IMG/VR virus record: IMGVR_UViG_3300027734_000094
Location: 1 to 53,672 of that record
Source of the DNA: a virus
DNA: 53,672 nucleotides
Reading direction: 5' to 3' (one strand)
Part shown: piece by piece, positions 1-53,672 of the stretch
Position numbering within the stretch: position 1 is the stretch's first letter
How the letters are laid out: the number at the start of each line of letters is the position of its first letter
Program-made: the position numbers and the translations under genes
The notes under the pieces: generated by a model
Told to the model about the DNA's origin: nothing
The model's database searches: none
Seen by the model: only the letters and a program-made list of their open reading frames with translations

Positions 1-30
1 TGACTGGTAATAACAAGAAGGAGCAAGACT

Positions 31-915
31 ATGGGCGTTAAGGTTAAATTCGCAAACGCGCACAACGTATTCAAGACAGCACTGGAGGGTGAAGAGCGCT
101 TCGAACGCAACGACCCTTCAAAACTGTATGTAAACCCGCATACGCAGCTACTCATCGACAAGCTGCTTCTGCGCAACCCTGCATGGGAGTTCTGGGCGTC
201 TGACTTCGCCTCTACCGCAACACCGGACAAGCACATCCACTCTCGCTTTGAGGTGATGTCAGACGGCGAAAGGCTGGGCTGGTTTGGTTCCGATAAGAAT
301 TGGAGGTCTAACGAGCCGAGGTACGAGTTCGACTGCGACCGGCTCAAGACGAAGCGTCAGAAGAGCACTACACCGCACACCAAAGACCTCAACAAGGCCG
401 CGAAGACCATCCTCGGGAGTATGTATAACCGGACGCCCGCTGAACGCGCGCGGACGGCTATGAGCGCTGTATCGACAGCGGTAGGCCGGTCACTGTATCA
501 GGCAGAGAGTCGTTACCGTGTAACGCTCGATACGCTGGCACCGTACATGGTGGAGTTTGTAGCAGCGCGCTGGGAGGAGTTTTGTGCAGTGACACTGCCC
601 AAACCAGCAGATGCGGCTCGCGCGGTGCTGCTAGATAGGAAGCAGGCTGCGGCAGATGTCAACACTATCAACGCCCCCTTGGCTGCAAACAAAGGCACAG
701 TGCTTACCGACGCCGGGGCGGCATATGTAGTGTCGAGGATGGGTAACCCAGATGAGGCGCGGATCGTGCGTCTCGACGAGATGAGCGACAAGCTCAAAGG
801 CTCACTGGGCATCCTCAAGTTGTTGGAGCCCAAGCAGTTTGCGACCGGCATTGGTATGCGGGTAGACCCGACGACGTACTACGTGGTGGACGTGGATGAG
901 CAGCAACAGCCTTGA
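31..915 (+). CDS. hypothetical early protein, 294 aa
   Basis: I do not recognise this protein. It begins at an ATG preceded by a strong ribosome binding site (AAGGAG at about 20-25), part of a leader (AAGGAGCAAGAC) resembling that of several other early genes. It is soluble-looking, with no signal peptide or membrane segment. The middle (about residues 105-150) is rich in Lys/Arg and Ala; the C-terminal part (about 195-290) is Ala-rich and probably helical. It is the first gene of the rightward replication block and overlaps the next gene by 20 bp, so the two are probably co-transcribed. Its place at the head of the block suggests an early accessory role; nothing in the sequence gives a biochemical function. 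Confidence 0.8.
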   Translation: MGVKVKFANAHNVFKTALEGEERFERNDPSKLYVNPHTQLLIDKLLLRNPAWEFWASDFASTATPDKHIHSRFEVMSDGERLGWFGSDKNWRSNEPRYEFDCDRLKTKRQKSTTPHTKDLNKAAKTILGSMYNRTPAERARTAMSAVSTAVGRSLYQAESRYRVTLDTLAPYMVEFVAARWEEFCAVTLPKPADAARAVLLDRKQAAADVNTINAPLAANKGTVLTDAGAAYVVSRMGNPDEARIVRLDEMSDKLKGSLGILKLLEPKQFATGIGMRVDPTTYYVVDVDEQQQP

Positions 916-1120
916 GCTCCTGCGTAAGGAGCTAGAGCGCTGGCAAGGCGTAGCCTGCCCGGTCGAGAAGACCGGCAGGCACCCTCGCCTGTGGGTGGAG
1001 TACCGGGGTACAAAGAAGTTCGTGCCCTTCAGCTCCACCCACGTGGGTAAGTACGGACTTATGCAGAAGGTAACGCAGTTACGTCGTGTGCTGCGAGAAA
1101 TAGGAGCTAAACGTGGATAA
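896..1120 (+). CDS. small HicA-like (dsRBD-fold type) phage protein
   Basis: A 74-residue basic protein. The pattern is a helix, then GRHPRLWVEYRGTKKFVPF, then SSTHVGKYGL and a C-terminal helix (TQLRRVLREIG). It recalls the small double-stranded-RNA-binding-like fold of HicA toxins and related phage proteins, which carry a G-x-H turn followed by strands and a terminal helix. The classic HicA Gly-Ser-His active-site turn is replaced by GRHP, so toxin activity is not implied. It overlaps the gene before it by 20 bp and the ribbon-helix-helix gene after it by 8 bp. HicA toxins usually pair with an RHH or HTH antitoxin, and an RHH gene does follow, so a degenerate HicA/HicB-like pair is possible. 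That is inference. Confidence 0.6.
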   Translation: MSSNSLELLRKELERWQGVACPVEKTGRHPRLWVEYRGTKKFVPFSSTHVGKYGLMQKVTQLRRVLREIGAKRG

Positions 1121-1271
1121 AAGATCAAGAGGACGCCCCAGACTCCCCGAGGGCGAGAAGCTGGTGGTTGTGGGAGTGCGCCTGCCGCAGTGGGTGATTG
1201 ACGCCTGCCGTGAGGAGGGCAACCTCTCTACCGTCATCCGCAAAGCGCTGACCGAGCACCTTCGCACTTGA
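1113..1271 (+). CDS. ribbon-helix-helix DNA-binding protein (52 aa)
   Basis: A short gene with a GTG start at 1113 and a good ribosome binding site (AGGAG at 1102-1106, spacing 6 nt). The 52-residue product has a basic arm (KRSRGRPRLPEG), then a strand VVVGVRLPQWV, helix 1 (IDACREEG) and helix 2 (NLSTVIRKALTEHL). This is the canonical MetJ/Arc plan: one strand that pairs in a dimer, a helix, and a second helix starting with an S/T N-cap. The basic N-terminal arm probably adds DNA contacts. Its stop codon lies inside a promoter-like TTGACA whose core is a near-perfect palindrome. RHH dimers commonly bind such sites, so it probably regulates the promoter that begins at its own 3' end. The fold call is strong; the target is inferred. 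Confidence 0.8.
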   Translation: MDKRSRGRPRLPEGEKLVVVGVRLPQWVIDACREEGNLSTVIRKALTEHLRT

Positions 1272-1296
1272 CACTGTCTAATGAGGGGGTAAAACT
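1268..1296 (+). promoter_or_regulatory. promoter-like element with palindromic operator, copy 1
   Basis: TTGACA (1268-1273) is a perfect sigma70-type -35 box. TAAAAC (1290-1295) follows at 16 nt as a weak -10. The -35 sits in TTGACACTGTCTA, an inverted repeat with one mismatch. The block is repeated at 8278 with the same internal spacing (TTGACACTGTC, then AAT, then GGGTAA). It overlaps the stop codon of the ribbon-helix-helix gene and lies just before the VRR-NUC gene. Confidence 0.55.
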
Positions 1297-1320
1297 TCTT
1301 ACATAACCAAGGAGCAAACA

Positions 1321-1638
1321 ATGGCACAGACGCCCGAGAAACGCGTCAAGACCAAGGTCGAGGCCATCCTCAAGAGCGAGGGCGTCTACTACTTCTTCCC
1401 CGCTACGCACGGTTATGGGCGTAGCGGGGTTCCCGACATCGTGGCCTGCGTCAACGGCTGCTTCCTCGCTATCGAGTGCAAGGCAGGGACCAACAAGCCC
1501 ACTGCCCTGCAGGTCCGCGAGATCGAGTCTATCCGCAAGGCGGGCGGTTGTGCCGTCGTGACCAACGAAGAAAACTGGGACGAGGTGCGCGCCCTCGTCC
1601 GCAATCTGAAGGAGAGCAACCATGGACAGGCATTATAG
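1321..1638 (+). CDS. VRR-NUC domain nuclease
   Basis: A 105-residue stand-alone PD-(D/E)XK nuclease of the VRR-NUC type. Visible motifs are the N-terminal helix (EKRVKTKVEAILKSEG), a Gly-rich stretch leading to GVPDIVAC (Asp39), then FLAIECKAG (Glu52, Lys54) and a Gln (about 64) in the next helix. This is the full active-site set. Related phage and FAN1 domains act on branched or flapped DNA, so a role in resolving replication or recombination intermediates is likely. The ATG has an excellent ribosome binding site in the shared leader AAGGAGCAAACA (1309-1320), and the gene follows the promoter-like element at 1268. It overlaps the next gene by 17 bp. Confidence 0.9.
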   Translation: MAQTPEKRVKTKVEAILKSEGVYYFFPATHGYGRSGVPDIVACVNGCFLAIECKAGTNKPTALQVREIESIRKAGGCAVVTNEENWDEVRALVRNLKESNHGQAL

Positions 1639-1816
1639 GACACGTTGTACCGTGCCGATGATAAACCGGCTGACCCGTAAGACCGACTTCGAAATCGTTC
1701 TGTACGGCATACAAGTCCGCGACCTCTGCACGGTACCCAACGAGATCGCTGCGTCGTTAGCACGGCGCTACCCGGACCATATCAGCTCCATATTCTTAGT
1801 TAGGGAAGGAGTGTAG
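1622..1816 (+). CDS. hypothetical small early protein (64 aa)
   Basis: Not recognised. The ATG at 1622 has AAGGAG at 1609-1614, inside the 3' end of the nuclease gene, so the 17-bp overlap and the good ribosome binding site support a real, translationally coupled gene. The product is basic at the N terminus (MDRHYRTR) and ends in a hydrophobic stretch (SSIFLVREGV). No metal-binding or catalytic motif is visible. It belongs to a run of three tiny genes between the nuclease and the DNA polymerase, where phages often keep host-modifying early proteins. Confidence 0.6.
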   Translation: MDRHYRTRCTVPMINRLTRKTDFEIVLYGIQVRDLCTVPNEIAASLARRYPDHISSIFLVREGV

Positions 1817-1820
1817 CAAC

Positions 1821-2012
1821 GTGAGGTTTGGTAACCCCGACAAGTACGGGCTTCCGGATATACCAGTAGGGGAGACTAAGGAGTTCCACTCCCCTACTCG
1901 CGAGCTGCACTCAAGGATCAAGCGCTCTGCGCACAACTACAACGAACGTACTAATATGTACTTCGGTACCCGGATGAAGGACGGCGTACTCTACGTGGTG
2001 AGGATCAGGTAA
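1821..2012 (+). CDS. hypothetical small early protein (63 aa)
   Basis: Not recognised. The GTG start at 1821 is preceded by GGAAGGAG (1804-1811) at about 9 nt. The stop TAA shares a base with the ATG of the next gene (TAATG), which supports both genes. The protein has a motif PDIPVGETKEF near residue 12, then a basic helix (RELHSRIKRSAHNYNER) and a terminal strand (MKDGVLYVVRIR). This arrangement recalls small phage proteins with a helix-strand DNA- or RNA-binding element, but no family assignment is safe. Confidence 0.6.
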   Translation: MRFGNPDKYGLPDIPVGETKEFHSPTRELHSRIKRSAHNYNERTNMYFGTRMKDGVLYVVRIR

Positions 2013-2272
2013 TGGCTACACCTATAACTGAGAACGATATGAAGAATATGGCGGAGGAAGCTCTCAGCGACGTTTTTGATGCCATCAAGAACCGTAGATG
2101 GACAGTCTTCGTGGACTACGACGTGTCAGAGATGCGCTGGCGCATCGCCGAAGTGAAGCCGTGGCATATATTCGGCACCTACGACGCTACAAAGACTATC
2201 CACATCGACAACGCACCTGACGAGCTTGGTGCTTATGCGCAAGCGCTAGAGAGGTTGGAGCAGAGCAAATGA
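2012..2272 (+). CDS. hypothetical early protein (86 aa)
   Basis: Not recognised. It starts at an ATG overlapping the preceding stop by one base, and its end overlaps the DNA polymerase start (ATGA at 2269-2272), so it is locked into the polymerase operon. The product is acidic and mixed alpha/beta: an N-terminal helix (MKNMAEEALSDVFDAIKN), strands RWTVFVDYDV and RWRIAEVKPW, and a C-terminal helix (GAYAQALERLEQ). It may assist the polymerase, but only its position suggests this. Confidence 0.65.
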   Translation: MATPITENDMKNMAEEALSDVFDAIKNRRWTVFVDYDVSEMRWRIAEVKPWHIFGTYDATKTIHIDNAPDELGAYAQALERLEQSK

Positions 2273-4089
2273 GGATTATCACCTACGACTTCGAAACTTT
2301 CTACGACAAGGCGTTCTCCCTGTCGAAGATGACTACGGAAGAATATATCCGTGATGACATCTTTGAGGTGATCGGCGTTTCCGTGAAGGTGAACGACGGC
2401 GAGCCGTGCTGGTGCTCAGGCACTCGCAACCAGATCAGCAGGTTTCTTGAGCAGTTCCCGTGGGATGACGCGCTGGCCGTGGCGCATAACGGTATGTTCG
2501 ACGCTGCCATCCTTAACTGGCACTTCGACATCATCCCCAAGATGCATGCCGATACGCTCTCGATGCTGCGCGCCATCGACGGCCCCGATGCGGGTAACAG
2601 TCTGGCCAAGGCAGCGGAGCGCTACGGGCTGGGCGTGAAGGGTACGGAGGTAGTCAACGCGCTGGGTAAGCGCAGGCTGGACTTCACACCCCAAGAGCTA
2701 GCCAGCTACGGCCTGTACTGCGTCAATGACGTAGAGCTGACCTATAAACTGTTTGCTGCGCTGGCTCCGCTGATGCCGAAGCTGGAGATGCGGCTGATCG
2801 ACCTGACGCTGCGTATGTTCACCGAGCCTAGGCTTGAGCTGGATACGGACGTGCTCACAGCGCACCTCAAGGATGTGCAGGAGAAGAAAGCCAAACTCAT
2901 GGAGGCCGTCGAGGCCGACAAGTCGGTGCTTATGAGCAACCCGCAACTGGCTCGCCTTCTGGGTAGCATGGAGGTCAATCCACCTATGAAGATCAGCCCC
3001 ACGACCGGCAAGCTAACTTACGCCTTCGGTAAGAACGACGAGGGCTTCAAGGCCCTGCTGGAACACCACAATCCGGGGGTGCAGGCGGTTGTCGCTGCCC
3101 GTCTGGGGGTAAAGTCTACCCTTGAGGAGACGCGCACCGAGCGCTTCCTGCGCATCGCCGAGCGTGGGCCTCTCCCTGTCCCGCTACGCTATTATGCAGC
3201 GCACACGGGCCGCTGGGGTGGCGATGACAAGGTGAACCTTCAGAACCTGCCGCGCAAGTCACCGCTCAAGAAAGCTATGAAGGCACCCAAGGGTTATCTG
3301 CTCATCGACTGCGACTCTTCGCAGATCGAAGCGCGCATCCTTGCGTGGCTGGCTGGGCAGGACGACCTCGTAGCTGCATTCGATGCAGGCGAGGATGTCT
3401 ATAAGATCATGGCTAGCGCCATATATGGTGTGCCTATTGAGGAGGTTACTCCCGAGCAGCGGTTCGTGGGCAAGACTACTATCCTAGGTTGCGGCTATGG
3501 CATGGGGCATGTGAAGTTCCGCGCGCAGCTCAAGACGTTCGGTGTGGACATGTACGAGGCAGAGTGCCGCCGCATCATCATGGTGTATCGTCAGACCTAC
3601 CCCAAGATCGTCAAGCTGTGGGAGCAGGCGGGGCGCGCGTTGACCGCACTTATGGACCAGAGGACCGCGCCTATAGGGCGTGAAGGGGTTGTGACCGTGG
3701 ACCTTATGGGTATCCGCCTGCCTAACGGCATGTACCTGCGCTATCCCAACCTGCGCATCGAGGTGAACAAGGCGACGCTCGTGGAGGAAGTTGTCTACGA
3801 CACTAAGAAGGGCCGCGCGACGATCTCTACCCGCATTTACGGTGGCAAAGTCGTCGAGAACATCTGTCAGGCGCTGGCGCGCATCGTGATCGGTGAGCAG
3901 ATGCTCATGGTCGCCCGCAAGTTGCCGGTAGTTATGACCGTACACGATGCCGTGGGTGCGCTGACACCCGAGGGCGAAGCTATCGAGAACCGCAAGTTCG
4001 TCGAAGACTGCATGCGCATCCGCCCCAAGTGGGCGTTGGGCCTGCCGCTTAACTGTGAGAGCAAGATAGGAGCAAACTATGGAACCTAG
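2269..4089 (+). CDS. polA-like: family A DNA polymerase with 3'-5' exonuclease
   Basis: The replicative polymerase, 606 residues. The N-terminal DEDD exonuclease shows YDFETFYD (Asp7, Glu9), AHNGMFDAAI and YCVNDVELTYKLF. The polymerase half shows the template-binding HTGRWGG, motif A LLIDCDSSQIEARI (Asp347; Glu354), motif B around Lys402 (KTTILGCGYGMG) and motif C VHDA (His559, Asp560). The residue matching E. coli Phe762 is Leu406. Motif C reads HDA where most family members have HDE. There is no 5'-3' exonuclease domain, as usual in phage enzymes. It overlaps the genes on both sides (4 and 11 bp). The start is fixed by the ATGA overlap, with GGAG upstream. It should copy the phage genome together with the primase-helicase and SSB encoded downstream. 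Confidence 0.97.
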   Translation: MRIITYDFETFYDKAFSLSKMTTEEYIRDDIFEVIGVSVKVNDGEPCWCSGTRNQISRFLEQFPWDDALAVAHNGMFDAAILNWHFDIIPKMHADTLSMLRAIDGPDAGNSLAKAAERYGLGVKGTEVVNALGKRRLDFTPQELASYGLYCVNDVELTYKLFAALAPLMPKLEMRLIDLTLRMFTEPRLELDTDVLTAHLKDVQEKKAKLMEAVEADKSVLMSNPQLARLLGSMEVNPPMKISPTTGKLTYAFGKNDEGFKALLEHHNPGVQAVVAARLGVKSTLEETRTERFLRIAERGPLPVPLRYYAAHTGRWGGDDKVNLQNLPRKSPLKKAMKAPKGYLLIDCDSSQIEARILAWLAGQDDLVAAFDAGEDVYKIMASAIYGVPIEEVTPEQRFVGKTTILGCGYGMGHVKFRAQLKTFGVDMYEAECRRIIMVYRQTYPKIVKLWEQAGRALTALMDQRTAPIGREGVVTVDLMGIRLPNGMYLRYPNLRIEVNKATLVEEVVYDTKKGRATISTRIYGGKVVENICQALARIVIGEQMLMVARKLPVVMTVHDAVGALTPEGEAIENRKFVEDCMRIRPKWALGLPLNCESKIGANYGT

Positions 4090-4729
4090 TCATACCTATA
4101 AAGAGGCGCTGCGCGGGCGTACACTCTTTGTCGATCCGCGTGGGGGCACCCGTTGCGGGCGCATGATCTGCGCCGAGTGCGGGGAGGTTGGCAGCGTTAA
4201 TTTCACCACCCTTCCGCCCCCGGAAATGCTCGATAAGAAGTTCGTGCAGAAGGGGTGGGAGGTTGATCCCAACACGTGCCCCAGCTGCGTTGTGAAGAAG
4301 AAGACTGCTAAGGCACTAGCTAAGAAGGAGCAGAAGGCCATGAATGCTATTACCACGAACGCGAAGCCTAACGGCACCCTGTCGGATAACCCGGTGCTCA
4401 AGGCAGTGAGTGCGGACACCCACAAGGCTACCGCCAAGATGCACCAGATGCTGGGCACCCACTTCGACGTCGATACCGGGCTTTACGCTGAAGGTTGGAA
4501 CGACGAGCGTGTCTCTAAGGAGAGTGGTATTTCCACTACCCACGTCACCGAGGTGCGCAACATCGCCTACGGCGAGCTCAAGGAGCCTGAGGAAATCACT
4601 CTGCTTCGCAAGGAGATCAAGTCCCTTAACGACCTGATTGGGGAAACCCTGATTGCCGCTCAGAAGGAGGTCAACGCTCTTAACAAGCGCGTGACTGAGC
4701 TCTGCACGAAGCTGGGCATCAAGCAATAA
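4079..4729 (+). CDS. zinc-ribbon and coiled-coil protein, possibly DNA-binding
   Basis: A 216-residue protein of unknown role. Near the N terminus, MICAECGEVG (CxxC, about residues 31-34) pairs with NTCPSCVVKK (CxxC, about 67-70), a likely zinc ribbon. A Lys-rich linker follows. The stretch DERVSKESGISTTHVTEVRNIAYG (about 142-165) looks like a helix-turn-helix. The C-terminal 45 residues (from about EEITLLRKEI) are a heptad-like coiled coil, which suggests an oligomer. The ATG overlaps the polymerase end by 11 bp and carries the shared AGGAGCAAAC leader. Similar zinc plus HTH proteins sit beside the polymerase in other aquatic phages; a replication- or transcription-related role is inferred. 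Confidence 0.8.
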   Translation: MEPSHTYKEALRGRTLFVDPRGGTRCGRMICAECGEVGSVNFTTLPPPEMLDKKFVQKGWEVDPNTCPSCVVKKKTAKALAKKEQKAMNAITTNAKPNGTLSDNPVLKAVSADTHKATAKMHQMLGTHFDVDTGLYAEGWNDERVSKESGISTTHVTEVRNIAYGELKEPEEITLLRKEIKSLNDLIGETLIAAQKEVNALNKRVTELCTKLGIKQ

Positions 4730-4757
4730 ACCGCCAAACTACCAAGGAGCAAACAAT

Positions 4758-5285
4758 ATGGTAAAGTCCCCCAATAAAGCCGCCAAAGTTATGGACGCGC
4801 TTAACGCACACCCTGAACTTGAAAACCACGAGATCGCCAAGAAGGTAGGATGCACTTCTACCTACGTGCGTATGATGCGTCGTAAGATGGTCCATGTGGA
4901 CGAGCCTGTGGAGTCGCTCGACATGAAGGAGGAACCTATGCTGCCGCTTGACCTGAACAATGCTCCTACACAGGAGGAGCTCGACGAAGTGCTGGAAGCA
5001 GCGTCCATCCTCAACCCTACTACTCTCGACGAGGTGCTCAACGAGCGTGGCTCGCGCTATGGCTCGTTCATCAAGCATGCCATTATCACGCAGCGTCTCA
5101 AGGCCGTGATGTCTGACACGCCCAACTGGATCAAGCTCGACGATGATATGGTGGAGTCGCTTGAGATGATCGCCCATAAGATGGGGCGCATCCTGAATGG
5201 TGACCCGTCCTACGCAGATAGCTGGGTGGATATCGCAGGCTACGCTCAACTGGTCGCCGACCGCCTGCAAGGGAAGGAACGCTAG
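4758..5285 (+). CDS. HTH protein with DUF6378-like C-terminal domain
   Basis: A 175-residue protein in two parts. The N-terminal 45 residues form a helix-turn-helix (HPELENHEIAKKVG, then CTSTYVRMMRRKM), followed by an acidic linker. The C-terminal half (about 95-172) matches the DUF6378 pattern common in phages and prophages: ERGSRYGSF, then TPNW, then ESLEMIAHKMGRILNGDP and a DSWVDIAGYA tail, which form an all-helical domain of unknown chemistry. Fusion of this domain to an HTH suggests a DNA-bound regulator or sensor. The start ATG follows the full shared leader AAGGAGCAAACA (4744-4755). Confidence 0.85.
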   Translation: MVKSPNKAAKVMDALNAHPELENHEIAKKVGCTSTYVRMMRRKMVHVDEPVESLDMKEEPMLPLDLNNAPTQEELDEVLEAASILNPTTLDEVLNERGSRYGSFIKHAIITQRLKAVMSDTPNWIKLDDDMVESLEMIAHKMGRILNGDPSYADSWVDIAGYAQLVADRLQGKER

Positions 5286-5286
5286 G

Positions 5287-5421
5287 GTGGGTGAACTCCT
5301 ACTCTATGGCATCACAGCCATTTTCGTGTTCGCAGCAGGGTATGTAACTGGTATGCTGCGTGGCTATATTCACGCCCTCCCCAAGCGGGATGAACGTGGC
5401 CGTTTCGCTAAAAAGGATTAA
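5287..5421 (+). CDS. small single-pass membrane protein (44 aa)
   Basis: I place the start at GTG 5287, just after the preceding stop (5285), because AAGGAA at 5274-5279 is correctly spaced. The 44-residue product starts with VGELLLYGITAIFVFAAGYVTGML, one transmembrane helix of about 20 residues. It ends in a short charged tail (LPKRDERGRFAKKD). Tails with RDERGRF are common on tiny phage early membrane proteins of unknown function. No partner motif is visible. It lies between the DUF6378 gene and the nuclease gene with almost no spacing. Confidence 0.65.
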   Translation: MGELLLYGITAIFVFAAGYVTGMLRGYIHALPKRDERGRFAKKD

Positions 5422-5424
5422 CAA

Positions 5425-6114
5425 GTGACCGCGTGGAGCTACTCTTCGATAAAAATCTTCGAGCAGTGCCCGAAGAAATACTTCCATCTGAAGGTAGCTA
5501 AGGACGTCAAGGACGATCCGGGTGAGGCGGCAGACTACGGTACTGCCGTCCACCTCGCGGCGGAGGAGTTCGTGCGGGATGGCAAGCCCATCCCCGAGAA
5601 GTTTGCCTATGTGCGGCCCATCGTCGAACGGCTGGCCGCGCTGCCGGGTGAGAAGCATGCCGAGCTCAAGCTGGGGCTGGCCAAGACCAAGTCGGGGTTC
5701 ACCCCTTGCGACTTCTTCGATAAGAACGTCTGGTGGCGGGGCATTGCTGACCTGCTGGTTATCGACGGTCACCGCGCATGGTGCGTGGACTATAAGACCG
5801 GGAAGAGCGCTCGTTACGCAGATACCAAACAGTTGGACCTGCTGGCTGGTGCAGTGTTCACGCACTTTCCTGAGGTCGTGAAGATCAAGTCGTCACTCAT
5901 CTACGTGGTTAGCGGAGAGCTGATCCCTAAGACGCACGTCATCACCGAGCGTAGCAATTACCTGTCCGTGTTCGACCCGCAGCTGGACCAGCTGGAGGCG
6001 GCGATGGATAATGGGGTATGGAACCCCAAAACTTCTGGCTTATGTAAGCGACATTGTCCTGTTATGCAGTGTGAGCATAATGGGAGAAATGGATATGGCT
6101 CGCGCCGCTACTGA
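5425..6114 (+). CDS. RecB/Cas4-type PD-(D/E)XK nuclease, likely Fe-S
   Basis: A 229-residue exonuclease-type protein. Motifs in order: WSYSSIKIFEQCPKKY at the N terminus (Cys15), the catalytic-domain His43 (GTAVHLAAEEF), Asp109 (RGIADLLVI), Asp122-x-Lys124 (VDYKTGK) and Gln136. The C terminus has Cys207, Cys211 and Cys216 (GLCKRHCPVMQC). One N-terminal cysteine plus three C-terminal ones is how AddB, Cas4 and phage RecB-like nucleases hold an iron-sulfur cluster. The enzyme should resect DNA ends in recombination-dependent replication or process genome ends. The GTG start at 5425 has AAAGG upstream. The terminal cysteine spacing differs slightly from the usual CxxC. Confidence 0.88.
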   Translation: MTAWSYSSIKIFEQCPKKYFHLKVAKDVKDDPGEAADYGTAVHLAAEEFVRDGKPIPEKFAYVRPIVERLAALPGEKHAELKLGLAKTKSGFTPCDFFDKNVWWRGIADLLVIDGHRAWCVDYKTGKSARYADTKQLDLLAGAVFTHFPEVVKIKSSLIYVVSGELIPKTHVITERSNYLSVFDPQLDQLEAAMDNGVWNPKTSGLCKRHCPVMQCEHNGRNGYGSRRY

Positions 6115-6211
6115 TATCACAGGTAAGCGTTTTGGTAGGTGGGTAGCTTTGTGTTATATTCCGGGCACACGCAGAGAGCGCAAGCGTCCCTATAAACCTA
6201 GGAGGAAGTGA
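6095..6211 (+). CDS. 38-residue protein resembling the start of a phage HNH endonuclease
   Basis: I choose ATG 6095 because GGAGA (6083-6087) is well spaced; upstream in-frame ATGs lie deeper in the nuclease gene. The product begins ATDITGKRFGRWVAL, a well-known opening of phage homing-type HNH endonucleases (a DLTGQRFGRLTVL-like module thought to bind DNA). It stops after only 38 residues with a basic tail (RRERKRPYKPRRK), and no HNH core follows in frame. It is either a remnant of a truncated homing endonuclease or a stand-alone basic peptide. It overlaps the 3' end of the Fe-S nuclease gene by 20 bp. Confidence 0.5.
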   Translation: MARAATDITGKRFGRWVALCYIPGTRRERKRPYKPRRK

Positions 6212-6447
6212 TGTCGGAGCGGTTAGTTCGGCTGAAGGACTCCTTAGACGAGTACCACCAACAACGCGCGGATAAGCACGGCTGGCTGTATATTGTCACC
6301 AACTATGACACTAGCAGGCGCGCTATAATGTATCAGAGGGAGTTGAGGCGGCTCGAAGGCTTTTACGAGGCTAGGTCGCTAGCAACGGGTGTGATATGTA
6401 CGTTGCTGCCCGAGTTCGTCGAGGAAATAGCCGATGCCGAAAAATAG
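6211..6447 (+). CDS. hypothetical early protein (78 aa)
   Basis: Not recognised. A GTG (6208) and an ATG (6211) are both possible; AGGAGG at 6200-6205 is better spaced for the ATG. The protein is helical and charged (VRLKDSLDEYHQQRADKHGW at residues 6-25), then a hydrophobic strand (LYIVTNYD) and a basic helix (IMYQRELRRLEGF). The end overlaps the next gene by 14 bp. No catalytic motif is seen. Confidence 0.6.
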   Translation: MSERLVRLKDSLDEYHQQRADKHGWLYIVTNYDTSRRAIMYQRELRRLEGFYEARSLATGVICTLLPEFVEEIADAEK

Positions 6448-6718
6448 GGACTACCGCGCCGAGTATGATTCATATCAAGGCAAACCCGAGCAGATCAAGA
6501 ATCGCACCGCGCGCAACGCTGCGCGCCGTAAGGCTATGAAGGCGGGCAAGGTGAAGAAGGGCGATGGAAAGGACGTCGCCCACATTGTTGCACTAGACAA
6601 AGGCGGTACGAACAAGCAAGGTGTGCGGATCGAAAGCAAAGCTGCGAACCGCTCGTTCCTCCGCGACAAGAAGGGTAACCTCGTGTCGGAGACCAGCAAG
6701 CGGGAACGCAAGCGGTAA
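6434..6718 (+). CDS. small HNH-like phage protein
   Basis: A 94-residue, very basic protein. The opening RDYRAEYDSYQGKPEQIKNRTARNAAR and the middle GDGKDVAHIVALDKGG, then NRSF, match a common phage family usually annotated as HNH endonuclease-like, where the core reads DVDHxxPLxxGGxN and ends NRSF. Here the first Asp of the DH pair is Ala (VAH), although the His stays, so catalysis is uncertain. It starts at ATG 6434 inside the previous gene and ends 17 bp before the SNF2 helicase gene. A DNA-binding or nicking role is inferred from the family. Confidence 0.7.
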   Translation: MPKNRDYRAEYDSYQGKPEQIKNRTARNAARRKAMKAGKVKKGDGKDVAHIVALDKGGTNKQGVRIESKAANRSFLRDKKGNLVSETSKRERKR

Positions 6719-6735
6719 CCACACAGGAGCAAACC

Positions 6736-8274
6736 TTGCAGATCGTTAACGACTCTGTCCTGCTAGTAGACGCAGCCGACCCTACATCCATCCTCTCCCG
6801 CATCAAGAAGAGCAAGATGGTCGATGACCACGTTGCGGTCTGGTGGGGTCAGAAGGAAGCCGAAGCGCTCGCCGATCTCAAGCTAGAAGCGCCGTCCCCC
6901 ATCCTGCGGGACTACACGTGGACAGGGAAGTTCACCCCCTTCGACCACCAGAAGGCAACTTCTTCATTTCTCTCAATCCGCAAACGCGCGTTCTGCTTCA
7001 ACGAGCAGGGCACCGGTAAGACTGCTAGCGTCATATGGGCGGCGGATTACCTGATGAAGCTGGGGCTGATTAAGCGCGTACTGGTGCTGTGCCCTCTGTC
7101 CATCATGAAGTCGGCGTGGCAGCGCGACCTGTTTACCTTTGCTATGCACCGCTCGTGCGGCGTAGCGCACGGCACACCGACGCAGCGGAAGAAGGTCGTC
7201 GAGTCTGGCGCGGAGTTCGTCATCCTCAACTTTGACGGGCTGGCTGTGGTCAAGGACGAGGTAGCGGCAGGTGGCTTCGACCTGATCGTGGTGGACGAGG
7301 CCAACGCCTACAAGAACGCGCAGACCAACCGCTGGAAGGTGATGAACCAGCTCCTCAAGGCCACCGACCCGCGCCTGTGGATGCTAACCGGGACGCCTGC
7401 AGCGCAGTCCCCCGTAGATGCCTACGGCCTTGCCAAGCTGGTCAACCCCGAGAATTGCCCCCGGTACTACACCGAGTTCCGTGCCACGGTCCTGACCAAG
7501 GTCACGACGTTCAAGTGGGTCCCCAAACCCACGGCTCCGGCCTACGTGCATAATATCCTGCAGCCTGCTATCCGCTTCGAGAAGAAGGATTGCCTCGACC
7601 TGCCCCCGGTCACGCACGTAGAGCGCGATGCGCCACTCACCCCCCAACAGATGAAGTACTACAAGGTGCTCCGCGACGAGATGCTGCTAGAGGCAGCGGG
7701 TGAGGAAGTCAGTGCGGTCAACGCAGCGACCAAACTGAACAAGCTCCTGCAGATCAGCGGCGGCGCGGTCTACACCGACGAGGGCTCAGTGCTGGAGTTC
7801 GACGTGTCGAACCGGCTTAACGCGGTCCTAGAAGTCATTGAGGAGGCCAGCCACAAGGTGCTGGTCTTTATCCCCTTCACCCACACCATCGAGCTGCTTC
7901 GCGCTAGGCTGGAGAAGGAAGGTATCTCCTGCGGCGTCATCAACGGCAGCGTGTCGGTGAACAAGCGCAGCGATATTGTGCACCAGTTCCAGACCCAGAA
8001 GGACCCGCATGTGCTGCTCATTCAGCCGCAGGCTGCAAGTCATGGCCTGACGCTGACGGCGGCGGATACTATCATCTGGTACGCGCCTGTGACGAGTGTG
8101 GAGACCTACCTGCAAGCCAACGCCCGCATCGACCGTCCGGGGCAGAAGCACAACATGACCATCGTGCACATCAAGGGCAGCCCGGTCGAAGAGAAGCTGT
8201 ATACGATGCTACGTGGGAACATCGACAATCACCAGAAGCTGATCGATCTTTATCGTGATCTGGTGAGCGCGTAA
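6736..8274 (+). CDS. SNF2-type superfamily 2 DNA helicase/translocase
   Basis: A 512-residue helicase. It shows a Q-region (FDHQKATSSFL), Walker A EQGTGKT (Lys96), a DEAN box (VVDEANAYKN, about residue 187), motif III LTGTPA, and in the second RecA domain motif VI QANARIDRPGQKH near the C terminus. These are the marks of SNF2-like ATP-dependent double-strand DNA translocases found in many phage replication modules. The start is TTG at 6736, because the shared leader AGGAGCAAAC sits right before it and the next in-frame ATG would cut the conserved N terminus. It ends just before the second promoter-like element. It may remodel replication forks or displace bound proteins. Confidence 0.93.
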   Translation: MQIVNDSVLLVDAADPTSILSRIKKSKMVDDHVAVWWGQKEAEALADLKLEAPSPILRDYTWTGKFTPFDHQKATSSFLSIRKRAFCFNEQGTGKTASVIWAADYLMKLGLIKRVLVLCPLSIMKSAWQRDLFTFAMHRSCGVAHGTPTQRKKVVESGAEFVILNFDGLAVVKDEVAAGGFDLIVVDEANAYKNAQTNRWKVMNQLLKATDPRLWMLTGTPAAQSPVDAYGLAKLVNPENCPRYYTEFRATVLTKVTTFKWVPKPTAPAYVHNILQPAIRFEKKDCLDLPPVTHVERDAPLTPQQMKYYKVLRDEMLLEAAGEEVSAVNAATKLNKLLQISGGAVYTDEGSVLEFDVSNRLNAVLEVIEEASHKVLVFIPFTHTIELLRARLEKEGISCGVINGSVSVNKRSDIVHQFQTQKDPHVLLIQPQAASHGLTLTAADTIIWYAPVTSVETYLQANARIDRPGQKHNMTIVHIKGSPVEEKLYTMLRGNIDNHQKLIDLYRDLVSA

Positions 8275-8277
8275 GGC

Positions 8278-8306
8278 TTGACACTGTCAAATCTCAGGGT
8301 AATGTA
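8278..8306 (+). promoter_or_regulatory. promoter-like element with perfect palindrome, copy 2
   Basis: TTGACACTGTCAA (8278-8290) is a perfect 13-nt inverted repeat whose first half is a consensus -35. GGGTAATGT follows at the same distance as in the copy at 1268, with a weak TAATGT as a possible -10 (16-nt spacing). Transcription would begin at about 8312, at the tRNA gene, and would feed the SSB genes. The poor -10 suggests activator dependence or a pure operator. Confidence 0.5.
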
Positions 8307-8311
8307 AGGGA

Positions 8312-8385
8312 TACCGGGGTGGCGAAATTGGCAACGCACCCTCTTACGTGAGGGAGAGTGGGGGTTCGAGTCCCTCCTCCGGGTA
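8312..8385 (+). tRNA. atypical tRNA-like gene
   Basis: A cloverleaf is visible. The D-arm is GCG/CGC (8322-8324 with 8335-8337) around AAATTGGCAA, a loop usual in Leu-type tRNAs. The anticodon stem is CCCTC/GAGGG (8339-8343 with 8350-8354), followed by a 5-nt variable region. The T-arm is GGGGG, TTCGAGT, CCCTC (8360-8376). The acceptor pairs TACC with GGTA and GG with CC, with one G-G mismatch. Two defects stand out: the anticodon loop TTACGT has 6 nt instead of 7, and one extra C (8377) sits before the 3' acceptor strand. The anticodon may be ACG (Arg) or TAC (Val); I cannot decide. No CCA is encoded (ACAACA follows). It could be a decaying or non-decoding tRNA. Confidence 0.6.
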
Positions 8386-8401
8386 CAACAAGGAGCAAAC
8401 T

Positions 8402-8809
8402 ATGGAAGACAACGCACTCCCTGCGGATAAGCTCGTCGCGGTCTACCGGAAAATCCGGGCCGTTATCGACAAGAAAGAGGAAGCGCACAAGGAAGAGATC
8501 GGTAACCTCAAGACTCAGCTCGATAAGGTCTCAGCTAAGCTGCTGGACATCTGCAACGAGCAGAACGTCGATGGGCTGAAAACCCCCGAAGGTACCGTGA
8601 CCCGCCGCACCGTGACCCGCTACTGGACGAACGATTGGGAAGCCATGTACCGGTTCATCAAGGAGCAGGACGCTCCGTTCCTCTTGGAGCAGCGCATCCA
8701 CAACGGCAACATGAAGCAGTACATCGAAGAGAACCCCGATACGCTGCCCATGGGCCTTAACGCAGACACCAAGTACGCGATCACCGTTCGCAAACCGACC
8801 AACAAGTGA
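8402..8809 (+). CDS. conserved phage hypothetical protein upstream of SSB (135 aa)
   Basis: The ATG at 8402 is chosen because the full shared leader AAGGAGCAAACT lies directly before it; longer readings would run back into the tRNA. The N-terminal 60 residues are a charged, heptad-like coiled coil (KIRAVIDKKEEAHKEEIGNL). The C-terminal part has TPEGTVTRRTVTRYW, then FIKEQDAPFLLEQRIHNGNM and a final ITVRKP strand. This architecture recurs next to single-strand-binding genes in many phages, always without a known function. It is probably a replication accessory protein; that is inference from position. Confidence 0.75.
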   Translation: MEDNALPADKLVAVYRKIRAVIDKKEEAHKEEIGNLKTQLDKVSAKLLDICNEQNVDGLKTPEGTVTRRTVTRYWTNDWEAMYRFIKEQDAPFLLEQRIHNGNMKQYIEENPDTLPMGLNADTKYAITVRKPTNK

Positions 8810-8816
8810 GGACACA

Positions 8817-9767
8817 ATGAGCAATCTTGCCATCTTCAAGAACGCGACTGCTGTCGCCAATACCCGCCGTCCGGTCTCTGACCTTACCAAGTCGGTGGCT
8901 ACCTCTGTCTCGGTGCGCCGCATCCAGACCAATACCAACGGCACCTTCAAGCGTATCGTGGGCGGCGAGCAGATCGGTAAGGCGATCCGTGGCGAGTTCA
9001 ACGCCATCATCGTGAGCATGCTGCCGAAGGTGAGTCGCACCTTCTACGCGGGTAAGTATGACCCCGACGCGAAGCCGACCCTGCCTGACTGCTGGTCGAA
9101 CAACGGCGATATGCCGGAAGCCAATGCCCCGAAGCGCCAGTCGGCCAACTGCGCCAACTGCAAGAACAATATCGACGGCTCCGGCGAGAACGGTAAGGGT
9201 AAGGCATGCCGCTTCCAGCGCCGTGTCGCTCTGATCCTCGAAGGTGATGACTCCGGCGATACCTATCAGTTCAACATCCCGGCCAAGTCGCTCTTCGGTA
9301 AGGGTAGTGGCAATACCCACCCGTTCGAGAGCTACGTGCGTTTTCTTGCCGCGAACGACGAGTCGATTGATTACGTGGTTACCAATATCGCGTATAACCT
9401 CGACGCCGACACGATGGAGCTCCAGTTCACTCCGGTGCGCCCGATCACCGATGAAGAGTATGAGCTGGTTGTGGCAGCACAGGCAGACCCGGCTACGCAG
9501 CGTCTCGTTCAGCTGACCGTGGCTGAAGCTGACGGTGCAAAGGCTAAGGAGCCCGCTGCGAAGGAGGAAGAGGAGGAAGAAGCGCCCGCCGCTAAGCCTG
9601 CTACCAAGCCCGCTGCGAAGGCCAATGTCTGGGCCGACGACGAGGAAGAGGAGGAAGCCCCGAAGCCTGTCAAGCGCGCCGCTAAGCCTAAGGAAGAGAC
9701 CGCCAAGCCTAAGGACGACCTTGCTGCTCTGGTCAATGTCTGGGCTACGGATGATGAGGAAGGCTGA
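8817..9767 (+). CDS. probable single-stranded DNA-binding protein
   Basis: A 316-residue protein. The core contains a strand-rich domain with a motif common in phage SSB-like proteins (SRTFYAGKY, then PDCWSNNGDMPEA). A cysteine cluster follows (SANCANCKNNI, with another Cys in GKACRF), likely binding zinc. The last 85 residues are low-complexity: alternating Lys/Ala/Pro and runs of Glu, ending in ATDDEEG. An acidic disordered tail is typical of SSBs and of T7 gp2.5, where it recruits polymerase and helicase. Position between the polymerase and the primase-helicase fits. The start ATG has GAGG upstream, 7 bp after the preceding stop; the end overlaps the HTH gene by one base. The SSB assignment is by pattern, not by search. 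Confidence 0.7.
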   Translation: MSNLAIFKNATAVANTRRPVSDLTKSVATSVSVRRIQTNTNGTFKRIVGGEQIGKAIRGEFNAIIVSMLPKVSRTFYAGKYDPDAKPTLPDCWSNNGDMPEANAPKRQSANCANCKNNIDGSGENGKGKACRFQRRVALILEGDDSGDTYQFNIPAKSLFGKGSGNTHPFESYVRFLAANDESIDYVVTNIAYNLDADTMELQFTPVRPITDEEYELVVAAQADPATQRLVQLTVAEADGAKAKEPAAKEEEEEEAPAAKPATKPAAKANVWADDEEEEEAPKPVKRAAKPKEETAKPKDDLAALVNVWATDDEEG

Positions 9768-10009
9768 TGAGCCAAGGCTATAGTCTGCGCATTCGTGACT
9801 TGAATGCCAAGGCAGATGCGCGCAAGCTGGGCGTTCGTCTTGGGCGGCTGTGCATCGAGCACGATGTACCCGTTTCAGTGCTCGCGCAGCGTATGGGTGT
9901 GACTAGGGCCACGGTGTATAACTGGTTCTGCGGGGCTTCGGCCCCGCAGGCCAACGTCACCACCCCTATTGAAGCCTTCATCGCTACCCTAGAGAACGCC
10001 GCTGCGTAA
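9767..10009 (+). CDS. XRE-like helix-turn-helix regulator
   Basis: An 80-residue protein with a central HTH: LGVRLGRLCIEHDVPVSVLAQRMGVTRATVYNWFCG. The second helix (VSVLAQRMG) and recognition helix (RATVYNWF) fit the Cro/CI/XRE plan, including the Trp after the recognition helix. The start overlaps the SSB stop (TGATG) with AGGAAGG upstream, so it is translated with the SSB. It could be an early-to-late switch regulator. There is no divergent repressor partner, so a classic lysogeny circuit is not supported. Confidence 0.8.
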   Translation: MSQGYSLRIRDLNAKADARKLGVRLGRLCIEHDVPVSVLAQRMGVTRATVYNWFCGASAPQANVTTPIEAFIATLENAAA

Positions 10010-10035
10010 GCACGGTGTTGGAGATGGTATAACGG

Positions 10036-10056
10036 GAGCCGTGCCTCACACGGCTC
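10036..10056 (+). other. perfect 8-bp stem-loop before the primase-helicase gene
   Basis: GAGCCGTG (10036-10043) pairs perfectly with CACGGCTC (10049-10056) around CCTCA. It fills the 68-nt gap between the HTH gene and the primase-helicase. No U-run follows, so it is not a standard terminator. It could be an RNase III site, an mRNA stabiliser or a regulator of the weak downstream start. Confidence 0.6.
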
Positions 10057-10077
10057 TGATATGGGGTGTCCGCAAAC

Positions 10078-12885
10078 ATGGACGGGTTCGACCTACTGAC
10101 GACGGTTCAACCAGCTAACGGCTGGTTCGCCATCGTGGGTATCAAAGGGGATAGCAGGCAGCAGGAGCTAGTAGAGACACGCGAAGAGTTTGAAGAATGG
10201 GTTGAGCACTTCCAGCGCACAAAGCGCAATGTCTTCTTCGGGGTAGCTAAATATACAGACGGTTCTTCCCGTAAGAAGGACAACGTCCAAGCACTCAAGT
10301 CTTTCTGGATCGATATCGACTGCGGCCCCGGTAAGGGGTACGCCACGCAAGCAGAGGGGATCATCGCCCTCCAGCAGTTCTGCCGCAACGTAGGCCTGCC
10401 TAGGCCCATCATCGTTAACTCTGGACGCGGGCTGCACGTATACTGGGCGCTCGAAGAGGAGGTGACCCGCGCAGAGTGGGAGCTGATAGCCAAGCGCCTC
10501 AAGGAAGTCTGCGCTACGCAGGATATGCGGGTAGACAACAGCTGCTTTGAAGTAGCCCGCATTCTGCGTGTACCCGGCACTCACAACCACAAGGGCGATG
10601 AACCGGCACCGGTCTACGTTATTAACGAGGCCAAGCCTACGACCTACGAGCATATCCGCAAGGTGCTGGGGGTGAAGGAGCAGGCTGCGCCTGTAGCGCG
10701 CTCCGGGCGCGGTATGAGCGCACTGGGTAAGCAGGCGCAGGACAGCATCACCTCGGTCTTCAGTCACATAATGACGCGCGAGGATGGTGGGTGTGCGCAG
10801 CTCGCCGCCTGCTACAAGGAGAGGGAGACGCTCGCCGAGCCCCGCTGGTTCGACGCACTCTCAGTAGCTAAGTTCTGCAAGGACAAGGATAAGGCAGTAC
10901 ACAGGCTGTCAGCTGACCATCCGGATTACGACCCGGCAAAGGTCGAGCAGAAGCTGAAGCACATCGCAGGCCCGCACACCTGCGAGATATTCGAGAGCAA
11001 CAATCCGGGCGGTTGCGCGAAGTGCCCACACAAAGACAAGATCAAGTCCCCCATCGTGCTGGGGCGCGTCGTAGAGGTAGCCACGGAGGAGGATAACACC
11101 TTTGAGGAGGTAGCCGACAACGGCACGACCACCCTCTACAAGATACCCGAGTACCCGTTCCCCTACGTGCGTGGCAAGAATGGTGGCATCTACCGCCAAC
11201 CTGACGGTGCGGAAGCTGAGCCTATCTTCATCTACCCGTACGATCTGTACGTGGTTAAGCGCATGAGGGACCCGAATGAAGGTGGTGTGGTGTTGATCCG
11301 CTCGCACACACCCAAGGATGGCGTCGAGGAGTTCGCCATTGCTAACAGTAAGATCAGCGAACCCACTGAGGTACGCAAAGAGCTAGCCCGCAGGGATATC
11401 CTGTTGGCCAAGAAACAGTTCGACCTGCTGGTGGACTACATCATACGGTCGGCACAGGACCTACGTCATAACAGGAAGGCAGAGCAAATGCGTAATCAGT
11501 TTGGTTGGGCAGACGGAGATAAGAAGTTCATTATCGGGGACCGTGAGGTCAGCGCAGAGGGCACGTATCACAGCCCCCCGTCCTCAGTGACCCGCGCACT
11601 CACCGATCACATGGCACCCGCAGGGACGTTCGATAAGTGGAAGGAAGTGTTCGACCTCTATGGTCGCCCCGGCCTTGAGGCATCTGCCTTCGCTGCGGCT
11701 ACTGCGTTCGGTGCACCTCTGCTACGCTTCTCTGGTCAGCGCGGTGCGATCATCAACCTCGTGAACACGCTTTCTGGCACCGGTAAAACTACGATCCTTC
11801 ACATGGCTAACAGCGTATGGGGGGACCCTGAGAAGCTCTGCGCCAAGAAGGACGACACGTTCAACTCCAAGGTGTTCAAGCTCGGAGTGCTCTGCAACCT
11901 GCCGGTGTGCTTCGATGAGATGTCGAACATGGACCCTAAGCACCTTAGCGAGTTGGCTTACCTCATCACGCAAGGTACGGGTAAGGACCGCATGAAGGCG
12001 AGCACGAACGAGCTCCGGGTCAACCTCACGTCGTGGCAGACCATCGCACTCTGCTCGTCCAACCACTCGTTTTATGAGAAGTTGGAGTTCCTCAAGGATA
12101 ACCCGCAGGGTGAGATGATGCGCATCATCGAGTACAGCCTCGGCTACTCAGACGCTATCGACACCGAGACCGGCAAGCAGATGTTCGATCATCAGCTCAT
12201 GGAGAACTACGGTCACGCTGGGGATATCTACGCCCGCTACCTGATCGAGAACTACGAGGAGGTGAAGGCGCTGTATATGACGGTACAGAACCGCCTCGAT
12301 ACGATCCTCAAACTTACGCAGCGCGAGCGCTTCTGGTCCGCTACCGTCGCTGCCAATATCACTGGTATCCAGATAGCCGTGCGCCTCAAACTGTGTAGCT
12401 GGGATATCGCTGCTATCTTCAAGTGGGCCTGCAAGATGGTCCGCACTCTCCGCAACACGACGGTTCCCCCCATTGCGCAGGACAAGGAAGTCCTCGGTGA
12501 TTTCATGCTTCGCCACATGGACAATGTGTTGATCGTCAACGACGGGGTGGACCTGCGCAGTAAGATGCAGGGGGTGCCTGAGCTAGAGCCGAAGCGCGAG
12601 CTGATCGTACGCTACGAGCCCGATACGCAGCTAGTCTATATTACCGTAGCGGCTTTCCGCCTCTACTGCGCGGCGCGTAACATCGGTTATCGTGAGACCA
12701 TCAAAAACCTCAAGAACACTGGTGTATTCCTCAAGACGGACCAGAAGCGCATGTCCAAGGGCATGCGCGTGAACACCCCGCCTGTGCAGGCTATGATCCT
12801 AGACGGACGTCACTCCGACTTCGCTGCACTTGTGGATATGATCCCCGAAGACAAGGCCGACGCAGATGCGGGTAGCGGGGGTTGA
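10078..12885 (+). CDS. primase-helicase (AEP-like primase plus SF3/D5-like helicase)
   Basis: A 935-residue replication protein; GTG 10066 would add four residues and neither start has a clear Shine-Dalgarno. The N-terminal 190 residues look like a RepB/AEP-type primase: FWIDIDCGPGKGY (acidic pair), IIVNSGRGLHVYW, and RILRVPGTHNHK. The middle carries a PriCT-like stretch ending in paired cysteines (HTCEIF and GGCAKCPHK). The C-terminal half is a helicase: Walker A NTLSGTGKTT, a Walker B-like CFDEMSNMD, and a sensor-like LCSSNHSF. Together they should prime and unwind DNA for the family A polymerase. It overlaps the next gene by 20 bp and is the longest gene of the early block. Confidence 0.9.
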   Translation: MDGFDLLTTVQPANGWFAIVGIKGDSRQQELVETREEFEEWVEHFQRTKRNVFFGVAKYTDGSSRKKDNVQALKSFWIDIDCGPGKGYATQAEGIIALQQFCRNVGLPRPIIVNSGRGLHVYWALEEEVTRAEWELIAKRLKEVCATQDMRVDNSCFEVARILRVPGTHNHKGDEPAPVYVINEAKPTTYEHIRKVLGVKEQAAPVARSGRGMSALGKQAQDSITSVFSHIMTREDGGCAQLAACYKERETLAEPRWFDALSVAKFCKDKDKAVHRLSADHPDYDPAKVEQKLKHIAGPHTCEIFESNNPGGCAKCPHKDKIKSPIVLGRVVEVATEEDNTFEEVADNGTTTLYKIPEYPFPYVRGKNGGIYRQPDGAEAEPIFIYPYDLYVVKRMRDPNEGGVVLIRSHTPKDGVEEFAIANSKISEPTEVRKELARRDILLAKKQFDLLVDYIIRSAQDLRHNRKAEQMRNQFGWADGDKKFIIGDREVSAEGTYHSPPSSVTRALTDHMAPAGTFDKWKEVFDLYGRPGLEASAFAAATAFGAPLLRFSGQRGAIINLVNTLSGTGKTTILHMANSVWGDPEKLCAKKDDTFNSKVFKLGVLCNLPVCFDEMSNMDPKHLSELAYLITQGTGKDRMKASTNELRVNLTSWQTIALCSSNHSFYEKLEFLKDNPQGEMMRIIEYSLGYSDAIDTETGKQMFDHQLMENYGHAGDIYARYLIENYEEVKALYMTVQNRLDTILKLTQRERFWSATVAANITGIQIAVRLKLCSWDIAAIFKWACKMVRTLRNTTVPPIAQDKEVLGDFMLRHMDNVLIVNDGVDLRSKMQGVPELEPKRELIVRYEPDTQLVYITVAAFRLYCAARNIGYRETIKNLKNTGVFLKTDQKRMSKGMRVNTPPVQAMILDGRHSDFAALVDMIPEDKADADAGSGG

Positions 12886-13063
12886 GTACGAGGTGAACTG
12901 GCGAGGCTTCACCAGAGGCAAGTCGCTGTTCTTCCCCTGCCTAGATACGAAGGCGGCGTGGCGCGAGGTTAGTCCTGTGTTGCGCCGCCTGAGGTTCAAG
13001 GTGGTCTATAAAGGCGTAGTGGACCAGTCTGGAGTTAGGGGTTTACGAATCTGGCGAACGTGA
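12866..13063 (+). CDS. small conserved phage protein (65 aa)
   Basis: The gene starts at ATG 12866 inside the primase-helicase gene (20-bp overlap) and closes the early block. The product has WRGFTRGKSLFFPCLD, a pattern familiar from tiny podovirus proteins in which a basic segment precedes a conserved FFxPCLD. Then comes a helix and a terminal basic strand (LRFKVVYKGVVDQSGVRGLRIWRT). Its function is unknown. It is followed by a 3' untranslated stretch and a strong terminator. Confidence 0.6.
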   Translation: MRVAGVEYEVNWRGFTRGKSLFFPCLDTKAAWREVSPVLRRLRFKVVYKGVVDQSGVRGLRIWRT

Positions 13064-13142
13064 TAGAACGTCCTCGGAAGTTTGCTCCTTCCATTTCACT
13101 CTCCCAACTCCCCCGCAGCCCCCCGCGCTGCGGGGGTTTTTT
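13064..13142 (+). ncRNA. candidate 3'-UTR-derived antisense RNA
   Basis: This 79-nt stretch follows the last early stop codon and ends in an intrinsic terminator, the usual build of a 3'-UTR-derived small RNA. It contains GTTTGCTCCTT (13080-13090), the exact complement of the leader AAGGAGCAAAC that covers the ribosome binding sites of early genes at 1321, 4758 and 8402. Ten of the 11 positions also match at 4079 and 6736. Whether a stable RNA accumulates is not known; the call rests on complementarity and architecture only. Confidence 0.35.
13110..13142 (+). terminator. intrinsic terminator of the early block
   Basis: CCCCCGCAGC (13110-13119) and GCTGCGGGGG (13127-13136) form a perfect 10-bp stem with a 7-nt loop, followed by TTTTTT (13137-13142). 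It stops rightward transcription. Read leftward there is no U-run, although the late block also ends here (stop at 13141-13143). Confidence 0.93.
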
Positions 13143-16100
13143 ATTGTACGAACCGGCGCTGCGCGGCGATGTCCTTAGGCGCGGTCTTCTTGTCGAACTG
13201 AACGCCTTCCACTGTGCGCGCACGGATTTTACCGCGCGACTTCATGGACTCCTGTACCGTCTTCATGCTGATTACGAACTCAGGGTCCGGATAAGTGCGA
13301 TTGAACGGTACTACGTTATCCTCCCAGAACTGCCGGAAATCATCCTGCGTCTTGAACTCGCCAGCCATAGCTTTGCGCTCGATAGAGTTGAGAATCCCCT
13401 TACGCTCACCTTCGATACGCGTCTCGTTCTTGGCACGGGTGATGTAGTACTCTTGTATGCGACCAAGGCGCGGGGACCGCAGGCCAAGCATGTCGCGGAA
13501 CGAGTCCGCAGCGGTCAGCTCTCCCTTCGGAATGAGGACGTCCCCTCTCCGGTTCTTAATGCCTTCACTCGCGTTGTAGGCTGCAGTGACCCAACTGCGG
13601 GCAAAGGCTGGGGCTATCTTGGTAAGGCCTCCCTTGGTGTCACCTTCTTTGAAGCTGTCCAAAGCCCGCAGGTACTGCGCTACCATGCTCAGCCCGGCGA
13701 TATTGGCTATGGCAGTCTGCACCGCTGTGTCTTCCATAGAGTCGCCCGCGACGGCATCGCGGAACCACATGTTCTTGAGGTCGAGGGTAGTACGGCTTGC
13801 CGTCTCAGTGCCGGTAAGGGCAGATATGGGGCCAGTGGTCAGGATATCTGCGAGCGACATACCCCCCACCTCAATAGCGCCAAACTTGTCGTTCATCCAC
13901 GAGCGGAAGAAGATGTCGGGGTTGTACGCAGTGCGCGGGTCGTCGGAGGCCATCATCGCGCGGACGTCCTCATCATCATCGTCGTCATAACCGAAAGCAG
14001 CCATGAAGGCGTAGGTCATCGCGCTGTACAGCGGCATACCCATGAGGCCACCGAACATACCGGCCATCATCATGACGCCGGAGAACTCCTTTACCGCACC
14101 TGCGCGCTCCGCGCCCGTACCCACTGCCATGTCACGGATAGCGCCCACCATGAACTTGGTCTGCAGAAGCGGATGCATCTTGAACAGGAACAGAGGGCGT
14201 GTGTACGTACCCTTAGCAAGGCTCGGACGCTCAAAGCTGGAGAAGTCGCCCAGCGTATCACGCACGACGCTGACAGCCTGCTCAAGGGCGTAGTTGCGGG
14301 CTTCTTCCTCCGTGGCGTTGGGGTTCTGCTTCTGGTACTTATCAAGCGCTAGCTCGAACGTCATATAGTACGCAGACTGGCGGGTGATGTTCTCGGTACC
14401 TGTGAACAGGAAGCTCATCATCTTACCAGTGACAGCCCCTGTATCCTGTACAACGCGCTTCACGCCGGTTCCCCGGACCTTAGGCACTGAACGTTCGTTC
14501 TGTACGAGCGTGTCAGTCACCATATCGAGGATGCCGCGCTCCTTACCCGCGCGCATAGCCCACTGTAGGTCAGCGTTACTCTTTACGAAGTGCGAGCCAT
14601 TCACGTTGGGCATTATGGCATCGATGCGGTCACCGAACGTAGTGTGCTCACGGTTGACCTTTACCCGGCCAAGGCTATCCCAGACCTGCATGTACTTAAC
14701 CCACATAGCGGTGCCCTTGGCAACGCCGTAGTCGCGCCAGAGACGCGGCACAACGCGGATCGGAATTGAGGTCATATTGAACATCGCTGTCGATGCACTG
14801 GTCAGGTAGTAGTAGTACGCTGCCCGGTTCATCAGGTTCATCGCCGCATTCTGCGGGTCGGGCTTGAGCTCTTGGTTAGCCCGCTTCTCCAGCTCCCGTA
14901 CGAAGATACCCATCTTTGCACGTTCCGTAGTCGGGCGTTCCTTTTCGTTAGCGATATCCCGTGCGATATCCACTGCACCGCGTATCCTACCTGCGTAGGC
15001 GAGTTTGCTAAGCTGATTGGCATACGACGTAGCCTGCTGCCGGAAATGCAGCTCCACGTTAGGTGAGAAACCTGCAATCTCCTTGGCGCGCATCAGGCGG
15101 CGACGGACAGAGCGCTCGGGAGTCGTCTGCAGCCAAGTCTCATAGATAGCACCGACCAGCTCATCCATATCGGTACGGCCTGTGCTATTAGTCTGACTAC
15201 GTGCCTTCTCCACGATATCGAACACGCGCTGCAGGATAGCGTCCTCGCCCTTGATCTGATCCTGCAGCTCCGCGATGTCGTAGCCGGTTTTGATGACTCC
15301 TGAGTTCTTTTCGGGGTCCACACCCAGTCGCGCAGCGACAGCCTTCTGAGCACGTTGCAGCTCCCTCACCGACTCGAAGGTGTGGAACTCTTCCTCACGC
15401 CCGGAAGCCTTATCCTCGCTTACGCGCAGCCAGTACTTACCTTCACGCATGAGAGGGAAGTAGTCCTTGGCGAACAGATCGGAGTTGATATCCCAGAAGA
15501 TATCGCCCGACTTCTTTGCATCATCAGGTGTACTGATCTCGCGCATCAGCTTAGCGCGCATGTCTTGGATGCGGGTCGCCTGTTCCTTGTCGGTAACGCT
15601 GTTGATGCGCTCGTCAAGAAGTGCCAGCTCGGCGTCAAACATGTCTTTATAGAACTCGCGCATCTGCAGGTAGACCTTGTGGCCGTTCTTTTGCTCGCCC
15701 AGCTTCTCCCAAGCGTCGTAGGTATCGCGGATGCGGCGCGTCATCTCAGTGAGCTGCTCGACTTGGGCACTCACCTTCGTGTTGTCGATAGCAGTGGTAG
15801 TAAGCGCCTTGAGCTTGGGGCGCAGATCACCTTTACCCTTTGCGACCAGCTCCTTGATCTCAGCTATGGTGCGCTTGGCCAGCGCCTTGTCGTTCGAGTT
15901 GGCTACGATACGCTTTTCGATTTCGACGAGTACCTTATTGTTCGTCAGCGCCTCATCCCGCGTGGCAAATTCATCCGGCGACACCTCGTTAATACGTGAG
16001 GTGAACATAGCCGTAGCCAGCTGCGCGCTGCCGTACTTGTCAACGAAGTTCCGGATAAGGCGTGCGACCTTGTCGCTGTGCTCATTTATACGGTTCTTCA

Positions 16101-19100
16101 TACTGTTCATTTTATGTACGTAGTCATCCACAGCGGCTAGCGCCGTATGGAACTGCGGAGAGTAGAGCGACTTGGCCCAGTTGAGCAGCCCGGATGTCGG
16201 CATAGCCGTAGCCATACCTTCCATGAACTTAGGGCTGATCGCATCGATGTTCTCGGTAACGGCCTTCTGGTAGATCGACGAGTCATGCGCCGAAGCCATC
16301 TCCTCCATGCCGTCATTCAGCCCCGCAGTGCTAAACGTGTTTTTCACACGTTGCGCGCCCTTGCTCAGAGCCTCGGTAGCGCTCTTCAGCTTCTTGGCAT
16401 TCGGCTTAGAGGTCTTGGGGCGAGCGTACTTAGGTACGAGCGTAGCGCCAATATAGCGCATACCCTTAACTGCGGTGCTCTCCTGTTTTCCGTCCACGAC
16501 CATATCGTGCGCCGCGCGGAGGATAGCGGCTACGTCGCCGTCGCTGATCTTGAGGCTAAAGCCAAGCCTGCGCGCAAAGTCACGCACGACTGTAGCTAGG
16601 CGCTGCATAATTGTAGGTTCGAGCACACCCACTTCGGAGCGCTCTGCAAGAACTTCCTCAACAGCGCGGGCCAGTGGATTGGCGTCCTGTGCGTATGCGC
16701 CCGAGTTAGCCTTCCGCCATTTATCGACTTCAGCCCTGAGGTTGGCGTTACCCCGGTAAAGTGCGGTCAGCACGCCATCAAGATTGTTCCGGAATAGTTT
16801 AGCCAAACCGACATGGCCCAGACCTTCGTGGAACAGGACAGCCTTGACGTCTTCGATGGAGTCGATGTTGTCGGCAATGAGATAGACTGTACCATCAGGA
16901 GCAACGAGACCACGCGCATCGGTAGCGCCATCGCGCTCGATAGCCGCACGCAGCCGGGCGTCCTTGATATCCGCAACAGACTTAACCACGGTTACGGGGT
17001 TAGTGCTCTTCCACTTGGATACGATGTTATCAACGAGAGCCTGCACCTGCTCTATAGGCGTACCCCTAGCGGGCTTGGCAGCGCCCCTACGGTACTTCTG
17101 GACCTTGGCTTCCTTGAGGTCGATCCGAGCATCGCGGGCTTCAACCTTCTCGGCCTTGGTATCCGCGCCTTCCGCCCTACCTAGACGCTCTTGTACTGCT
17201 GCGTTACCGATGCGCTGTTTAGCACCCAGCTTCTCGTCTTGCCGCGTCTCCACCATTGTCTTGAGTGCGGCGCGGGCCGGGTTCAGCAGGCCGTTCTTAA
17301 CCGCAGCGCGGAGGCGTTGGTTGGCCTCCATGCGGGCAGCTTCGGCAGCTTCCTTTTCTTCGGCAGACGCATTGCGTGCGGTGCTAGCGGCGTCCAGTGC
17401 GGCCTTCTCTAGCTTAGCAATAGCGTCGTTGGCTACCTGTTTGCCGTTGACCATACGGTACGCATTGGGGCGGTTCATCCGCTGAAGGAGCTGTGCGCGC
17501 TGGTTGTTGTCAATCTGCCCTGCTTCGCGCGCAGCGTCCACCTCACTGACGAAGCTCTGCACCATACGAGTGGCGACGGTAGGCGCTTCCTGTTCAACTC
17601 GCGCGGGTGACTCAAGCTCTTCAAGCGCAGCGGGGGCCTCGGGGATGTACGGAGTGAGCTCCATCATCCGACCATAGACTTGGTCCGAGAAGTCCTGCAG
17701 CGTTTTGGCCTTCAGCACTTCCTCAGGCTTCTTGCCCAGCCTCGTCTCCGCTACGAGCTTATACGGTGCGTTGGTGTCCGTAGGGTCGTAGTCTACCTTG
17801 TAGACGGCATTCTCAGGAGCCTGCGCACGGAGCGCATACTCAATGTCGCCAAGGGTCTCTTCACGTTGCTCGGCCTCACGCTGCTGAAGTGCCGCAGCGC
17901 GCTCTTGGTTGGCTTGGGCTTCTTGGAGCACCTGCTCCTGTAGTGCGGCTTTCTCTTCCGACGAGGTAAACCGTTGTGCGTTGAACTCCTCGCGCTTGGC
18001 AGCTTCACCCGGCGCTTCCTGCATGGGGAGCGCGCCAAACATATCGGTGGTCTCGGTGTCCTTCGGCCTGCGACCACGCGAGTAGCGCGGGCCGGGGCCA
18101 GAGTCCGCAATGCTATATAGGTCGTCCAATGTCAGCCCGGTCGCGGCTTCCACTTCGCTCTGGAGCTCCGGCTCGACCCCGATACGCCGGATAAGCGCAT
18201 CGGCCTCATTAGGTGAGAAAACGGTGCGGACAGGAGTAGGCGCAGCCTGCGCAGGTGCTCCCCCTGCCTCTTGCTCATAAGCCTGCTGCATAGCAGCCTG
18301 CTCTTCAGGGTCTACCGGAGGTGGAGCGAACTCTTGCTCGGCACCGGGCATACCGGGCGCATTGATATCCGGCTCAGGCGAGGGCTCAGCGCCCGCTGTA
18401 CGCGCAGCGCGCTCCTCTTCCTGCTGCTGACGTAGAGCTTCTTCCTGTCGGGCAAGTGCATCCTTCTGTGCGGCCATACGCTTTACGACCGTGCGCGCTT
18501 CTTCCTCACTAAAGCCGCGCTGGATGAAGCGCTCGACAGCGGCATCCTTGACCTCAGGAGTAGCATTAGGCGGAAGCGCGTCGAGCTCTTTTTTGACATC
18601 TTGGGCGACCCCGGCCCGGACTTCTCGATGCCCGCCGTAAGCACCGGGGATGAGGGACGCGATACCTGCTTCAGCGGCGCGACCGGCAACGCCAGACATT
18701 AGGTCAACATCATACCCGGCGCGCTTCTGCGCTAGGTTACTAGCGTACTGCTCTTGGCCTTCCTGTATGGCTTCAGGGATAGCTTCTTCCGCCGCGCCCG
18801 CAACCATACCTCTAGGCAAGCTACGCTTTACGACTTCGCGCTCAACACCTGCTTCTGCAACCTTAGCCGCTGCCCTACGCCCGATAGCACTACTGATTTG
18901 GCGCGGGAGGCCGGTTGCCGAAGCAACAGCACCAAGAACGGTACCTAGCGCAATCTGGTCGAGATTCTCCCCGCCATATTCCTGCGCCTTGGTAGCAGCG
19001 GCGGTAGCCTGCTCTTCGTTGGCACCGTGCTCGCGCGATGCGCGGTACATAGCGTCGTAGATGTCACCCTTAATTGCGCCAGCGCCCGAAGCAGCGCCGA

Positions 19101-19614
19101 GCATGAGGGGAACCCCCGCACCTCCCGTAGCAACAGCAGCCCCGATAAATGGAAGCGCAGAGCCGACAAGGTTAGCGGTTGACTCCAACGGCGAGGAAAG
19201 GAAGTTCTGCCCTGCAGCTGCGATCTCCCCCAGCGCGCCCTTACCCTTGGCGGCTTCGCTGCGCGCTGCGTTGATCTTCTCCTGCCCGCGAGATTCCGAA
19301 GAACGCAGATCGTGCGCGTACTGGCTCACATCTTCTAGCGCATTGGACGCGACGTTGCCCGCACCAAAGACATCAGTAAGGGTCTTGCCTACCCCAGTAA
19401 GACCTTCAAACGCCTGAAGGGGGATATCCGCAAGGTACGCTGCTGCGTTACCGACAACACCTGACCGCTCCAGAGCATTCTCAGGCTGCGGTGGGATACC
19501 CGCTTCAGGGAACTTACCTAGGACGTCTGCGACTACCTGCTGTTTGGTCAACCCATCAGGACCGTTAACGCGGTAAATAACGCCGTTCTTACCGGTGATC
19601 TGATAGGTGGGCAT
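13141..19614 (-). CDS. giant polyvalent internal virion protein (2157 aa)
   Basis: At 2157 residues this is the largest gene. The N terminus (MPTYQITGKNGVIYRVNGPDG) is a small strand-rich opening seen on phage injection proteins. Gly/Ala-rich, possibly membrane-active helices follow (about 140-190), then a long charged, coiled, low-complexity part (about 330-850). Around residues 929-934 there is HEGLGH, followed by GLAKLF. In polyvalent phage proteins an HE-xx-GH-xGL motif marks a zincin-like metallopeptidase domain; the His spacing differs from classic HExxH. The C-terminal 900 residues are helical and end in a region like the large polyvalent protein-associated domains. It is probably packaged in the capsid and ejected with the DNA. 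It is the last gene of the late transcript. Confidence 0.85.
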   Translation of the reverse strand: MPTYQITGKNGVIYRVNGPDGLTKQQVVADVLGKFPEAGIPPQPENALERSGVVGNAAAYLADIPLQAFEGLTGVGKTLTDVFGAGNVASNALEDVSQYAHDLRSSESRGQEKINAARSEAAKGKGALGEIAAAGQNFLSSPLESTANLVGSALPFIGAAVATGGAGVPLMLGAASGAGAIKGDIYDAMYRASREHGANEEQATAAATKAQEYGGENLDQIALGTVLGAVASATGLPRQISSAIGRRAAAKVAEAGVEREVVKRSLPRGMVAGAAEEAIPEAIQEGQEQYASNLAQKRAGYDVDLMSGVAGRAAEAGIASLIPGAYGGHREVRAGVAQDVKKELDALPPNATPEVKDAAVERFIQRGFSEEEARTVVKRMAAQKDALARQEEALRQQQEEERAARTAGAEPSPEPDINAPGMPGAEQEFAPPPVDPEEQAAMQQAYEQEAGGAPAQAAPTPVRTVFSPNEADALIRRIGVEPELQSEVEAATGLTLDDLYSIADSGPGPRYSRGRRPKDTETTDMFGALPMQEAPGEAAKREEFNAQRFTSSEEKAALQEQVLQEAQANQERAAALQQREAEQREETLGDIEYALRAQAPENAVYKVDYDPTDTNAPYKLVAETRLGKKPEEVLKAKTLQDFSDQVYGRMMELTPYIPEAPAALEELESPARVEQEAPTVATRMVQSFVSEVDAAREAGQIDNNQRAQLLQRMNRPNAYRMVNGKQVANDAIAKLEKAALDAASTARNASAEEKEAAEAARMEANQRLRAAVKNGLLNPARAALKTMVETRQDEKLGAKQRIGNAAVQERLGRAEGADTKAEKVEARDARIDLKEAKVQKYRRGAAKPARGTPIEQVQALVDNIVSKWKSTNPVTVVKSVADIKDARLRAAIERDGATDARGLVAPDGTVYLIADNIDSIEDVKAVLFHEGLGHVGLAKLFRNNLDGVLTALYRGNANLRAEVDKWRKANSGAYAQDANPLARAVEEVLAERSEVGVLEPTIMQRLATVVRDFARRLGFSLKISDGDVAAILRAAHDMVVDGKQESTAVKGMRYIGATLVPKYARPKTSKPNAKKLKSATEALSKGAQRVKNTFSTAGLNDGMEEMASAHDSSIYQKAVTENIDAISPKFMEGMATAMPTSGLLNWAKSLYSPQFHTALAAVDDYVHKMNSMKNRINEHSDKVARLIRNFVDKYGSAQLATAMFTSRINEVSPDEFATRDEALTNNKVLVEIEKRIVANSNDKALAKRTIAEIKELVAKGKGDLRPKLKALTTTAIDNTKVSAQVEQLTEMTRRIRDTYDAWEKLGEQKNGHKVYLQMREFYKDMFDAELALLDERINSVTDKEQATRIQDMRAKLMREISTPDDAKKSGDIFWDINSDLFAKDYFPLMREGKYWLRVSEDKASGREEEFHTFESVRELQRAQKAVAARLGVDPEKNSGVIKTGYDIAELQDQIKGEDAILQRVFDIVEKARSQTNSTGRTDMDELVGAIYETWLQTTPERSVRRRLMRAKEIAGFSPNVELHFRQQATSYANQLSKLAYAGRIRGAVDIARDIANEKERPTTERAKMGIFVRELEKRANQELKPDPQNAAMNLMNRAAYYYYLTSASTAMFNMTSIPIRVVPRLWRDYGVAKGTAMWVKYMQVWDSLGRVKVNREHTTFGDRIDAIMPNVNGSHFVKSNADLQWAMRAGKERGILDMVTDTLVQNERSVPKVRGTGVKRVVQDTGAVTGKMMSFLFTGTENITRQSAYYMTFELALDKYQKQNPNATEEEARNYALEQAVSVVRDTLGDFSSFERPSLAKGTYTRPLFLFKMHPLLQTKFMVGAIRDMAVGTGAERAGAVKEFSGVMMMAGMFGGLMGMPLYSAMTYAFMAAFGYDDDDDEDVRAMMASDDPRTAYNPDIFFRSWMNDKFGAIEVGGMSLADILTTGPISALTGTETASRTTLDLKNMWFRDAVAGDSMEDTAVQTAIANIAGLSMVAQYLRALDSFKEGDTKGGLTKIAPAFARSWVTAAYNASEGIKNRRGDVLIPKGELTAADSFRDMLGLRSPRLGRIQEYYITRAKNETRIEGERKGILNSIERKAMAGEFKTQDDFRQFWEDNVVPFNRTYPDPEFVISMKTVQESMKSRGKIRARTVEGVQFDKKTAPKDIAAQRRFVQ

Positions 19615-19626
19615 TGGTTAATCCTG

Positions 19627-21264
19627 CTACATCTGACCGTAGTCTGTAGTTACCACTTGTTGCTTACCGCCGCCAGTGGGGGTCACTACCGGAAGCCCGG
19701 TGCTAGGGTCAAAGCCTCCTGACTGTTGACCACTCGGCATACGGTTAACGACTTCCTGCATCGCCATAACACGCAGCTCTTCATTGCTCTTGGAGTTCGG
19801 CGGTAGACGTTTACCGTTGACGATCAAATTGCCAATAGCGTTACGCCGCACGTAATCCGCAAATATATCTTTGGCAAAGCGCTCCCTGAAGTCCAACGAC
19901 TCCGGACGCATAGCTGCGATATCCCTCTGAGCCGCAATCTCTTCGCGGGTGAGCTCGCCCTGCTGCTTCAGCCTCTCTACATCAAGCCCGTACCCCTTCG
20001 CAAACTGCTCGGCACGGATGCCTTCCTGCCACAGCGGGACAACTGCCTTGAAGTTCTCCGCAGCCTCCTTGCGGTCGCGGGCACCGAGCTCCATGAGACC
20101 TTCGATAGCGCGATCCTTCGTCTCCTTGCGCTCCTTCTTGCTGGCGCGGGCACCCGGCAGTGCAGCTGCTGCTGCTTCACCAATAGCCTGCAGGACGAAC
20201 GGCGATTTGGATGATGCCATGTTGAAGCCGATTTCTGCGAGCGTAGCCCACATGTCTTCCTTGCGCTGCTTCTCGTAATCCTCGTCTGATGCACGTTCAG
20301 TCAGCATAGCTCGGTACTTGTCCGTAGCCGCGACCTCGTCATCCGACTTCTTGTTGATCGTACCCATCATACCCATAAGGTCTTGCAGCGACCCCGCACG
20401 GCCAGCGGCTGAGTCTGTATTACGTTCAGGTATCGCAGCTGCAGCGTTGAGACCACCAAGTTCGGAAACGTAGTTGCGTGTCTCGCTCGGGATACGCTCT
20501 GCGGGGGAGCCTGCATCGCGCCACTTCTGGTAGTTACCCGGACCCCAGTTATAAGCCATGGCCCCGCCAACATCACCGTACTTCTTACGTAGGGCCAGCG
20601 CGAGATCACTACCGACGCGGTTGTACTCCTCCGGAGTCTCCGCAGAAACAGGGTCTACACCATAGCCGGGATCACGTGCGGTCGAAGGCAGTACTTGCAT
20701 AGCATACATCGCACCAGCCCGACTGCGCAGCGGCTTGCCGTTTTTATCGTAGTCGCGGCCCCGGCTCTCTTTGCGACGGATATAGTCAAGGTACTCCTTG
20801 TCCGTCATGCCACCCCCAGCAAACGCAACCAGACCGCCGCCTGCGTAGCCCTCGTCGAAGCCGCCATTGCTCGACTCGTCGAACATGGTGTCGGGGATAT
20901 CGAGACCGACGATACCGCCTTCGGCCATACCCATAGGGGGACCTTCAGGTGCGGGCATAGCGCCCATTTCGGGCGGCGGTGCCATGGACGGCGCACCCTG
21001 CGGCAGCGCTTCCAACCCCCCGGGAGAGGCAGGAGAGGGCGGGGAGGCGGCGGGTGCACCGCCCATGACCTGTTGGGCGACTGTGGGAGGATTAGCACCT
21101 TCCATAGTCTGCGGACTACGCATGCGATCAATGAACATACCGGCAAGGACGCCAGCCGTGGGATCGACGATACCAAGCTGCATAGCTTGGCCGATCTTCT
21201 GTTTGTTGCCACCGTACTCCTTGGCGATGTCTTCCGGCGACTGGATGCTGAACGGCTTAGCCAC
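19627..21264 (-). CDS. virion protein with lytic transglycosylase domain
   Basis: A 545-residue protein. The first 150 residues are Pro/Gly/Ala/Met-rich and disordered, including AEGGIVGL and AGGGLVAFAGGG turns. Residues about 155-270 are an SLT-type domain: EYLDYIRRKESRG with the likely catalytic Glu166, GAMYAMQVLPSTA, and AYNWGPGNYQKW, which match soluble lytic transglycosylase motifs. The rest is a long charged helical region. Such proteins enter the periplasm with the genome and open peptidoglycan. The start is GTG 21264, with AAGGAG at proper spacing. It lies directly upstream of the giant internal protein, as in podovirus core modules. Confidence 0.9.
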   Translation of the reverse strand: MAKPFSIQSPEDIAKEYGGNKQKIGQAMQLGIVDPTAGVLAGMFIDRMRSPQTMEGANPPTVAQQVMGGAPAASPPSPASPGGLEALPQGAPSMAPPPEMGAMPAPEGPPMGMAEGGIVGLDIPDTMFDESSNGGFDEGYAGGGLVAFAGGGMTDKEYLDYIRRKESRGRDYDKNGKPLRSRAGAMYAMQVLPSTARDPGYGVDPVSAETPEEYNRVGSDLALALRKKYGDVGGAMAYNWGPGNYQKWRDAGSPAERIPSETRNYVSELGGLNAAAAIPERNTDSAAGRAGSLQDLMGMMGTINKKSDDEVAATDKYRAMLTERASDEDYEKQRKEDMWATLAEIGFNMASSKSPFVLQAIGEAAAAALPGARASKKERKETKDRAIEGLMELGARDRKEAAENFKAVVPLWQEGIRAEQFAKGYGLDVERLKQQGELTREEIAAQRDIAAMRPESLDFRERFAKDIFADYVRRNAIGNLIVNGKRLPPNSKSNEELRVMAMQEVVNRMPSGQQSGGFDPSTGLPVVTPTGGGKQQVVTTDYGQM

Positions 21265-21274
21265 TTATATCTCC

Positions 21275-22246
21275 TTAACCTTGGAGCATCTTGTACGTGC
21301 TATACGCACCAAGCCCGCCGCCAAGCAACTGCGATGCCACCGAGGGGGGCGGAGCATACGAGGTCTGTGTGCTGTTGAGCTGCATCGGGAGGCCGCGCAG
21401 CAGGTTGCTGAAGTACCCCAGCTGCTCCATCGGGTAGTCGCGCTGGCGCAGGAAGTCACCGTACTGCTGGTCAAGATACTGCTGCTGCATCTGCTGCTGC
21501 TGGCCCGCTGCCGCGCCCTGAGCCCCGAGGCGTTGGATATCCGCGTTCTGCTGGTACTGGCCAAGGTTACCAAGTGTCTGACCCATCTGCCCCGCAGCCT
21601 GCAGCCCTGCAAGGCCTTGACCCGCACCGAACTGACGCGACTGCTCCGAGAGGCGCTGGGATTCCATCCCTGCCATGCGGTCACGCTCGAACTGGCTCTG
21701 CGCGTTCTCGTACGCCGCCTGCTGACCGCGCGCCTGAATATCGCCAAGCTGCGTACCCAGATTGCGCTCCCGCTCAAGGGAGGCAAGGAGCTGGCGGGAG
21801 CCACCATAGGTACCCTGACGCGCAGCACCGAGGTCTTCGGCAAGCTGCGACTTCTGAGCATCCCGCGTAGCTTCGCGCTTCTGCACGTCCATAACATTCT
21901 GGGCGTACGGAGACATGTACTGTTTGGCTTCAGCCCCGCCAAACGAGCTCGCGTTGAACTGCTTCGGGTCGTACTTCTGGTTAAGCGCACCGAGGCCCGC
22001 CTGATACGCAAGTGCCGAACCAGTACCGAACTGGTTGGGTGACCCCATCCCGAGCGTGTTCTGCTGAATCTGCTGCTGCGCAGGTGTGAACCCGGCAATC
22101 CGCTGACCGCTGTAGGGAGTGTACTGCTGGTATGACTGCGCCTGCGCGCGGTTCATCATGTTCTCGAAATACGGACGTGCGTATTCCGGCAGGTTCGACG
22201 TAGTACTTGTTACGTTCTGTTGGGTTGGTGTGCTAGGACTACCCAT
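21275..22246 (-). CDS. Gln-rich internal/ejection protein (323 aa)
   Basis: A 323-residue protein very rich in Gln, Ala, Gly and Ser. The N terminus (NLPEYARPYFENMMNRAQ) is a short amphipathic helix. The middle is a long alternating Gln/Ala helical region with Arg (AARQGTYGGSRQLL, FERDRMAGMESQRL), and the C terminus has LLGGGLGAYSTYKML. This composition is typical of phage internal core proteins such as T7 gp14-like ones; no enzymatic motif is seen. It lies between the GNAT-like gene and the transglycosylase gene with gaps of 1 and 10 bp, so it is co-translated with the ejection module. Confidence 0.75.
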   Translation of the reverse strand: MGSPSTPTQQNVTSTTSNLPEYARPYFENMMNRAQAQSYQQYTPYSGQRIAGFTPAQQQIQQNTLGMGSPNQFGTGSALAYQAGLGALNQKYDPKQFNASSFGGAEAKQYMSPYAQNVMDVQKREATRDAQKSQLAEDLGAARQGTYGGSRQLLASLERERNLGTQLGDIQARGQQAAYENAQSQFERDRMAGMESQRLSEQSRQFGAGQGLAGLQAAGQMGQTLGNLGQYQQNADIQRLGAQGAAAGQQQQMQQQYLDQQYGDFLRQRDYPMEQLGYFSNLLRGLPMQLNSTQTSYAPPPSVASQLLGGGLGAYSTYKMLQG

Positions 22247-22247
22247 A

Positions 22248-22667
22248 TTAGACCCCTACCTCAAAATGCTGACTGGTAAGTTTACTGCCGTCTGGCCTGA
22301 ACACTCTAGCCCAACCAACACGCCCACCGGCTTCTATAGCATCGCACTCGTTATCCCTAGCCCAAGACTTGAGTGTTTCAAACATGGGAGTTTTCCAACC
22401 CCAACCGTCAGTGCCACCGCAATACTCTATGAACAGGTACTTCTTCCGTGGGTACTGCACAAAACGGGTTATGACGACGCCCTTAATACCGTCTTCGTTG
22501 AACGCAATCCACAGCGGATATCCATACTCAACTAGGAGAGAATACACGTCTTCCAGCTCGTACTTACCCGACGCATGCTCCAGCGCGCTGGTAATATACG
22601 GCGCTACGTCTGGCCACACATCATCGATAAGTCCTTGCGGTACAAGGGAAACCTTATACTCGCTCAT
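22248..22667 (-). CDS. GNAT-like acetyltransferase-fold protein
   Basis: A 139-residue protein. The order of elements (helix, LLVEYGYPLWIAFNEDGIKGVVITRF, KKYLFIEYCGGTDGW, helix FETLKSWARDNECDAIEAGGRVGWARVF) matches the compact acetyltransferase-like proteins found in the tail and internal-protein clusters of many podoviruses. The usual acetyl-CoA loop (Q/RxxGxG/A) is not evident, so catalysis is doubtful. It overlaps the upstream gene by 4 bp (ATGA). A structural or virion-associated role is inferred from position. Confidence 0.65.
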   Translation of the reverse strand: MSEYKVSLVPQGLIDDVWPDVAPYITSALEHASGKYELEDVYSLLVEYGYPLWIAFNEDGIKGVVITRFVQYPRKKYLFIEYCGGTDGWGWKTPMFETLKSWARDNECDAIEAGGRVGWARVFRPDGSKLTSQHFEVGV

Positions 22668-24463
22668 GCAAGCCCCCTACGTAGGTGGGTATCCGTACCA
22701 CGCCCCGCGCGTTTGCGCGCCTTATGAGCCTTGTCCATGAGAGCGTAGAGCTTCTTGGTGCCGCGCTTCTCATCGCCGCCACCCACACGGCGCACCGCCT
22801 CGGACGAGAAGATTACCTCATCACGGGCTACACGCGCTTCCTGCTTACCTCCGATACGCGCAGGGACAGAGTCGCTCACACCATCACCAGCGCCGCGAAC
22901 CGGGTGCCCGCCCATACGCGAGAGAAGCTCAATACCCGCGTTGCTGCTACCATTACCCAGCTCAGAGACCGTACGCGCATCCACGACGAACGAGCCATCG
23001 TTCATATTGATCTTACCGCCAGTAGCCACTTCTACCCGCTTGGTACGGTCGCCACCCGCCCCACCATAGCGACTGTAGTACTCATATGGTGTGGTAGGCG
23101 TGGGTGTAGCCGGAGTCTTGGTCGCAGGCGTAGGCGTAGGCGTAGGCGTAGGCGCAGTTACATACTTGGAGAGGTCGATGGGGCCGTAGCCGGGAATATT
23201 GATTACCCCTCCAGAAAACCCAGCGCCCGTGCTAGTGCTCACCGGGGGAGTCTTGAAAGCATGCGCCTCTTCTTTCATCGGCGCAGCGGACTGGACCGGG
23301 TACATAGAGGCAGTAACCGGGCCGGGGCTGCTAGACTGGAAGTAGGACACGAGGTCATTGAAGCCTGCGTCCTTGGAGGGGGCCTTGGCAGTGCCGCCCT
23401 CAGCTAGACCATAGACACTGCGCTCCTGCTCCGTAACCTCACTCGACGGGCGGTAACCCGGCACAGGGTTGGACGGCGTAAAGTACATAGCTTCCGAGCT
23501 ATCCATGTTATACGGATCATACGGCCTAGGGGCAGAGACTTGGCGGGGGCTAGGGAGGTAGGGACCCTTATAGTTAGACTTTTCCTTACTCGGATCGTAC
23601 TTAGGCATATCAGGGGTAGCCACCTGAGACACGGTGTTCAGCACGCCGGAAGCCGCCAGCATAGGCGCGGCGTTAGCGATAATACCCTTCGGGAGCCCCG
23701 CCTTGGCGGCATCACCGAACTTAGAGAAGAAGCCCGCGCCATTAGCGCCAGTCTGTGCGGCTGAGTTTGCAAGCGCTGCCTGCCCTGTCGCTGCGGCGGA
23801 GGCCGGAGTAATAGCCCCTCCAAAAACGGGCGCAGTTACGTTACCCATACCAGCCGGTGCAGCGATAGTGGGGGCAACACTGGGTATAGCAGTAGCAGCA
23901 CCAGCCCCCATATTAGCACCGAGAATACCGGCCTTGTCGCCCAGTGCACCGAAGGCATTCGAAGATAGCTCACCACCAAGACCAGCAGCGCCAGCAAGGG
24001 AAGCGCCACCGAATGCACCGAGGCCTGCCATGAGACCCTTCCTCAGGTCACCTGTGAGTGCAGTCTGACCAAGGCCTACGATACCAGCAGCGAGGGGGGC
24101 ACCAACGCCGGTAGCCGCCAGAACGCCGCCTAGCAGTGTGGGCAGCAGCTTGCCGAGCCAGCCAGCTTCAGGAAGGCCAGTGTGGGGGTTAGTGGTAAGA
24201 GAGCCACCCGACGCCATAGCCAGACCCTGCAGGCTGTTAACCTCGTTAGGGGTCATGTGGACAAGGACGGAGTCATCACCACGACCCATATCCTGAAGCT
24301 GCTTCGCCATCGGGTTACTAGCAACGGAGAGGCCCGGCTGCGCTGGAAGGCCACCGGTAGTACCGGGAATTTGCGGACCCAGAGTAGGACCAGTGGACAT
24401 ACCGGACCCACCCGCTGGGGTATAGGGGGAAGTCATCTGGGGAGGAGCCGTGAGCGCTTGCAT
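22664..24463 (-). CDS. large Gly/Ala/Pro-rich virion protein
   Basis: About 599 residues. I prefer ATG 24463, which has AAGGGTG just upstream, to the longer GTG start at 24490. The N terminus is disordered and rich in Pro/Gly/Thr. About residues 110-260 are Gly/Ala-rich and hydrophobic (LLGGVLAATGVGAPLAAGI and similar), suggesting a membrane-active or core-forming segment. A Thr-Pro repeat (TPTPTPTPATKTPATPTP) near residue 450 is encoded by a 6-bp tandem repeat at about 23120-23157. The C terminus is charged and basic. It is probably an internal or ejection protein; no enzyme motif is visible. Confidence 0.75.
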   Translation of the reverse strand: MQALTAPPQMTSPYTPAGGSGMSTGPTLGPQIPGTTGGLPAQPGLSVASNPMAKQLQDMGRGDDSVLVHMTPNEVNSLQGLAMASGGSLTTNPHTGLPEAGWLGKLLPTLLGGVLAATGVGAPLAAGIVGLGQTALTGDLRKGLMAGLGAFGGASLAGAAGLGGELSSNAFGALGDKAGILGANMGAGAATAIPSVAPTIAAPAGMGNVTAPVFGGAITPASAAATGQAALANSAAQTGANGAGFFSKFGDAAKAGLPKGIIANAAPMLAASGVLNTVSQVATPDMPKYDPSKEKSNYKGPYLPSPRQVSAPRPYDPYNMDSSEAMYFTPSNPVPGYRPSSEVTEQERSVYGLAEGGTAKAPSKDAGFNDLVSYFQSSSPGPVTASMYPVQSAAPMKEEAHAFKTPPVSTSTGAGFSGGVINIPGYGPIDLSKYVTAPTPTPTPTPATKTPATPTPTTPYEYYSRYGGAGGDRTKRVEVATGGKINMNDGSFVVDARTVSELGNGSSNAGIELLSRMGGHPVRGAGDGVSDSVPARIGGKQEARVARDEVIFSSEAVRRVGGGDEKRGTKKLYALMDKAHKARKRAGRGTDTHLRRGLA

Positions 24464-24503
24464 GTAATCACCCTTACCGTATGGCGGCACTTATAACGCT
24501 AAT

Positions 24504-24806
24504 TTAGCCGGAAGTCACGGTCTGCCACGCAGAGCCATCATAGACGCATAGCTTACCTAACGTCGTATCAAAAACCACCCATCCCGCTTCAGGAGTAAGC
24601 GCGTTCTTCTGCGCAGTGGTCACCCGCTTTGCAGCGAAGATGCCATTGAACGTATCCGCCGTGTACTTTGACGCATGGTTGGCAGCAGTCGAATCCAACT
24701 GTGAGAAGTAGAGCTCAAGCACGCGCAACACCTGCCGCATATACTGCGGGTCCCAGTGTGAAGGGGGATTAGGGAGCGGTGGAGCTTTGAACTTATCAAG
24801 GGCCAT
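24504..24806 (-). CDS. small tail-associated protein (100 aa)
   Basis: The start is ATG 24806, which shares one base with the stop of the tail gene upstream (TAATG). The protein opens ALDKFKAPPLPNPPSHWDPQYM, then a helix (LRVLELYFSQLDSTAANH), and ends with strands APEAGWVVFDTT-like and LCVYDGSAWQTVTSG. That last piece is a motif common at the C termini of phage tail-fibre and structural proteins. It is probably a tail or nozzle accessory protein. Confidence 0.65.
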   Translation of the reverse strand: MALDKFKAPPLPNPPSHWDPQYMRQVLRVLELYFSQLDSTAANHASKYTADTFNGIFAAKRVTTAQKNALTPEAGWVVFDTTLGKLCVYDGSAWQTVTSG

Positions 24807-26704
24807 TAGCGTGTCCCATCCTGCCGTGCGTCTAGGCGCGGCGCACCCAGCTGCCACTGAACACCAAGCCCATCAGACATCACCTTGAGTGCCATCTGGC
24901 GCGCACGTGCGCGAATGAAGACCTGCTCGGTGTACTGATCGACACTCGTCTTAATGACGCTACCGTAGTCCTCACTACTCCCCTGCAGGCTGCTGCCGGG
25001 GAAGTTACGGTACCGTGTCTCAAGGGTAACTTCTGGCGATACTGCAGTGGAGCTACCAAAGCTAATGTCGGGCAGGATGCGCCGGGTCAGCATAAAGTTG
25101 TCGCCGTCACCGAGGTCAAAGTCACTCGACTCGATATAGCTCTCCATAGCCACACCATCAGCATCAAGGCCATATTCATGGTTGTAGAGGTAGCCTGATG
25201 TAGCGCCACCAGCAGTGTTTGCAGCCTGAGGATAGTGGCGGATTGGCGTATCTAGCCAAGCAGTGCGCGCAAGCGAGCCGTAGTACCAGATGCGTTCTAA
25301 GTGGTTATAGACCACATAGGCGTCGTTATAGTCGCTATCCGCAGTGGGGTAGAACCACCAGACCTCGTTCCACTGCTCATTGGTACCGCAAACAATCTGA
25401 TCAGCTTGGAACATATTGATGTTGTTGAACACATGGTCGCGCAGAGTGCATGGCAGGGTCTCGACGCGCCCGGTATAGGCGTAGAACTTATCTTGCCCCA
25501 TCCAGTAGGTAATGCTTGCTGCCGTGGTGACTGCACGGGGTGATGCTATGGAGATGTTGTCTGCGTACTCCTGCAGAGCAAACACGTCAGTCGTGCCGAG
25601 GAACTGTAAGGTATATAGATGCGAATCAGTCCAAACGAGAATTTCCTGCCTCGTCGGCAGTGCACGCACAATGCGGGAGCCGCGTGAAACCCTGAGATCG
25701 CCAGCGCTATTAGTGATTGTCGGAGTCCAGTCTGCAGGAGTACTCTGATCTGCCCAGCGGATCAGCATAGGGTCAAAGTCGTTAACCATCGTAGACCCGA
25801 ACGGTACTGCGCCAAAGGCGATGAGGTGGCGGTCTTGCTGGGAGACCATGAGCTGCATAACCTGCGAAGGTACAGCGTCGGGGTCAAAGCCTTGGCCTGC
25901 GGCATATTCCTGCAGTGTGACCGCATGCACATCTACGTCGGGGACGTAATCAACTCCGTTGCCCCACCAATAGGCAGGGCCATTACGGATGTTCATAACT
26001 AGGTCGTTATCAAAGTTATCGAAGAACCAGTCGCGCTGCTGGAGTGGCACCCCCGATGGGGGTGTAGATGCGCTACCCCACGCACCTCGACTCCACGTGC
26101 TCGTGCCCCATCCATAGCCCAGAGTGGTTATTGCGTTATAGGGTTCGATCTCAGGCTGGACCTTATAGTCTACGTCGCTAGCTGAGTTATTCGAGGTAGC
26201 AGCAGTAGAAACGGTATACGTAAATGTATTGGCCCCGGTGACCGTTACTACGTGAACACCATTAAGCTGTTCAGCCGGAATACCGCCAACAGGAGAGACA
26301 AAACCGCTGACTTTTACAGGCTCGCCGGTAACTACTTGCGAGGGAAGAGCTGTAGTAGTGGTTACGGTAACTACATTAGACGTATTAGACACCGCGAAGG
26401 TATTAGACCCAACCAGTGGGTCGGCGAAAGGGGTGATATCAGAATACACACCATTGATCTCAAGGTAGACCTTGGTGTTAGTGCCCAGTGCGAGGATATT
26501 GGTCGAGTATGTGGTGCTCCAGTTCCACATATGCCTACAATAACCACTAAATGCGGTGGGGGTCGCCTTAGCCCAACCCCCTAGCTTCTCTGGGTATCCG
26601 GAACGGAAACGAATCTTGTCGCACTCGTACCACCCACCCTCGTTCGAGTAGGTAGTCTGGTCCCGGTTAACCCCCGGCTTGAACTGGAGCTTGATGAAAG
26701 GCAT
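24806..26704 (-). CDS. tail nozzle/stabilisation-type protein
   Basis: About 632 residues. The ATG at 26704 is preferred (AAGGGA upstream), giving MPFIKLQFKPGVNRDQ, then GGWYECDKIRFRSGYPEKLGGW. This opening is highly characteristic of a podovirus tail protein related in position and size to P22 gp10-type nozzle proteins. The rest is strand-rich with many aromatic and Asp/Asn residues, probably beta-propeller-like. A viral Ig-like insertion, rich in Thr/Val, sits at about 100-190 (SNTFAVSNTSNVVTVTTTT). It should extend the short tail below the connector. It lies 10 bp after the tail-fibre gene. Confidence 0.85.
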   Translation of the reverse strand: MPFIKLQFKPGVNRDQTTYSNEGGWYECDKIRFRSGYPEKLGGWAKATPTAFSGYCRHMWNWSTTYSTNILALGTNTKVYLEINGVYSDITPFADPLVGSNTFAVSNTSNVVTVTTTTALPSQVVTGEPVKVSGFVSPVGGIPAEQLNGVHVVTVTGANTFTYTVSTAATSNNSASDVDYKVQPEIEPYNAITTLGYGWGTSTWSRGAWGSASTPPSGVPLQQRDWFFDNFDNDLVMNIRNGPAYWWGNGVDYVPDVDVHAVTLQEYAAGQGFDPDAVPSQVMQLMVSQQDRHLIAFGAVPFGSTMVNDFDPMLIRWADQSTPADWTPTITNSAGDLRVSRGSRIVRALPTRQEILVWTDSHLYTLQFLGTTDVFALQEYADNISIASPRAVTTAASITYWMGQDKFYAYTGRVETLPCTLRDHVFNNINMFQADQIVCGTNEQWNEVWWFYPTADSDYNDAYVVYNHLERIWYYGSLARTAWLDTPIRHYPQAANTAGGATSGYLYNHEYGLDADGVAMESYIESSDFDLGDGDNFMLTRRILPDISFGSSTAVSPEVTLETRYRNFPGSSLQGSSEDYGSVIKTSVDQYTEQVFIRARARQMALKVMSDGLGVQWQLGAPRLDARQDGTR

Positions 26705-26714
26705 CAGCTGTCCC

Positions 26715-28589
26715 TTAGTTAGCCTGCATGATAACCCAGTTGGTGCCGTCACTCACCAGCGTAGCGAACTTACCATCAGTGGCTGCAAGAATGGCTGTAC
26801 CCGCTGCAGTCGAGTTCATGGGTACCACATTAGACGACGCTGAGATAACCGTATGCGGCTGCACGTTCTTGACCGTCAGGATACGCCCAGTGAACGAAGC
26901 TGCTGCAGGTAGTGTCAGGGTGACGGTACCATTTCTATTGGCGATGATCCAGTTGTCGGCAATACCAACAGTGTAGGTAGCATCAGTGACCGTAACTGGC
27001 GCGTTGTAACCAACCGCACCACTGACAGCGAGTGCCTGAGTAGGTGCAGAATTACCTACACCGACATACCCATCGCTAGTGATGCGCAGCCGCTCGACGG
27101 GACCCACACTAGCCGAGGTATTATCGGCGGTACCAAACACAATTGCTGCATCGGGGGTGGGGGTTTCCGTAACGACAGTGATGAATGCTTTGGGGCCAGC
27201 ACCCGGTGAGGAACTGTCCGCACTATACCAATCAATCGTACCGAGCTGCTGGTTAGCGCCAACAAAAGTACCCGTGTCGTGGAACCGGATGCGATTAGCA
27301 GCTTGGGGTACCGTAGCAATTGTTATGGGGGAGCCCGAACTACCTACCGTCTGGCTAATCGAAACCTTATAGGGGCCGACACCGCCAATTGAAGGCGGTG
27401 TAACCTCGGTGATATACGTCCCTACAGCAATACCGGGACCCCAAATAGGTTGCCCAACTGCTAGCGTACCAGTGGCTCCAGCCGTAACAGTAAGGGTAAT
27501 ACCTGAGATATACCCCGTGACATCGGTACCATTCTGGAAAGCTGTTAGCGCAATTTTTGCAGTAGTCGTATCGCCCGGTACACCGCCGAGGTAGAGGCTA
27601 CCGTTGAGGTAGTTAGCCGCAGTGCTTGACGCGTAGAAGTTCCATGCTGAGCCGCCACCAGTAGCAATAGGGACCTCGCTACGGAAACCATATACAGTCT
27701 TACCCGCTGTGATTGCTGCAGCGCCGGGGTTGCCCATGCGGAAGCCATAGTTAGTAGCTGCGCTTTTGAAGCCGTTCGAAACAGCATATCCCGTCTGTTC
27801 TGTGATAGTGCTGTCTACGTTATACGTACCCTCGCCGATGCCGTTATGGTAGAGTTCAGCAATAGTGTACCCAGTACCACCATTACCTGCAGTATTCAGG
27901 GCACTGTAATAGCCTCGTGCTACAGTGACGACATCTGGCTGAATAATACTAATGAGGCTGAGCGCCTGCGCGTTCCCGCCGACACCAGTGACTGGCAACC
28001 TGAAAAGAACCGATGCTGTGGTGCCGATGTCACCGCCGATAGAGACCTTGGTCCCGTTATCTTGGACGGAGCTCAGTGCCAGTGCACCCGTACCGTTGCC
28101 CTTAAGCAGATAGTTAGCAGTGAATGTAGCCGCACCCGTGCCGCCACTAGCGACTGGCAGTGCAGCGCCCAGCGTGAGGGACGTAAGGTAATTTACTGCA
28201 TCTACAACGTTGGTACCATCGTTATATACCCACGTGGTCTTACCGGTGGGGACGGCGATGCCGGTGCCCGTAGCATTTTTGACCGTAACCGTGCCGTCAG
28301 TGCCGTTGTTGATGATGTACGGCTTCTCAATGGCGGGCACAGTCAGATTGCGGCTAGGCCCACTCAAGGTACCGGCCAGATCGAGACGTACGTTACGCGC
28401 GGGCTGAGAGGCATTGCTATCTACGAGGTCTAGCGTCCTGCTAACGCCCGCGAATGTAACGGTCGCAGAGCCAACAATAGCCTCTTCAAGAGCTGTACCT
28501 AGGTTAATATTAGTAATAGCGCCCCACGTGGTGTTGTTCTCACCAGTGGCCATCAGCTGAATTTTCAGGCTGCTGTAGGTACTAGGCAT
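26715..28589 (-). CDS. tail fibre-like protein (624 aa)
   Basis: The N terminus (STYSSLKIQLMATGENNTTWGAITNINLGTALEEAI) is a widespread phage tail-fibre opening. Glycine- and threonine-rich strand repeats follow, including LPVASGGTGA, an often-seen fibre signature. Near the end YVGVGNSAPTQALAVSGAVG, then a strand run and TDGKFATLVSDGTNWVIMQAN, form a typical distal tip. There is no chaperone-type domain. It is probably a trimeric receptor-binding or tail-appendage protein. GAGGAA precedes the ATG. It lies between the tandem-repeat fibre and the nozzle gene. Confidence 0.85.
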   Translation of the reverse strand: MPSTYSSLKIQLMATGENNTTWGAITNINLGTALEEAIVGSATVTFAGVSRTLDLVDSNASQPARNVRLDLAGTLSGPSRNLTVPAIEKPYIINNGTDGTVTVKNATGTGIAVPTGKTTWVYNDGTNVVDAVNYLTSLTLGAALPVASGGTGAATFTANYLLKGNGTGALALSSVQDNGTKVSIGGDIGTTASVLFRLPVTGVGGNAQALSLISIIQPDVVTVARGYYSALNTAGNGGTGYTIAELYHNGIGEGTYNVDSTITEQTGYAVSNGFKSAATNYGFRMGNPGAAAITAGKTVYGFRSEVPIATGGGSAWNFYASSTAANYLNGSLYLGGVPGDTTTAKIALTAFQNGTDVTGYISGITLTVTAGATGTLAVGQPIWGPGIAVGTYITEVTPPSIGGVGPYKVSISQTVGSSGSPITIATVPQAANRIRFHDTGTFVGANQQLGTIDWYSADSSSPGAGPKAFITVVTETPTPDAAIVFGTADNTSASVGPVERLRITSDGYVGVGNSAPTQALAVSGAVGYNAPVTVTDATYTVGIADNWIIANRNGTVTLTLPAAASFTGRILTVKNVQPHTVISASSNVVPMNSTAAGTAILAATDGKFATLVSDGTNWVIMQAN

Positions 28590-28598
28590 ATTTCTTCC

Positions 28599-30926
28599 TC
28601 ATGTAGGTATCTGCGTCCAGATAACGGTATTCCCATCTGCTACCGGGACCCAGCTACCAGATTGAGAGTCGTCCACCGGCCCCCAGTTAGGAGTTTGGTT
28701 ATCGTTGATCTGGCCCCATACAAGAACACCGGCAATGCTACCCGACGCCTGTACACCTAACGGATATACATTAGAATTGCCAACCTCGCTAGTCTCACCC
28801 AGCAATGCCGAAGCCGTTGTGCCACCTAGGTAAACCTCGGTAGATACAGATACGCCCCCATTTACGGTATCTGCTACGGATATAGTCTCAGCTACTGCGC
28901 CGGAGGCAGTGCTGGATGCGCTCTGCGCGTCAGTGGGTGTAGCAGTCTCAGCTACTGCACCGGAGGTAGTGATGGATGCGCTCTGCGCGTCAGTGGGTGT
29001 AGCAGTCTCAGCTACTGCACCGGAGACAGCGCTGGATGCGCTCTGCGCGTCCGTAAGGGTAGCAGTCTCGGCCACTGCGCCGGAGACAGCGCTGGATGCG
29101 CTCTGCGCGTCCGTAAGGGTAGCAGTCTCGGCCACTGCGCCGGAGACAGTGCTGGATGCGCTCTGCGCGTCCGTAAGGGTAGCAGTCTCGGCCACTGCGC
29201 CGGAGGCAGTGCTGGATGCGCTCTGCGCGTCCGTAAGGGTAGCAGTCTCGGCCACTGCGCCGAAGGCAGTGCTGGATGCGCTCTGCGCGTCCGTAAGGGT
29301 AGCAGTCTCGGCCACTGCGCCGAAGGCAGTGCTGGATGCGCTCTGCGTGTCCGTAGGTGTAGCAGTCTCGGCTACAGTAGATGCTGCAGGTGCAGCAAAG
29401 TTGATCCCGGTGTTGCCACCGCCATCGGTATTGCCATTAGAGGTGTAAGCGTTCCACACAGCACCGCCCGTCGCGGTGATATCGCGGAAGGTCATCCCGG
29501 TGAAATTGACCGTGCCAGATGCCTTACTGATCGTCGCCGGGGTGCCGTTGGTCGCCGAGCGCAGGGTGCTGTTTGTCAGCGTAACAGTCGTAACGGTTGT
29601 CGTTTGGGACGCGGGGAGTTCGAGTACGCCAGTCGAGGCTTGGATCGTGCCAAGAACGGGGCTCGAACCCGAAAGCGTCAAGGTGCCAGCGGAGTTGATG
29701 ACGGTCAGGTTGGCGCTGTTCGCATTGCTCAAAGTGCGCGTTGCGGCGGTCGTGAACTCGATAATCGAGTTTGCACCAAAGGTTCCGCCAACGACGTCAC
29801 TCGTGCTGGTGCCAGTGACGACAATCCTGCCGCCGCTCATATTTATAGTCGGGAAGCTTACGTCAAACGTGCCGAGGGTAATAGACCCCACGGTAAGTGT
29901 ATAGGTTCCGATGTTAAGTGTTGAGCTATCAACGAAATTCAATGCTGTGGCACTGACATCGCTGCCAAGAGTGGTGGTTACAGTGGTCCCAGAGCTTATA
30001 TAGGATGCCAGTTGGCCCCCAAGTGTGCGCCCGTTGGTTATCAGCGTGCCATCGACGACCAACGCGCCGCTGCCGGTCCAGCCCCCAGACCCGCCGCCAA
30101 GGCCAGTGGGGATCGTAAAGCTCGAAAAGACCGCCGTACCCGAGTTGGAGATCGTGCCGGTGAAGCCACTCAGAGTGAGTGACGATACTGCGCCCGAAGC
30201 CGTAATTGTTGGCGCGCTGCTGGAGCTAGTCAACGTCAGGGCAACGCGCGAAGTCCCTGCCGAAACTGTGGTTGAGAACGCGGCGGTGTTGACCGTCACC
30301 GCTCCGGGGTTGGTCGTGGTGCCTGCAAGGCTCAAGACGGTTCCGGTAGCAGTCGCGTTGATGACAGCCGAGCCGGTGGTGCCGAAGTTGACTGTCGCGC
30401 CCGATACGGACGACAGGGCGGAGGCGGTCAGCACCTTGCCGTTGATTAGCAGCGAAGCGCCGCTGGTACTGAGCGTGACGGCACCGACTGTGCTGAAATC
30501 ACTGCCAAGCGTGACGTTGGAACTGGCTGAATTGAGCGTCAAGGCCGCGCCAAGAGCCACGCCGTTGGTGTTGAGTGTGTTGGTCGAAGCGCCAACAGTT
30601 ATCGTGCCAGTCCAGCCTGTGGCTGTCACCCCGCTGGCGGCGATGGTCAACCCACCCGCGCCGAGAGACATGTTGCTGGCGTTGACGAACGTCAGTGTGC
30701 CGCTCGACGGTGCGGCAAGGCTCAGACTTCGGATGCCCGTCCCTACGGTGCGGGTCGCGGTATAAGACGCAGAGGAGGTCGCGCTGTCGAACGTGACATC
30801 ATCGGAAGCGCCCGGTACTGCTTGCCCGCCCGCACCGCCCGATGTCAGCGCCCATTTAAGACCAACGGTGGCGTTCCACGCAAAAGCGCCTGCAACAACG
30901 CCAGTTGATACAGCGAACCGAGCCAT
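28599..30926 (-). CDS. repeat-rich fibre/adhesin-like protein (775 aa)
   Basis: A 775-residue surface-type protein. About 50-500 are Thr/Ser/Gly-rich strands resembling the stacked beta repeats of filamentous adhesins (GAGGLTIAASGVT, GTVLSLAGTTTNPGAVTV). Residues about 515-690 are a run of near-identical 20-residue repeats (ETATLTDAQSAS type), encoded by 60-bp direct repeats. The C terminus has strands and WGPVDDSQSGSWVPV. It carries no enzyme motif. It is probably a host-binding fibre whose repeat number can change length. The start has a strong AGGAGG. Codon use in the central part looks more GC-biased than its neighbours, hinting at separate origin. Confidence 0.75.
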   Translation of the reverse strand: MARFAVSTGVVAGAFAWNATVGLKWALTSGGAGGQAVPGASDDVTFDSATSSASYTATRTVGTGIRSLSLAAPSSGTLTFVNASNMSLGAGGLTIAASGVTATGWTGTITVGASTNTLNTNGVALGAALTLNSASSNVTLGSDFSTVGAVTLSTSGASLLINGKVLTASALSSVSGATVNFGTTGSAVINATATGTVLSLAGTTTNPGAVTVNTAAFSTTVSAGTSRVALTLTSSSSAPTITASGAVSSLTLSGFTGTISNSGTAVFSSFTIPTGLGGGSGGWTGSGALVVDGTLITNGRTLGGQLASYISSGTTVTTTLGSDVSATALNFVDSSTLNIGTYTLTVGSITLGTFDVSFPTINMSGGRIVVTGTSTSDVVGGTFGANSIIEFTTAATRTLSNANSANLTVINSAGTLTLSGSSPVLGTIQASTGVLELPASQTTTVTTVTLTNSTLRSATNGTPATISKASGTVNFTGMTFRDITATGGAVWNAYTSNGNTDGGGNTGINFAAPAASTVAETATPTDTQSASSTAFGAVAETATLTDAQSASSTAFGAVAETATLTDAQSASSTASGAVAETATLTDAQSASSTVSGAVAETATLTDAQSASSAVSGAVAETATLTDAQSASSAVSGAVAETATPTDAQSASITTSGAVAETATPTDAQSASSTASGAVAETISVADTVNGGVSVSTEVYLGGTTASALLGETSEVGNSNVYPLGVQASGSIAGVLVWGQINDNQTPNWGPVDDSQSGSWVPVADGNTVIWTQIPT
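28921..29375 (-). repeat. 60-bp tandem repeat array inside the fibre gene
   Basis: About eight head-to-tail units of exactly 60 bp, each starting CTCTGCGCGTC on the plus strand; a diverged unit lies at 28861-28920. Several central units (29101-29340) are almost identical. They encode 20-residue units. The exact 60-bp period keeps the frame, so slippage would lengthen or shorten the fibre without breaking it. Confidence 0.95.
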
Positions 30927-30954
30927 TTATGCCTCCTACCTCATGCGGAGGCCG

Positions 30955-31506
30955 TTACAAAGACAGCGTGTATGTGACGCTAAGGGTATCCCCGCTCACC
31001 AGAGAGCGATCACCCCCCGTGAAAAGACCTTCTGAGAACAGAATACCCGTTGTGCCGCCCTTAGTATTATTGGAGATAAGGAAGCAGCCTTTGATCGTAA
31101 CGGTAGCATTGATTGAGAACGCCACAGCTGCCGACGTAGTTTTCGAACCTGCTGAAGCCGCAGAGAACGAAGGTGCGGGACGTGTAGCTTCTGAGTAGGC
31201 AGTAGATTCAGTCCAACCCGCGTGCGAGGCCGCAGTATCAGCAGCCGACAACGCACTGTAACCAGTGGAACTGATCAACCCGAGGTACCATGCAGCAGTG
31301 TAGGCCGAGCCCGATAGGTACTTGTCGAGCATGTCGTTCTTGCCGACCGTGGTGACGAGGTTGTGGATCGTCTCCGACCACTTGATATTGCCATCGGCAT
31401 CACGGCACTCGATAGTGTACGTACCTACGGGGTTAACCATCTCACCGCTAAACCCCGAGCGCCCGATACCAGCCCCGAGCGCATCGCGCGCATTCATCTT
31501 TTCCAT
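30955..31506 (-). CDS. phage structural protein, tail-associated (183 aa)
   Basis: An 183-residue protein that starts MNARDALG-like, then VGTYTIECRDADGNIKWSETIHNLVTTVGKNDMLDKYLSGSAY, a motif widely seen in phage structural proteins of unknown place. The middle is Ser/Ala/Thr-rich (GYSALSAADTAASHAGW), and the end is strand-rich (GDTLSVTYTLSL). The ATG shares one base with the upstream stop and has a G-rich ribosome binding site. Position between fibres and lysis genes suggests a tail or decoration function. Confidence 0.7.
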   Translation of the reverse strand: MEKMNARDALGAGIGRSGFSGEMVNPVGTYTIECRDADGNIKWSETIHNLVTTVGKNDMLDKYLSGSAYTAAWYLGLISSTGYSALSAADTAASHAGWTESTAYSEATRPAPSFSAASAGSKTTSAAVAFSINATVTIKGCFLISNNTKGGTTGILFSEGLFTGGDRSLVSGDTLSVTYTLSL

Positions 31507-31688
31507 TACTGAGTACCCCCTTCAAGCTGGGTCTCAAGGAACCAGCGCTGCTGCATGCTACCCTCGGCGTCCGCGTAACGGACAAGATGACGGAGGCCAC
31601 CGCTGTCGCGGTCGTACTCGGTGTCTATAACTTCGCCTTGGATAACAGGCTGGATGAGGCGAACCACGTCTCCGGTATTAAACGCCAT
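31506..31688 (-). CDS. small SH3-like structural/accessory protein (60 aa)
   Basis: The start is ATG 31688, inside the holin gene end, with AAGGG upstream. The 60 residues begin AFNTGDVVRLIQPVIQGEVIDTEYD and then RHLVRYADAEGSMQQRWF, a short beta-barrel-like pattern (SH3/KOW type). It overlaps the holin gene by 11 bp and the next gene by one. Its function is unknown; it could be a tail-lysis accessory. Confidence 0.6.
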   Translation of the reverse strand: MAFNTGDVVRLIQPVIQGEVIDTEYDRDSGGLRHLVRYADAEGSMQQRWFLETQLEGGTQ

Positions 31689-31869
31689 CGATCTTACCCT
31701 TCTTATTCGTGCGCTTGGACTTAACTGACCACATAGCCGCAGCGATTGCGGCAAGTGCGCCGGCAAGCGACACAGCGGTCTCGGAGTCAACCCAACCACG
31801 AGCTACAGCGAAGCCGCCCACAGCCGCGAGAAGGTTACGCGTTACACCGTAAATTTCTTCCTTGGTCAT
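31678..31869 (-). CDS. holin (Pam3_gp28-like family)
   Basis: The start is ATG 31869, with a strong AAGGAG at 9 nt. The 63-residue product begins TKEEIYGVTRNLLAAVGGFAVARGW, then AVSLAGALAAIAAAMWSV and a basic tail (KSKRTNKKGK). Two hydrophobic helices with a short polar turn and a Lys-rich C terminus fit small holins; the sequence resembles the family named after phage Pam3 gp28. It follows the endolysin gene by one base, which supports the role. The holin would release the endolysin by permeabilising the inner membrane. Confidence 0.8.
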   Translation of the reverse strand: MTKEEIYGVTRNLLAAVGGFAVARGWVDSETAVSLAGALAAIAAAMWSVKSKRTNKKGKIDGV

Positions 31870-31870
31870 C

Positions 31871-32263
31871 TTATTTCTCCTTCGGATACGCCTTCCAAGG
31901 CAGCTCCCAATGCGGGCCGTCCTTGAAAGTGCGCCAGTCACCGCCCCACTGGATCGGGACGTTCTCTGCCTTCGCCGCGTCCTTCACGACCGCAGCAAGC
32001 TGATGGTACAACGGCCAGTCCCAACGGACAGTGCCGCCAATCATGGGTGCCAGATCAACCGCGTGGCCAGTCAAGTGGCGGGAGTTCATCGTCTTAGTAG
32101 CACCAGCAGCCATGAGCTGCTTCTGCCGGTCAAGCGTGCGCAACCCCTCCAGCACGGTGAAGTCGAGCGGCGACATGGCCACAGCCTTCTTGACGACGCG
32201 GACTAGATCAGGGTGAACCCCTTCAAGCCGCAACAGCGAACGTTGACCTAACACAATAGCCAT
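31871..32263 (-). CDS. endolysin, M15-type peptidase
   Basis: A 130-residue D-Ala-D-Ala carboxypeptidase/L-Ala-D-Glu peptidase-like endolysin. The zinc motif is SRHLTGHAVD (His63, Asp70), followed by the acid-x-x-His pair DGPH (Asp115, His118) and WEL. This matches the SxHxxGxAxD plus D/E-x-x-H pattern of VanY/T5-type enzymes. It has no signal peptide, so it would need the adjacent holin. The ATG overlaps the upstream stop by one base. Confidence 0.9.
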   Translation of the reverse strand: MAIVLGQRSLLRLEGVHPDLVRVVKKAVAMSPLDFTVLEGLRTLDRQKQLMAAGATKTMNSRHLTGHAVDLAPMIGGTVRWDWPLYHQLAAVVKDAAKAENVPIQWGGDWRTFKDGPHWELPWKAYPKEK

Positions 32264-32628
32264 TACATCAGGTTCCTGAGCTTATAAGTGGTGGTGAGAT
32301 ACACGCCGGTCACGCTATCTACCAGATTGGCGACCGCACGGTTACCCCTGCAAATCTTCTCGTGGTTCTTCTCGATCCACTCCGCGTCCTCGACGAGGAT
32401 CATCAGGATATCCTCAGCCTTGGTCTTGGGGGCAGGGATGGTACCCACCAGTTCAAACGCACCCTGATACGCCTCTACCAGAGTATCGATAGCCTCAATA
32501 ACCTCGTCGTAGAACGCGCCGAGCGCCTGATGCCGCGCATAACCACCAACACCATGAGCACGCCAATGCTCAAAGTGGGCCACGTTACGGGCATAGAAGA
32601 CGCGGGCGATGAGCTCTTCGATCATCAT
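32263..32628 (-). CDS. DUF5856-like helical protein (Dps/ferritin-like fold)
   Basis: A 121-residue, nearly all-helical protein with HFEHWRAHGVGGYARHQALGAFYDEVIEAIDTLVEAYQG, the signature of the phage DUF5856 family; Glu/His residues recall ferritin-like bundles. Its function in virions is unknown. It overlaps both neighbours (4 bp and 1 bp). There is a second ATG one codon downstream. Whether metal is bound is not known. Confidence 0.7.
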   Translation of the reverse strand: MMIEELIARVFYARNVAHFEHWRAHGVGGYARHQALGAFYDEVIEAIDTLVEAYQGAFELVGTIPAPKTKAEDILMILVEDAEWIEKNHEKICRGNRAVANLVDSVTGVYLTTTYKLRNLM

Positions 32629-33098
32629 GCGATCCGGATGATGGCGGTGGTGCTAGTCGGCGCAGGGAAGATGATGGTAAAGTCACCAACCGTAGACGTT
32701 TTATCCGAACCAAAGTCCAGCACGCACACCGTAGGGTTCGTCAGGGTGGTACCTGAGTTAGAGAGTGCCGAAGGCGTGGCATTATAAATCAGCGCCCCGC
32801 GAGCCGTGATCGTCGAAACAGAAAAGGTAAGGTCGGAGAAGTCTGTAAACCCCGTGCCACTCGATTCAGTACCGTTCGAGGTAGTAACCCCGAGACGGGT
32901 GAGCGTGCCACCACCAGCGGTGTAACCCGTGCCAGTGACTTCGTTGGTTGCCGTATAGGCAGTTGTGTTGGCGTTAAGTGTAGCCACCGACGTATACAGC
33001 GCCAGCTTGAAGGTGTCGCCACCAGTAACGCGGAAGTCGTGCACACCGAGCATAAGCTCAGCTTTAAAGCTAGTGCACATGGATTGCGTAAGCGCCAT
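32625..33098 (-). CDS. Ser/Thr-rich structural protein (157 aa)
   Basis: A 157-residue strand-rich protein beginning SMCTSFKAELMLGVHDFRVTGGDTFKLALY, then an internal Gly/Thr stretch (GTGYTAGGGTLTRLG) and a terminal SNSGTTLTNPTVCVLDFG. This arrangement is common in phage head/tail structural proteins, possibly a decoration or tail-shaft type. AAGGAGG precedes the ATG. It carries no catalytic motif. Confidence 0.7.
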   Translation of the reverse strand: MALTQSMCTSFKAELMLGVHDFRVTGGDTFKLALYTSVATLNANTTAYTATNEVTGTGYTAGGGTLTRLGVTTSNGTESSGTGFTDFSDLTFSVSTITARGALIYNATPSALSNSGTTLTNPTVCVLDFGSDKTSTVGDFTIIFPAPTSTTAIIRIA

Positions 33099-33108
33099 TC
33101 TGGCCTCC

Positions 33109-33393
33109 TTATACGTCGAGGATCGGGATCAGCTCTGGGTGCCCCGCCTGCATGAACTTGTTTGTCAGGGTGACGTTATGTGAGCGTACTACCTCGTGCA
33201 TATAATGGATCAGCACATTGCGGATGTTATCCTTGAAAGCTTCGGCCTGCTCGCGGATCGCCGGGTGCGCGCTGCTTCCGACATAGATGATTTTGTCGAG
33301 GGCGCGTTCAGCGATCTCTTCGGGCGTGGAACCACGACCACTAGTGGCCATGACCATAACGTCCCCAATGCTACCTGTTGCCGGATCAAACAT
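33109..33393 (-). CDS. hypothetical structural-cluster protein (94 aa)
   Basis: A 94-residue helical protein (EEIAERALDKIIYVG, HPAIREQAEAFKDNIRNVLIHYMHEVVRSH). Such small helical proteins recur next to connector genes in related phages without a known function. The start ATG has GAGGTGAT upstream, 1 bp after the adaptor gene. Confidence 0.65.
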   Translation of the reverse strand: MFDPATGSIGDVMVMATSGRGSTPEEIAERALDKIIYVGSSAHPAIREQAEAFKDNIRNVLIHYMHEVVRSHNVTLTNKFMQAGHPELIPILDV

Positions 33394-33394
33394 A

Positions 33395-34054
33395 TCACCT
33401 CACCGGATAGCGGACTTGGCCGCTACGATACACATCCTGACGGTTCTTGCCTTCACCAAACTGTTTCAGCATAGCTAGCGCATCATCGTACCGCTTCTGG
33501 TACTCGGCCATGACATCGTTCTCACCCTTCATGAAGGTATATGCCTCAAGTAGGGAGCCGTAGAGCAACACGCTATCAAAGTTATCACCGAGCCACGACG
33601 TCCCTGCGGTCACAATGGACGGAGGATAATAGAAGTAGTGTAGCTCTATAGCGTAGTTCGCGTCGGGGGTCGGACCTAGGATAAACGAGTTCTCGTCAAA
33701 ATAGGCATAGCAGTAGGGGAGCCCTCTGTCGTTCGGGTTCGGATAGGCCTGCCGGATGAAGTTGACATCCTTATTGAGTAGATACTCATAGTTCCCGCTG
33801 CCATCTATGACGGCGATAGAGAAGGTAGAGAGCCAGTCAGTGGGGACAGAAAGGTACTTGTTCGATGCCGTGCAGTTGCCGGTTACGTTCTTACGTAGGT
33901 CCAGCAGCTGGACTGAATTAAATATACGCTGCTCGGCTTCCTTGATGAAGGTATCAATCTGCTCAGCAGACGTCAAACCCCCGATACCAGCGGTATTGGG
34001 GAACTGGTTTTCCGTATAGGACCTAATTGACGCTGCGAGCTTGGTGTAGTTCAT
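33395..34054 (-). CDS. head-tail adaptor (tail tubular A-like)
   Basis: A 219-residue protein of the adaptor type: N-terminal helices with IDTFIKEAEQRIFNSVQLLDLRKN, a central strand region (LSVPTDWLSTFSIAV, YCYAYFDENSFILGP, ELHYFYYPP) and a C-terminal helix (LLEAYTFMKGENDVMAEYQKRYDDALAML). This matches T7 gp11/P22 gp4-type connectors that join the portal to the tail nozzle. The start overlaps the preceding stop by one base. Confidence 0.8.
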   Translation of the reverse strand: MNYTKLAASIRSYTENQFPNTAGIGGLTSAEQIDTFIKEAEQRIFNSVQLLDLRKNVTGNCTASNKYLSVPTDWLSTFSIAVIDGSGNYEYLLNKDVNFIRQAYPNPNDRGLPYCYAYFDENSFILGPTPDANYAIELHYFYYPPSIVTAGTSWLGDNFDSVLLYGSLLEAYTFMKGENDVMAEYQKRYDDALAMLKQFGEGKNRQDVYRSGQVRYPVR

Positions 34055-34221
34055 CAGCCCATCTTCTTGCTGTGCCCGGTACCCTTGGTAGCCGCACCCG
34101 TGCCGCGCATCTTCTGCGTCTGGGTGTTAGCAACCGTGTTGGGGTAGCCGTTGTTGCCCATCGGGCCCGAGTACGACTTAGGCTGGCCATACTTGCCAAT
34201 GTCCTTGGTGTGCTCAGCCAT
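34054..34221 (-). CDS. small Gly/Lys-rich protein (55 aa)
   Basis: The start is ATG 34221, preceded by AAGG. The 55 residues (MAEHTKDIGKYGQPKSYSG, then KMRGTGAATKGTGHSKKMG) are disordered, basic and Gly-rich. It belongs to the class of tiny basic proteins abundant in this phage and overlaps both neighbours. Its role is unknown; packaging with the DNA is conceivable. Confidence 0.6.
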   Translation of the reverse strand: MAEHTKDIGKYGQPKSYSGPMGNNGYPNTVANTQTQKMRGTGAATKGTGHSKKMG

Positions 34222-34339
34222 TCTTATTGACCTTCCCCATATCCTTCGAAGGCTTCTTGCCCGACTTCTGGTTGGCAATCTTGGCGAGATTGCGCCCCAT
34301 CTTCTTCATCTGCGAGTTGGTCTTACCACCTTTGGCCAT
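34214..34339 (-). CDS. tiny Lys-rich protein (41 aa)
   Basis: A 41-residue gene with an excellent ribosome binding site (AGGAG, 6 nt before the ATG). It opens MAKGGKTNSQMKKMGRNLAK and ends with SGKKPSKDMGKVNKNG, with about a third basic residues. The MAKGG opening echoes the conserved MAKGGS tag inside other proteins of this cluster. It overlaps the next gene by 8 bp. It may bind nucleic acid inside the capsid; that is a guess from composition. Confidence 0.55.
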   Translation of the reverse strand: MAKGGKTNSQMKKMGRNLAKIANQKSGKKPSKDMGKVNKNG

Positions 34340-34409
34340 GTCTCACTCCTAGTATGCTTGGTTAGAAATATACCATACGTCCCCGAGCCTGCCTAGGCTC
34401 TGATGTAGC

Positions 34410-34472
34410 CTAAGGCAGTACAGAAATATTGCCCCCTATACCCGAACCGCCGACCCAGTAGCGAAATGCCAT
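34410..34472 (-). pseudogene. 20-codon remnant of a fibre-type gene start
   Basis: On the minus strand, just past the tailspike stop, AGGAG (34482-34486) precedes an ATG encoding MAFRYWVGGSGIGGNISVLP, then a stop. MAxRYWVGG is the usual opening of strand-repeat phage fibres of the kind that precede Gly-Gly-Ala-rich modules such as the one at 28599-30926. Only the opening survives, which suggests a fibre gene was cut off or replaced here. It may also simply be a short peptide. The rest of 34340-34497 shows no gene or clear terminator. Confidence 0.35.
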
Positions 34473-34497
34473 TAGCTGGTGCTCCTACTTGAGGGGG

Positions 34498-36891
34498 TCA
34501 CGCCATGAAGCCTTGAAAGATGTAGGTTGAACCTGCAACCGGCGTACCGATCCACGTAAACGAACACCCGCTCAGATAAGGCACACTGGCACCCGAGCTT
34601 TCCGAGATCACCTGCGCGTAAGCTCCGGGAGTTCCGGTGTTGCAAAAGCATTGCTGGACGAACGGAAACACCGCTGTTGGGTAGGCTATATCGGTGCCCG
34701 CGACTGTGGGGAAAGTGATACGGCACTGTGGATTGGCTGCGGGACCAGTTCCAGCAACGATTGTGATGCGCCAACGCCCCGCGAAGGAGTTGGCATAGGG
34801 CGTAATGACCGCGCCCGCCCCCCAATTCACGAGACGAAAATCGCCTGCTATACCAGACCCGTCAATGGTGCCGCCAACAAGAGCCGTCCCTCCACGCTGG
34901 ATAAGCTTTTGTGGCCGGAAAACGCCGTCGAGATACAGATTACCTGCAGCGCCTCGGTACAAGGCCACATCCAGCGAAGCGGTGCCGTCGCCCCAACTCT
35001 GCCGTCCAGATGCCAAGCGCTGATAAAGCGCAAAAGCCGAGCGCGCACCCGTCCCTTCATCCACCGTGCCCGTGCGCTCAATCGGATCGGTCGAAGACGG
35101 CATATATGTATCGTTCAGTTCGCGCGTGAACGAATAGAAGCGGTATTCCTTGGCAACTGTGGTCGAACGAACCTGATCGTCCACAAGGAAGTCGGACACA
35201 GACAGGCTGGAACCCATGCGGCAGTTCGCCAGCGAGTAAAACGATACTTTTGTGCCGGTCAAAAGCAGGATGGCATTCGTAACAGGAGTGCCGCCGCCGA
35301 GCGGGTTGCTCGGGATCGTGTTGACGTTTTCAACCGCCACAGTCACGCGCTCCATCATGTGAAGCTGTACCGTATTAGGCGAATAGGCCGTCGTGCTGGA
35401 GGCCGAGCTATCAATCTCATGCTTCAAGTCGCGGAAAACAATATCCTCCGCCGCCATGTTCTGCGCCGCCGCCACGCGCAGCGAGCCGTCGAGCATGATC
35501 AGCGCAGGCTGATAGGTTAGCGCAGCGCCCGCCGCGTCAACCGTCTGCGACACGCCGCCGATGAAGTCGCCCTGAATATCATCAAAGACGAGGCTATGCG
35601 TTCCGCGATTGGCGTTATAGTCGAAGTGGATCACCGACCCGCCAAGATACCGCCCCCACAGCCTGCGGAACCGCCCCGGCAGCGGAATGACGTTGCCGTA
35701 GATCGCATCTTGCGCGAAGTTGTGAAACTCGCACTCTTCAAAATAACAGTTCTGGATGGCATAGACACCATCGAAGGCAATTGCGCGCCCGGTGGTATTG
35801 GTAACATCGCCCGGCCCGGTCCAGTTGCCGCGAAAGCAGACCCGCGAAATGCTGGTATCAGTCAGGCTGTCGCCCGTGTAGATTGAGCCCGATGCAACGG
35901 TCTGCGACTTGTTGACGGTATAGGTGCCCACGCCGCCCGTGCCGGTGTCGGCGCTCGGGATCGTCGTTACCGTAGTGATGGCGACGTTCTGCGCCGCGCC
36001 GCCAATGGTGTACGTCCCGATACCGCCTGTACCTGACCCGAAACCGGTGATTGTTGCGGTCGTGAACGCGCCCGTAATCTGGTCGCCCACCTTGATCTGA
36101 CCGGCAGGTCGTCCAAGGGCCGTGACTTCAAAGATGTTCCCCGCCCCGCCAAAACCGTCGCTGATCTTCCCCGTCACCACCGCCCGGCGCGAAATGATCT
36201 GCGTTCCGAAGGTGATAGTGTTGGCTGCGTTCTGGAGACCATTGCCCACGCGGATTATGCCGTCGGGCACCACTGCCGTAACGGTCAGCGTGGTGCCGCT
36301 GATCGATCCGGTGAACTGCGCCGTGCGGGTTGAGTTGGCGTTGAAAAGGATCATGTTGCCGTTGTAGCCAGCCTTGGCAACAAGGGTCGTCTGCGAGCCG
36401 CGATTGAGCCAGCCATTGGTCGGCGGGCCGCTGTTGCTGGTCCCCGCGCCGCGCCCGCGCAAGTTGACGTACTGGTAGCCCTGAATATCGGCATCAATCA
36501 CATAGGTGCCGAAGCCGAGATCGATGTCAGGGTGAATGCCGCCGTTGCTGTTAAAGGCTATCAAGTAGGCGAGCTGGATTGCGCAACGGTCCACCGAATT
36601 GGTCAGGCTGGTAGCGAACGGATAGACCGCCTGCGCCGCAGCAAGCGTGCCGTAAAACTCCGAAAGCGGGTGCAGCGTGCCGTCGCCTACTGCGCCGAGG
36701 TTCTTGACGTTGATCGTGTTTGCAGCAAACTTAGAGAGGGTGCTAGGAACGGTGTAGCCGTTCATACCAGCGGCATATCCGATCAAAGCCGCCCCCTCGC
36801 CCGCAGCAGTCGAGGCAAAAGCGGCAAAATTTTCATTCATATCAGCGGCATAGATAACCTCACCACTGACGAAGGTATTAGGAATGGGCAT
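34498..36891 (-). CDS. tailspike with predicted right-handed beta-helix
   Basis: About 797 residues. ATG 36891 is chosen because GGAG lies 7 nt upstream; an in-frame TTG is too close to it. The first 65 residues (MPIPNTFVSGEVIYAADMNENFAAF) are a typical virion-attachment opening. Then VKNLGAVGDGTLHPLSEFYGTLAAAQAVYP is the classic start of pectate-lyase-like phage spikes. Repeated Gly/Asn/Thr strands follow (SGTTLTVTAV, GGIGTYTIGG, GGVGTYTVNK). Catalytic residues cannot be assigned by eye. It would bind or degrade a surface polysaccharide. Codon use looks more GC-rich than its neighbours, which hints at exchange. Confidence 0.82.
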   Translation of the reverse strand: MPIPNTFVSGEVIYAADMNENFAAFASTAAGEGAALIGYAAGMNGYTVPSTLSKFAANTINVKNLGAVGDGTLHPLSEFYGTLAAAQAVYPFATSLTNSVDRCAIQLAYLIAFNSNGGIHPDIDLGFGTYVIDADIQGYQYVNLRGRGAGTSNSGPPTNGWLNRGSQTTLVAKAGYNGNMILFNANSTRTAQFTGSISGTTLTVTAVVPDGIIRVGNGLQNAANTITFGTQIISRRAVVTGKISDGFGGAGNIFEVTALGRPAGQIKVGDQITGAFTTATITGFGSGTGGIGTYTIGGAAQNVAITTVTTIPSADTGTGGVGTYTVNKSQTVASGSIYTGDSLTDTSISRVCFRGNWTGPGDVTNTTGRAIAFDGVYAIQNCYFEECEFHNFAQDAIYGNVIPLPGRFRRLWGRYLGGSVIHFDYNANRGTHSLVFDDIQGDFIGGVSQTVDAAGAALTYQPALIMLDGSLRVAAAQNMAAEDIVFRDLKHEIDSSASSTTAYSPNTVQLHMMERVTVAVENVNTIPSNPLGGGTPVTNAILLLTGTKVSFYSLANCRMGSSLSVSDFLVDDQVRSTTVAKEYRFYSFTRELNDTYMPSSTDPIERTGTVDEGTGARSAFALYQRLASGRQSWGDGTASLDVALYRGAAGNLYLDGVFRPQKLIQRGGTALVGGTIDGSGIAGDFRLVNWGAGAVITPYANSFAGRWRITIVAGTGPAANPQCRITFPTVAGTDIAYPTAVFPFVQQCFCNTGTPGAYAQVISESSGASVPYLSGCSFTWIGTPVAGSTYIFQGFMA

Positions 36892-36931
36892 ACTCAAACT
36901 CCAGAGACCGTAAGTCTATATATGTTAATTG

Positions 36932-37423
36932 TTAACCATATAGGCATCTATCCCAGCGGCTTTCATCATATATACCTACAGTATAACTTCCCGCGTCTAC
37001 GACTACCGAGCCGATACCACCCTGCATTTGTAGCACATCTACAAGCCCAGACAACTGGAGTGGGTTATTGAGGCCCACGGGGTTCCAGCCCCACTGGATC
37101 ACACGGCTACCGCCCGATGGGCCACCAAAAGCAAGCGAGTTAATATCAGGTACTTCGCCGTGCGTCTCTTCCTTAAGGCCGGTAAGGCCCGCCTGCCAGT
37201 ACGTGGTATCCGGGCGCGGGTTACGCAGTGCCTGAGGATCATCTACCGGATACATACCAAGCTGCAGCTGTGGCTGATCAGGTTCCCAGCACGTGGGGCA
37301 CACGAGAATATTGACGTTCTTCGTCTTGATGACGAGTTGCTTAAGCTCCTTGAGCTTATAGCGGAATCCGCAGCGGTCGCACTGCGAGATAGCCCGCTTA
37401 CCAGAGGCAAACCGGTTAGGCAC
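36932..37423 (-). CDS. zinc-ribbon structural-cluster protein (163 aa)
   Basis: A 163-residue protein with CDRCGFRY (CxxC, residues about 15-18) and LVCPTCWEPDQ (CxxC, about 42-45), a probable zinc ribbon. The rest is Pro/Gly-rich with a conserved-looking VIQWGWNPVGL, and ends with DAGSYTVGIYDESRWDRC. The start is GTG 37423 with AGGTGA upstream. Similar zinc proteins sit beside connectors in other podoviruses; function unknown. Confidence 0.7.
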   Translation of the reverse strand: MPNRFASGKRAISQCDRCGFRYKLKELKQLVIKTKNVNILVCPTCWEPDQPQLQLGMYPVDDPQALRNPRPDTTYWQAGLTGLKEETHGEVPDINSLAFGGPSGGSRVIQWGWNPVGLNNPLQLSGLVDVLQMQGGIGSVVVDAGSYTVGIYDESRWDRCLYG

Positions 37424-37426
37424 AGA

Positions 37427-38134
37427 TCACCTAAAATACTGGCGCGGTGCAATCCGCAGCGCAGCCTTTTCACGGTCCTCGTTTGCCGCCTGATCCCAAG
37501 CCTCGTCATACATAGCCTTAAGCATCTCTACGCGCGGGAGAGCGTCAGGTAGCTTCATGGAGAGGTGGTAAGCCAGACCGGCCACCATGCACGGCAAAAA
37601 GCGGAACGGGATATCCTGTGTAGCCACGCCGGTACCGGTATCTTGGATACGGCGAAGCCGCCAGTATACGAACGTATAGTAGTTGGACTGCTCCGGCGCG
37701 GGCCACACGTTGATCTGGGGGTTCTTAACCCCCGTAGGAGTGGTCGCACCTGACTGGCGGTTAATCCACACCTGAATAGGACGCCCCTGCGCGTTCTTAT
37801 TCGGGATCGTGGCGTAGGTATCGACGCTAATGCGGTTGATATTGATATCGGTCTGCCCCTGCCCGCTCTGGGTACGGATGACGTGCTCTATGAGGTCGAT
37901 TGTATCGACGGGCAGGTCGTATGTGATCTGACCTTGCACCATGGCAATGCTGCCCTGCTCAACCGTCCAGAGGTTAATACCCCGGTTAGCCCACTCAATC
38001 GTGAGTAGATTGAGACTCCGGCGAGCGGTACGAAAGTCGTAACCAGTCCTAAGCTCGGCACCGCAGCGCTCGAACGCCTCCTCAACCAGCTCGTTGAGAT
38101 TCAGATTGAACGAGGCAGTACCAGTCGTGGTCAT
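37427..38134 (-). CDS. head-tail connector protein (235 aa)
   Basis: A 235-residue protein: NLNELVEEAFERCG, FRTARRSLNLLTIEWANRGINLW, EQGSIAMVQGQITYDLP, and C-terminal helices with FRFLPCMVAGLAYHLSMKLPDALPRVEMLKAMYDEAWDQAANEDRE. This is the usual order in portal-bound adaptors of podoviruses (P22 gp4-type), a helical bundle with a strand core. It ends 3 bp before the zinc-ribbon gene and overlaps the gene before it by 4 bp. Confidence 0.8.
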   Translation of the reverse strand: MTTTGTASFNLNLNELVEEAFERCGAELRTGYDFRTARRSLNLLTIEWANRGINLWTVEQGSIAMVQGQITYDLPVDTIDLIEHVIRTQSGQGQTDININRISVDTYATIPNKNAQGRPIQVWINRQSGATTPTGVKNPQINVWPAPEQSNYYTFVYWRLRRIQDTGTGVATQDIPFRFLPCMVAGLAYHLSMKLPDALPRVEMLKAMYDEAWDQAANEDREKAALRIAPRQYFR

Positions 38135-38529
38135 CTATAACTCGCTGTCTTCTTGGCTATTGTCTTGGGCTGCTTGACGAACTGCTTGCCCGCCTTGGTG
38201 CCCTCACGCTTAGCCTTGGTTGTAGCAGCATATTCGGAAGATGTCAGCGCCTGCCGTGCCTTCTTAGGGAGGTAGCGCTCGCCGGTAGCCTTGGCACCCT
38301 GCGTGGACGGCTTGCCCGACTTGGTGCCCCAGTCCTCCTTGATCCATTTGGACAGGGATTTCTGCGCTTCCGTCTTGGGGCCAGAGTAACCTCCACCAGA
38401 CTTCTTGTACCGCTGGGTCGCAAGTTCAGCCTTGCGAGCGGACCACTGACCCGGCTTTCCACCCTTATCGCTAGCCTTCACACTAGCGACAACACGCTTC
38501 CATTTGCCTTCGTCAGTATGCCCGGCCAC
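38131..38529 (-). CDS. DUF5872-like basic protein (132 aa)
   Basis: A 132-residue basic protein with KGGKPGQWSARKAELATQRYKKSGGGYSG and SLSKWIKEDWGTKSGKPS, which matches the phage/nucleocytoplasmic-virus domain DUF5872. It ends with many Lys/Thr (KQFVKQPKTIAKKTASYR). The start is GTG 38529, with GGGAAG just upstream in the previous gene. It probably binds DNA or a virion component; the family's chemistry is unknown. Confidence 0.75.
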   Translation of the reverse strand: MAGHTDEGKWKRVVASVKASDKGGKPGQWSARKAELATQRYKKSGGGYSGPKTEAQKSLSKWIKEDWGTKSGKPSTQGAKATGERYLPKKARQALTSSEYAATTKAKREGTKAGKQFVKQPKTIAKKTASYR

Positions 38530-38778
38530 TTACTTCCCTTTCTTGAACCCCTTCAGCACCTGCGCGAAGCGGGCACGCTGACCGAGCTTACCGGGAGCCT
38601 TCGCAGCTTTGGCCAGAGCCTTACTCGGAATCTTCTTACCTTCCGGCACGCCCATCTGCTTGTGCAGCGCACCGGGCTTCTTGATGGCCTTGGAGATATC
38701 CAGCTTGCCGCCCTTGGCCATGGCCTTGTTGGGCACCTTGGACTTCTTCATGTCACCCATGCCGCGAGACGCGCGCAT
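38530..38778 (-). CDS. small Lys/Ala-rich protein (82 aa)
   Basis: ATG 38778 shares a base with the upstream stop (TGATG); a GTG six bases earlier is possible. The product is extremely basic, with KSKVPNKAMAKGGKLDISKAIKKPG, then KKIPSKALAKAAKAPGKLGQRAR and FKKGK. It contains the MAKGG element shared by its neighbours. It fits a DNA-condensing or packaged protein. No other feature is seen. Confidence 0.65.
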   Translation of the reverse strand: MRASRGMGDMKKSKVPNKAMAKGGKLDISKAIKKPGALHKQMGVPEGKKIPSKALAKAAKAPGKLGQRARFAQVLKGFKKGK

Positions 38779-39062
38779 CAGCACATACCCCCGCGCTTCA
38801 TGGCAACCTGCTTGCCCTTGGTCTTACCCTTCTTAGCAATACCATCGGCGCGGGATGACACAGAGCCACCAGCAGCGTAGCCCATCTTACCCATAGCGCC
38901 GAGCTTAGGCTTGGGTGCCGGAGCCGCCTTCTTCGGCGTGGGTTCGTAAGGCGTACGGTTACCGCGAGCCACGATAGCCTTATCGCTACCAAGGGTAGCG
39001 CGGTAGGTGTCGATAGGCTTGCGCTTCGACTCCATGAGCGGCTTGGTCTTCTTGTCTACCAT
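38778..39062 (-). CDS. basic protein with diverged tag (94 aa)
   Basis: A 94-residue basic protein with an internal Pro/Lys stretch (PTPKKAAPAPKPKLGAMG), then YAAGGSVSSRADGIAKKGKTKGK, a diverged form of the RADGCATKGKTKGRF tag found on three neighbours, followed by QVAMKRGGMC. It has AAAGGA upstream of the ATG. Unknown function. Confidence 0.65.
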   Translation of the reverse strand: MVDKKTKPLMESKRKPIDTYRATLGSDKAIVARGNRTPYEPTPKKAAPAPKPKLGAMGKMGYAAGGSVSSRADGIAKKGKTKGKQVAMKRGGMC

Positions 39063-39074
39063 CTTGTGTTCCTT

Positions 39075-39809
39075 TCAGCGTGCTTTGGTCTTGCCACGGA
39101 TGGCGCAACCGTCGATGGAGCCACCCTTGGCGAGCTTCTTGGTGGTAAACGCATCAGGGTTATTACGCCATGCAGGCACACCCGCCATATCTTTAGCTTC
39201 CTTATCCTTCTTGGCTGCTGCCTCTGCGGCAACATTACGGCGTTGGCGTAGGCCCTCCAGCGCACCCCTCCTGACCGCCTTAATAGGGGTAGGGGCGGCC
39301 CTCTCTTCCACATAAGAAGAAACGTCCTTCATCCCCGGAGTACGCTTCAAGAAAGAAGGGGCACCCACGCTACCAAACGGGCCAGCATCTTGAGGGGGGT
39401 TCCCACGCACGACAGGAGGGGCACCCTTGGGGGTAGGGGGCGTTCTACGCTCGGCGGGGGCCTTAGCAGCAGGCGCATCGCGCTTGACAGTGGGCTTAGG
39501 AGTAGAACCCGCCATACGGGCTACCTTCTTCTCTCCGCGCCATGTGAAGGTCTCTTTATTCGGATCACGGCCAGCCTTGATCGCTGCCGCACGAGCAGCC
39601 TTGAAGGCGGAACCGAAGCTGCCTGCGTCAGACATACCTTGCTTCGTCTTTGCGCCGATCTTGGAGACGGCTTCGTCCAGACCCTTGTCCAGACGCTTCG
39701 TCGAGTACGCGTGAGGCGAGGCCGAAGAGGGCTTATCGATAGCCATCTGGACACCAGATATACGCGAACCGTACTTCTGCAGGTCTTTATCCTTGAGCTT
39801 ACGTGCCAT
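39075..39809 (-). CDS. Ala/Lys-rich protein with diverged tag (244 aa)
   Basis: The start is ATG 39809, which shares one base with the upstream stop; longer readings would be out of register with the small membrane-protein gene. The protein opens ARKLKDKDLQKYGSRISGVQM, has a basic middle (APAAKAPAERRTPPTPKGAPP) and ends LAKGGSIDGCAIRGKTKAR, a shortened version of the shared C-terminal tag. It is mostly disordered. No catalytic motif is seen. It may be packaged with the genome. Confidence 0.7.
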   Translation of the reverse strand: MARKLKDKDLQKYGSRISGVQMAIDKPSSASPHAYSTKRLDKGLDEAVSKIGAKTKQGMSDAGSFGSAFKAARAAAIKAGRDPNKETFTWRGEKKVARMAGSTPKPTVKRDAPAAKAPAERRTPPTPKGAPPVVRGNPPQDAGPFGSVGAPSFLKRTPGMKDVSSYVEERAAPTPIKAVRRGALEGLRQRRNVAAEAAAKKDKEAKDMAGVPAWRNNPDAFTTKKLAKGGSIDGCAIRGKTKAR

Positions 39810-39982
39810 CACTTCTTCCCCATCCAACGCTGCACAGTCTCCGTCTCGTAGATACGGATAGCCGTCCACACAATCGTGAAGATCGCTGCCACTGCCGGAA
39901 GCACGCTGATCATAGTCCCCAGCACAGTTGCAAACGATAACACGTCTATAGCATATTTTGTGGCTTCATCATGGTCAGTCAT
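39809..39982 (-). CDS. small membrane protein, possible second holin (57 aa)
   Basis: A 57-residue gene; the start ATG 39982 lies 1 bp after the next gene upstream. MTDHDEATKY is followed by a strongly hydrophobic run, SFATVLGTMISVLPAVAAIFTIVWTAIRI, enough for one or two membrane helices, then YETETVQRWMGKK. The closing IVWTxIRIYETxTVQ is seen on small phage membrane proteins often called holins. It lies far from the lysis cassette at 31.7 kb, so it may instead be a pinholin-like or spanin-like partner or a virion membrane protein. Confidence 0.65.
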   Translation of the reverse strand: MTDHDEATKYAIDVLSFATVLGTMISVLPAVAAIFTIVWTAIRIYETETVQRWMGKK

Positions 39983-39983
39983 G

Positions 39984-40244
39984 TCAGCAGTCCCACTTCT
40001 GCAAAGACAATGCCTTACGTGTCGGGCGACCCTTCTCGTCCTTCATAGGACCGGGCATTCCCGACATCCGGGCACAGAAGCTCTTGCGGCGACCCGCAGC
40101 TTTAGGCGACTTCTTGGCCTGCTCCGAGCTTACGGGCGGCTTCAGATTCATACCCTGCTTCTTTGCGGAGGCACGCCCTTTGGCGTTAAGGCCACCCTTA
40201 GGGTTCTTGCCTTCCTTACGAGTCCAAGCCGGAGTTTTTGCCAT
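39984..40244 (-). CDS. DUF6321-like protein (86 aa)
   Basis: An 86-residue basic protein with AWTRKEGKNPKGGLNAKGRASAKKQGMNLKPPV, then RRKSFCARMSGMPGPM and a terminal WDC. These are the marks of DUF6321, a small domain frequent in uncultured aquatic phages. Its two cysteines and many Lys/Arg may bind nucleic acid. Its start overlaps the upstream stop (TAATG) and it directly follows the tagged gene cluster. Confidence 0.75.
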   Translation of the reverse strand: MAKTPAWTRKEGKNPKGGLNAKGRASAKKQGMNLKPPVSSEQAKKSPKAAGRRKSFCARMSGMPGPMKDEKGRPTRKALSLQKWDC

Positions 40245-40340
40245 TACACGAACCTCCCCTTGGTCTTACCCTTGGTAGCGCAGCCATCAGCGCGCGACGA
40301 GGCCGAGCCGCCCTTAGCCATCTTCTTGGCCTTGGCTTTG
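40240..40340 (-). repeat. 101-bp perfect repeat, copy A (tag cassette)
   Basis: Identical over 101 bp to 40970-41070. It encodes the C-terminal tag of the 40244-40552 gene (KAKKMAKGGSASSRADG onward) and crosses the TAATG junction into the next gene's first codons. A third, shorter copy (55 bp) lies at 40549-40603. Confidence 0.97.
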
Positions 40341-40552
40341 CCGCCACGCTTCATACCGTCACCTGAGTCGGACACCACAGTATCGCCCTTGGCTGCTTTA
40401 GCGGCTTTACGGCGTTTCTCATCCGCCGTGTCGGTTTCACCGATAACATGCATAAGTGGACTGATCTTGCGTAGGTTGCCGAACATGCCTTCGCCGCTGG
40501 CCATACCGTAGACTGGGGAAATAGACCCGAGAATCTTGTCGAGCTTAGCCAT
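40244..40552 (-). CDS. tagged Lys-rich protein A (102 aa)
   Basis: A 102-residue protein. The unique N-terminal half (LDKILGSISPVYGMASGEGM, then ISPLMHVIGETDTADEKRRKAAKAAKGD) is followed by a Lys-rich linker and the tag KMAKGGSASSRADGCATKGK, then TKGRFV. The tag DNA is identical to that of the gene at 40974-41414. Start and stop are each shared with neighbours through TAATG. It is probably a virion component; the shared tag suggests a common targeting or binding role. Confidence 0.7.
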   Translation of the reverse strand: MAKLDKILGSISPVYGMASGEGMFGNLRKISPLMHVIGETDTADEKRRKAAKAAKGDTVVSDSGDGMKRGGKAKAKKMAKGGSASSRADGCATKGKTKGRFV

Positions 40553-40603
40553 TACACGAACCTCCCCTTGGTCTTACCCTTGGTAGCGCAGCCATCAGCG
40601 CGC
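40549..40603 (-). repeat. 55-bp perfect repeat, copy B (tag cassette)
   Basis: Identical over 55 bp to 40240-40294 and 40970-41024. It covers the end of the tag (RADGCATKGKTKGRFV) of the 40552-40974 gene and the TAATG junction. Confidence 0.95.
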
Positions 40604-40974
40604 TTGGAGGCAGAAGAGACCGAGCCGCCCTTAGCATAACCACGAGTTTTGTAGCTCTCGATAAGGCGCTTACGGCCTTCCCCCGAGTCTTTCAGCACCC
40701 GAGCCTTAAGACGCTTTGCAGCGGCGGCGCTATGCTTGATGCTCTTACTAGTTGGGAAATCGCCCATAGTATCATACGCATCTTCGCTGCTTTTAACCTT
40801 ATTCGCTTTATCGCCGTAGTAGCTAGCAGCCATAGACTGAGACTTCTGCAGGGCATGGTCTGCAGTATCAACCTTATCCCAGAACGACTTGCTATCCTTC
40901 TGCATAGCACGGTAATAGTTTTTCTCGTAGGGGCCAGTTTCCGTGAGTTTATCAGCGTTATTCTTCTTAGCCAT
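40552..40974 (-). CDS. tagged Lys-rich protein B (140 aa)
   Basis: A 140-residue protein whose N-terminal 110 residues are helical and basic (YEKNYYRAMQKDSKSFWDKVDTADHAL, HSAAAAKRLKARVLKDSGEGRKRLIE). The end is GGSVSSASKRADGCATKGKT, then KGRFV; the tag carries an extra ASK insertion relative to its neighbours. It shares TAATG with both adjacent genes. Nothing suggests catalysis. The unrelated N-terminal parts of the tagged genes argue for the tag being a moveable module. Confidence 0.7.
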   Translation of the reverse strand: MAKKNNADKLTETGPYEKNYYRAMQKDSKSFWDKVDTADHALQKSQSMAASYYGDKANKVKSSEDAYDTMGDFPTSKSIKHSAAAAKRLKARVLKDSGEGRKRLIESYKTRGYAKGGSVSSASKRADGCATKGKTKGRFV

Positions 40975-41070
40975 TACACGAACCTCCCCTTGGTCTTACC
41001 CTTGGTAGCGCAGCCATCAGCGCGCGACGAGGCCGAGCCGCCCTTAGCCATCTTCTTGGCCTTGGCTTTG
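40970..41070 (-). repeat. 101-bp perfect repeat, copy C (tag cassette)
   Basis: Identical to 40240-40340. It encodes the C-terminal tag of the 40974-41414 gene and the first codons of the 40552-40974 gene. Confidence 0.97.
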
Positions 41071-41414
41071 GCTTTGACCTTGCCACCTTCAGCAAAACGG
41101 AAACTAAGTCTGGCACCGACACCACCCGGTGCGTACGGGCCGGGAGCCCCTGAACCAGCAAACTGCACTGCAGAAGGCATCTGAGCCGGGCTAATCCCGC
41201 CAAAAGTGAGCTTGGGGCCGGTAATGGGTTTGCCAGCCGGGCCTCTGGAGGAGGTAATACCCCCCTTCATGTCATCTGCGGCCCTGCTAGACCTCATCTT
41301 AGACAGATCAAACTGAGACGGGCTAATCCCACCCTGAGGAGCCATAACCGTCATAGGTGCACCGGCTGTAGTAGGCCCGCCATCAGCAAAGCGCTTCATC
41401 TTCCTAGCCATCAT
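40974..41414 (-). CDS. tagged protein C (146 aa)
   Basis: A 146-residue protein. The N terminus (ARKMKRFADGGPTTAGAPM) is followed by Pro/Gly/Ser-rich segments with two similar pieces (GGISPSQFDLSKM and GGISPAQMPSAVQF), then a Lys/Ala linker and the tag ASSRADGCATKGKTKGRFV. AAAGGAGG precedes the doubled ATG (41414/41411), which overlaps the glycosyltransferase stop. No enzymatic motif is visible; the repeated GGISP motif hints at a short internal duplication. Confidence 0.7.
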   Translation of the reverse strand: MMARKMKRFADGGPTTAGAPMTVMAPQGGISPSQFDLSKMRSSRAADDMKGGITSSRGPAGKPITGPKLTFGGISPAQMPSAVQFAGSGAPGPYAPGGVGARLSFRFAEGGKVKAKAKAKKMAKGGSASSRADGCATKGKTKGRFV

Positions 41415-42148
41415 GCAACCTCCTTTGCAGCGGGAGCAATCATCGGGTAGAGGGCGTCCCTACCGAAGTCACCTTCATACTCTTGCACGCCCATATGGCC
41501 GAGCTTGATGGCCGGGTCGATCCAGACTTCGAAACCGTGCTCGCGGGCGCGGTCACAGAAGAGATAATCCTCCCCGATATACCCCTCGTCGGTCTTCATG
41601 AAATCGAACATACAGGGGATACTACGGTTGGAGCGCGTATCCTCGTAACGCCATTCGGGGTGGGCAGCGTCCAGCGTCTCAAACACATCGCGGCGTACAA
41701 GCATGAACGCTGTAGCTACACGTTTGGCGCGGACGAGGCCCATACCGTTCATGGTCAACTCGTTGTTCTCGTCATAGTCCAACGTAGCAATATAGGTCTT
41801 AACCTCACTACGCGTGCGGGGCACACCTGCGACAATACCCTTCTTAGGGTCAGCGCCCCAAGCCATGAGGCGGAAGATATCATCCGGCTCAAAGTTGATG
41901 TCGCTATCGATGAACATCAGGTAGTCGCAGTTAGACTCCAGCATATCCTGAGCAAGCAGGTTGCGGGCACGGCTGACCACCGAGCACCCGCAGATGGAGC
42001 CAATCTGAATGTCGATCCCGTGCTGCATTGCCCGCGTTGCAAAGCGCGTCAACGAAATAGCCAGCTTCAAGGAGACCTTGAAGTCATAGGCCGGAAGAGC
42101 GAAAAAGATGCTCTTTCCGGCTAGATCGTAACTGCGTTGAGCCTGCAT
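41411..42148 (-). CDS. GT-A-fold glycosyltransferase
   Basis: A 245-residue enzyme. FFALPAYDFKVSLKLAISL opens the domain, SRARNLLAQDMLESNCDYLMFIDSDINFEPDDI carries the nucleotide-sugar/metal DxD (Asp81, Asp83), and later IGEDYLFCDRAREHGFEVWIDPAIKLGHMG gives the acceptor-site acid and terminal His. It resembles GT2-like enzymes encoded within phage head gene clusters. It may glycosylate capsid or tail proteins, or host surface glycans; the acceptor is unknown. GGGTGAT precedes the ATG. Confidence 0.88.
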   Translation of the reverse strand: MQAQRSYDLAGKSIFFALPAYDFKVSLKLAISLTRFATRAMQHGIDIQIGSICGCSVVSRARNLLAQDMLESNCDYLMFIDSDINFEPDDIFRLMAWGADPKKGIVAGVPRTRSEVKTYIATLDYDENNELTMNGMGLVRAKRVATAFMLVRRDVFETLDAAHPEWRYEDTRSNRSIPCMFDFMKTDEGYIGEDYLFCDRAREHGFEVWIDPAIKLGHMGVQEYEGDFGRDALYPMIAPAAKEVA

Positions 42149-42151
42149 ATA

Positions 42152-42433
42152 TCACCCATAGAAAACTGAGACGTAGCAGTTCGTGAGCGTAGCGTAGACG
42201 TTGGTCTCGAACAACACACCTTCACCGGGGATGATGACGTTATGGAACGCAGCGGTCGCAGGTACGTCCACCTCTAACCTAGCAGTACCGCCAGAACCGC
42301 CATCCTTAAGGATAACAGTACCCGCGCCAGCCCCAGTCGAAGTGATAACCATACCCTTGACGCGGGTGCGGTAGCCCACAAGACTACCACTTGCATTCAG
42401 GTGGACATTTTTGACGTCGTATTGCATGCCCAT
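42152..42433 (-). CDS. small virion structural protein (93 aa)
   Basis: A 93-residue strand-rich protein: QYDVKNVHLNASGSLVGYRTRVKGMVI, GAGAGTVILKDGGSGGTARLEVDVP, then VIIPGEGVLFETNVYATLTN. The pattern is common in phage head or tail decoration proteins. A G-rich ribosome binding site (AGGAGG) lies upstream. It precedes the glycosyltransferase gene by 3 bp. Confidence 0.7.
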   Translation of the reverse strand: MGMQYDVKNVHLNASGSLVGYRTRVKGMVITSTGAGAGTVILKDGGSGGTARLEVDVPATAAFHNVIIPGEGVLFETNVYATLTNCYVSVFYG

Positions 42434-42456
42434 AGGGAGGCCCTCCTATTGAGCTA

Positions 42457-42822
42457 TTACGCTGCGCCAAACACCAGAACGCTATAGGACGCAGCTGCGG
42501 GGTCAACTGCCAACGCCGTGATATTGGTGGCGCGGATCGTGACCGTGTTGGCCGCTGAGACGAACGCGTTGAAGATGATACCCGCAGCGGGAGCAGCGGG
42601 AAGGGCCATAGAGACTTCGTCCCCAACAGCTGCGCCGGTAACCGTGATGGTCAGGTCTGCCTGCGCAGCGGCAGCAATAGAAGGAAAGTTAAGAGAAGCT
42701 GAAGCGGTACGCAGTTTGGTAAGCGTAGCGCCAGTAGTCTCGGTACCTGTAGTCTCGTCGATCGTGACGATCTGGAAGCCGTTCTGTGAACGTACGGGAC
42801 CGCTGAAAGTCGTGTTAGCCAT
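42457..42822 (-). CDS. head decoration-type protein (121 aa)
   Basis: The start is ATG 42822 with GGAG upstream. The 121 residues open ANTTFSGPVRSQNGFQIVTI, then Ala/Thr-rich strands (ASASLNFPSIAAAAQADLTITVTGAAVGD) and AFVSAANTVTIRATN. It looks like a capsid decoration protein of the kind that follows major capsid genes. It is the first gene after the internal terminator. Confidence 0.7.
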   Translation of the reverse strand: MANTTFSGPVRSQNGFQIVTIDETTGTETTGATLTKLRTASASLNFPSIAAAAQADLTITVTGAAVGDEVSMALPAAPAAGIIFNAFVSAANTVTIRATNITALAVDPAAASYSVLVFGAA

Positions 42823-42934
42823 CGAATATCTCCGTGTAGCAGCACATTCCCACACCGTCTCTGCTACGTCTGCTAGGTCAGTCGGTGCGGGATAGATTCC
42901 TAGTTAAGTAGGTGTATCACTTCTGCAGGCATAA
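42823..42934 (-). other. non-coding gap after the capsid terminator
   Basis: About 110 bp without a gene. Read leftward it follows the terminator at 42935-42961 and ends with the GGAG ribosome binding site of the decoration gene. I see no confident promoter, so genes downstream probably depend on read-through. Confidence 0.5.
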
Positions 42935-42961
42935 GAAAAGGGGGAGACCGAAGTCTCCCCC
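42935..42961 (-). terminator. intrinsic terminator after the major capsid gene
   Basis: On the minus strand GGGGGAGAC and GTCTCCCCC (42940-42961) form a perfect 9-bp stem with a UUCG tetraloop, followed by a U-rich TTTTCTT. It sits 13 bp after the major capsid stop. It probably raises capsid transcript levels relative to downstream genes. Confidence 0.88.
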
Positions 42962-42974
42962 TCCCCCTGTTTCC

Positions 42975-43886
42975 TTAGGCAGCGCCTTCGGAACCGTACA
43001 TGCCCAGCGGGTCAGACCAGCCGAACGAGTAACGTTCACGGGCCTTGTAGCGAACGTTGCCGGTATCGAAGTCACCGTCCATCGAGTTCGACATGGGAGT
43101 ACGAACGAAATGCTTCAGGCCGTTCGGCACATCGGTGGTGAGGAACCACGCGTCCGTATCGGTCAGGAAGTGGTTGACGGCGTAGCCTTCGGGGATCGAC
43201 CCGTTCGACTTCAGGGCGTTGATGTCGTTGTCCGCAGTCGAGACGCGAAGTTCGGTCTCAAGCAGGCGGGTGGCGACGAACATCAGGCTCGGCGGGATGA
43301 CCAGCTTCTTCGGCTTCGCAGCGATAAGCAGACCACGTTCATCCGTCCACGCCGCAATCTGAATGACCGCCGCTTCAAGCGACGTTTCGTTCAGATCGGC
43401 GGCAGTGCTCGGGATGTTCGAGTTGACGCCACCAGAGACGAGCGGGTGCGTAGCCGAGAACAGCGGCTTGCCGTCGCCACCGAGGTAGTCGGTGTCGAAG
43501 CCGTTATTCAGGATAGCCGCAGCCTTGGTCTGCTTGGTGTACGCCATGGCGCGAGCCAGAGCCTTCGTGTACCGCGACGACAGCGAGTCGTAGAGGTTGT
43601 CTTCAATGGCCTCTTCCGTGAGCGAGAACCCGAGGGCAATCGTCTCATGGTTGTAGCGAGCCGTGTAGACTTCCTGACCGTTGTCGTAGGCGATGGCACT
43701 GCCTTCGTTCTTAACCGGAGCAGCCGAGAAGCCCGACAGCTTGGTTTCTTCTTCGAACGAACGCTCGGAAGTCTCCGTCTCGAAGATTTCCTTATGCTCT
43801 TCGCCGTAGCGGGCGTATTCCAGACCGAACAGGGCGTTCAGGCCGGGCAGGAGCTCCTTGAGAAGCTGTGCGCGTGAAATTGCCAT
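42975..43886 (-). CDS. major capsid protein (HK97 fold, Mu gpT-like)
   Basis: A 303-residue capsid protein: SERSFEEETKLSGFSAAPVKNEGSAIAYDNGQEVYTARYNHETIALGFSLTEEAIEDNLYDSL, a long spine helix with KALARAMAYTKQTKAAAILN, and GKPLFSATHPLVSGG, the characteristic loop of Mu gpT-like coats. No delta-domain protease gene was seen. The scaffold is a separate gene upstream. AAGGAG precedes the ATG; a strong terminator follows, consistent with high expression. Confidence 0.9.
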   Translation of the reverse strand: MAISRAQLLKELLPGLNALFGLEYARYGEEHKEIFETETSERSFEEETKLSGFSAAPVKNEGSAIAYDNGQEVYTARYNHETIALGFSLTEEAIEDNLYDSLSSRYTKALARAMAYTKQTKAAAILNNGFDTDYLGGDGKPLFSATHPLVSGGVNSNIPSTAADLNETSLEAAVIQIAAWTDERGLLIAAKPKKLVIPPSLMFVATRLLETELRVSTADNDINALKSNGSIPEGYAVNHFLTDTDAWFLTTDVPNGLKHFVRTPMSNSMDGDFDTGNVRYKARERYSFGWSDPLGMYGSEGAA

Positions 43887-43898
43887 TGTTCAGTCTCC

Positions 43899-44498
43899 TT
43901 AGACGCCGGTCGGGTTGAGGTACTGATGCATACCCTGATTCCACTTAACGACGACCTCGGTGTAAGAACCGGGGGAGCCAATAGGCGAAGTTTCAGGAAT
44001 GACATCGATGACGCGAATCGGCCATGTGCTAGTGGTAGCGACAGTAGCGCTGATAGCTACCTTCGAGTTGCCAGTGGTGGTGCTGCCAGTATTCTGAACC
44101 AGCACAGCGTTGGCACCCACAGCAGCACGGGTAACAGTGCCAATGGTAGTGGTGGCCGAAACAACAGCAACCTTGAAGAGCGCATCCGGGTCATCAAGCA
44201 CATAAGCCTGAATATCGGCCACGTTCACACTACCGGGGTAGTACTGACGGAAAGTCTTACCATACACCGGGTCGGTGTAGGTGCAACCAAGGAACACGCC
44301 AACCGGAGTGGCAGCAGAGGTACCGGTATCCTTCTCGGCTGAGCCATCAGTCACCAGCTTAACGACGTCACCATAATAGATGGCAGTCGCCGAGTTGGCG
44401 GTGATCGGGATCAGTCGGGTGGAACCAGCAAAAACCTGCCCGCCGATCAGGTTGATCGGAATCAGCCCGTAGGGGCTGTCAACAGTAGGATATGCCAT
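43899..44498 (-). CDS. capsid decoration or stabilising protein (199 aa)
   Basis: A 199-residue strand-rich protein that opens YPTVDSPYGLIPINLIGGQVFAGSTRLIPI, then YYGDVVKLVTDGSA, FLGCTYTDPVYGKTFRQYYPG, and a Thr/Ser-rich end with GMHQYLNPTGV. Proteins with these openings lie directly beside the major capsid gene in related phages. It probably decorates or stabilises the head. GGAG upstream. Confidence 0.75.
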   Translation of the reverse strand: MAYPTVDSPYGLIPINLIGGQVFAGSTRLIPITANSATAIYYGDVVKLVTDGSAEKDTGTSAATPVGVFLGCTYTDPVYGKTFRQYYPGSVNVADIQAYVLDDPDALFKVAVVSATTTIGTVTRAAVGANAVLVQNTGSTTTGNSKVAISATVATTSTWPIRVIDVIPETSPIGSPGSYTEVVVKWNQGMHQYLNPTGV

Positions 44499-44512
44499 TC
44501 TAAGCTCCTAGC

Positions 44513-44995
44513 TTATCTGCCTGAACCAAACGACGTCGAAGACCTCTTCTCCTTGAAGAGGGGCATACGAGAGTCGCTCTCACGCATGAAGTTGTTGTCC
44601 ACGGAGTCCATCTGGGCCTGATTCTTCTGCGCAAAGTAGTCCTTGCGCTGATCCATCAGTTCCTTCGGGGCCTTGCACAGCACCAGTCCTGCGACCTCGA
44701 TGTTGTCTTTGAAGCGGCTATCGGGGTCGATCATCATGCGGAACTTCGGCTGCTCCTCGATACGGACCGGTTCCCAACCTTCCCTCGTCTTGGACGAGAT
44801 GTTGCGGGCATCGTTCTGACCGAGAGTGGAGACACGTACCCAGCGGTACACGTATCCGGGCTGCTTATCCGGCTCTGGCAGCATCGAGGCAGGTTGCCAG
44901 ACCTTAGGGCGTTCCGCTTGTTCGCGCGTTTTGCGAGGAGTACGATTCGAGGTCACTGCCTCTTCGAAGTCCTCAAGAAGTCCACGTTCCGTCAT
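44513..44995 (-). CDS. head-cluster protein (160 aa)
   Basis: A 160-residue hydrophilic protein: KPGYVYRWVRVSTLGQNDARNISSKTREGWEPVRIEEQP, then KFRMMIDPDSRFKDNIEVAGLVLCKAP, and a charged end with MPLFKEKRSSTSFGSGR. It is common between scaffold and capsid genes of such phages, with no known function. It may help scaffold-capsid assembly. The start lies 1 bp after the scaffold stop. Confidence 0.7.
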   Translation of the reverse strand: MTERGLLEDFEEAVTSNRTPRKTREQAERPKVWQPASMLPEPDKQPGYVYRWVRVSTLGQNDARNISSKTREGWEPVRIEEQPKFRMMIDPDSRFKDNIEVAGLVLCKAPKELMDQRKDYFAQKNQAQMDSVDNNFMRESDSRMPLFKEKRSSTSFGSGR

Positions 44996-44996
44996 C

Positions 44997-45932
44997 TTAG
45001 TTCTCCATCTTCATAAGTTCACGAGCATACTGCTCGGGAGTGAGACCCAGCTTCTTCGCAATGGTAAGCTGAGACTGCTTGAGCACGATCTTCTTGGGGG
45101 ACCGGCTACGAGAAGCGGGAGCGACGACAGATGCAGCGGGCTTGGTTTCGCGCGGTTGAGCCGCTTCTTCCCCGAAGTAGTCGGGGAAACGACGACGCAT
45201 CGTTTTGTCGATGTTCGTCCAGTATTCGTCGGTGCCCGCATACTGCGGACCACGTTCGTTGATGAGCTTCTGGTGAAGCCCAAGAGCCGACGCAGTCATC
45301 TCCGGGTCTGAGCCGTACCACGTATTGCGCTCTTGCCACGCAATAGTCTTCTGGTCGGGACGCGGAGCCTGTACCGGCTGTGTAGGCTGTTCTACCTCAA
45401 CTTCAGGGGTCTGTAAAGTAGGGCGGTAAGAATTGAGCTGCTGCGCCCTGTAAGACGCTGCATTCAACTTCTCCTGAGCATCAATAAGCTTATCCGAGTC
45501 ACCAGACTCATAGGCTTCGCGGTACGCGCGCTTGGCCATTTCGAGCTCATACTCGGTGTTCTGCTTGTAGCTGTTAAGAAGATGCTGTTCGCCCTGAGAC
45601 AGGTTAGTCTTGAGCAGACGGTTTTCTTCCAGCAGCCGCTGGGCGGCGCTAAGAGCTTCAGTCTGTTCGCGCTGGAGACGCTCCTTCTCGCGGCGCTCGT
45701 CGTGCCAGACCTTCTTCATCTGCTTGAGACGGGTCTTGACCTTCTCGGAGTACTCTTCGAGCTCGTCATTCTCCAGCTCTTCGACGACCTCCTTGGGCAT
45801 GGGCTCGCGCCCGCGATCTGCCTCGGGGGTATCGTCTTCAATCTCGATATCAGGCTTATTGCTATCAGGAACAGGGGTGTTCTCGTCCTCGATCTCGAAC
45901 GAAAAGTCATCATCGGGCTGAGTAGCCATCAT
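44997..45932 (-). CDS. scaffold protein
   Basis: A 311-residue acidic protein. The N-terminal 60 residues are strongly acidic and disordered (EIEDENTPVPDS, ELENDELEEYSEKV). A long coiled coil follows (about 62-160, RLKQMKKVWHDERREKERLQREQTEALSAAQRLLEENRLLKTNL-type). The C terminus has Pro-rich linker and PKKIVLKQSQLTIAKKLGLTPEQYARELMKME, a basic-helical capsid-binding tail. This is the standard plan of podovirus scaffolds. It has AAAGGAG upstream. Confidence 0.85.
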   Translation of the reverse strand: MMATQPDDDFSFEIEDENTPVPDSNKPDIEIEDDTPEADRGREPMPKEVVEELENDELEEYSEKVKTRLKQMKKVWHDERREKERLQREQTEALSAAQRLLEENRLLKTNLSQGEQHLLNSYKQNTEYELEMAKRAYREAYESGDSDKLIDAQEKLNAASYRAQQLNSYRPTLQTPEVEVEQPTQPVQAPRPDQKTIAWQERNTWYGSDPEMTASALGLHQKLINERGPQYAGTDEYWTNIDKTMRRRFPDYFGEEAAQPRETKPAASVVAPASRSRSPKKIVLKQSQLTIAKKLGLTPEQYARELMKMEN

Positions 45933-45959
45933 TCTTCTCCTTTGTACGGGTTACGCCCG

Positions 45960-46400
45960 TTAAGCGCGCGTAATGCCACGCGGGTCTTCCACGACACCTT
46001 CGACAGCGTCGTCATTGATCATACGGAACTCACGTCCGTGAATCTTGATGCGGCTACCAGCCATAGGGCGGGTAACGATGAAGTCGCCTTCCTTGCACCA
46101 CGGGCCGCTCGGGAACCGCTTCTCGTCCTTGTAGGCGTCAGGGCCGACCTTGAGCACGAACAGCACTGGAGTAGTGAGCTCTTCGTACTGCTTGGTGATA
46201 TCGGCCTTGAAGATGCCGCCCTCGGTCTGGTCGTCCACGTCAGGCACTGCGCACAGGATGCGGTAGCCAGTGGGGTCAGGAAGCTGCTTTGCCTTGCGAT
46301 CATCCGAGTCTGGCAGCACGGTGGTGTTGCCGTCCTTATCTGCAATCAGGAACTCAGGAATCTTCGGCAGAGTCTTGTCCTCTGCATTAGTCGTCATCAT
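45960..46400 (-). CDS. GroES-like co-chaperonin
   Basis: A 146-residue protein. The core PTGYRILCAVPDVDDQTEGGIFKADI, then VLFVLKVGPDAYKDEKRFPSGPWCKEGDFIVTRPMAGSRIKIHGREFRMINDDAVEGVVEDP fits the Cpn10 beta-barrel: conserved opening strands, a mobile loop with GGI, and a C-terminal strand with the V-x-Ed-D ending. It would cap the host GroEL, probably to fold the capsid protein, as T4 gp31 does. It overlaps the next upstream gene by 14 bp. The host-GroEL partnership is inferred. Confidence 0.8.
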   Translation of the reverse strand: MMTTNAEDKTLPKIPEFLIADKDGNTTVLPDSDDRKAKQLPDPTGYRILCAVPDVDDQTEGGIFKADITKQYEELTTPVLFVLKVGPDAYKDEKRFPSGPWCKEGDFIVTRPMAGSRIKIHGREFRMINDDAVEGVVEDPRGITRA

Positions 46401-46584
46401 TATTCTCCATCCTCTGCGCCGTCTCTGCGAACAGAGTGTTAGCGATCATAAGCCCACGGACGATGCCGCAAGCGTACTTGTAGTCCCCATGATCCTTGGC
46501 GGTACCGCGAGCGAGGTCGTCGCTCATGACGGTGATCTCCTCTTGGACCTTACCGGACAGGTACTTCAGTAGTTCCGTACTCAT
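46387..46584 (-). CDS. small helical protein (65 aa)
   Basis: A 65-residue protein (LLKYLSGKVQEEITVMSDDLARGTAKDHGDYKYACGIVRGLMIANTLFAETAQRM) that is probably all helical. The pattern GTAKDHGDYKYACGIVRGL is conserved in small proteins next to portal genes. It overlaps the portal stop by 4 bp (ATGA) and the GroES-like gene by 14 bp. Unknown function. Confidence 0.7.
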   Translation of the reverse strand: MSTELLKYLSGKVQEEITVMSDDLARGTAKDHGDYKYACGIVRGLMIANTLFAETAQRMENNDDD

Positions 46585-49073
46585 TTAGTCTCCTCTGGCT
46601 TGCTTGCGGGAACAGGGGGTTCCTTGGCGAGGTTCTGCATACCCATTGAAGCTTCCTTGGCGACTTGGACGCCAATACGAAGCCCTTCGAGTTCTTGTTT
46701 GGCCGAGAGATTAGCCTTGTCCGTGGCGACCTTGGCACCGACCTGAAGACCTGCGATCTCCTTCTGGGCCGCGATCCGCTTCTCTTCGAGCTCGATCCGG
46801 TCGTTCTTCTCCGCAGCGTCGATCATCAGCTTCCGCTCCTTGATATCGACTTCCTTCTGCTTGATCTCCAGCTCCTTCATCTGCATCTGGACGAGCGGGT
46901 CCTGAGCCATCTGCTGGTTCTGCTGCTGCTGAGCCTCAGCCTGATCCTTCTGCAGAAGCTGCTGCGAAGCCTGAGCGGCAAGGCGCGACACCGCGATCTC
47001 AACATCCTCGCTCATCTCGGCACCGGGCGGCGGCAGCGGCACGCCAGCTTGTTCCTCGATCTGCTTGCGGTACGCGAAGGCCAGATGCTCCTGAAGGTGG
47101 GCCATGCCAGCGGCCATTATAGTCTGTGCGTTGGGGTTCTGACCCATCATCTGCTGCATCTTGGGGTCTTGGGCCATCGCCATATGGACTGCGATATGCG
47201 CCTCGTGGTCTTGGTAGATAAACGCCTTGACCGGCTTGCCATTGAGCAGGTCCATGTTCTCCGACACCGGGTCGCGCGGCTTCATGTCGTCGTTGTCCTT
47301 GAGCGGGACAAGCTTCTGCGCGTTCTTGATGCCGAGCACCTCCAGCATCTGCCTATGCAGGTACGGCAGGTCATAAATCTGCGGAGCACCCTGCGCGAGC
47401 TGGATCACTGCCTGATACTGGACGATCTTCTGCGCCATAGTGGCAGCATTGGGGTCCGATACCGGCATGATATCGACGCTGTCGTAGTCCGACTTCTTGG
47501 CCTTGCGGCCACCTTCCTCAGGCTCGTAGCTGTACTCAGCGGGGGTGTAATCCCGGATAATACCCTTCAGGAGCTTGAACTCCTGCCGCATCGAATAATG
47601 GATGCGTGCCTGCACAGCTGACATGAGCTTGAGCGTGCGCTCTAGGATAGCTAGGGTCGTACCCACCGGGGCCTGCGCCGACATGTCGGACACCTGCAGG
47701 TCAGCGGCACCCGCGAACTTGCGCCCCTCCTCGATGATGGTCTGGAGGAGCTGGAACAGGGTCTGCGACGGCTCCTTGTACGGCAGCGGCATGATATTGT
47801 CGCGCATCGAGCCCGAAGCCACGTCCACGTCACGCCACTCGGCGGGAGCGATGGGAGTGTCGTCACCCTTGACCCGCAGACCCTTGGTCTTGAAGCCGCC
47901 CGGCAGGTTGCTCAGCGTACCTGCATCGACGAGCTGGCGCAGGATGGACGTGCCCGACTTAGCAAAGGCCCCCACGAGGTGGATGAGGCCGAAGGCATAG
48001 AAGCCGAACCCCGGCACGTACGAGTAGTGTACGAAGTGGTTGCGCTTCGCTTTCTTCTCGTCCTCCGGGTCCCAGTTACGACGGATAGCGAGGACCTCCT
48101 CACTCTCCTTATCGATGGTCACGATATAAGGCAGCGCGATGTCGCCGTCGTCCTTGTCGCGGAACTTGTCATCCTCAATAATGAGGTCAACCTGCATCTC
48201 AAGCAGCTTGTACCGGTCGTCGGTCTCGGCGCGGAAGCCCATCTTCTCCGCGATCTTCTTCTCGACCTCGTCCATGGTATTGGTAGGCTCGGGAAGATCG
48301 ACATCACGGTAGAAACCGCCGCGCTGCAGCTTCTTCATCTCGTTCTTGGTCTTGCGCAGCACGTGCGTGACACGCTCAGCCGACTCAAGGTTAGACGCAC
48401 CATAAGGGACAATGACGTCCTCAGCGGGCACGTACATCGACACCTGACGTCCCATACTGGGGTCGTAATACACCTTCTTGAACGCATTGCCTGACAGCCC
48501 GAGCCCCCAGAGCATCCGCTCATGTTCCGGACGGTACTCCACCATGCGCTCAGTGAGCTGGTAGTTCATGTCGTCCTGCACGCGGACAGCCGCCTCGCGC
48601 TTCGCAGGTGTCTCCTTACCGATGATCTGCGTCTTCACCGGGCCAGCAGCGGGGAACGTCTCCGTGATGGTCTCGGCTTGGAACTTGACCAGTGCTTCAC
48701 TCAGGAGGGGATGGTACACACCGCAAGCACCGGGCCACGGCTCAGTGCGGTCATCGACCTTCATCCCAAGGAGCTCAAGGCCATCGACGTAAGTCTGAAT
48801 CCAGTCCTTACGGCTATTAATATCCTCCTCGTAGTCACCTAGCAGGTCGCCAACCAGCTCGGTCAGCACGCCTTCATCGAGCGTTTCAGCGAGATTGCTG
48901 TTAAACTCCTCTTCCCCGGCTTTAGCCGCGTCGGATTCCTCCTCATCGCCCTCGCCAAGGTCGATCTCAATCTCGAAGTTCTCATCAGGCATGTTCACGC
49001 CCGCCTGAACACCATCTGCCATCGAAGCATCGAGGCCCAACGGGGCTCGGTTAAGGGCTTTATCTACGGCCAT
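46581..49073 (-). CDS. portal protein
   Basis: An 830-residue portal. The N terminus is acidic (about 30-70), then DWIQTYVDGLELLGMKVDDRTEPWPGACGVYHPLLSEALVKFQAETITETFPA, GLSGNAFKKVYYDPSMGRQVSMYVPAEDVIVPYGASNLESAERVTH, a long stem-like helical region, and a Gln-rich tail (about 700-770, QLLQKDQAEAQQQQNQQMAQ). This is the P22/p19-like large portal plan. The C-terminal helical barrel residues are Lys/Glu-rich. It lies 7 kb downstream of the HNH gene with terminase in between. Confidence 0.92.
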   Translation of the reverse strand: MAVDKALNRAPLGLDASMADGVQAGVNMPDENFEIEIDLGEGDEEESDAAKAGEEEFNSNLAETLDEGVLTELVGDLLGDYEEDINSRKDWIQTYVDGLELLGMKVDDRTEPWPGACGVYHPLLSEALVKFQAETITETFPAAGPVKTQIIGKETPAKREAAVRVQDDMNYQLTERMVEYRPEHERMLWGLGLSGNAFKKVYYDPSMGRQVSMYVPAEDVIVPYGASNLESAERVTHVLRKTKNEMKKLQRGGFYRDVDLPEPTNTMDEVEKKIAEKMGFRAETDDRYKLLEMQVDLIIEDDKFRDKDDGDIALPYIVTIDKESEEVLAIRRNWDPEDEKKAKRNHFVHYSYVPGFGFYAFGLIHLVGAFAKSGTSILRQLVDAGTLSNLPGGFKTKGLRVKGDDTPIAPAEWRDVDVASGSMRDNIMPLPYKEPSQTLFQLLQTIIEEGRKFAGAADLQVSDMSAQAPVGTTLAILERTLKLMSAVQARIHYSMRQEFKLLKGIIRDYTPAEYSYEPEEGGRKAKKSDYDSVDIMPVSDPNAATMAQKIVQYQAVIQLAQGAPQIYDLPYLHRQMLEVLGIKNAQKLVPLKDNDDMKPRDPVSENMDLLNGKPVKAFIYQDHEAHIAVHMAMAQDPKMQQMMGQNPNAQTIMAAGMAHLQEHLAFAYRKQIEEQAGVPLPPPGAEMSEDVEIAVSRLAAQASQQLLQKDQAEAQQQQNQQMAQDPLVQMQMKELEIKQKEVDIKERKLMIDAAEKNDRIELEEKRIAAQKEIAGLQVGAKVATDKANLSAKQELEGLRIGVQVAKEASMGMQNLAKEPPVPASKPEETK

Positions 49074-49355
49074 TTACTTAACTTTCCTCTTGGCGCGGGT
49101 AGCGCGCTTCACGGTCTTAGCGACGGCAAGCACGGGGGTAGCGACCTCAACAACTTCAGCCACCGTCTCGACTGCGTCTTCGAACACATCAAAGATGTTT
49201 TTCTTCTTGGTCAGCTCCAACCCATTCGCGTAATTGACTGCTTCCGGGAACGGCACACCTGCGGCTCGTGCCTCGTTGAACGCAATCTTCTGTTCGTCGC
49301 GCCACTTGCGCCACTGAGTCTTGCCAATCGGGAACAGTGCTTTGACCTCAGACAT
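49074..49355 (-). CDS. small protein between terminase and portal (93 aa)
   Basis: A 93-residue protein: N-terminal FPIGKTQWRKWRDEQKIAFNEARAAGVPFPEAVNYANGL, a Val/Ala-rich middle (VAEVVEVATPVLAVAKTVK), and a basic end (RATRAKRKVK). Position suggests a packaging accessory. It overlaps the terminase stop by one base and ends just before the portal start. No known family recognised. Confidence 0.65.
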   Translation of the reverse strand: MSEVKALFPIGKTQWRKWRDEQKIAFNEARAAGVPFPEAVNYANGLELTKKKNIFDVFEDAVETVAEVVEVATPVLAVAKTVKRATRAKRKVK

Positions 49356-50884
49356 CAGTAATACCCCCTGTTGCGGTTTGACTTGAAATACACTGGTTCG
49401 TCGGGCTCGTCGAGGTTGGTAGTGACGTAACCACCTTTGCGGAAGCGATGCATGGCCATAGATACGCTATCTACGTAGTCGTCATGGCTACCGGCAGGGA
49501 ACTCAGCGACCTCATCAACCACTTCTTCGGCCCACCGAGTAGCAGGTGCCCATACCCGTCCAGACGCAAACAAGTCTGCGACAGCATTCAAACGGGAAAT
49601 CTTGTCGTTGCCACGTGTAGGCGTAAACTCCTGAACCGGTATACCCATCGCTCTCATCTCGTAGATCAAAGGCGCACCGGAAGCCTTCTTCTCGATGATC
49701 ACACTGTCCGGTTCCCACTCGCGGTACTCCTCGATGGCTACCTGCTTAAGAGTCGGGAACTCCATACGGTCCCTAAAGGCGTTCAGGAGGATGATATTGG
49801 CCTGATCTGTGCCGTTGTTGTCCGGGTGGTAGAACACTCCCCACGTCGTGCAGGCGCTATAGTCCGCACGTTGGCTCTTCTCGAAGGCCGTATCCCAGCT
49901 CTGGAGGATGAAATCGCACTGTGGAGCCCGATCAGACTCCCACTCACGCCACCACTCGCGCTTCACGATGGCGGCTGACTCAGAAACTGGGTTCTGCTGG
50001 TACTGCGCCTGCCATTTACTGTTCGGGACGTCTCTTTTGACCTTCAGAAGCTCGTCGAGCGACCAAAACTCGGGCCAAAGCGGCTTTTCTGACGGTAGAA
50101 TGGCCGGAAACTCAATCACCTCCCACTCGTCTAGGCTGCCATTCACAGCTGCGTCCTTCATAATTTGGCCGCACAGATCACGCTTTGCCCACCTAGTGGC
50201 AACGATTACAATAGCCCCACCCGGCTGCAAACGCTGACGAGGCCCAGAAGTGTACCACTCGTAGGTCTTGTCGTAGATATCCGGGTTTACTTCCGCGAGT
50301 GCGGCTTCCTGTTCGGAGTGCGGGTCGTCAATGATGAGTAGGTCCGCACCTTTACCGGTAACGGCACCGCCAACACCGATAGCGAAATAGTCGCCCTGCT
50401 TATTGGTGTTCCACCGTCCCGCTGCCTTGCTGTCTGATGCAAGGACAAGATCAGGAAAAATCGCCTTGTACGCGTCCGTATCGACAAGGTTACGGACTTT
50501 ACGCCCGAAGCCGACCGCCAGCTCAGCCGTATGGGAGCACTGGATGACCTTCTTGTGCGGAGAATTGCCAAGGAACCAAGCAGGTAGCAGGTAAGAAGCA
50601 AACTCGGACTTGGTATGGCGAGGAGGCATATTAATGATGAGGCGTTTGCACTCGCCGCGAGCCACCCTCTCAAACGCATCGGCCATCTTGGCATGGTGCC
50701 TCCCCGCAATGAACGACGGCCATACTTCCTGTACGAACTTAATGAACCGCTTCTTACTCAGGTCACGCCGCTTGAGCTCTGTCAGCTTCTCCAGCTCGGC
50801 AAGCAGCAGCTCCTGCTCGTGCAGAGGCAGCTTATGCAGGATTTTTGGGATATCCTTAAGGCTGACGTCAGCGAGAGTGACCAT
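49355..50884 (-). CDS. terL: terminase large subunit
   Basis: A 509-residue packaging motor. The N-terminal ATPase has a variant Walker A (MPPRHTKS, residues 86-93) and Walker B LLIIDDPHSE (182-191), with the coupling VATRW at about 228. The C-terminal nuclease carries Asp331 (SWDTAF), then a second acidic site near the end (HDDYVDSVSMAM). These fit the terminase family that makes headful or cos-type cuts. It would drive DNA into the portal with the small subunit upstream. Its start overlaps the preceding stop (TGATG type). No intein or HNH insertion is seen. Confidence 0.95.
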   Translation of the reverse strand: MVTLADVSLKDIPKILHKLPLHEQELLLAELEKLTELKRRDLSKKRFIKFVQEVWPSFIAGRHHAKMADAFERVARGECKRLIINMPPRHTKSEFASYLLPAWFLGNSPHKKVIQCSHTAELAVGFGRKVRNLVDTDAYKAIFPDLVLASDSKAAGRWNTNKQGDYFAIGVGGAVTGKGADLLIIDDPHSEQEAALAEVNPDIYDKTYEWYTSGPRQRLQPGGAIVIVATRWAKRDLCGQIMKDAAVNGSLDEWEVIEFPAILPSEKPLWPEFWSLDELLKVKRDVPNSKWQAQYQQNPVSESAAIVKREWWREWESDRAPQCDFILQSWDTAFEKSQRADYSACTTWGVFYHPDNNGTDQANIILLNAFRDRMEFPTLKQVAIEEYREWEPDSVIIEKKASGAPLIYEMRAMGIPVQEFTPTRGNDKISRLNAVADLFASGRVWAPATRWAEEVVDEVAEFPAGSHDDYVDSVSMAMHRFRKGGYVTTNLDEPDEPVYFKSNRNRGYY

Positions 50885-51063
50885 CAGTGGAGCTTCCTAC
50901 CCTGTTCGTAGCTCTCACGATCATCCGCAGCGTGGTGTGTCACCACAGTGCCCACCCCTACGTACTCTACGTCGGGCCTGCACCAGCACTCCTCTGTGTC
51001 ATCGTGCTCCCTGAGGTCGTTAAGTGGTACGACGTGCCATGTATCGCTGGTGTTAACCTGCAT
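50884..51063 (-). CDS. small conserved phage protein (59 aa)
   Basis: The start is ATG 51063. The 59 residues include TWHVVPLNDLREHDDTEECWCRPDVEYVGVGTVVTHHAADDRES, a motif common on tiny proteins between small and large terminase genes, where the two Cys of ECWC and several His might bind a metal. It overlaps the large-terminase start by one base. The function is unknown. Confidence 0.7.
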   Translation of the reverse strand: MQVNTSDTWHVVPLNDLREHDDTEECWCRPDVEYVGVGTVVTHHAADDRESYEQGRKLH

Positions 51064-51064
51064 C

Positions 51065-51712
51065 CTACGCCTCCTCTTGCGCACTCGGCGCATTCGATTC
51101 CGCGTGTTGGGAGTGTCCCGCATCGTCTTCCAACACCTCTTGGAAGTCTGCATCGAGTATACCAAGCTCTTCGTCTAGGTCCATACCCAGCGGCTTCATA
51201 TCTATGATGTCGGCGTTCAGCAGGCGCTTGACGCGCTCCTTGATAGCCTTCTCCAGACTCTCAGGGTTGTTGTAGTTGACCGTGACCTCGCTGCGTTCCG
51301 TGAACAGGCCGATGTCTGAGTGCTTACCCAAGAGCTCAATAGCCTTGAGCTCGTACTTGGTCTCGCCGCAGTCAGCGATCTCCAGCAGCTTGTTGGTCAG
51401 AGCGGCACGCACGGCATCGATGTCGAGCGCACGCGACTGGCCGTAGGCCCTGAGGAACGCAGAGGCTCCTAGCGCCGCAGGCAGGCTGCTCTTCAGGGGT
51501 GTGATCTTCTGCTCTTTGATGGCCTTGTCGAGGAGCGCAGCCTCCTCATTCAGTGACCCTTTAGTCACCTCTACTGGAGCACCCAGCTCTTCAAGTAATT
51601 CAGCCGTGGTTGCCATAGACGCCAGCCTGTCTGCGAACGCATCCAGCTCTTCATCCGACGTATCAAATGGCACGGGGTACTCAGCTGAAGGCTCAATCTT
51701 AACAACAGGCAT
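51065..51712 (-). CDS. terS: terminase small subunit (putative)
   Basis: A 215-residue protein: an acidic N terminus, then AALTNKLLEIADCGETKYELKAIELLGKHSDIGLFTERSEVTVNYN, the recognisable C-terminal half of many small terminases, then a long acidic tail (LDEELGILDADFQEVLEDDAG). It would bind the packaging site and feed DNA to the large subunit. A weak ribosome binding site lies upstream. Its position just before the large subunit supports the call. Confidence 0.75.
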   Translation of the reverse strand: MPVVKIEPSAEYPVPFDTSDEELDAFADRLASMATTAELLEELGAPVEVTKGSLNEEAALLDKAIKEQKITPLKSSLPAALGASAFLRAYGQSRALDIDAVRAALTNKLLEIADCGETKYELKAIELLGKHSDIGLFTERSEVTVNYNNPESLEKAIKERVKRLLNADIIDMKPLGMDLDEELGILDADFQEVLEDDAGHSQHAESNAPSAQEEA

Positions 51713-51783
51713 GGTGCAGCATCCGCTTGTAGGAGCAGGTGCTTATATACGCACGTGTGGGAGACGGAGTAAAGGGTATACCA

Positions 51784-52140
51784 CTACCCTCGATGGGTGC
51801 GACCCATATCCCGGTAAGTTTTTTTCCGGTGGCAGTTACAACACCGCACTTGGCATTTAGCGACTTCTTCTATTACCCGCTTAAGGGGTATACATTTACG
51901 TACCGCGTCCCCAATATGGAATAACTTGTCGCGTATGTGGTCAAACTCTAGCAGTATTGGGTCAGCCTCTCCACAGTCTGTGCAGGGGTTATTCTTCAGG
52001 TATTCATACAGCCAGACCTTTAACTTCCCACGCCGCACGTTCGCGCGCTTGCATGCAGCGATATTGAGGCGCTTTTTATTGGCCTCGTAATACCGACGCC
52101 TGCGAGATGCATTTTCCTGTCTAGGATCATGTATCGCCAT
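51784..52140 (-). CDS. HNH endonuclease
   Basis: A 118-residue nuclease. CTDCGEADPILLEFDHIRDK (Cys53, Cys56, Asp67, His68) and CCNCHRKK (Cys100, Cys103, His104) form the zinc-stabilised HNH core; the N terminus is basic (PRQENASRRRRYYEANKKR). HNH genes next to terminase often help genome packaging cleavage; a free-standing homing enzyme is the alternative. GGAGGG precedes the ATG. It is the first gene of the late transcript. Confidence 0.88.
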   Translation of the reverse strand: MAIHDPRQENASRRRRYYEANKKRLNIAACKRANVRRGKLKVWLYEYLKNNPCTDCGEADPILLEFDHIRDKLFHIGDAVRKCIPLKRVIEEVAKCQVRCCNCHRKKTYRDMGRTHRG

Positions 52141-52382
52141 ACACCCTCCATACCATGCAAAGATTACAACGATACTACCTTATGGGGCGGGGGACTCCAA
52201 CGGGTCCCATAACGGGGGGTCCCTTCTAAATCGAAGGGGCCTAAAAAGGTGTAACTTTTAATAGGGGGTGGGGGGTGTGTTTTCAAAACGCAGTGCTGGG
52301 ATGTGCAGAATAGTAAGTATAAGGCGAGCGCGGAGTCCCAATACCCCAGCGGGGGGTACCCAGTGGGTACGGTAACGGTATA

Positions 52383-52412
52383 GTTATATCCTTATCCCCT
52401 GCCCCCTATCAA
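52383..52412 (-). promoter_or_regulatory. leftward sigma70-like promoter of the late block
   Basis: On the minus strand, TTGATA (52412-52407) and TATAAC (52388-52383) are separated by 18 nt; each differs from consensus at one base. Transcription would start near 52376 and read the HNH, terminase and capsid genes with a leader of about 236 nt. A perfect 15-nt palindrome (52356-52370) lies just past the start site and could be an operator. Confidence 0.5.
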
Positions 52413-52494
52413 CTAATCTATAGCTATTAACCTACTAACCAAAGCGAGCGAAGCGAGCGAAGAAATTTTTATTCTTGGCGCTGCTAATGCGCTG

Positions 52495-52510
52495 CTTAAC
52501 TGGGGTTAAG
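52495..52510. promoter_or_regulatory. operator-like palindrome, copy 1
   Basis: CTTAACTGGGGTTAAG is a perfect 6-bp inverted repeat around TGGG. A related site, CTAACTCTGGTTAAG, lies at 52603-52617, about 108 bp further right, so the pair flanks the rightward promoter and hairpins. They look like binding sites for one dimeric regulator; which protein is unknown. Confidence 0.5.
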
Positions 52511-52536
52511 CGGTGTCTGTTAATTGCCGGGGTCAT

Positions 52537-52565
52537 TTGGCCTAAGTGGATTGTTGTTGTATAAG
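52537..52565 (+). promoter_or_regulatory. rightward promoter candidate for the isolated gene
   Basis: TTGGCC (52537-52542, 4 of 6 matches) and TATAAG (52560-52565, 5 of 6) are separated by 17 nt and lead to the gene at 52629. The -35 is weak, which suits regulation from the flanking palindromes. Confidence 0.4.
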
Positions 52566-52628
52566 TAAGGGGCTGGGGAAGTCCCCAGCGGCGGCGCTGC
52601 CGCCTAACTCTGGTTAAGGCCTTATATT

Positions 52629-53483
52629 ATGACTGCTAATTCAAACGTCCACATGATCGCCCTTGGTATCGGTGAGCATCGGGAAGGCTCGGCCATCTCT
52701 GAGGGCGGGATTGCTCGCATCGCCGAGGGTATCGGCGAGGCGTGGTTCACTCCGCTCCGCTGGTCCTACGGTTCGGGAGACAACGAGATGTCGGGCTGCG
52801 TGAACCTCGGCGATATGTTCAAGGGGCGGCGCAATCCCAAGGGGGAAGTTGACGGCAAGTTCCTTCCTGCCATGTATCGCGCGGTTGCGGAAGCGTTCGG
52901 CATTACGTCAATGTCGAGCGCGGACAAAATGGCGTTCCAGCGGGGGTTCTCGATTGCTGCCGCGCGTCACGTCTCGGAAGGCATCAAGTTCATTGATGCC
53001 TCGGTGGAACGTGGCAAGCGCGCGGTTAAGGTGCGGGCTGTGGAGGTTCCTGCCTCGGTCGCGTTCGTTCTCACTGATGAAAACGACAAGCCTACTGATG
53101 CGGCTCGAGATGCCATCGGGCGCATCAAGTCGAACCTCGAACTGGAAGGCAAGGCCATTCCATCGGACGCTGATTTGCTCAAGCGTGCGGGGGCGCTGCG
53201 TATTAAGTGCGTGGGTGGGCAGCATGGTGTGTTCGGCAAGGTGCCTTCGTCTACCGATATCGCGCGGACACTGCGGGAAGTGGCGGCATCGCATGGCCTC
53301 ATGCCTTCGCCAAAGGCGCGCAACTCCTCGCCAAAGGCGGCGCAATTCCTCGAGAGCCTGTCCTTCACGGTCAAGTGCTTGGACTCGCTCGGGAGTGATG
53401 AACCTGAGATTGCGCTGGCTGTGGAGGGTGAGAAACTCCTGCGGGAAGTCGCAGAACGCATCGCGGCCTATTTCGCCAAGTGA
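52629..53483 (+). CDS. isolated unknown protein (284 aa) between control region and terminator
   Basis: I do not recognise this protein. The ATG at 52629 has only a weak AAGG 9 nt upstream. Residues about 7-65 (MIALGIGEHREGSAISEGGIARIAEGIGEAWFTPLRWSYG) are Gly-rich; the middle has a conserved-looking AFQRGFSIAAARHVSEGIKF; about 135-165 hold VEVPASVAFVLTDENDKPTDAARDAIGRIKSNLE, and the end is helical (EGEKLLREVAERIAAYFAK). No nuclease, HTH or membrane motif is seen. It stands alone, opposite to the late block, with its own promoter candidates and terminator. This isolation resembles a moron or an early host-takeover or anti-defence gene, which is inference. Confidence 0.75.
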   Translation: MTANSNVHMIALGIGEHREGSAISEGGIARIAEGIGEAWFTPLRWSYGSGDNEMSGCVNLGDMFKGRRNPKGEVDGKFLPAMYRAVAEAFGITSMSSADKMAFQRGFSIAAARHVSEGIKFIDASVERGKRAVKVRAVEVPASVAFVLTDENDKPTDAARDAIGRIKSNLELEGKAIPSDADLLKRAGALRIKCVGGQHGVFGKVPSSTDIARTLREVAASHGLMPSPKARNSSPKAAQFLESLSFTVKCLDSLGSDEPEIALAVEGEKLLREVAERIAAYFAK

Positions 53484-53494
53484 TTAACCTAGGG

Positions 53495-53512
53495 GGCAGG
53501 CTCCGGCCTGCC
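53495..53512 (+). other. 7-bp hairpin after the isolated gene
   Basis: GGCAGGC (53495-53501) pairs with GCCTGCC (53506-53512) around TCCG, 12 bp after the stop codon. No U-run follows. It precedes the real terminator by about 20 bp and may stabilise the 3' end. Confidence 0.6.
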
Positions 53513-53530
53513 TCCGCCTCCGCCTCGCCT

Positions 53531-53558
53531 CGCTGCCTTCGGGCAGCGGGGTTTTTTT
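53531..53558 (+). terminator. intrinsic terminator of the isolated gene
   Basis: CGCTGCC (53531-53537) and GGCAGCG (53542-53548) form a 7-bp stem closed by a UUCG tetraloop, followed by GGG and TTTTTTT (53552-53558). It ends the single-gene transcript of 52629-53483. Confidence 0.9.
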
Positions 53559-53577
53559 GCGCCCGTTTTCCGCGCCC

Positions 53578-53654
53578 GCGCGCGAAGCGCGCCCGCCGCC
53601 CGTAGGGCGGCATCCGGCGAAGCCGGATTTATCAAACTAACGCCAGCGAAGCTG
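53578..53654. repeat. row of GNA-triloop hairpins at the window end
   Basis: Four consecutive inverted repeats with 3-nt loops: GCGCGC-GAA-GCGCGC (53578-53592), GCCGCCC-GTA-GGGCGGC (53595-53611), ATCCGGC-GAA-GCCGGAT (53612-53628) and CAGC-GAA-GCTG (53644-53654). The stems differ in sequence but share the loop type (GNA). No gene is present. GNA triloops are unusually stable in DNA and RNA. Confidence 0.85.
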
Positions 53655-53672
53655 ACTAATTAAATGGGTGAT

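Follow-up and report, generated by a model that had tools for sequence, protein, structure and literature searches.

Several phages encode antisense RNAs that act on their own transcripts. Lambda OOP and aQ, P22 sar, and P1/P7 c4 block the translation or stability of mRNAs of the same phage, and in c4, the complementary sequences lie in loops and the ribosome binding site (RBS) is covered; in the sections of a 2025 review that we drew on (PMC12197685), OOP, aQ, sar, c4, and STnc6030 are each assigned one main target. Other phage RNAs, VpdS (VP882), PreS (lambda), and 24B_1, act in trans and are associated there with host genes, Hfq networks, or lysogeny (PMC12197685). In the same sections, none of these three is described as repressing a regulon of several early replication genes, and no small RNA (sRNA) governing several early genes of the phage that encodes it appears in this open-access source (PMC12197685).

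Here, we analyzed a viral DNA stretch of 53,672 nucleotides (IMG/VR record IMGVR_UViG_3300027734_000094; hereafter, the window), which quite probably encodes a trans-acting sRNA of ~68 nt that has its own promoter and would mask the Shine-Dalgarno sequences of a replication/recombination regulon. Like OOP, aQ, sar, and c4, the predicted RNA is a short phage RNA directed against mRNA of the phage itself, and like VpdS, PreS, and 24B_1, it would be phage-encoded and trans-acting. Whereas the antisense RNAs of the first group, as covered by those sections, have one main target located mostly opposite or beside them, the RNA considered here would address six or more leaders scattered along the same strand, and its pairing code appears to have been rewritten between lineages. 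The OOP-type cis-antisense arrangement does not apply, with targets 4.7 to 13 kb away on the same strand.

In bacteria, sRNAs with anti–Shine-Dalgarno loops, such as cuckoo RNAs with CCUCCUCCC, pair with many RBSs through a CUCC-type seed held in a stem-loop. The phage RNA is likewise predicted to expose a CUCC-type seed in a stem-loop, but its loop is UUUGCUC rather than CCUCCUCCC, and cuckoo RNAs differ from it in their motif and in their connection with bacterial chromosomal genes. We know of no cuckoo-type RNA whose seed and targets have been recoded lineage by lineage.

An antisense block complementary to early leaders

A first-pass annotation of the window, made from the sequence alone, had proposed that the region behind the last early gene carries an exact 11-nt complement of a leader shared by early genes. 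The match was confirmed: GTTTGCTCCTT at 13080-13090 (+ strand) is the exact reverse complement of AAGGAGCAAAC at 1309-1319, 4744-4754, and 8390-8400. The near matches listed in the annotation are also present as AAGGAGCAAAC-type leaders with one mismatch each at 4067-4077 and 6724-6734, although the position 4063 given for the former was 4 nt off, and the complement suggested near position 20 corresponds to GAAGGAGCAA at 17-26.

Watson-Crick complementarity of at least 10 nt to the 13064-13109 region was found in 6 of 19 early leaders of the window. Candidate target leaders, all on the + strand, precede ORF 31-915 (GAAGGAGCAA, 10-nt complement), the VRR-NUC/Hjc-like gene at 1321-1638 (Pfam Hjc, PHROG 93; 11 nt, exact, at 1309-1319), ORF 4079-4729 (TAGGAGCAAACT at 4067-4078, with the 11-nt complement AGGAGCAAACT at 4068-4078), the DUF6378 gene at 4758-5285 (11 nt, exact, at 4744-4754), the SNF2 helicase gene at 6736-8274 (AGGAGCAAAC at 6725-6734, 10-nt complement, conserved in many relatives), and a Mu Gam-like gene at 8402-8809 (AAGGAGCAAACT at 8390-8401, 12-nt complement, co-varying with the loop). 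The VRR-NUC, DUF6378, and SNF2 genes had been named as targets before and keep this assignment, while the target at 8390 is amended to the Mu Gam-like gene. The latter, located beside the SNF2 helicase gene, is the commonest target in relatives. Ten of 14 members of the Gam-like family match Pfam PF07352 (best E value, 7e-8; the window copy is below the curated cut-off), and the protein is likely a DNA-end-binding nuclease inhibitor. A tRNA gene at 8313-8384 (Rfam, 42.6 bits), the only kind of Rfam match above threshold in the window, is located 5 nt upstream of the Gam-like leader at 8390.

At least six leaders with a complement of at least 9 nt were obtained in only 3 of 20,000 dinucleotide shuffles, which, together with conservation in relatives, bears out the earlier view that a chance match is improbable; a chance anti–Shine-Dalgarno match was ruled out by the shuffles, by conservation, and by the diagonal seed/leader counts presented below. 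The region around 13043-13128 is the sole place on the + strand of the window that is complementary to at least three early leaders. RNAduplex energies alone did not separate target from non-target leaders within the window, whereas across the set of relatives pairing of each RNA with its own leaders exceeded swapped pairing.

Predicted hairpin and terminator

Comparison of relatives shows conservation of an RNA hairpin and of promoter and terminator signals, along with a co-evolved pairing. Based on promoter spacing, fold z score, and conservation, the predicted sRNA spans 13075-13142 on the + strand (~68 nt, with the 5′ end placed to within ±3 nt). The 11-mer forms the loop and flanks of a GGAAG-UUUGCUC-CUUCC hairpin at 13076-13092 (stem GGAAG/CTTCC and loop TTTGCTC in the DNA), so that the seed complementary to the three leaders and co-evolving with leaders is presented by the loop. 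A strong terminator, annotated earlier at 13110-13142, is indeed found there: an intrinsic terminator with a 10-bp stem, a 7-nt loop, and T6, whose position is conserved in relatives.

The fold z score of the 13070-13142 RNA is −4.9, mostly from the terminator; 13064-13110 alone yields −0.3. Since the terminator accounts for most of the score, the case for the hairpin rests on covariation. Because hairpins whose loops have 6 or 8 nt were misaligned by MAFFT, stem pairs were counted on rows with 7-nt loops and by anchoring. In 26 distinct 7-nt-loop rows, 99.2% of cells were paired and four of the five pairs were changed on both sides (GC/AU/CG), which was matched in 0 of 500 shuffles (a value that ignores relatedness). 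When the register of the stem was slid, pairing dropped to 45 to 77%. In the anchored comparison, stem positions 1 to 4 were paired in all of 38 distinct hairpins. Rfam 15 contains no family matching the RNA at the gathering threshold (best sub-threshold match, 18.4 bits versus 58.8).

Promoter signals at the end of a small ORF

The site lies just 3′ of a conserved 65–amino acid ORF ending in GLRIWRT (12866-13063, + strand). Members of this family, found in 197 loci, are 64 to 66 amino acids long and share a C-terminal GLR(V/I)WR; neither Pfam nor NCBIfam yielded a match to the product of the window ORF. The 3′ end of the ORF overlaps the predicted sRNA promoter. A −35-like box, TTTACG (13042-13047, + strand), is located within the Gly-Leu-Arg codons that end the ORF, and a −10-like box, TAGAAC (13064-13069, + strand), directly follows the stop codon, with a 16-nt spacer between the two. 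In relatives, the −10 counterparts are TATACT, TATAAT, TATACA, etc. A −10 box with at least four of six consensus positions at a distance of 15 to 19 nt was found in 133 of 146 distinct junctions compared to 64 of 561 control windows (relatedness uncorrected). Where distinct relatives encode leucine at the −35 box (132 cases), 125 use TTA or TTG (relatedness uncorrected); the share of these codons is 28% for other leucines of the small ORF and 27% in long ORFs. The 3′ codons of the ORF thus seem constrained by the overlapping promoter.

A separate sigma-70-like promoter at the ORF end is likely, and the RNA is probably the product of its own sRNA gene rather than of a 3′ untranslated region (3′UTR) alone, because of the promoter overlap and the constraint on TTA/TTG leucine codons. 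In silico, the signals are those of a discrete transcription unit with a promoter and a terminator, while the location in the 3′UTR of an mRNA, with which the RNA has its terminator in common, is that of 3′UTR-derived sRNAs. The first-pass annotation had favored the latter layout; the position between the last early ORF and the terminator stands, but the conserved −35/−10 boxes and leucine codons indicate that the RNA probably has its own promoter. It is nevertheless conceivable, if rather unlikely, that the RNA acts in the same way but is processed from the 3′UTR of the early operon and has no promoter of its own, in which case its level would report early-operon transcription and provide negative feedback. 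The site right behind the last early ORF and ahead of the operon terminator would suit such processing, as would the weakness of the promoter boxes in the window (four of six consensus positions for both −35 and −10), but the −35/−10 spacing and the TTA/TTG constraint at −35 are conserved in relatives, which speaks against this alternative. As a 3′UTR, the RNA would also arise by read-through from the early operon.

The sRNA terminator meets a convergent late gene on the − strand (13141-19614; DarB-like PHROG), with which the late operon ends at 13141. Its 2157–amino acid product has similarity to DarB-like antirestriction proteins.

Conservation of the locus in relatives

Searches of IMG/VR with the primase and helicase yielded 272 loci, of which 197 contain the small ORF, with 146 distinct junctions. 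In most of the loci, the ORF stop codon is followed by a short RNA stretch and then by an intrinsic terminator; the RNA locus is kept in a large family of uncultured phages. When the exact 17-nt hairpin was searched for across IMG/VR, 84 of 114 new matches were located behind the small ORF and followed by terminator-like sequence. Most of the other 30 are a single match repeated in apparent coding sequence of other phages; nearly all of the 30 have no terminator and look like chance matches. The same junction and sRNA are present in a single binned contig, assigned to an estuarine Actinomycetota metagenome-assembled genome (JAFMIT010000073.1), which is a weak hint at the host, too weak to use, or a binning error. 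No integrase or repressor was found within the scanned part of the proteome.

A direct search revealed no cultured phages with the sRNA. There is no such hairpin at the 3′ end of the early block of Pseudomonas phage Rollin and Rhizobium phage RHph_TM27A. GGAGCAA, GGAGCGA, and GGAGCTA leaders are absent from the fetched early regions of these two phages and of Xanthomonas phage Xp15 and Acinetobacter phage Effie; AGAGGTA leaders occur twice in Xp15 and once in Effie. Since GGAGC-type leaders are absent in all four distant relatives, the leader extension appears to be linked to the RNA, and an old RBS habit alone is an unlikely explanation. Relatives that keep the leader but lose its complement, which would have spoken against the annotated pairing, were not encountered among these four.

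Co-variation of loop seeds and leaders

The loci were sorted according to the seed in the loop, and leaders close to an RBS were counted on the + strand, with start sites called by a script. Loci with the TTGCTCC seed have 100 GGAGCAA, 4 GGAGCGA, and 4 GGAGCTA leaders. The corresponding numbers are 5, 9, and 0 for TCGCTCC loci and 12, 1, and 28 for TAGCTCC loci, while TACCTCT loci have 15 AGAGGTA and 0 GGAGCAA leaders. The seed-by-leader table is thus diagonal, the observed class assignment being the best of 120 possible, and it is still largely diagonal for 9-mers. The same leader motifs are almost absent from late genes, which are on the − strand.

The leader of the Gam-like gene tracks the seed in classes A to G. 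Seed GTTTGCTCC is accompanied by Gam-like leader GGAGCAAAC, AGTTGCTCC by GGAGCAAC or GGAGCAAT, AATCGCTCC and its relatives by GGAGCGAC, GTTCGCTCC by GGAGCGAAC, and GTTAGCTCC by GGAGCTAA (the loop/leader pair is also given as GTTAGCTCC/GGAGCTAAC). In two further cases, the Shine-Dalgarno sequence itself is switched: seed GTTACCTCT goes with leader AGAGGTA (also given as the loop/leader pair GTTACCTCT/AGAGGTAAC), and seed GTTAGTTCC with Gam-like leader GGAACTGAC, with one G-U pair. Additional pairs were found with no predefined seed, CTATCTCCTTG/CAAGGAGATAG (L227), TCTCCTTCAGT/ACTGAAGGAGA (L235 and L244), TTTCTCCAAGG/CCTTGGAGAAA (L157 and L162), and TTGTTTCTCC/GGAGAAACAA (L039). In some TAGCTCC-class loci (L029, L198-L200, L151-L153, and L203), the Gam-like leader is unmatched; several of these match other leaders.

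Over all loci, the longest complement to own leaders was 7.9 nt on average compared to 6.2 nt when leaders were swapped (the maximum of 300 swaps was 6.6 nt); relatedness is uncorrected in the shuffle and binomial values. The primase tree implies at least 10 changes of seed class, and contrasts of independent pairs were all concordant and none discordant, with too few pairs for significance in each test. Compensating changes between leader and antisense element, which had been suggested as a check, are therefore found in many lineages: the seed is complementary to targets encoded elsewhere, and this complementarity is held by compensatory change. The joint change of loop and RBS sites across many relatives is the decisive evidence and, with the lack of GGAGC-type leaders in the four distant relatives, strongly supports the central proposal of the first-pass annotation, that an RNA from this site pairs with the shared early leaders.

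The co-evolution also bears on other readings of the motif. Several phage sRNAs act on host genes, according to the consulted sections of the review (PMC12197685), and the main targets could be host mRNAs, with phage leaders serving as a sponge from which the RNA is freed only when early transcripts become scarcer. We regard this as improbable, since the seed co-evolves with the start sites of the phage itself, at ribosome-binding distance and in several genes per genome. Even less probable is that the motif, which overlaps the RBS, is bound in both leaders and hairpin by a phage protein, as an RNA or DNA site of the translational repressor or operator type: conserved-loop hairpins are often protein sites, but the loop here is the complement of the leader rather than an identical sequence, and in many lineages a change in the loop is matched by a leader change that restores complementarity. 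A generic anti–Shine-Dalgarno decoy mimicking the 16S tail, or an ordinary terminator-proximal hairpin matching as CUCC against GGAG, is equally improbable despite the resemblance of the CTCCTT part of the seed to the 16S 3′ end, because the specificity, which co-varies, reaches 3 to 5 nt past GGAG, there is no preference for leaders that are extended differently, and some seeds lack CTCC (GTTACCTCT).

Proposed action of the sRNA

Our results suggest a model in which transcription of the sRNA starts at a separate sigma-70-like promoter where the early block ends, with a possible contribution from early read-through, and stops at the intrinsic terminator. The 5′ hairpin of the RNA would present a seed loop. 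The loop would pair over 9 to 12 nt with the Shine-Dalgarno region of early mRNAs for the Gam-like protein, SNF2 helicase, VRR-NUC, DUF6378 protein, ORF 4079, and ORF 31. Masking of the RBS would lower translation of these replication/recombination genes, plausibly as infection enters the late phase. Pairing would cover the Shine-Dalgarno sequence and the bases on its 3′ side, so that repression is to be expected and the target genes are most likely turned down; that the RNA is produced, represses, and does so at this time is what we infer. The RNA could switch the phage from early to late expression, act as a constant brake, or exclude co-infecting relatives, roles that the sequence does not tell apart.

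The locus may represent, though we put this forward tentatively, a new widespread family of phage sRNAs in which one RNA governs an early replication regulon and seed and leaders are recoded in each lineage, perhaps as private codes. If so, such codes would perhaps stop the sRNA of a co-infecting relative from acting on a phage's own early genes. Most phage antisense RNAs described in the review sections cited above have one neighboring main target or act on the host, whereas here many early genes of the phage itself would be addressed. Compensatory changes that recur between an RNA loop and several mRNAs in each genome are rarely so clear without experiments. They make a protein-free shut-off of early genes directly testable and offer a natural set of orthogonal sRNA/leader pairs.

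Variant junctions

Seventy of the 146 distinct junctions fall outside the recognized seeds. Most of these 70 cannot be clearly matched to the Gam-like leader, and some carry different hairpins or a pair of them. A possible second pairing region, GGTTG 3′ of the hairpin and CAACC 5′ of the Gam-like Shine-Dalgarno sequence, occurs in L007, L008, L020, L022, L026, and L047 but was not retained, as the association across all loci was no more than suggestive (Fisher P = 0.06). In the L208-L222 and L233-L264 groups, different hairpins occupy the site (GTTGTCGGGAAGCAGTTGCCGAC and AACAATGTTAGTTGCC) and do not clearly match the Gam-like leader; they possibly use another pairing mode. In the L140-L166 group, L012, L029, and L036, the sRNA is longer, with either a second hairpin or an additional unpaired CUCC stretch (such as GTTTCTCCTC ahead of GGAAGTTAGCTCCTTCC), and perhaps carries two seeds.

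Follow-up and report, generated by a model that had tools for sequence, protein, structure and literature searches.

Why should three neighbouring phage genes with unrelated bodies end in the same short peptide? The question is raised by IMG/VR record IMGVR_UViG_3300027734_000094, which was analysed over its full 53,672 bases (hereafter the window) and in which the adjacent genes T1, T2 and T3 (40244-41414), like all genes of the array on the minus strand, share the ending RADGCATKGKTKGRFV, also written as ...GGSxSSxRADGCATKGKTKGRFV before the stop. An earlier sequence-only reading had proposed that this ending may be a virion-targeting, DNA-binding or proteolytic signal. The analysis described here suggests, with a probability of about 0.5, that these genes are portable body-tag cassettes and that their common C-terminal ending acts as an address by which small, basic, disordered proteins enter the virion.

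Comparison of the window genes with each other confirmed most of what the sequence-only reading had described. The three neighbours combine unrelated N-terminal parts with one common C-terminal tag; over all pairs of the five motif-bearing bodies in the window the best E value was 0.59, indicating no cross-similarity. The tag copies of T1 and T3 are identical over exactly 101 bp (40240-40340 and 40970-41070), as had been claimed, and all three copies cross the gene junction and include the TAATG stop/start overlap. The third copy, in T2, is present and slightly longer than the 55 bp given for it, with 60 bp in common with T1 (40544-40603 and 40966-41025) and 56 bp with T3 (40548-40603 and 40240-40295). 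Diverged tags had been placed at the ends of two further genes, which is correct for gene T4, whereas in T5 the residues KQVAMKRGGMC stand between the motif and the stop. Over the 53,672 bases of the record, the tag profile marked T1, T2, T3, gene T4 and T5 and no further copy, and the five proteins matched no Pfam or PHROGs family.

The tagged genes lie in the head module (Table 1). In minus-strand order, the terminase, portal, scaffold-like and major capsid protein genes are followed by the cluster of small genes and then by the tail-adaptor homolog. The scaffold-like protein has a net charge of -15, with -20 in its first 60 residues; such an acidic protein would suit a basic tag, which is only suggestive. 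Among the scanned head genes of the window, no separate prohead protease gene was recognised in Pfam or PHROGs, and the capsid protein matches the capsid part of fused protease-capsid PHROGs.

Table 1. Features of the head module and of the tagged array in the window, in minus-strand order.
Feature	Position	Strand	Basis or remark
Terminase	49355-50884	-	
Portal	46581-49073	-	
Scaffold-like acidic protein, 311 aa, gene upstream of that for the capsid	44997-45932	-	composition and place
Major capsid protein	42975-43886	-	profile matches
Probable cement protein	42457-42855	-	position relative to DSL-LC04 and Pag-Yong1
Glycosyltransferase-like gene, bounding the cassette array on the left	41411-42148	-	profile matches
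T1, tagged gene, 146 aa, first cassette (three body-tag cassettes in tandem)	40974-41414	-	body: no homolog in fetched loci
T1 C-terminal 22-aa tag, GGSASSRADGCATKGKTKGRFV	40977-41042	-	sequence
Shine-Dalgarno-like GGGAGG within the Gly-Arg codons of the T1 tag, 8 nt ahead of the T2 start codon	40983-40988	-	
T2, tagged gene, 140 aa, second cassette	40552-40974	-	body: one homolog (locus L203)
T2 C-terminal tag, variant with SSASKRADGC	40555-40620	-	sequence
GGGAGG before the T3 start codon, Shine-Dalgarno-like	40561-40566	-	
T3, tagged gene, 102 aa, third cassette	40244-40552	-	body recurs in other phages
T3 C-terminal tag, DNA same as T1 tag	40247-40312	-	sequence
GGGAGG before the start codon of the DUF6321 gene, Shine-Dalgarno-like	40253-40258	-	
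DUF6321 protein, 86 aa, untagged in the window	39984-40244	-	PF19846, 1.6e-25
57-aa protein with hydrophobic stretch, conserved untagged neighbour	39809-39982	-	67 homologs
Gene T4, 244 aa, variant tag ...GGSIDGCAIRGKTKAR at end, before the stop	39075-39809	-	sequence, tag profile
T5, 94 aa, subterminal ('class B') motif SRADGIAKKGKTKGKQVAMKRGGMC, to the stop	38778-39062	-	sequence, tag profile
84-aa basic protein, conserved untagged neighbour	38530-38784	-	60 homologs
132-aa basic protein	38131-38529	-	phrog_14910; weak DUF5872
Tail adaptor homolog, right boundary of the interval	37427-38134	-	relatives annotated 'Pam1 adaptor protein' or 'portal-adaptor'

To define the tag as a module, we scanned IMG/VR with a degenerate DNA pattern for DGxAxxGKTKG, which gave at least 119 stretches; all counts from the fetched loci are samples. 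Among the matches listed, 148 of 149 in-frame matches run to a stop, and the Asp lies exactly 14 residues from the end in 68 of these 148, with distances of 21-24 residues, the subterminal form, being the next commonest. The consensus from 345 distinct C-terminal 30-mers is (K)GGxxSSASxRADG[C/I]AxxGKTKG[R/K]x[V/C/I]. At least 386 distinct genes in the fetched loci end in the tag, and their synonymous variation is saturated: each of the four possible codons occurs at the invariant Gly, Ala and Thr, as at Gly(-4) (GGA 148, GGG 100, GGT 76 and GGC 62 over 386 tagged genes). Because the conserved residues use all their codons, the tag is under selection as a peptide. Its last 22 residues carry a mean charge of +4.8. 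AlphaFold predicted no fold for 79 tag sequences (pLDDT 61) and thus suggested no binding site, and this predicted lack of structure is in keeping with a peptide that takes on order only when bound to a partner. Besides the terminal form there are subterminal copies of the motif and, in four loci (L026, L030, L085 and L118), copies near an N-terminus, so that recognition of a free C-terminus cannot explain everything. When 103 tagged representatives were compared with Pfam, two contained DUF6321 and one gave a marginal match (cwf18, E 0.0045); in PHROGs they matched 15 families, each in at most two members. A search of the open literature, 5.39 million papers, for the tag motif strings, DUF6321 and Pag-Yong1, with most subscription papers outside its reach, returned nothing relevant.

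The perfect DNA identity within the window is a special case. Only one of 209 within-phage tag pairs in the fetched loci reaches at least 97% identity over the last 60 nt, and this is the window pair; none of 5000 random between-phage pairs does. The identity of this pair therefore marks a recent duplication or conversion, as the sequence-only reading had argued, and not the usual state. Perfect DNA cassettes are not a general feature: elsewhere the codons diverge, and the tag is kept by selection at the protein level. Homogenisation by gene conversion was considered as a general cause of tag identity and rejected, the mean identity over the last 60 nt being 68.0% within phages versus 62.2% between random phages. 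Synonymous identity is likewise in excess within phages (0.49 versus 0.41), which could reflect shared codon usage or relatedness.

A search of virus DNA with the tag pattern alone found the tag in many other phage contigs at the same genomic position, and this recurrence indicates that it is not a chance resemblance. Among the matches listed, the strictly C-terminal tag follows capsid-side genes in 54 of 54 pattern-fetched loci and precedes the tail adaptor in 72 of 72, and head-to-adaptor homologs of the window are present in 117 of 118 pattern-fetched loci with a terminal or near-terminal motif, the exceptional locus being only 1,061 bp long. We compared 132 complete intervals, obtained through the tag pattern (36), through tagged proteins (59), through the capsid protein (28), from named phages (8) and from the window (1). 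Selection ignored the tag for the 28 capsid-anchored intervals, drawn from 80 capsid loci of which the rest gave no new distinct complete interval, and for the 8 named-phage intervals; one more named record, the ninth of this capsid family (L362), is absent from the distinct intervals. Gene calls in the intervals were mechanical, and some longer N-termini probably reflect mis-set starts. In the tag-blind set, 26 of 28 complete capsid-adaptor intervals are tagged, 22 with the C-terminal and 20 with the subterminal form, and two lack the tag. It is found in 104 of 106 intervals whose capsid protein is at least 70% identical to that of the window, most of them fetched via the tag, and in none of seven intervals, all from named records, with capsid identity below 65%. 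The range of the tag is a single phage clade and, within it, a single interval.

Among the named phages examined, the tag occurs only in the Pag-Yong1, MinM2 and Pra-JY27 group, where it ends the gene between the 'minor capsid protein' and portal-adaptor genes; the single tagged protein of this group is UMO75986.1, with a C-terminal RFI. A hand-composed tag variant gave only weak matches to named phages, of which those in Pag-Yong1, MinM2 and Pra-JY27 are the true C-terminal tag; a Mycobacterium phage was also among the weak matches. Caulobacter phages RW and GB2A gave two weak tag-profile matches (E 8.7e-4, interrupted by a stop), which were treated as chance. Each of 28 other large virus records holds one to five tag-profile matches, clustered within a few kilobases. 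In a bacterial and archaeal collection of 84,980 species, the pattern hit 23 stretches, with real tags in only five metagenome-assembled contigs; four of these carry the capsid or adaptor genes of this phage type, and the fifth (L383) looks like a chimera.

Analysis of the bodies revealed that the tag stays in place while the proteins in front of it change. The tag does occur in other N-terminal contexts, a point to which the sequence-only reading had tied itself: 354 tagged proteins of the fetched loci fall into 162 body similarity groups, 115 of them singletons. In the 132 intervals, the 163 tagged bodies have a median of one homolog in other intervals and 46% have none, in comparison with a median of 37 and 11% for the 861 untagged genes of the same intervals, and of 75 and 7% for the 436 untagged genes with at least 15% K+R. 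For tagged bodies with homologs, pN/pS is 0.31 (224 pairs, 41 families), and for the tag it is 0.24; this purifying selection indicates that the bodies are real genes that are replaced and not merely drifting. A direct graft is seen in the DUF6321 protein, which carries the tag behind it in 12 of 176 homologs and lacks it in 164. The T3 body has 10 homologs, eight with the C-terminal tag, one with the subterminal form and one with a GHTKG variant.

Nucleotide comparison with 16 chosen relatives located the breakpoints. In all 12 relatives with the glycosyltransferase-like block, DNA homology to the window stops 3-10 bp into T1; it resumes at the tag, mostly with 72-90% identity over the tag and junction. 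Most bodies are unlike in these relatives, T3 bodies align in several, and the number of cassettes varies. Between the glycosyltransferase-like and DUF6321 genes, one to three tagged genes are present in 22 of 38 intervals and none in 16, and 19 of the 22 occupied gaps hold tagged genes and nothing else. The architecture is thus an array of body-tag cassettes. The sequence-only reading had also described the carriers as small and Lys-rich, and the fetched loci support this: a single C-terminal module is borne by many unrelated small Lys-rich proteins, and 368 of 375 bodies have a net positive charge. The bodies contain 19.5% K+R and are of disorder-type composition, and further small basic genes flank them. 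A body in locus L234 (7553-8164), suspected by eye to resemble an ADP-ribosyltransferase, had no Pfam match even at E = 1.

We infer that virion loading is the best-supported function of the tag, because the tagged genes belong to the head module, occur only with this capsid, and join a fixed C-terminal peptide to small basic bodies. The late structural-gene position likewise fits a virion-sorting tag. For a proteolytic role we found no evidence, and cleavage in the style of phage T4 is unsupported because the head genes scanned included no recognisable prohead protease.

Three other functions were weighed against virion loading. In the first, the tag and the basic bodies would act as histone-like polycations that pack nucleic acid (DNA or RNA) inside the head or close to it; the tag would then be a DNA-binding peptide and not an address label. 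The K+R content, the nearly universal positive charge of the bodies, the charge of the last 22 residues and the adjoining small basic genes are all as this would predict; charge nevertheless leaves the conserved D(-14), G, A, G and T and the exact C-terminal distance unexplained, and equally basic untagged neighbours do without the tag and are conserved rather than replaced, which makes nucleic-acid packing rather unlikely. We give still less weight to decoration or completion of the head from outside, in which the tag would hold proteins on the capsid surface or neck and their variability would come from facing the environment or the host surface. The location between the capsid or cement gene and the tail adaptor and the high turnover would suit such proteins, but strongly basic, disorder-type bodies are unusual for decoration proteins. 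It is also improbable that the tag works in the host cell, as a signal for protein turnover, localisation or partner binding, and that its small carriers are early or host-takeover proteins whose genes lie among structural ones by coincidence: diverse and fast-changing small bodies do resemble accessory proteins, yet the position in the head module is fixed in all informative loci and restricted to one capsid clade.

The last codons of the tag seem to carry a second signal. In the window, the tag DNA ends in AAG GGG AGG TTC GTG TAATG, which places a Shine-Dalgarno-like GGGAGG before the next start codon (Table 1). The codon-bias set comprised 198 tags, out of 386 tagged genes, with a stop overlapping ATG (TAATG or TGATG). 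In these overlapping tags, GGA or GGG is used at Gly(-4) in 148 of 198, at Gly(-8) in 7 of 198 and at Gly(-13) in 15 of 198, and AGR is used at Arg(-3) in 59 of 126 tags versus 4 of 185 at Arg(-16) (p = 2e-54 for Gly and 4e-23 for Arg, uncorrected for kinship between tags). The Gly(-4) bias holds when one tag is taken per locus (107/149 versus 7/149) and in the capsid-anchored loci alone (22/25 versus 1/25), and a strict four-letter Shine-Dalgarno match precedes the ATG in 87 of 198 cases versus 254 of 1980 control stretches. Junctions without overlap show the Gly(-4) bias as well (100 of 188), and so do 11 of 18 tags that are followed by no ATG within 33 nt; since these 11 keep it, the bias does not depend strictly on a following gene. 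The module therefore seems, from its codons, to combine the peptide with a ribosome-binding site and a start codon. Neither this embedded bias nor the confinement to one clade and interval was part of the earlier description. That the tag is a translation device only, a conserved operon junction of ribosome-binding site and overlapping start whose peptide has little function, is very improbable in spite of the purine-biased last codons and the TAATG/TGATG overlap at 197 of 386 tags, as the Shine-Dalgarno-like element takes up only some three codons, protein conservation extends over residues -16 to -6 while synonymous change is free, and 18 tags have no following ATG within 33 nt.

On the favoured reading, the 3' end of each gene is a junction module working at two levels, protein and DNA. 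At the protein level, the strictly C-terminal peptide of about 22 residues, KGGSxSSASxRADG[C/I]AxxGKTKG[R/K]x[V/C/I]-COOH, would probably bind a constant head partner of the clade (the capsid shell, the acidic scaffold or the portal), and this binding would bring the small, basic and disordered bodies inside the virion as cargo that may leave it again along with the DNA on ejection. At the DNA level, the last Gly-Arg/Lys codons form the Shine-Dalgarno-like sequence, with the stop often overlapping the next ATG. Because the tag DNA carries both, a body between two tags would be a ready-made translated and tagged cassette. Homologous recombination between tags could then insert, delete or swap whole bodies, and the bodies may turn over through an arms race with hosts. 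Passages of a study of phage T4 experimental evolution describe short homologies as drivers of gene amplification and name an internal-protein gene as a host-range factor (PMC9391042).

A more specific proposal is offered tentatively, and we hold it doubtful as a whole: the locus may be a dedicated virion-cargo array in which loading peptide, ribosome-binding site and start codon are fused, so that any new body landing between two modules would at once be expressed, tagged, packed into the head and delivered to the next host cell, giving an evolvable locus of injected, possibly counter-defence, proteins that is rebuilt by recombination between tags. Were the tag to load virions, it would serve as an address label for the small unannotated post-capsid genes of a widespread phage clade, the delivered proteins could be found by sequence alone, and the tag might perhaps be transferred to foreign proteins as a handle by which they could be packed into phage heads. 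With a targeting peptide written over the ribosome-binding site of the next gene, the same short DNA would also be under selection at two levels and would serve as a recombination joint for exchanging cassettes.

Several known systems resemble this arrangement in part. Encapsulin cargo-loading peptides are short C-terminal sequences that send unrelated cargo into an HK97-fold shell, and the tag is like them by description, as a short C-terminal peptide on unrelated proteins; encapsulins package without DNA, whereas a phage head with a scaffold is a different assembly. DUF6321 (PF19846) is likewise a short basic domain on small phage proteins, here in the same interval, and some longer PHROG profiles (phrog_3477, 10346 and 727) have it as their C-terminal part. 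It occurs in 505 phage records of several groups, including marine and cyanobacterial phages, whereas the tag has a different sequence and is found in one clade; the tagged window proteins do not match PF19846, and in the two of 103 tagged representatives that do, the DUF6321 part lies upstream of the tag. A 42-residue module beginning MPSTSKKQ likewise gives one constant end to bodies whose lengths differ widely, and is frequent at the N-terminus of subterminal-form proteins in the tagged clade. It spans positions 1-42 of phrog_22033 and phrog_25121 ('virion structural protein') and is also found in phiKZ PHIKZ165.1 and 121Q gp51, with structural annotation in some jumbo phages, a link that is annotation and not proof. 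Unlike the tag, this module is N-terminal, of unrelated sequence, widespread in phages and absent from the window.

The likeness extends to the internal proteins of phage T4 (IPI, IPII, IPIII and Alt), which combine small, basic, diverse bodies with one short terminal sequence; passages of two papers describe the T-even internal proteins as diverse, with only the targeting sequence conserved (PMC3012670; PMC9026906). The capsid targeting sequence of phage T4 is N-terminal, whereas the tag is C-terminal or subterminal, differs in sequence, gives no sign of cleavage and includes in its DNA the start signal of the next gene. By this analogy, the tag would work like phage T4 capsid targeting but is not a member of that system.

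A DUF6321 protein (86 aa, PF19846), untagged in the window, matches the C-terminal end of phrog_3477, phrog_10346, and phrog_727, whose profiles are 450–928 positions long. Because of this C-terminal match and its presence in 505 of the 50,697 phage records, DUF6321 itself may be a grafted C-terminal module. The stretch F..AF..AR...G...F.W.G is common to T4, a window protein with a variant of the ~22-residue C-terminal tag, and its homolog, and is also present in tagged bodies of the group that ranks second in size; it may represent another recurring module of these proteins. An ADP-ribosyltransferase domain, suspected by eye in one tagged body (L234, L369), was unsupported by Pfam.

In a Patulibacter metagenome bin (L383), near one contig end, a membrane protein named by eye as acyltransferase-like carries the tag as an in-frame fusion, with a further phage-like start after it; this fusion is probably a chimeric assembly. 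Elsewhere in the window, most of the length of a 2157-aa protein matches a PHROG named DarB-like antirestriction, which is consistent with a large defence-related protein, possibly injected. A glycosyltransferase-like gene lies within the head module, immediately upstream of the array of tagged genes, as in many relatives.

Features of the window and of loci from other phages and contigs
Feature	Locus	Position or protein	Context
DUF6321	window	39984-40244 (-)	
F..AF..AR...G...F.W.G	window	39075-39809 (-)	T4
F..AF..AR...G...F.W.G	L087	755-1435	T4 homolog
Suspected ADP-ribosyltransferase	L234	7553-8164	
Suspected ADP-ribosyltransferase	L369	218-aa frame	
DarB-like	window	13141-19614	
Glycosyltransferase-like	window	41411-42148	
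N-terminal motif	L026, L030, L085, L118		directly downstream of adaptor and znf-like genes
N-terminal module	L049	5655-5996	this clade
N-terminal module	L269	2261-2629	this clade
N-terminal module	L272	3930-4418	this clade
N-terminal module	others		this clade
N-terminal module	L364	PHIKZ165.1	phiKZ
N-terminal module	L390	gp51	121Q
N-terminal module	L391	PHA46	

The tag core DGxAxxGKTKG also occurs close to the N-terminus of a small protein in four loci (MAFTKSADGIAxxGKTKGKNLGDSGP...). A separate 42-residue N-terminal module, MPSTSKKQ..FM.AVAHNPAFAKKVGVPQSVG, precedes bodies differing greatly in length; it occurs both in motif-bearing proteins from this clade and in proteins of jumbo phages that have a structural annotation.
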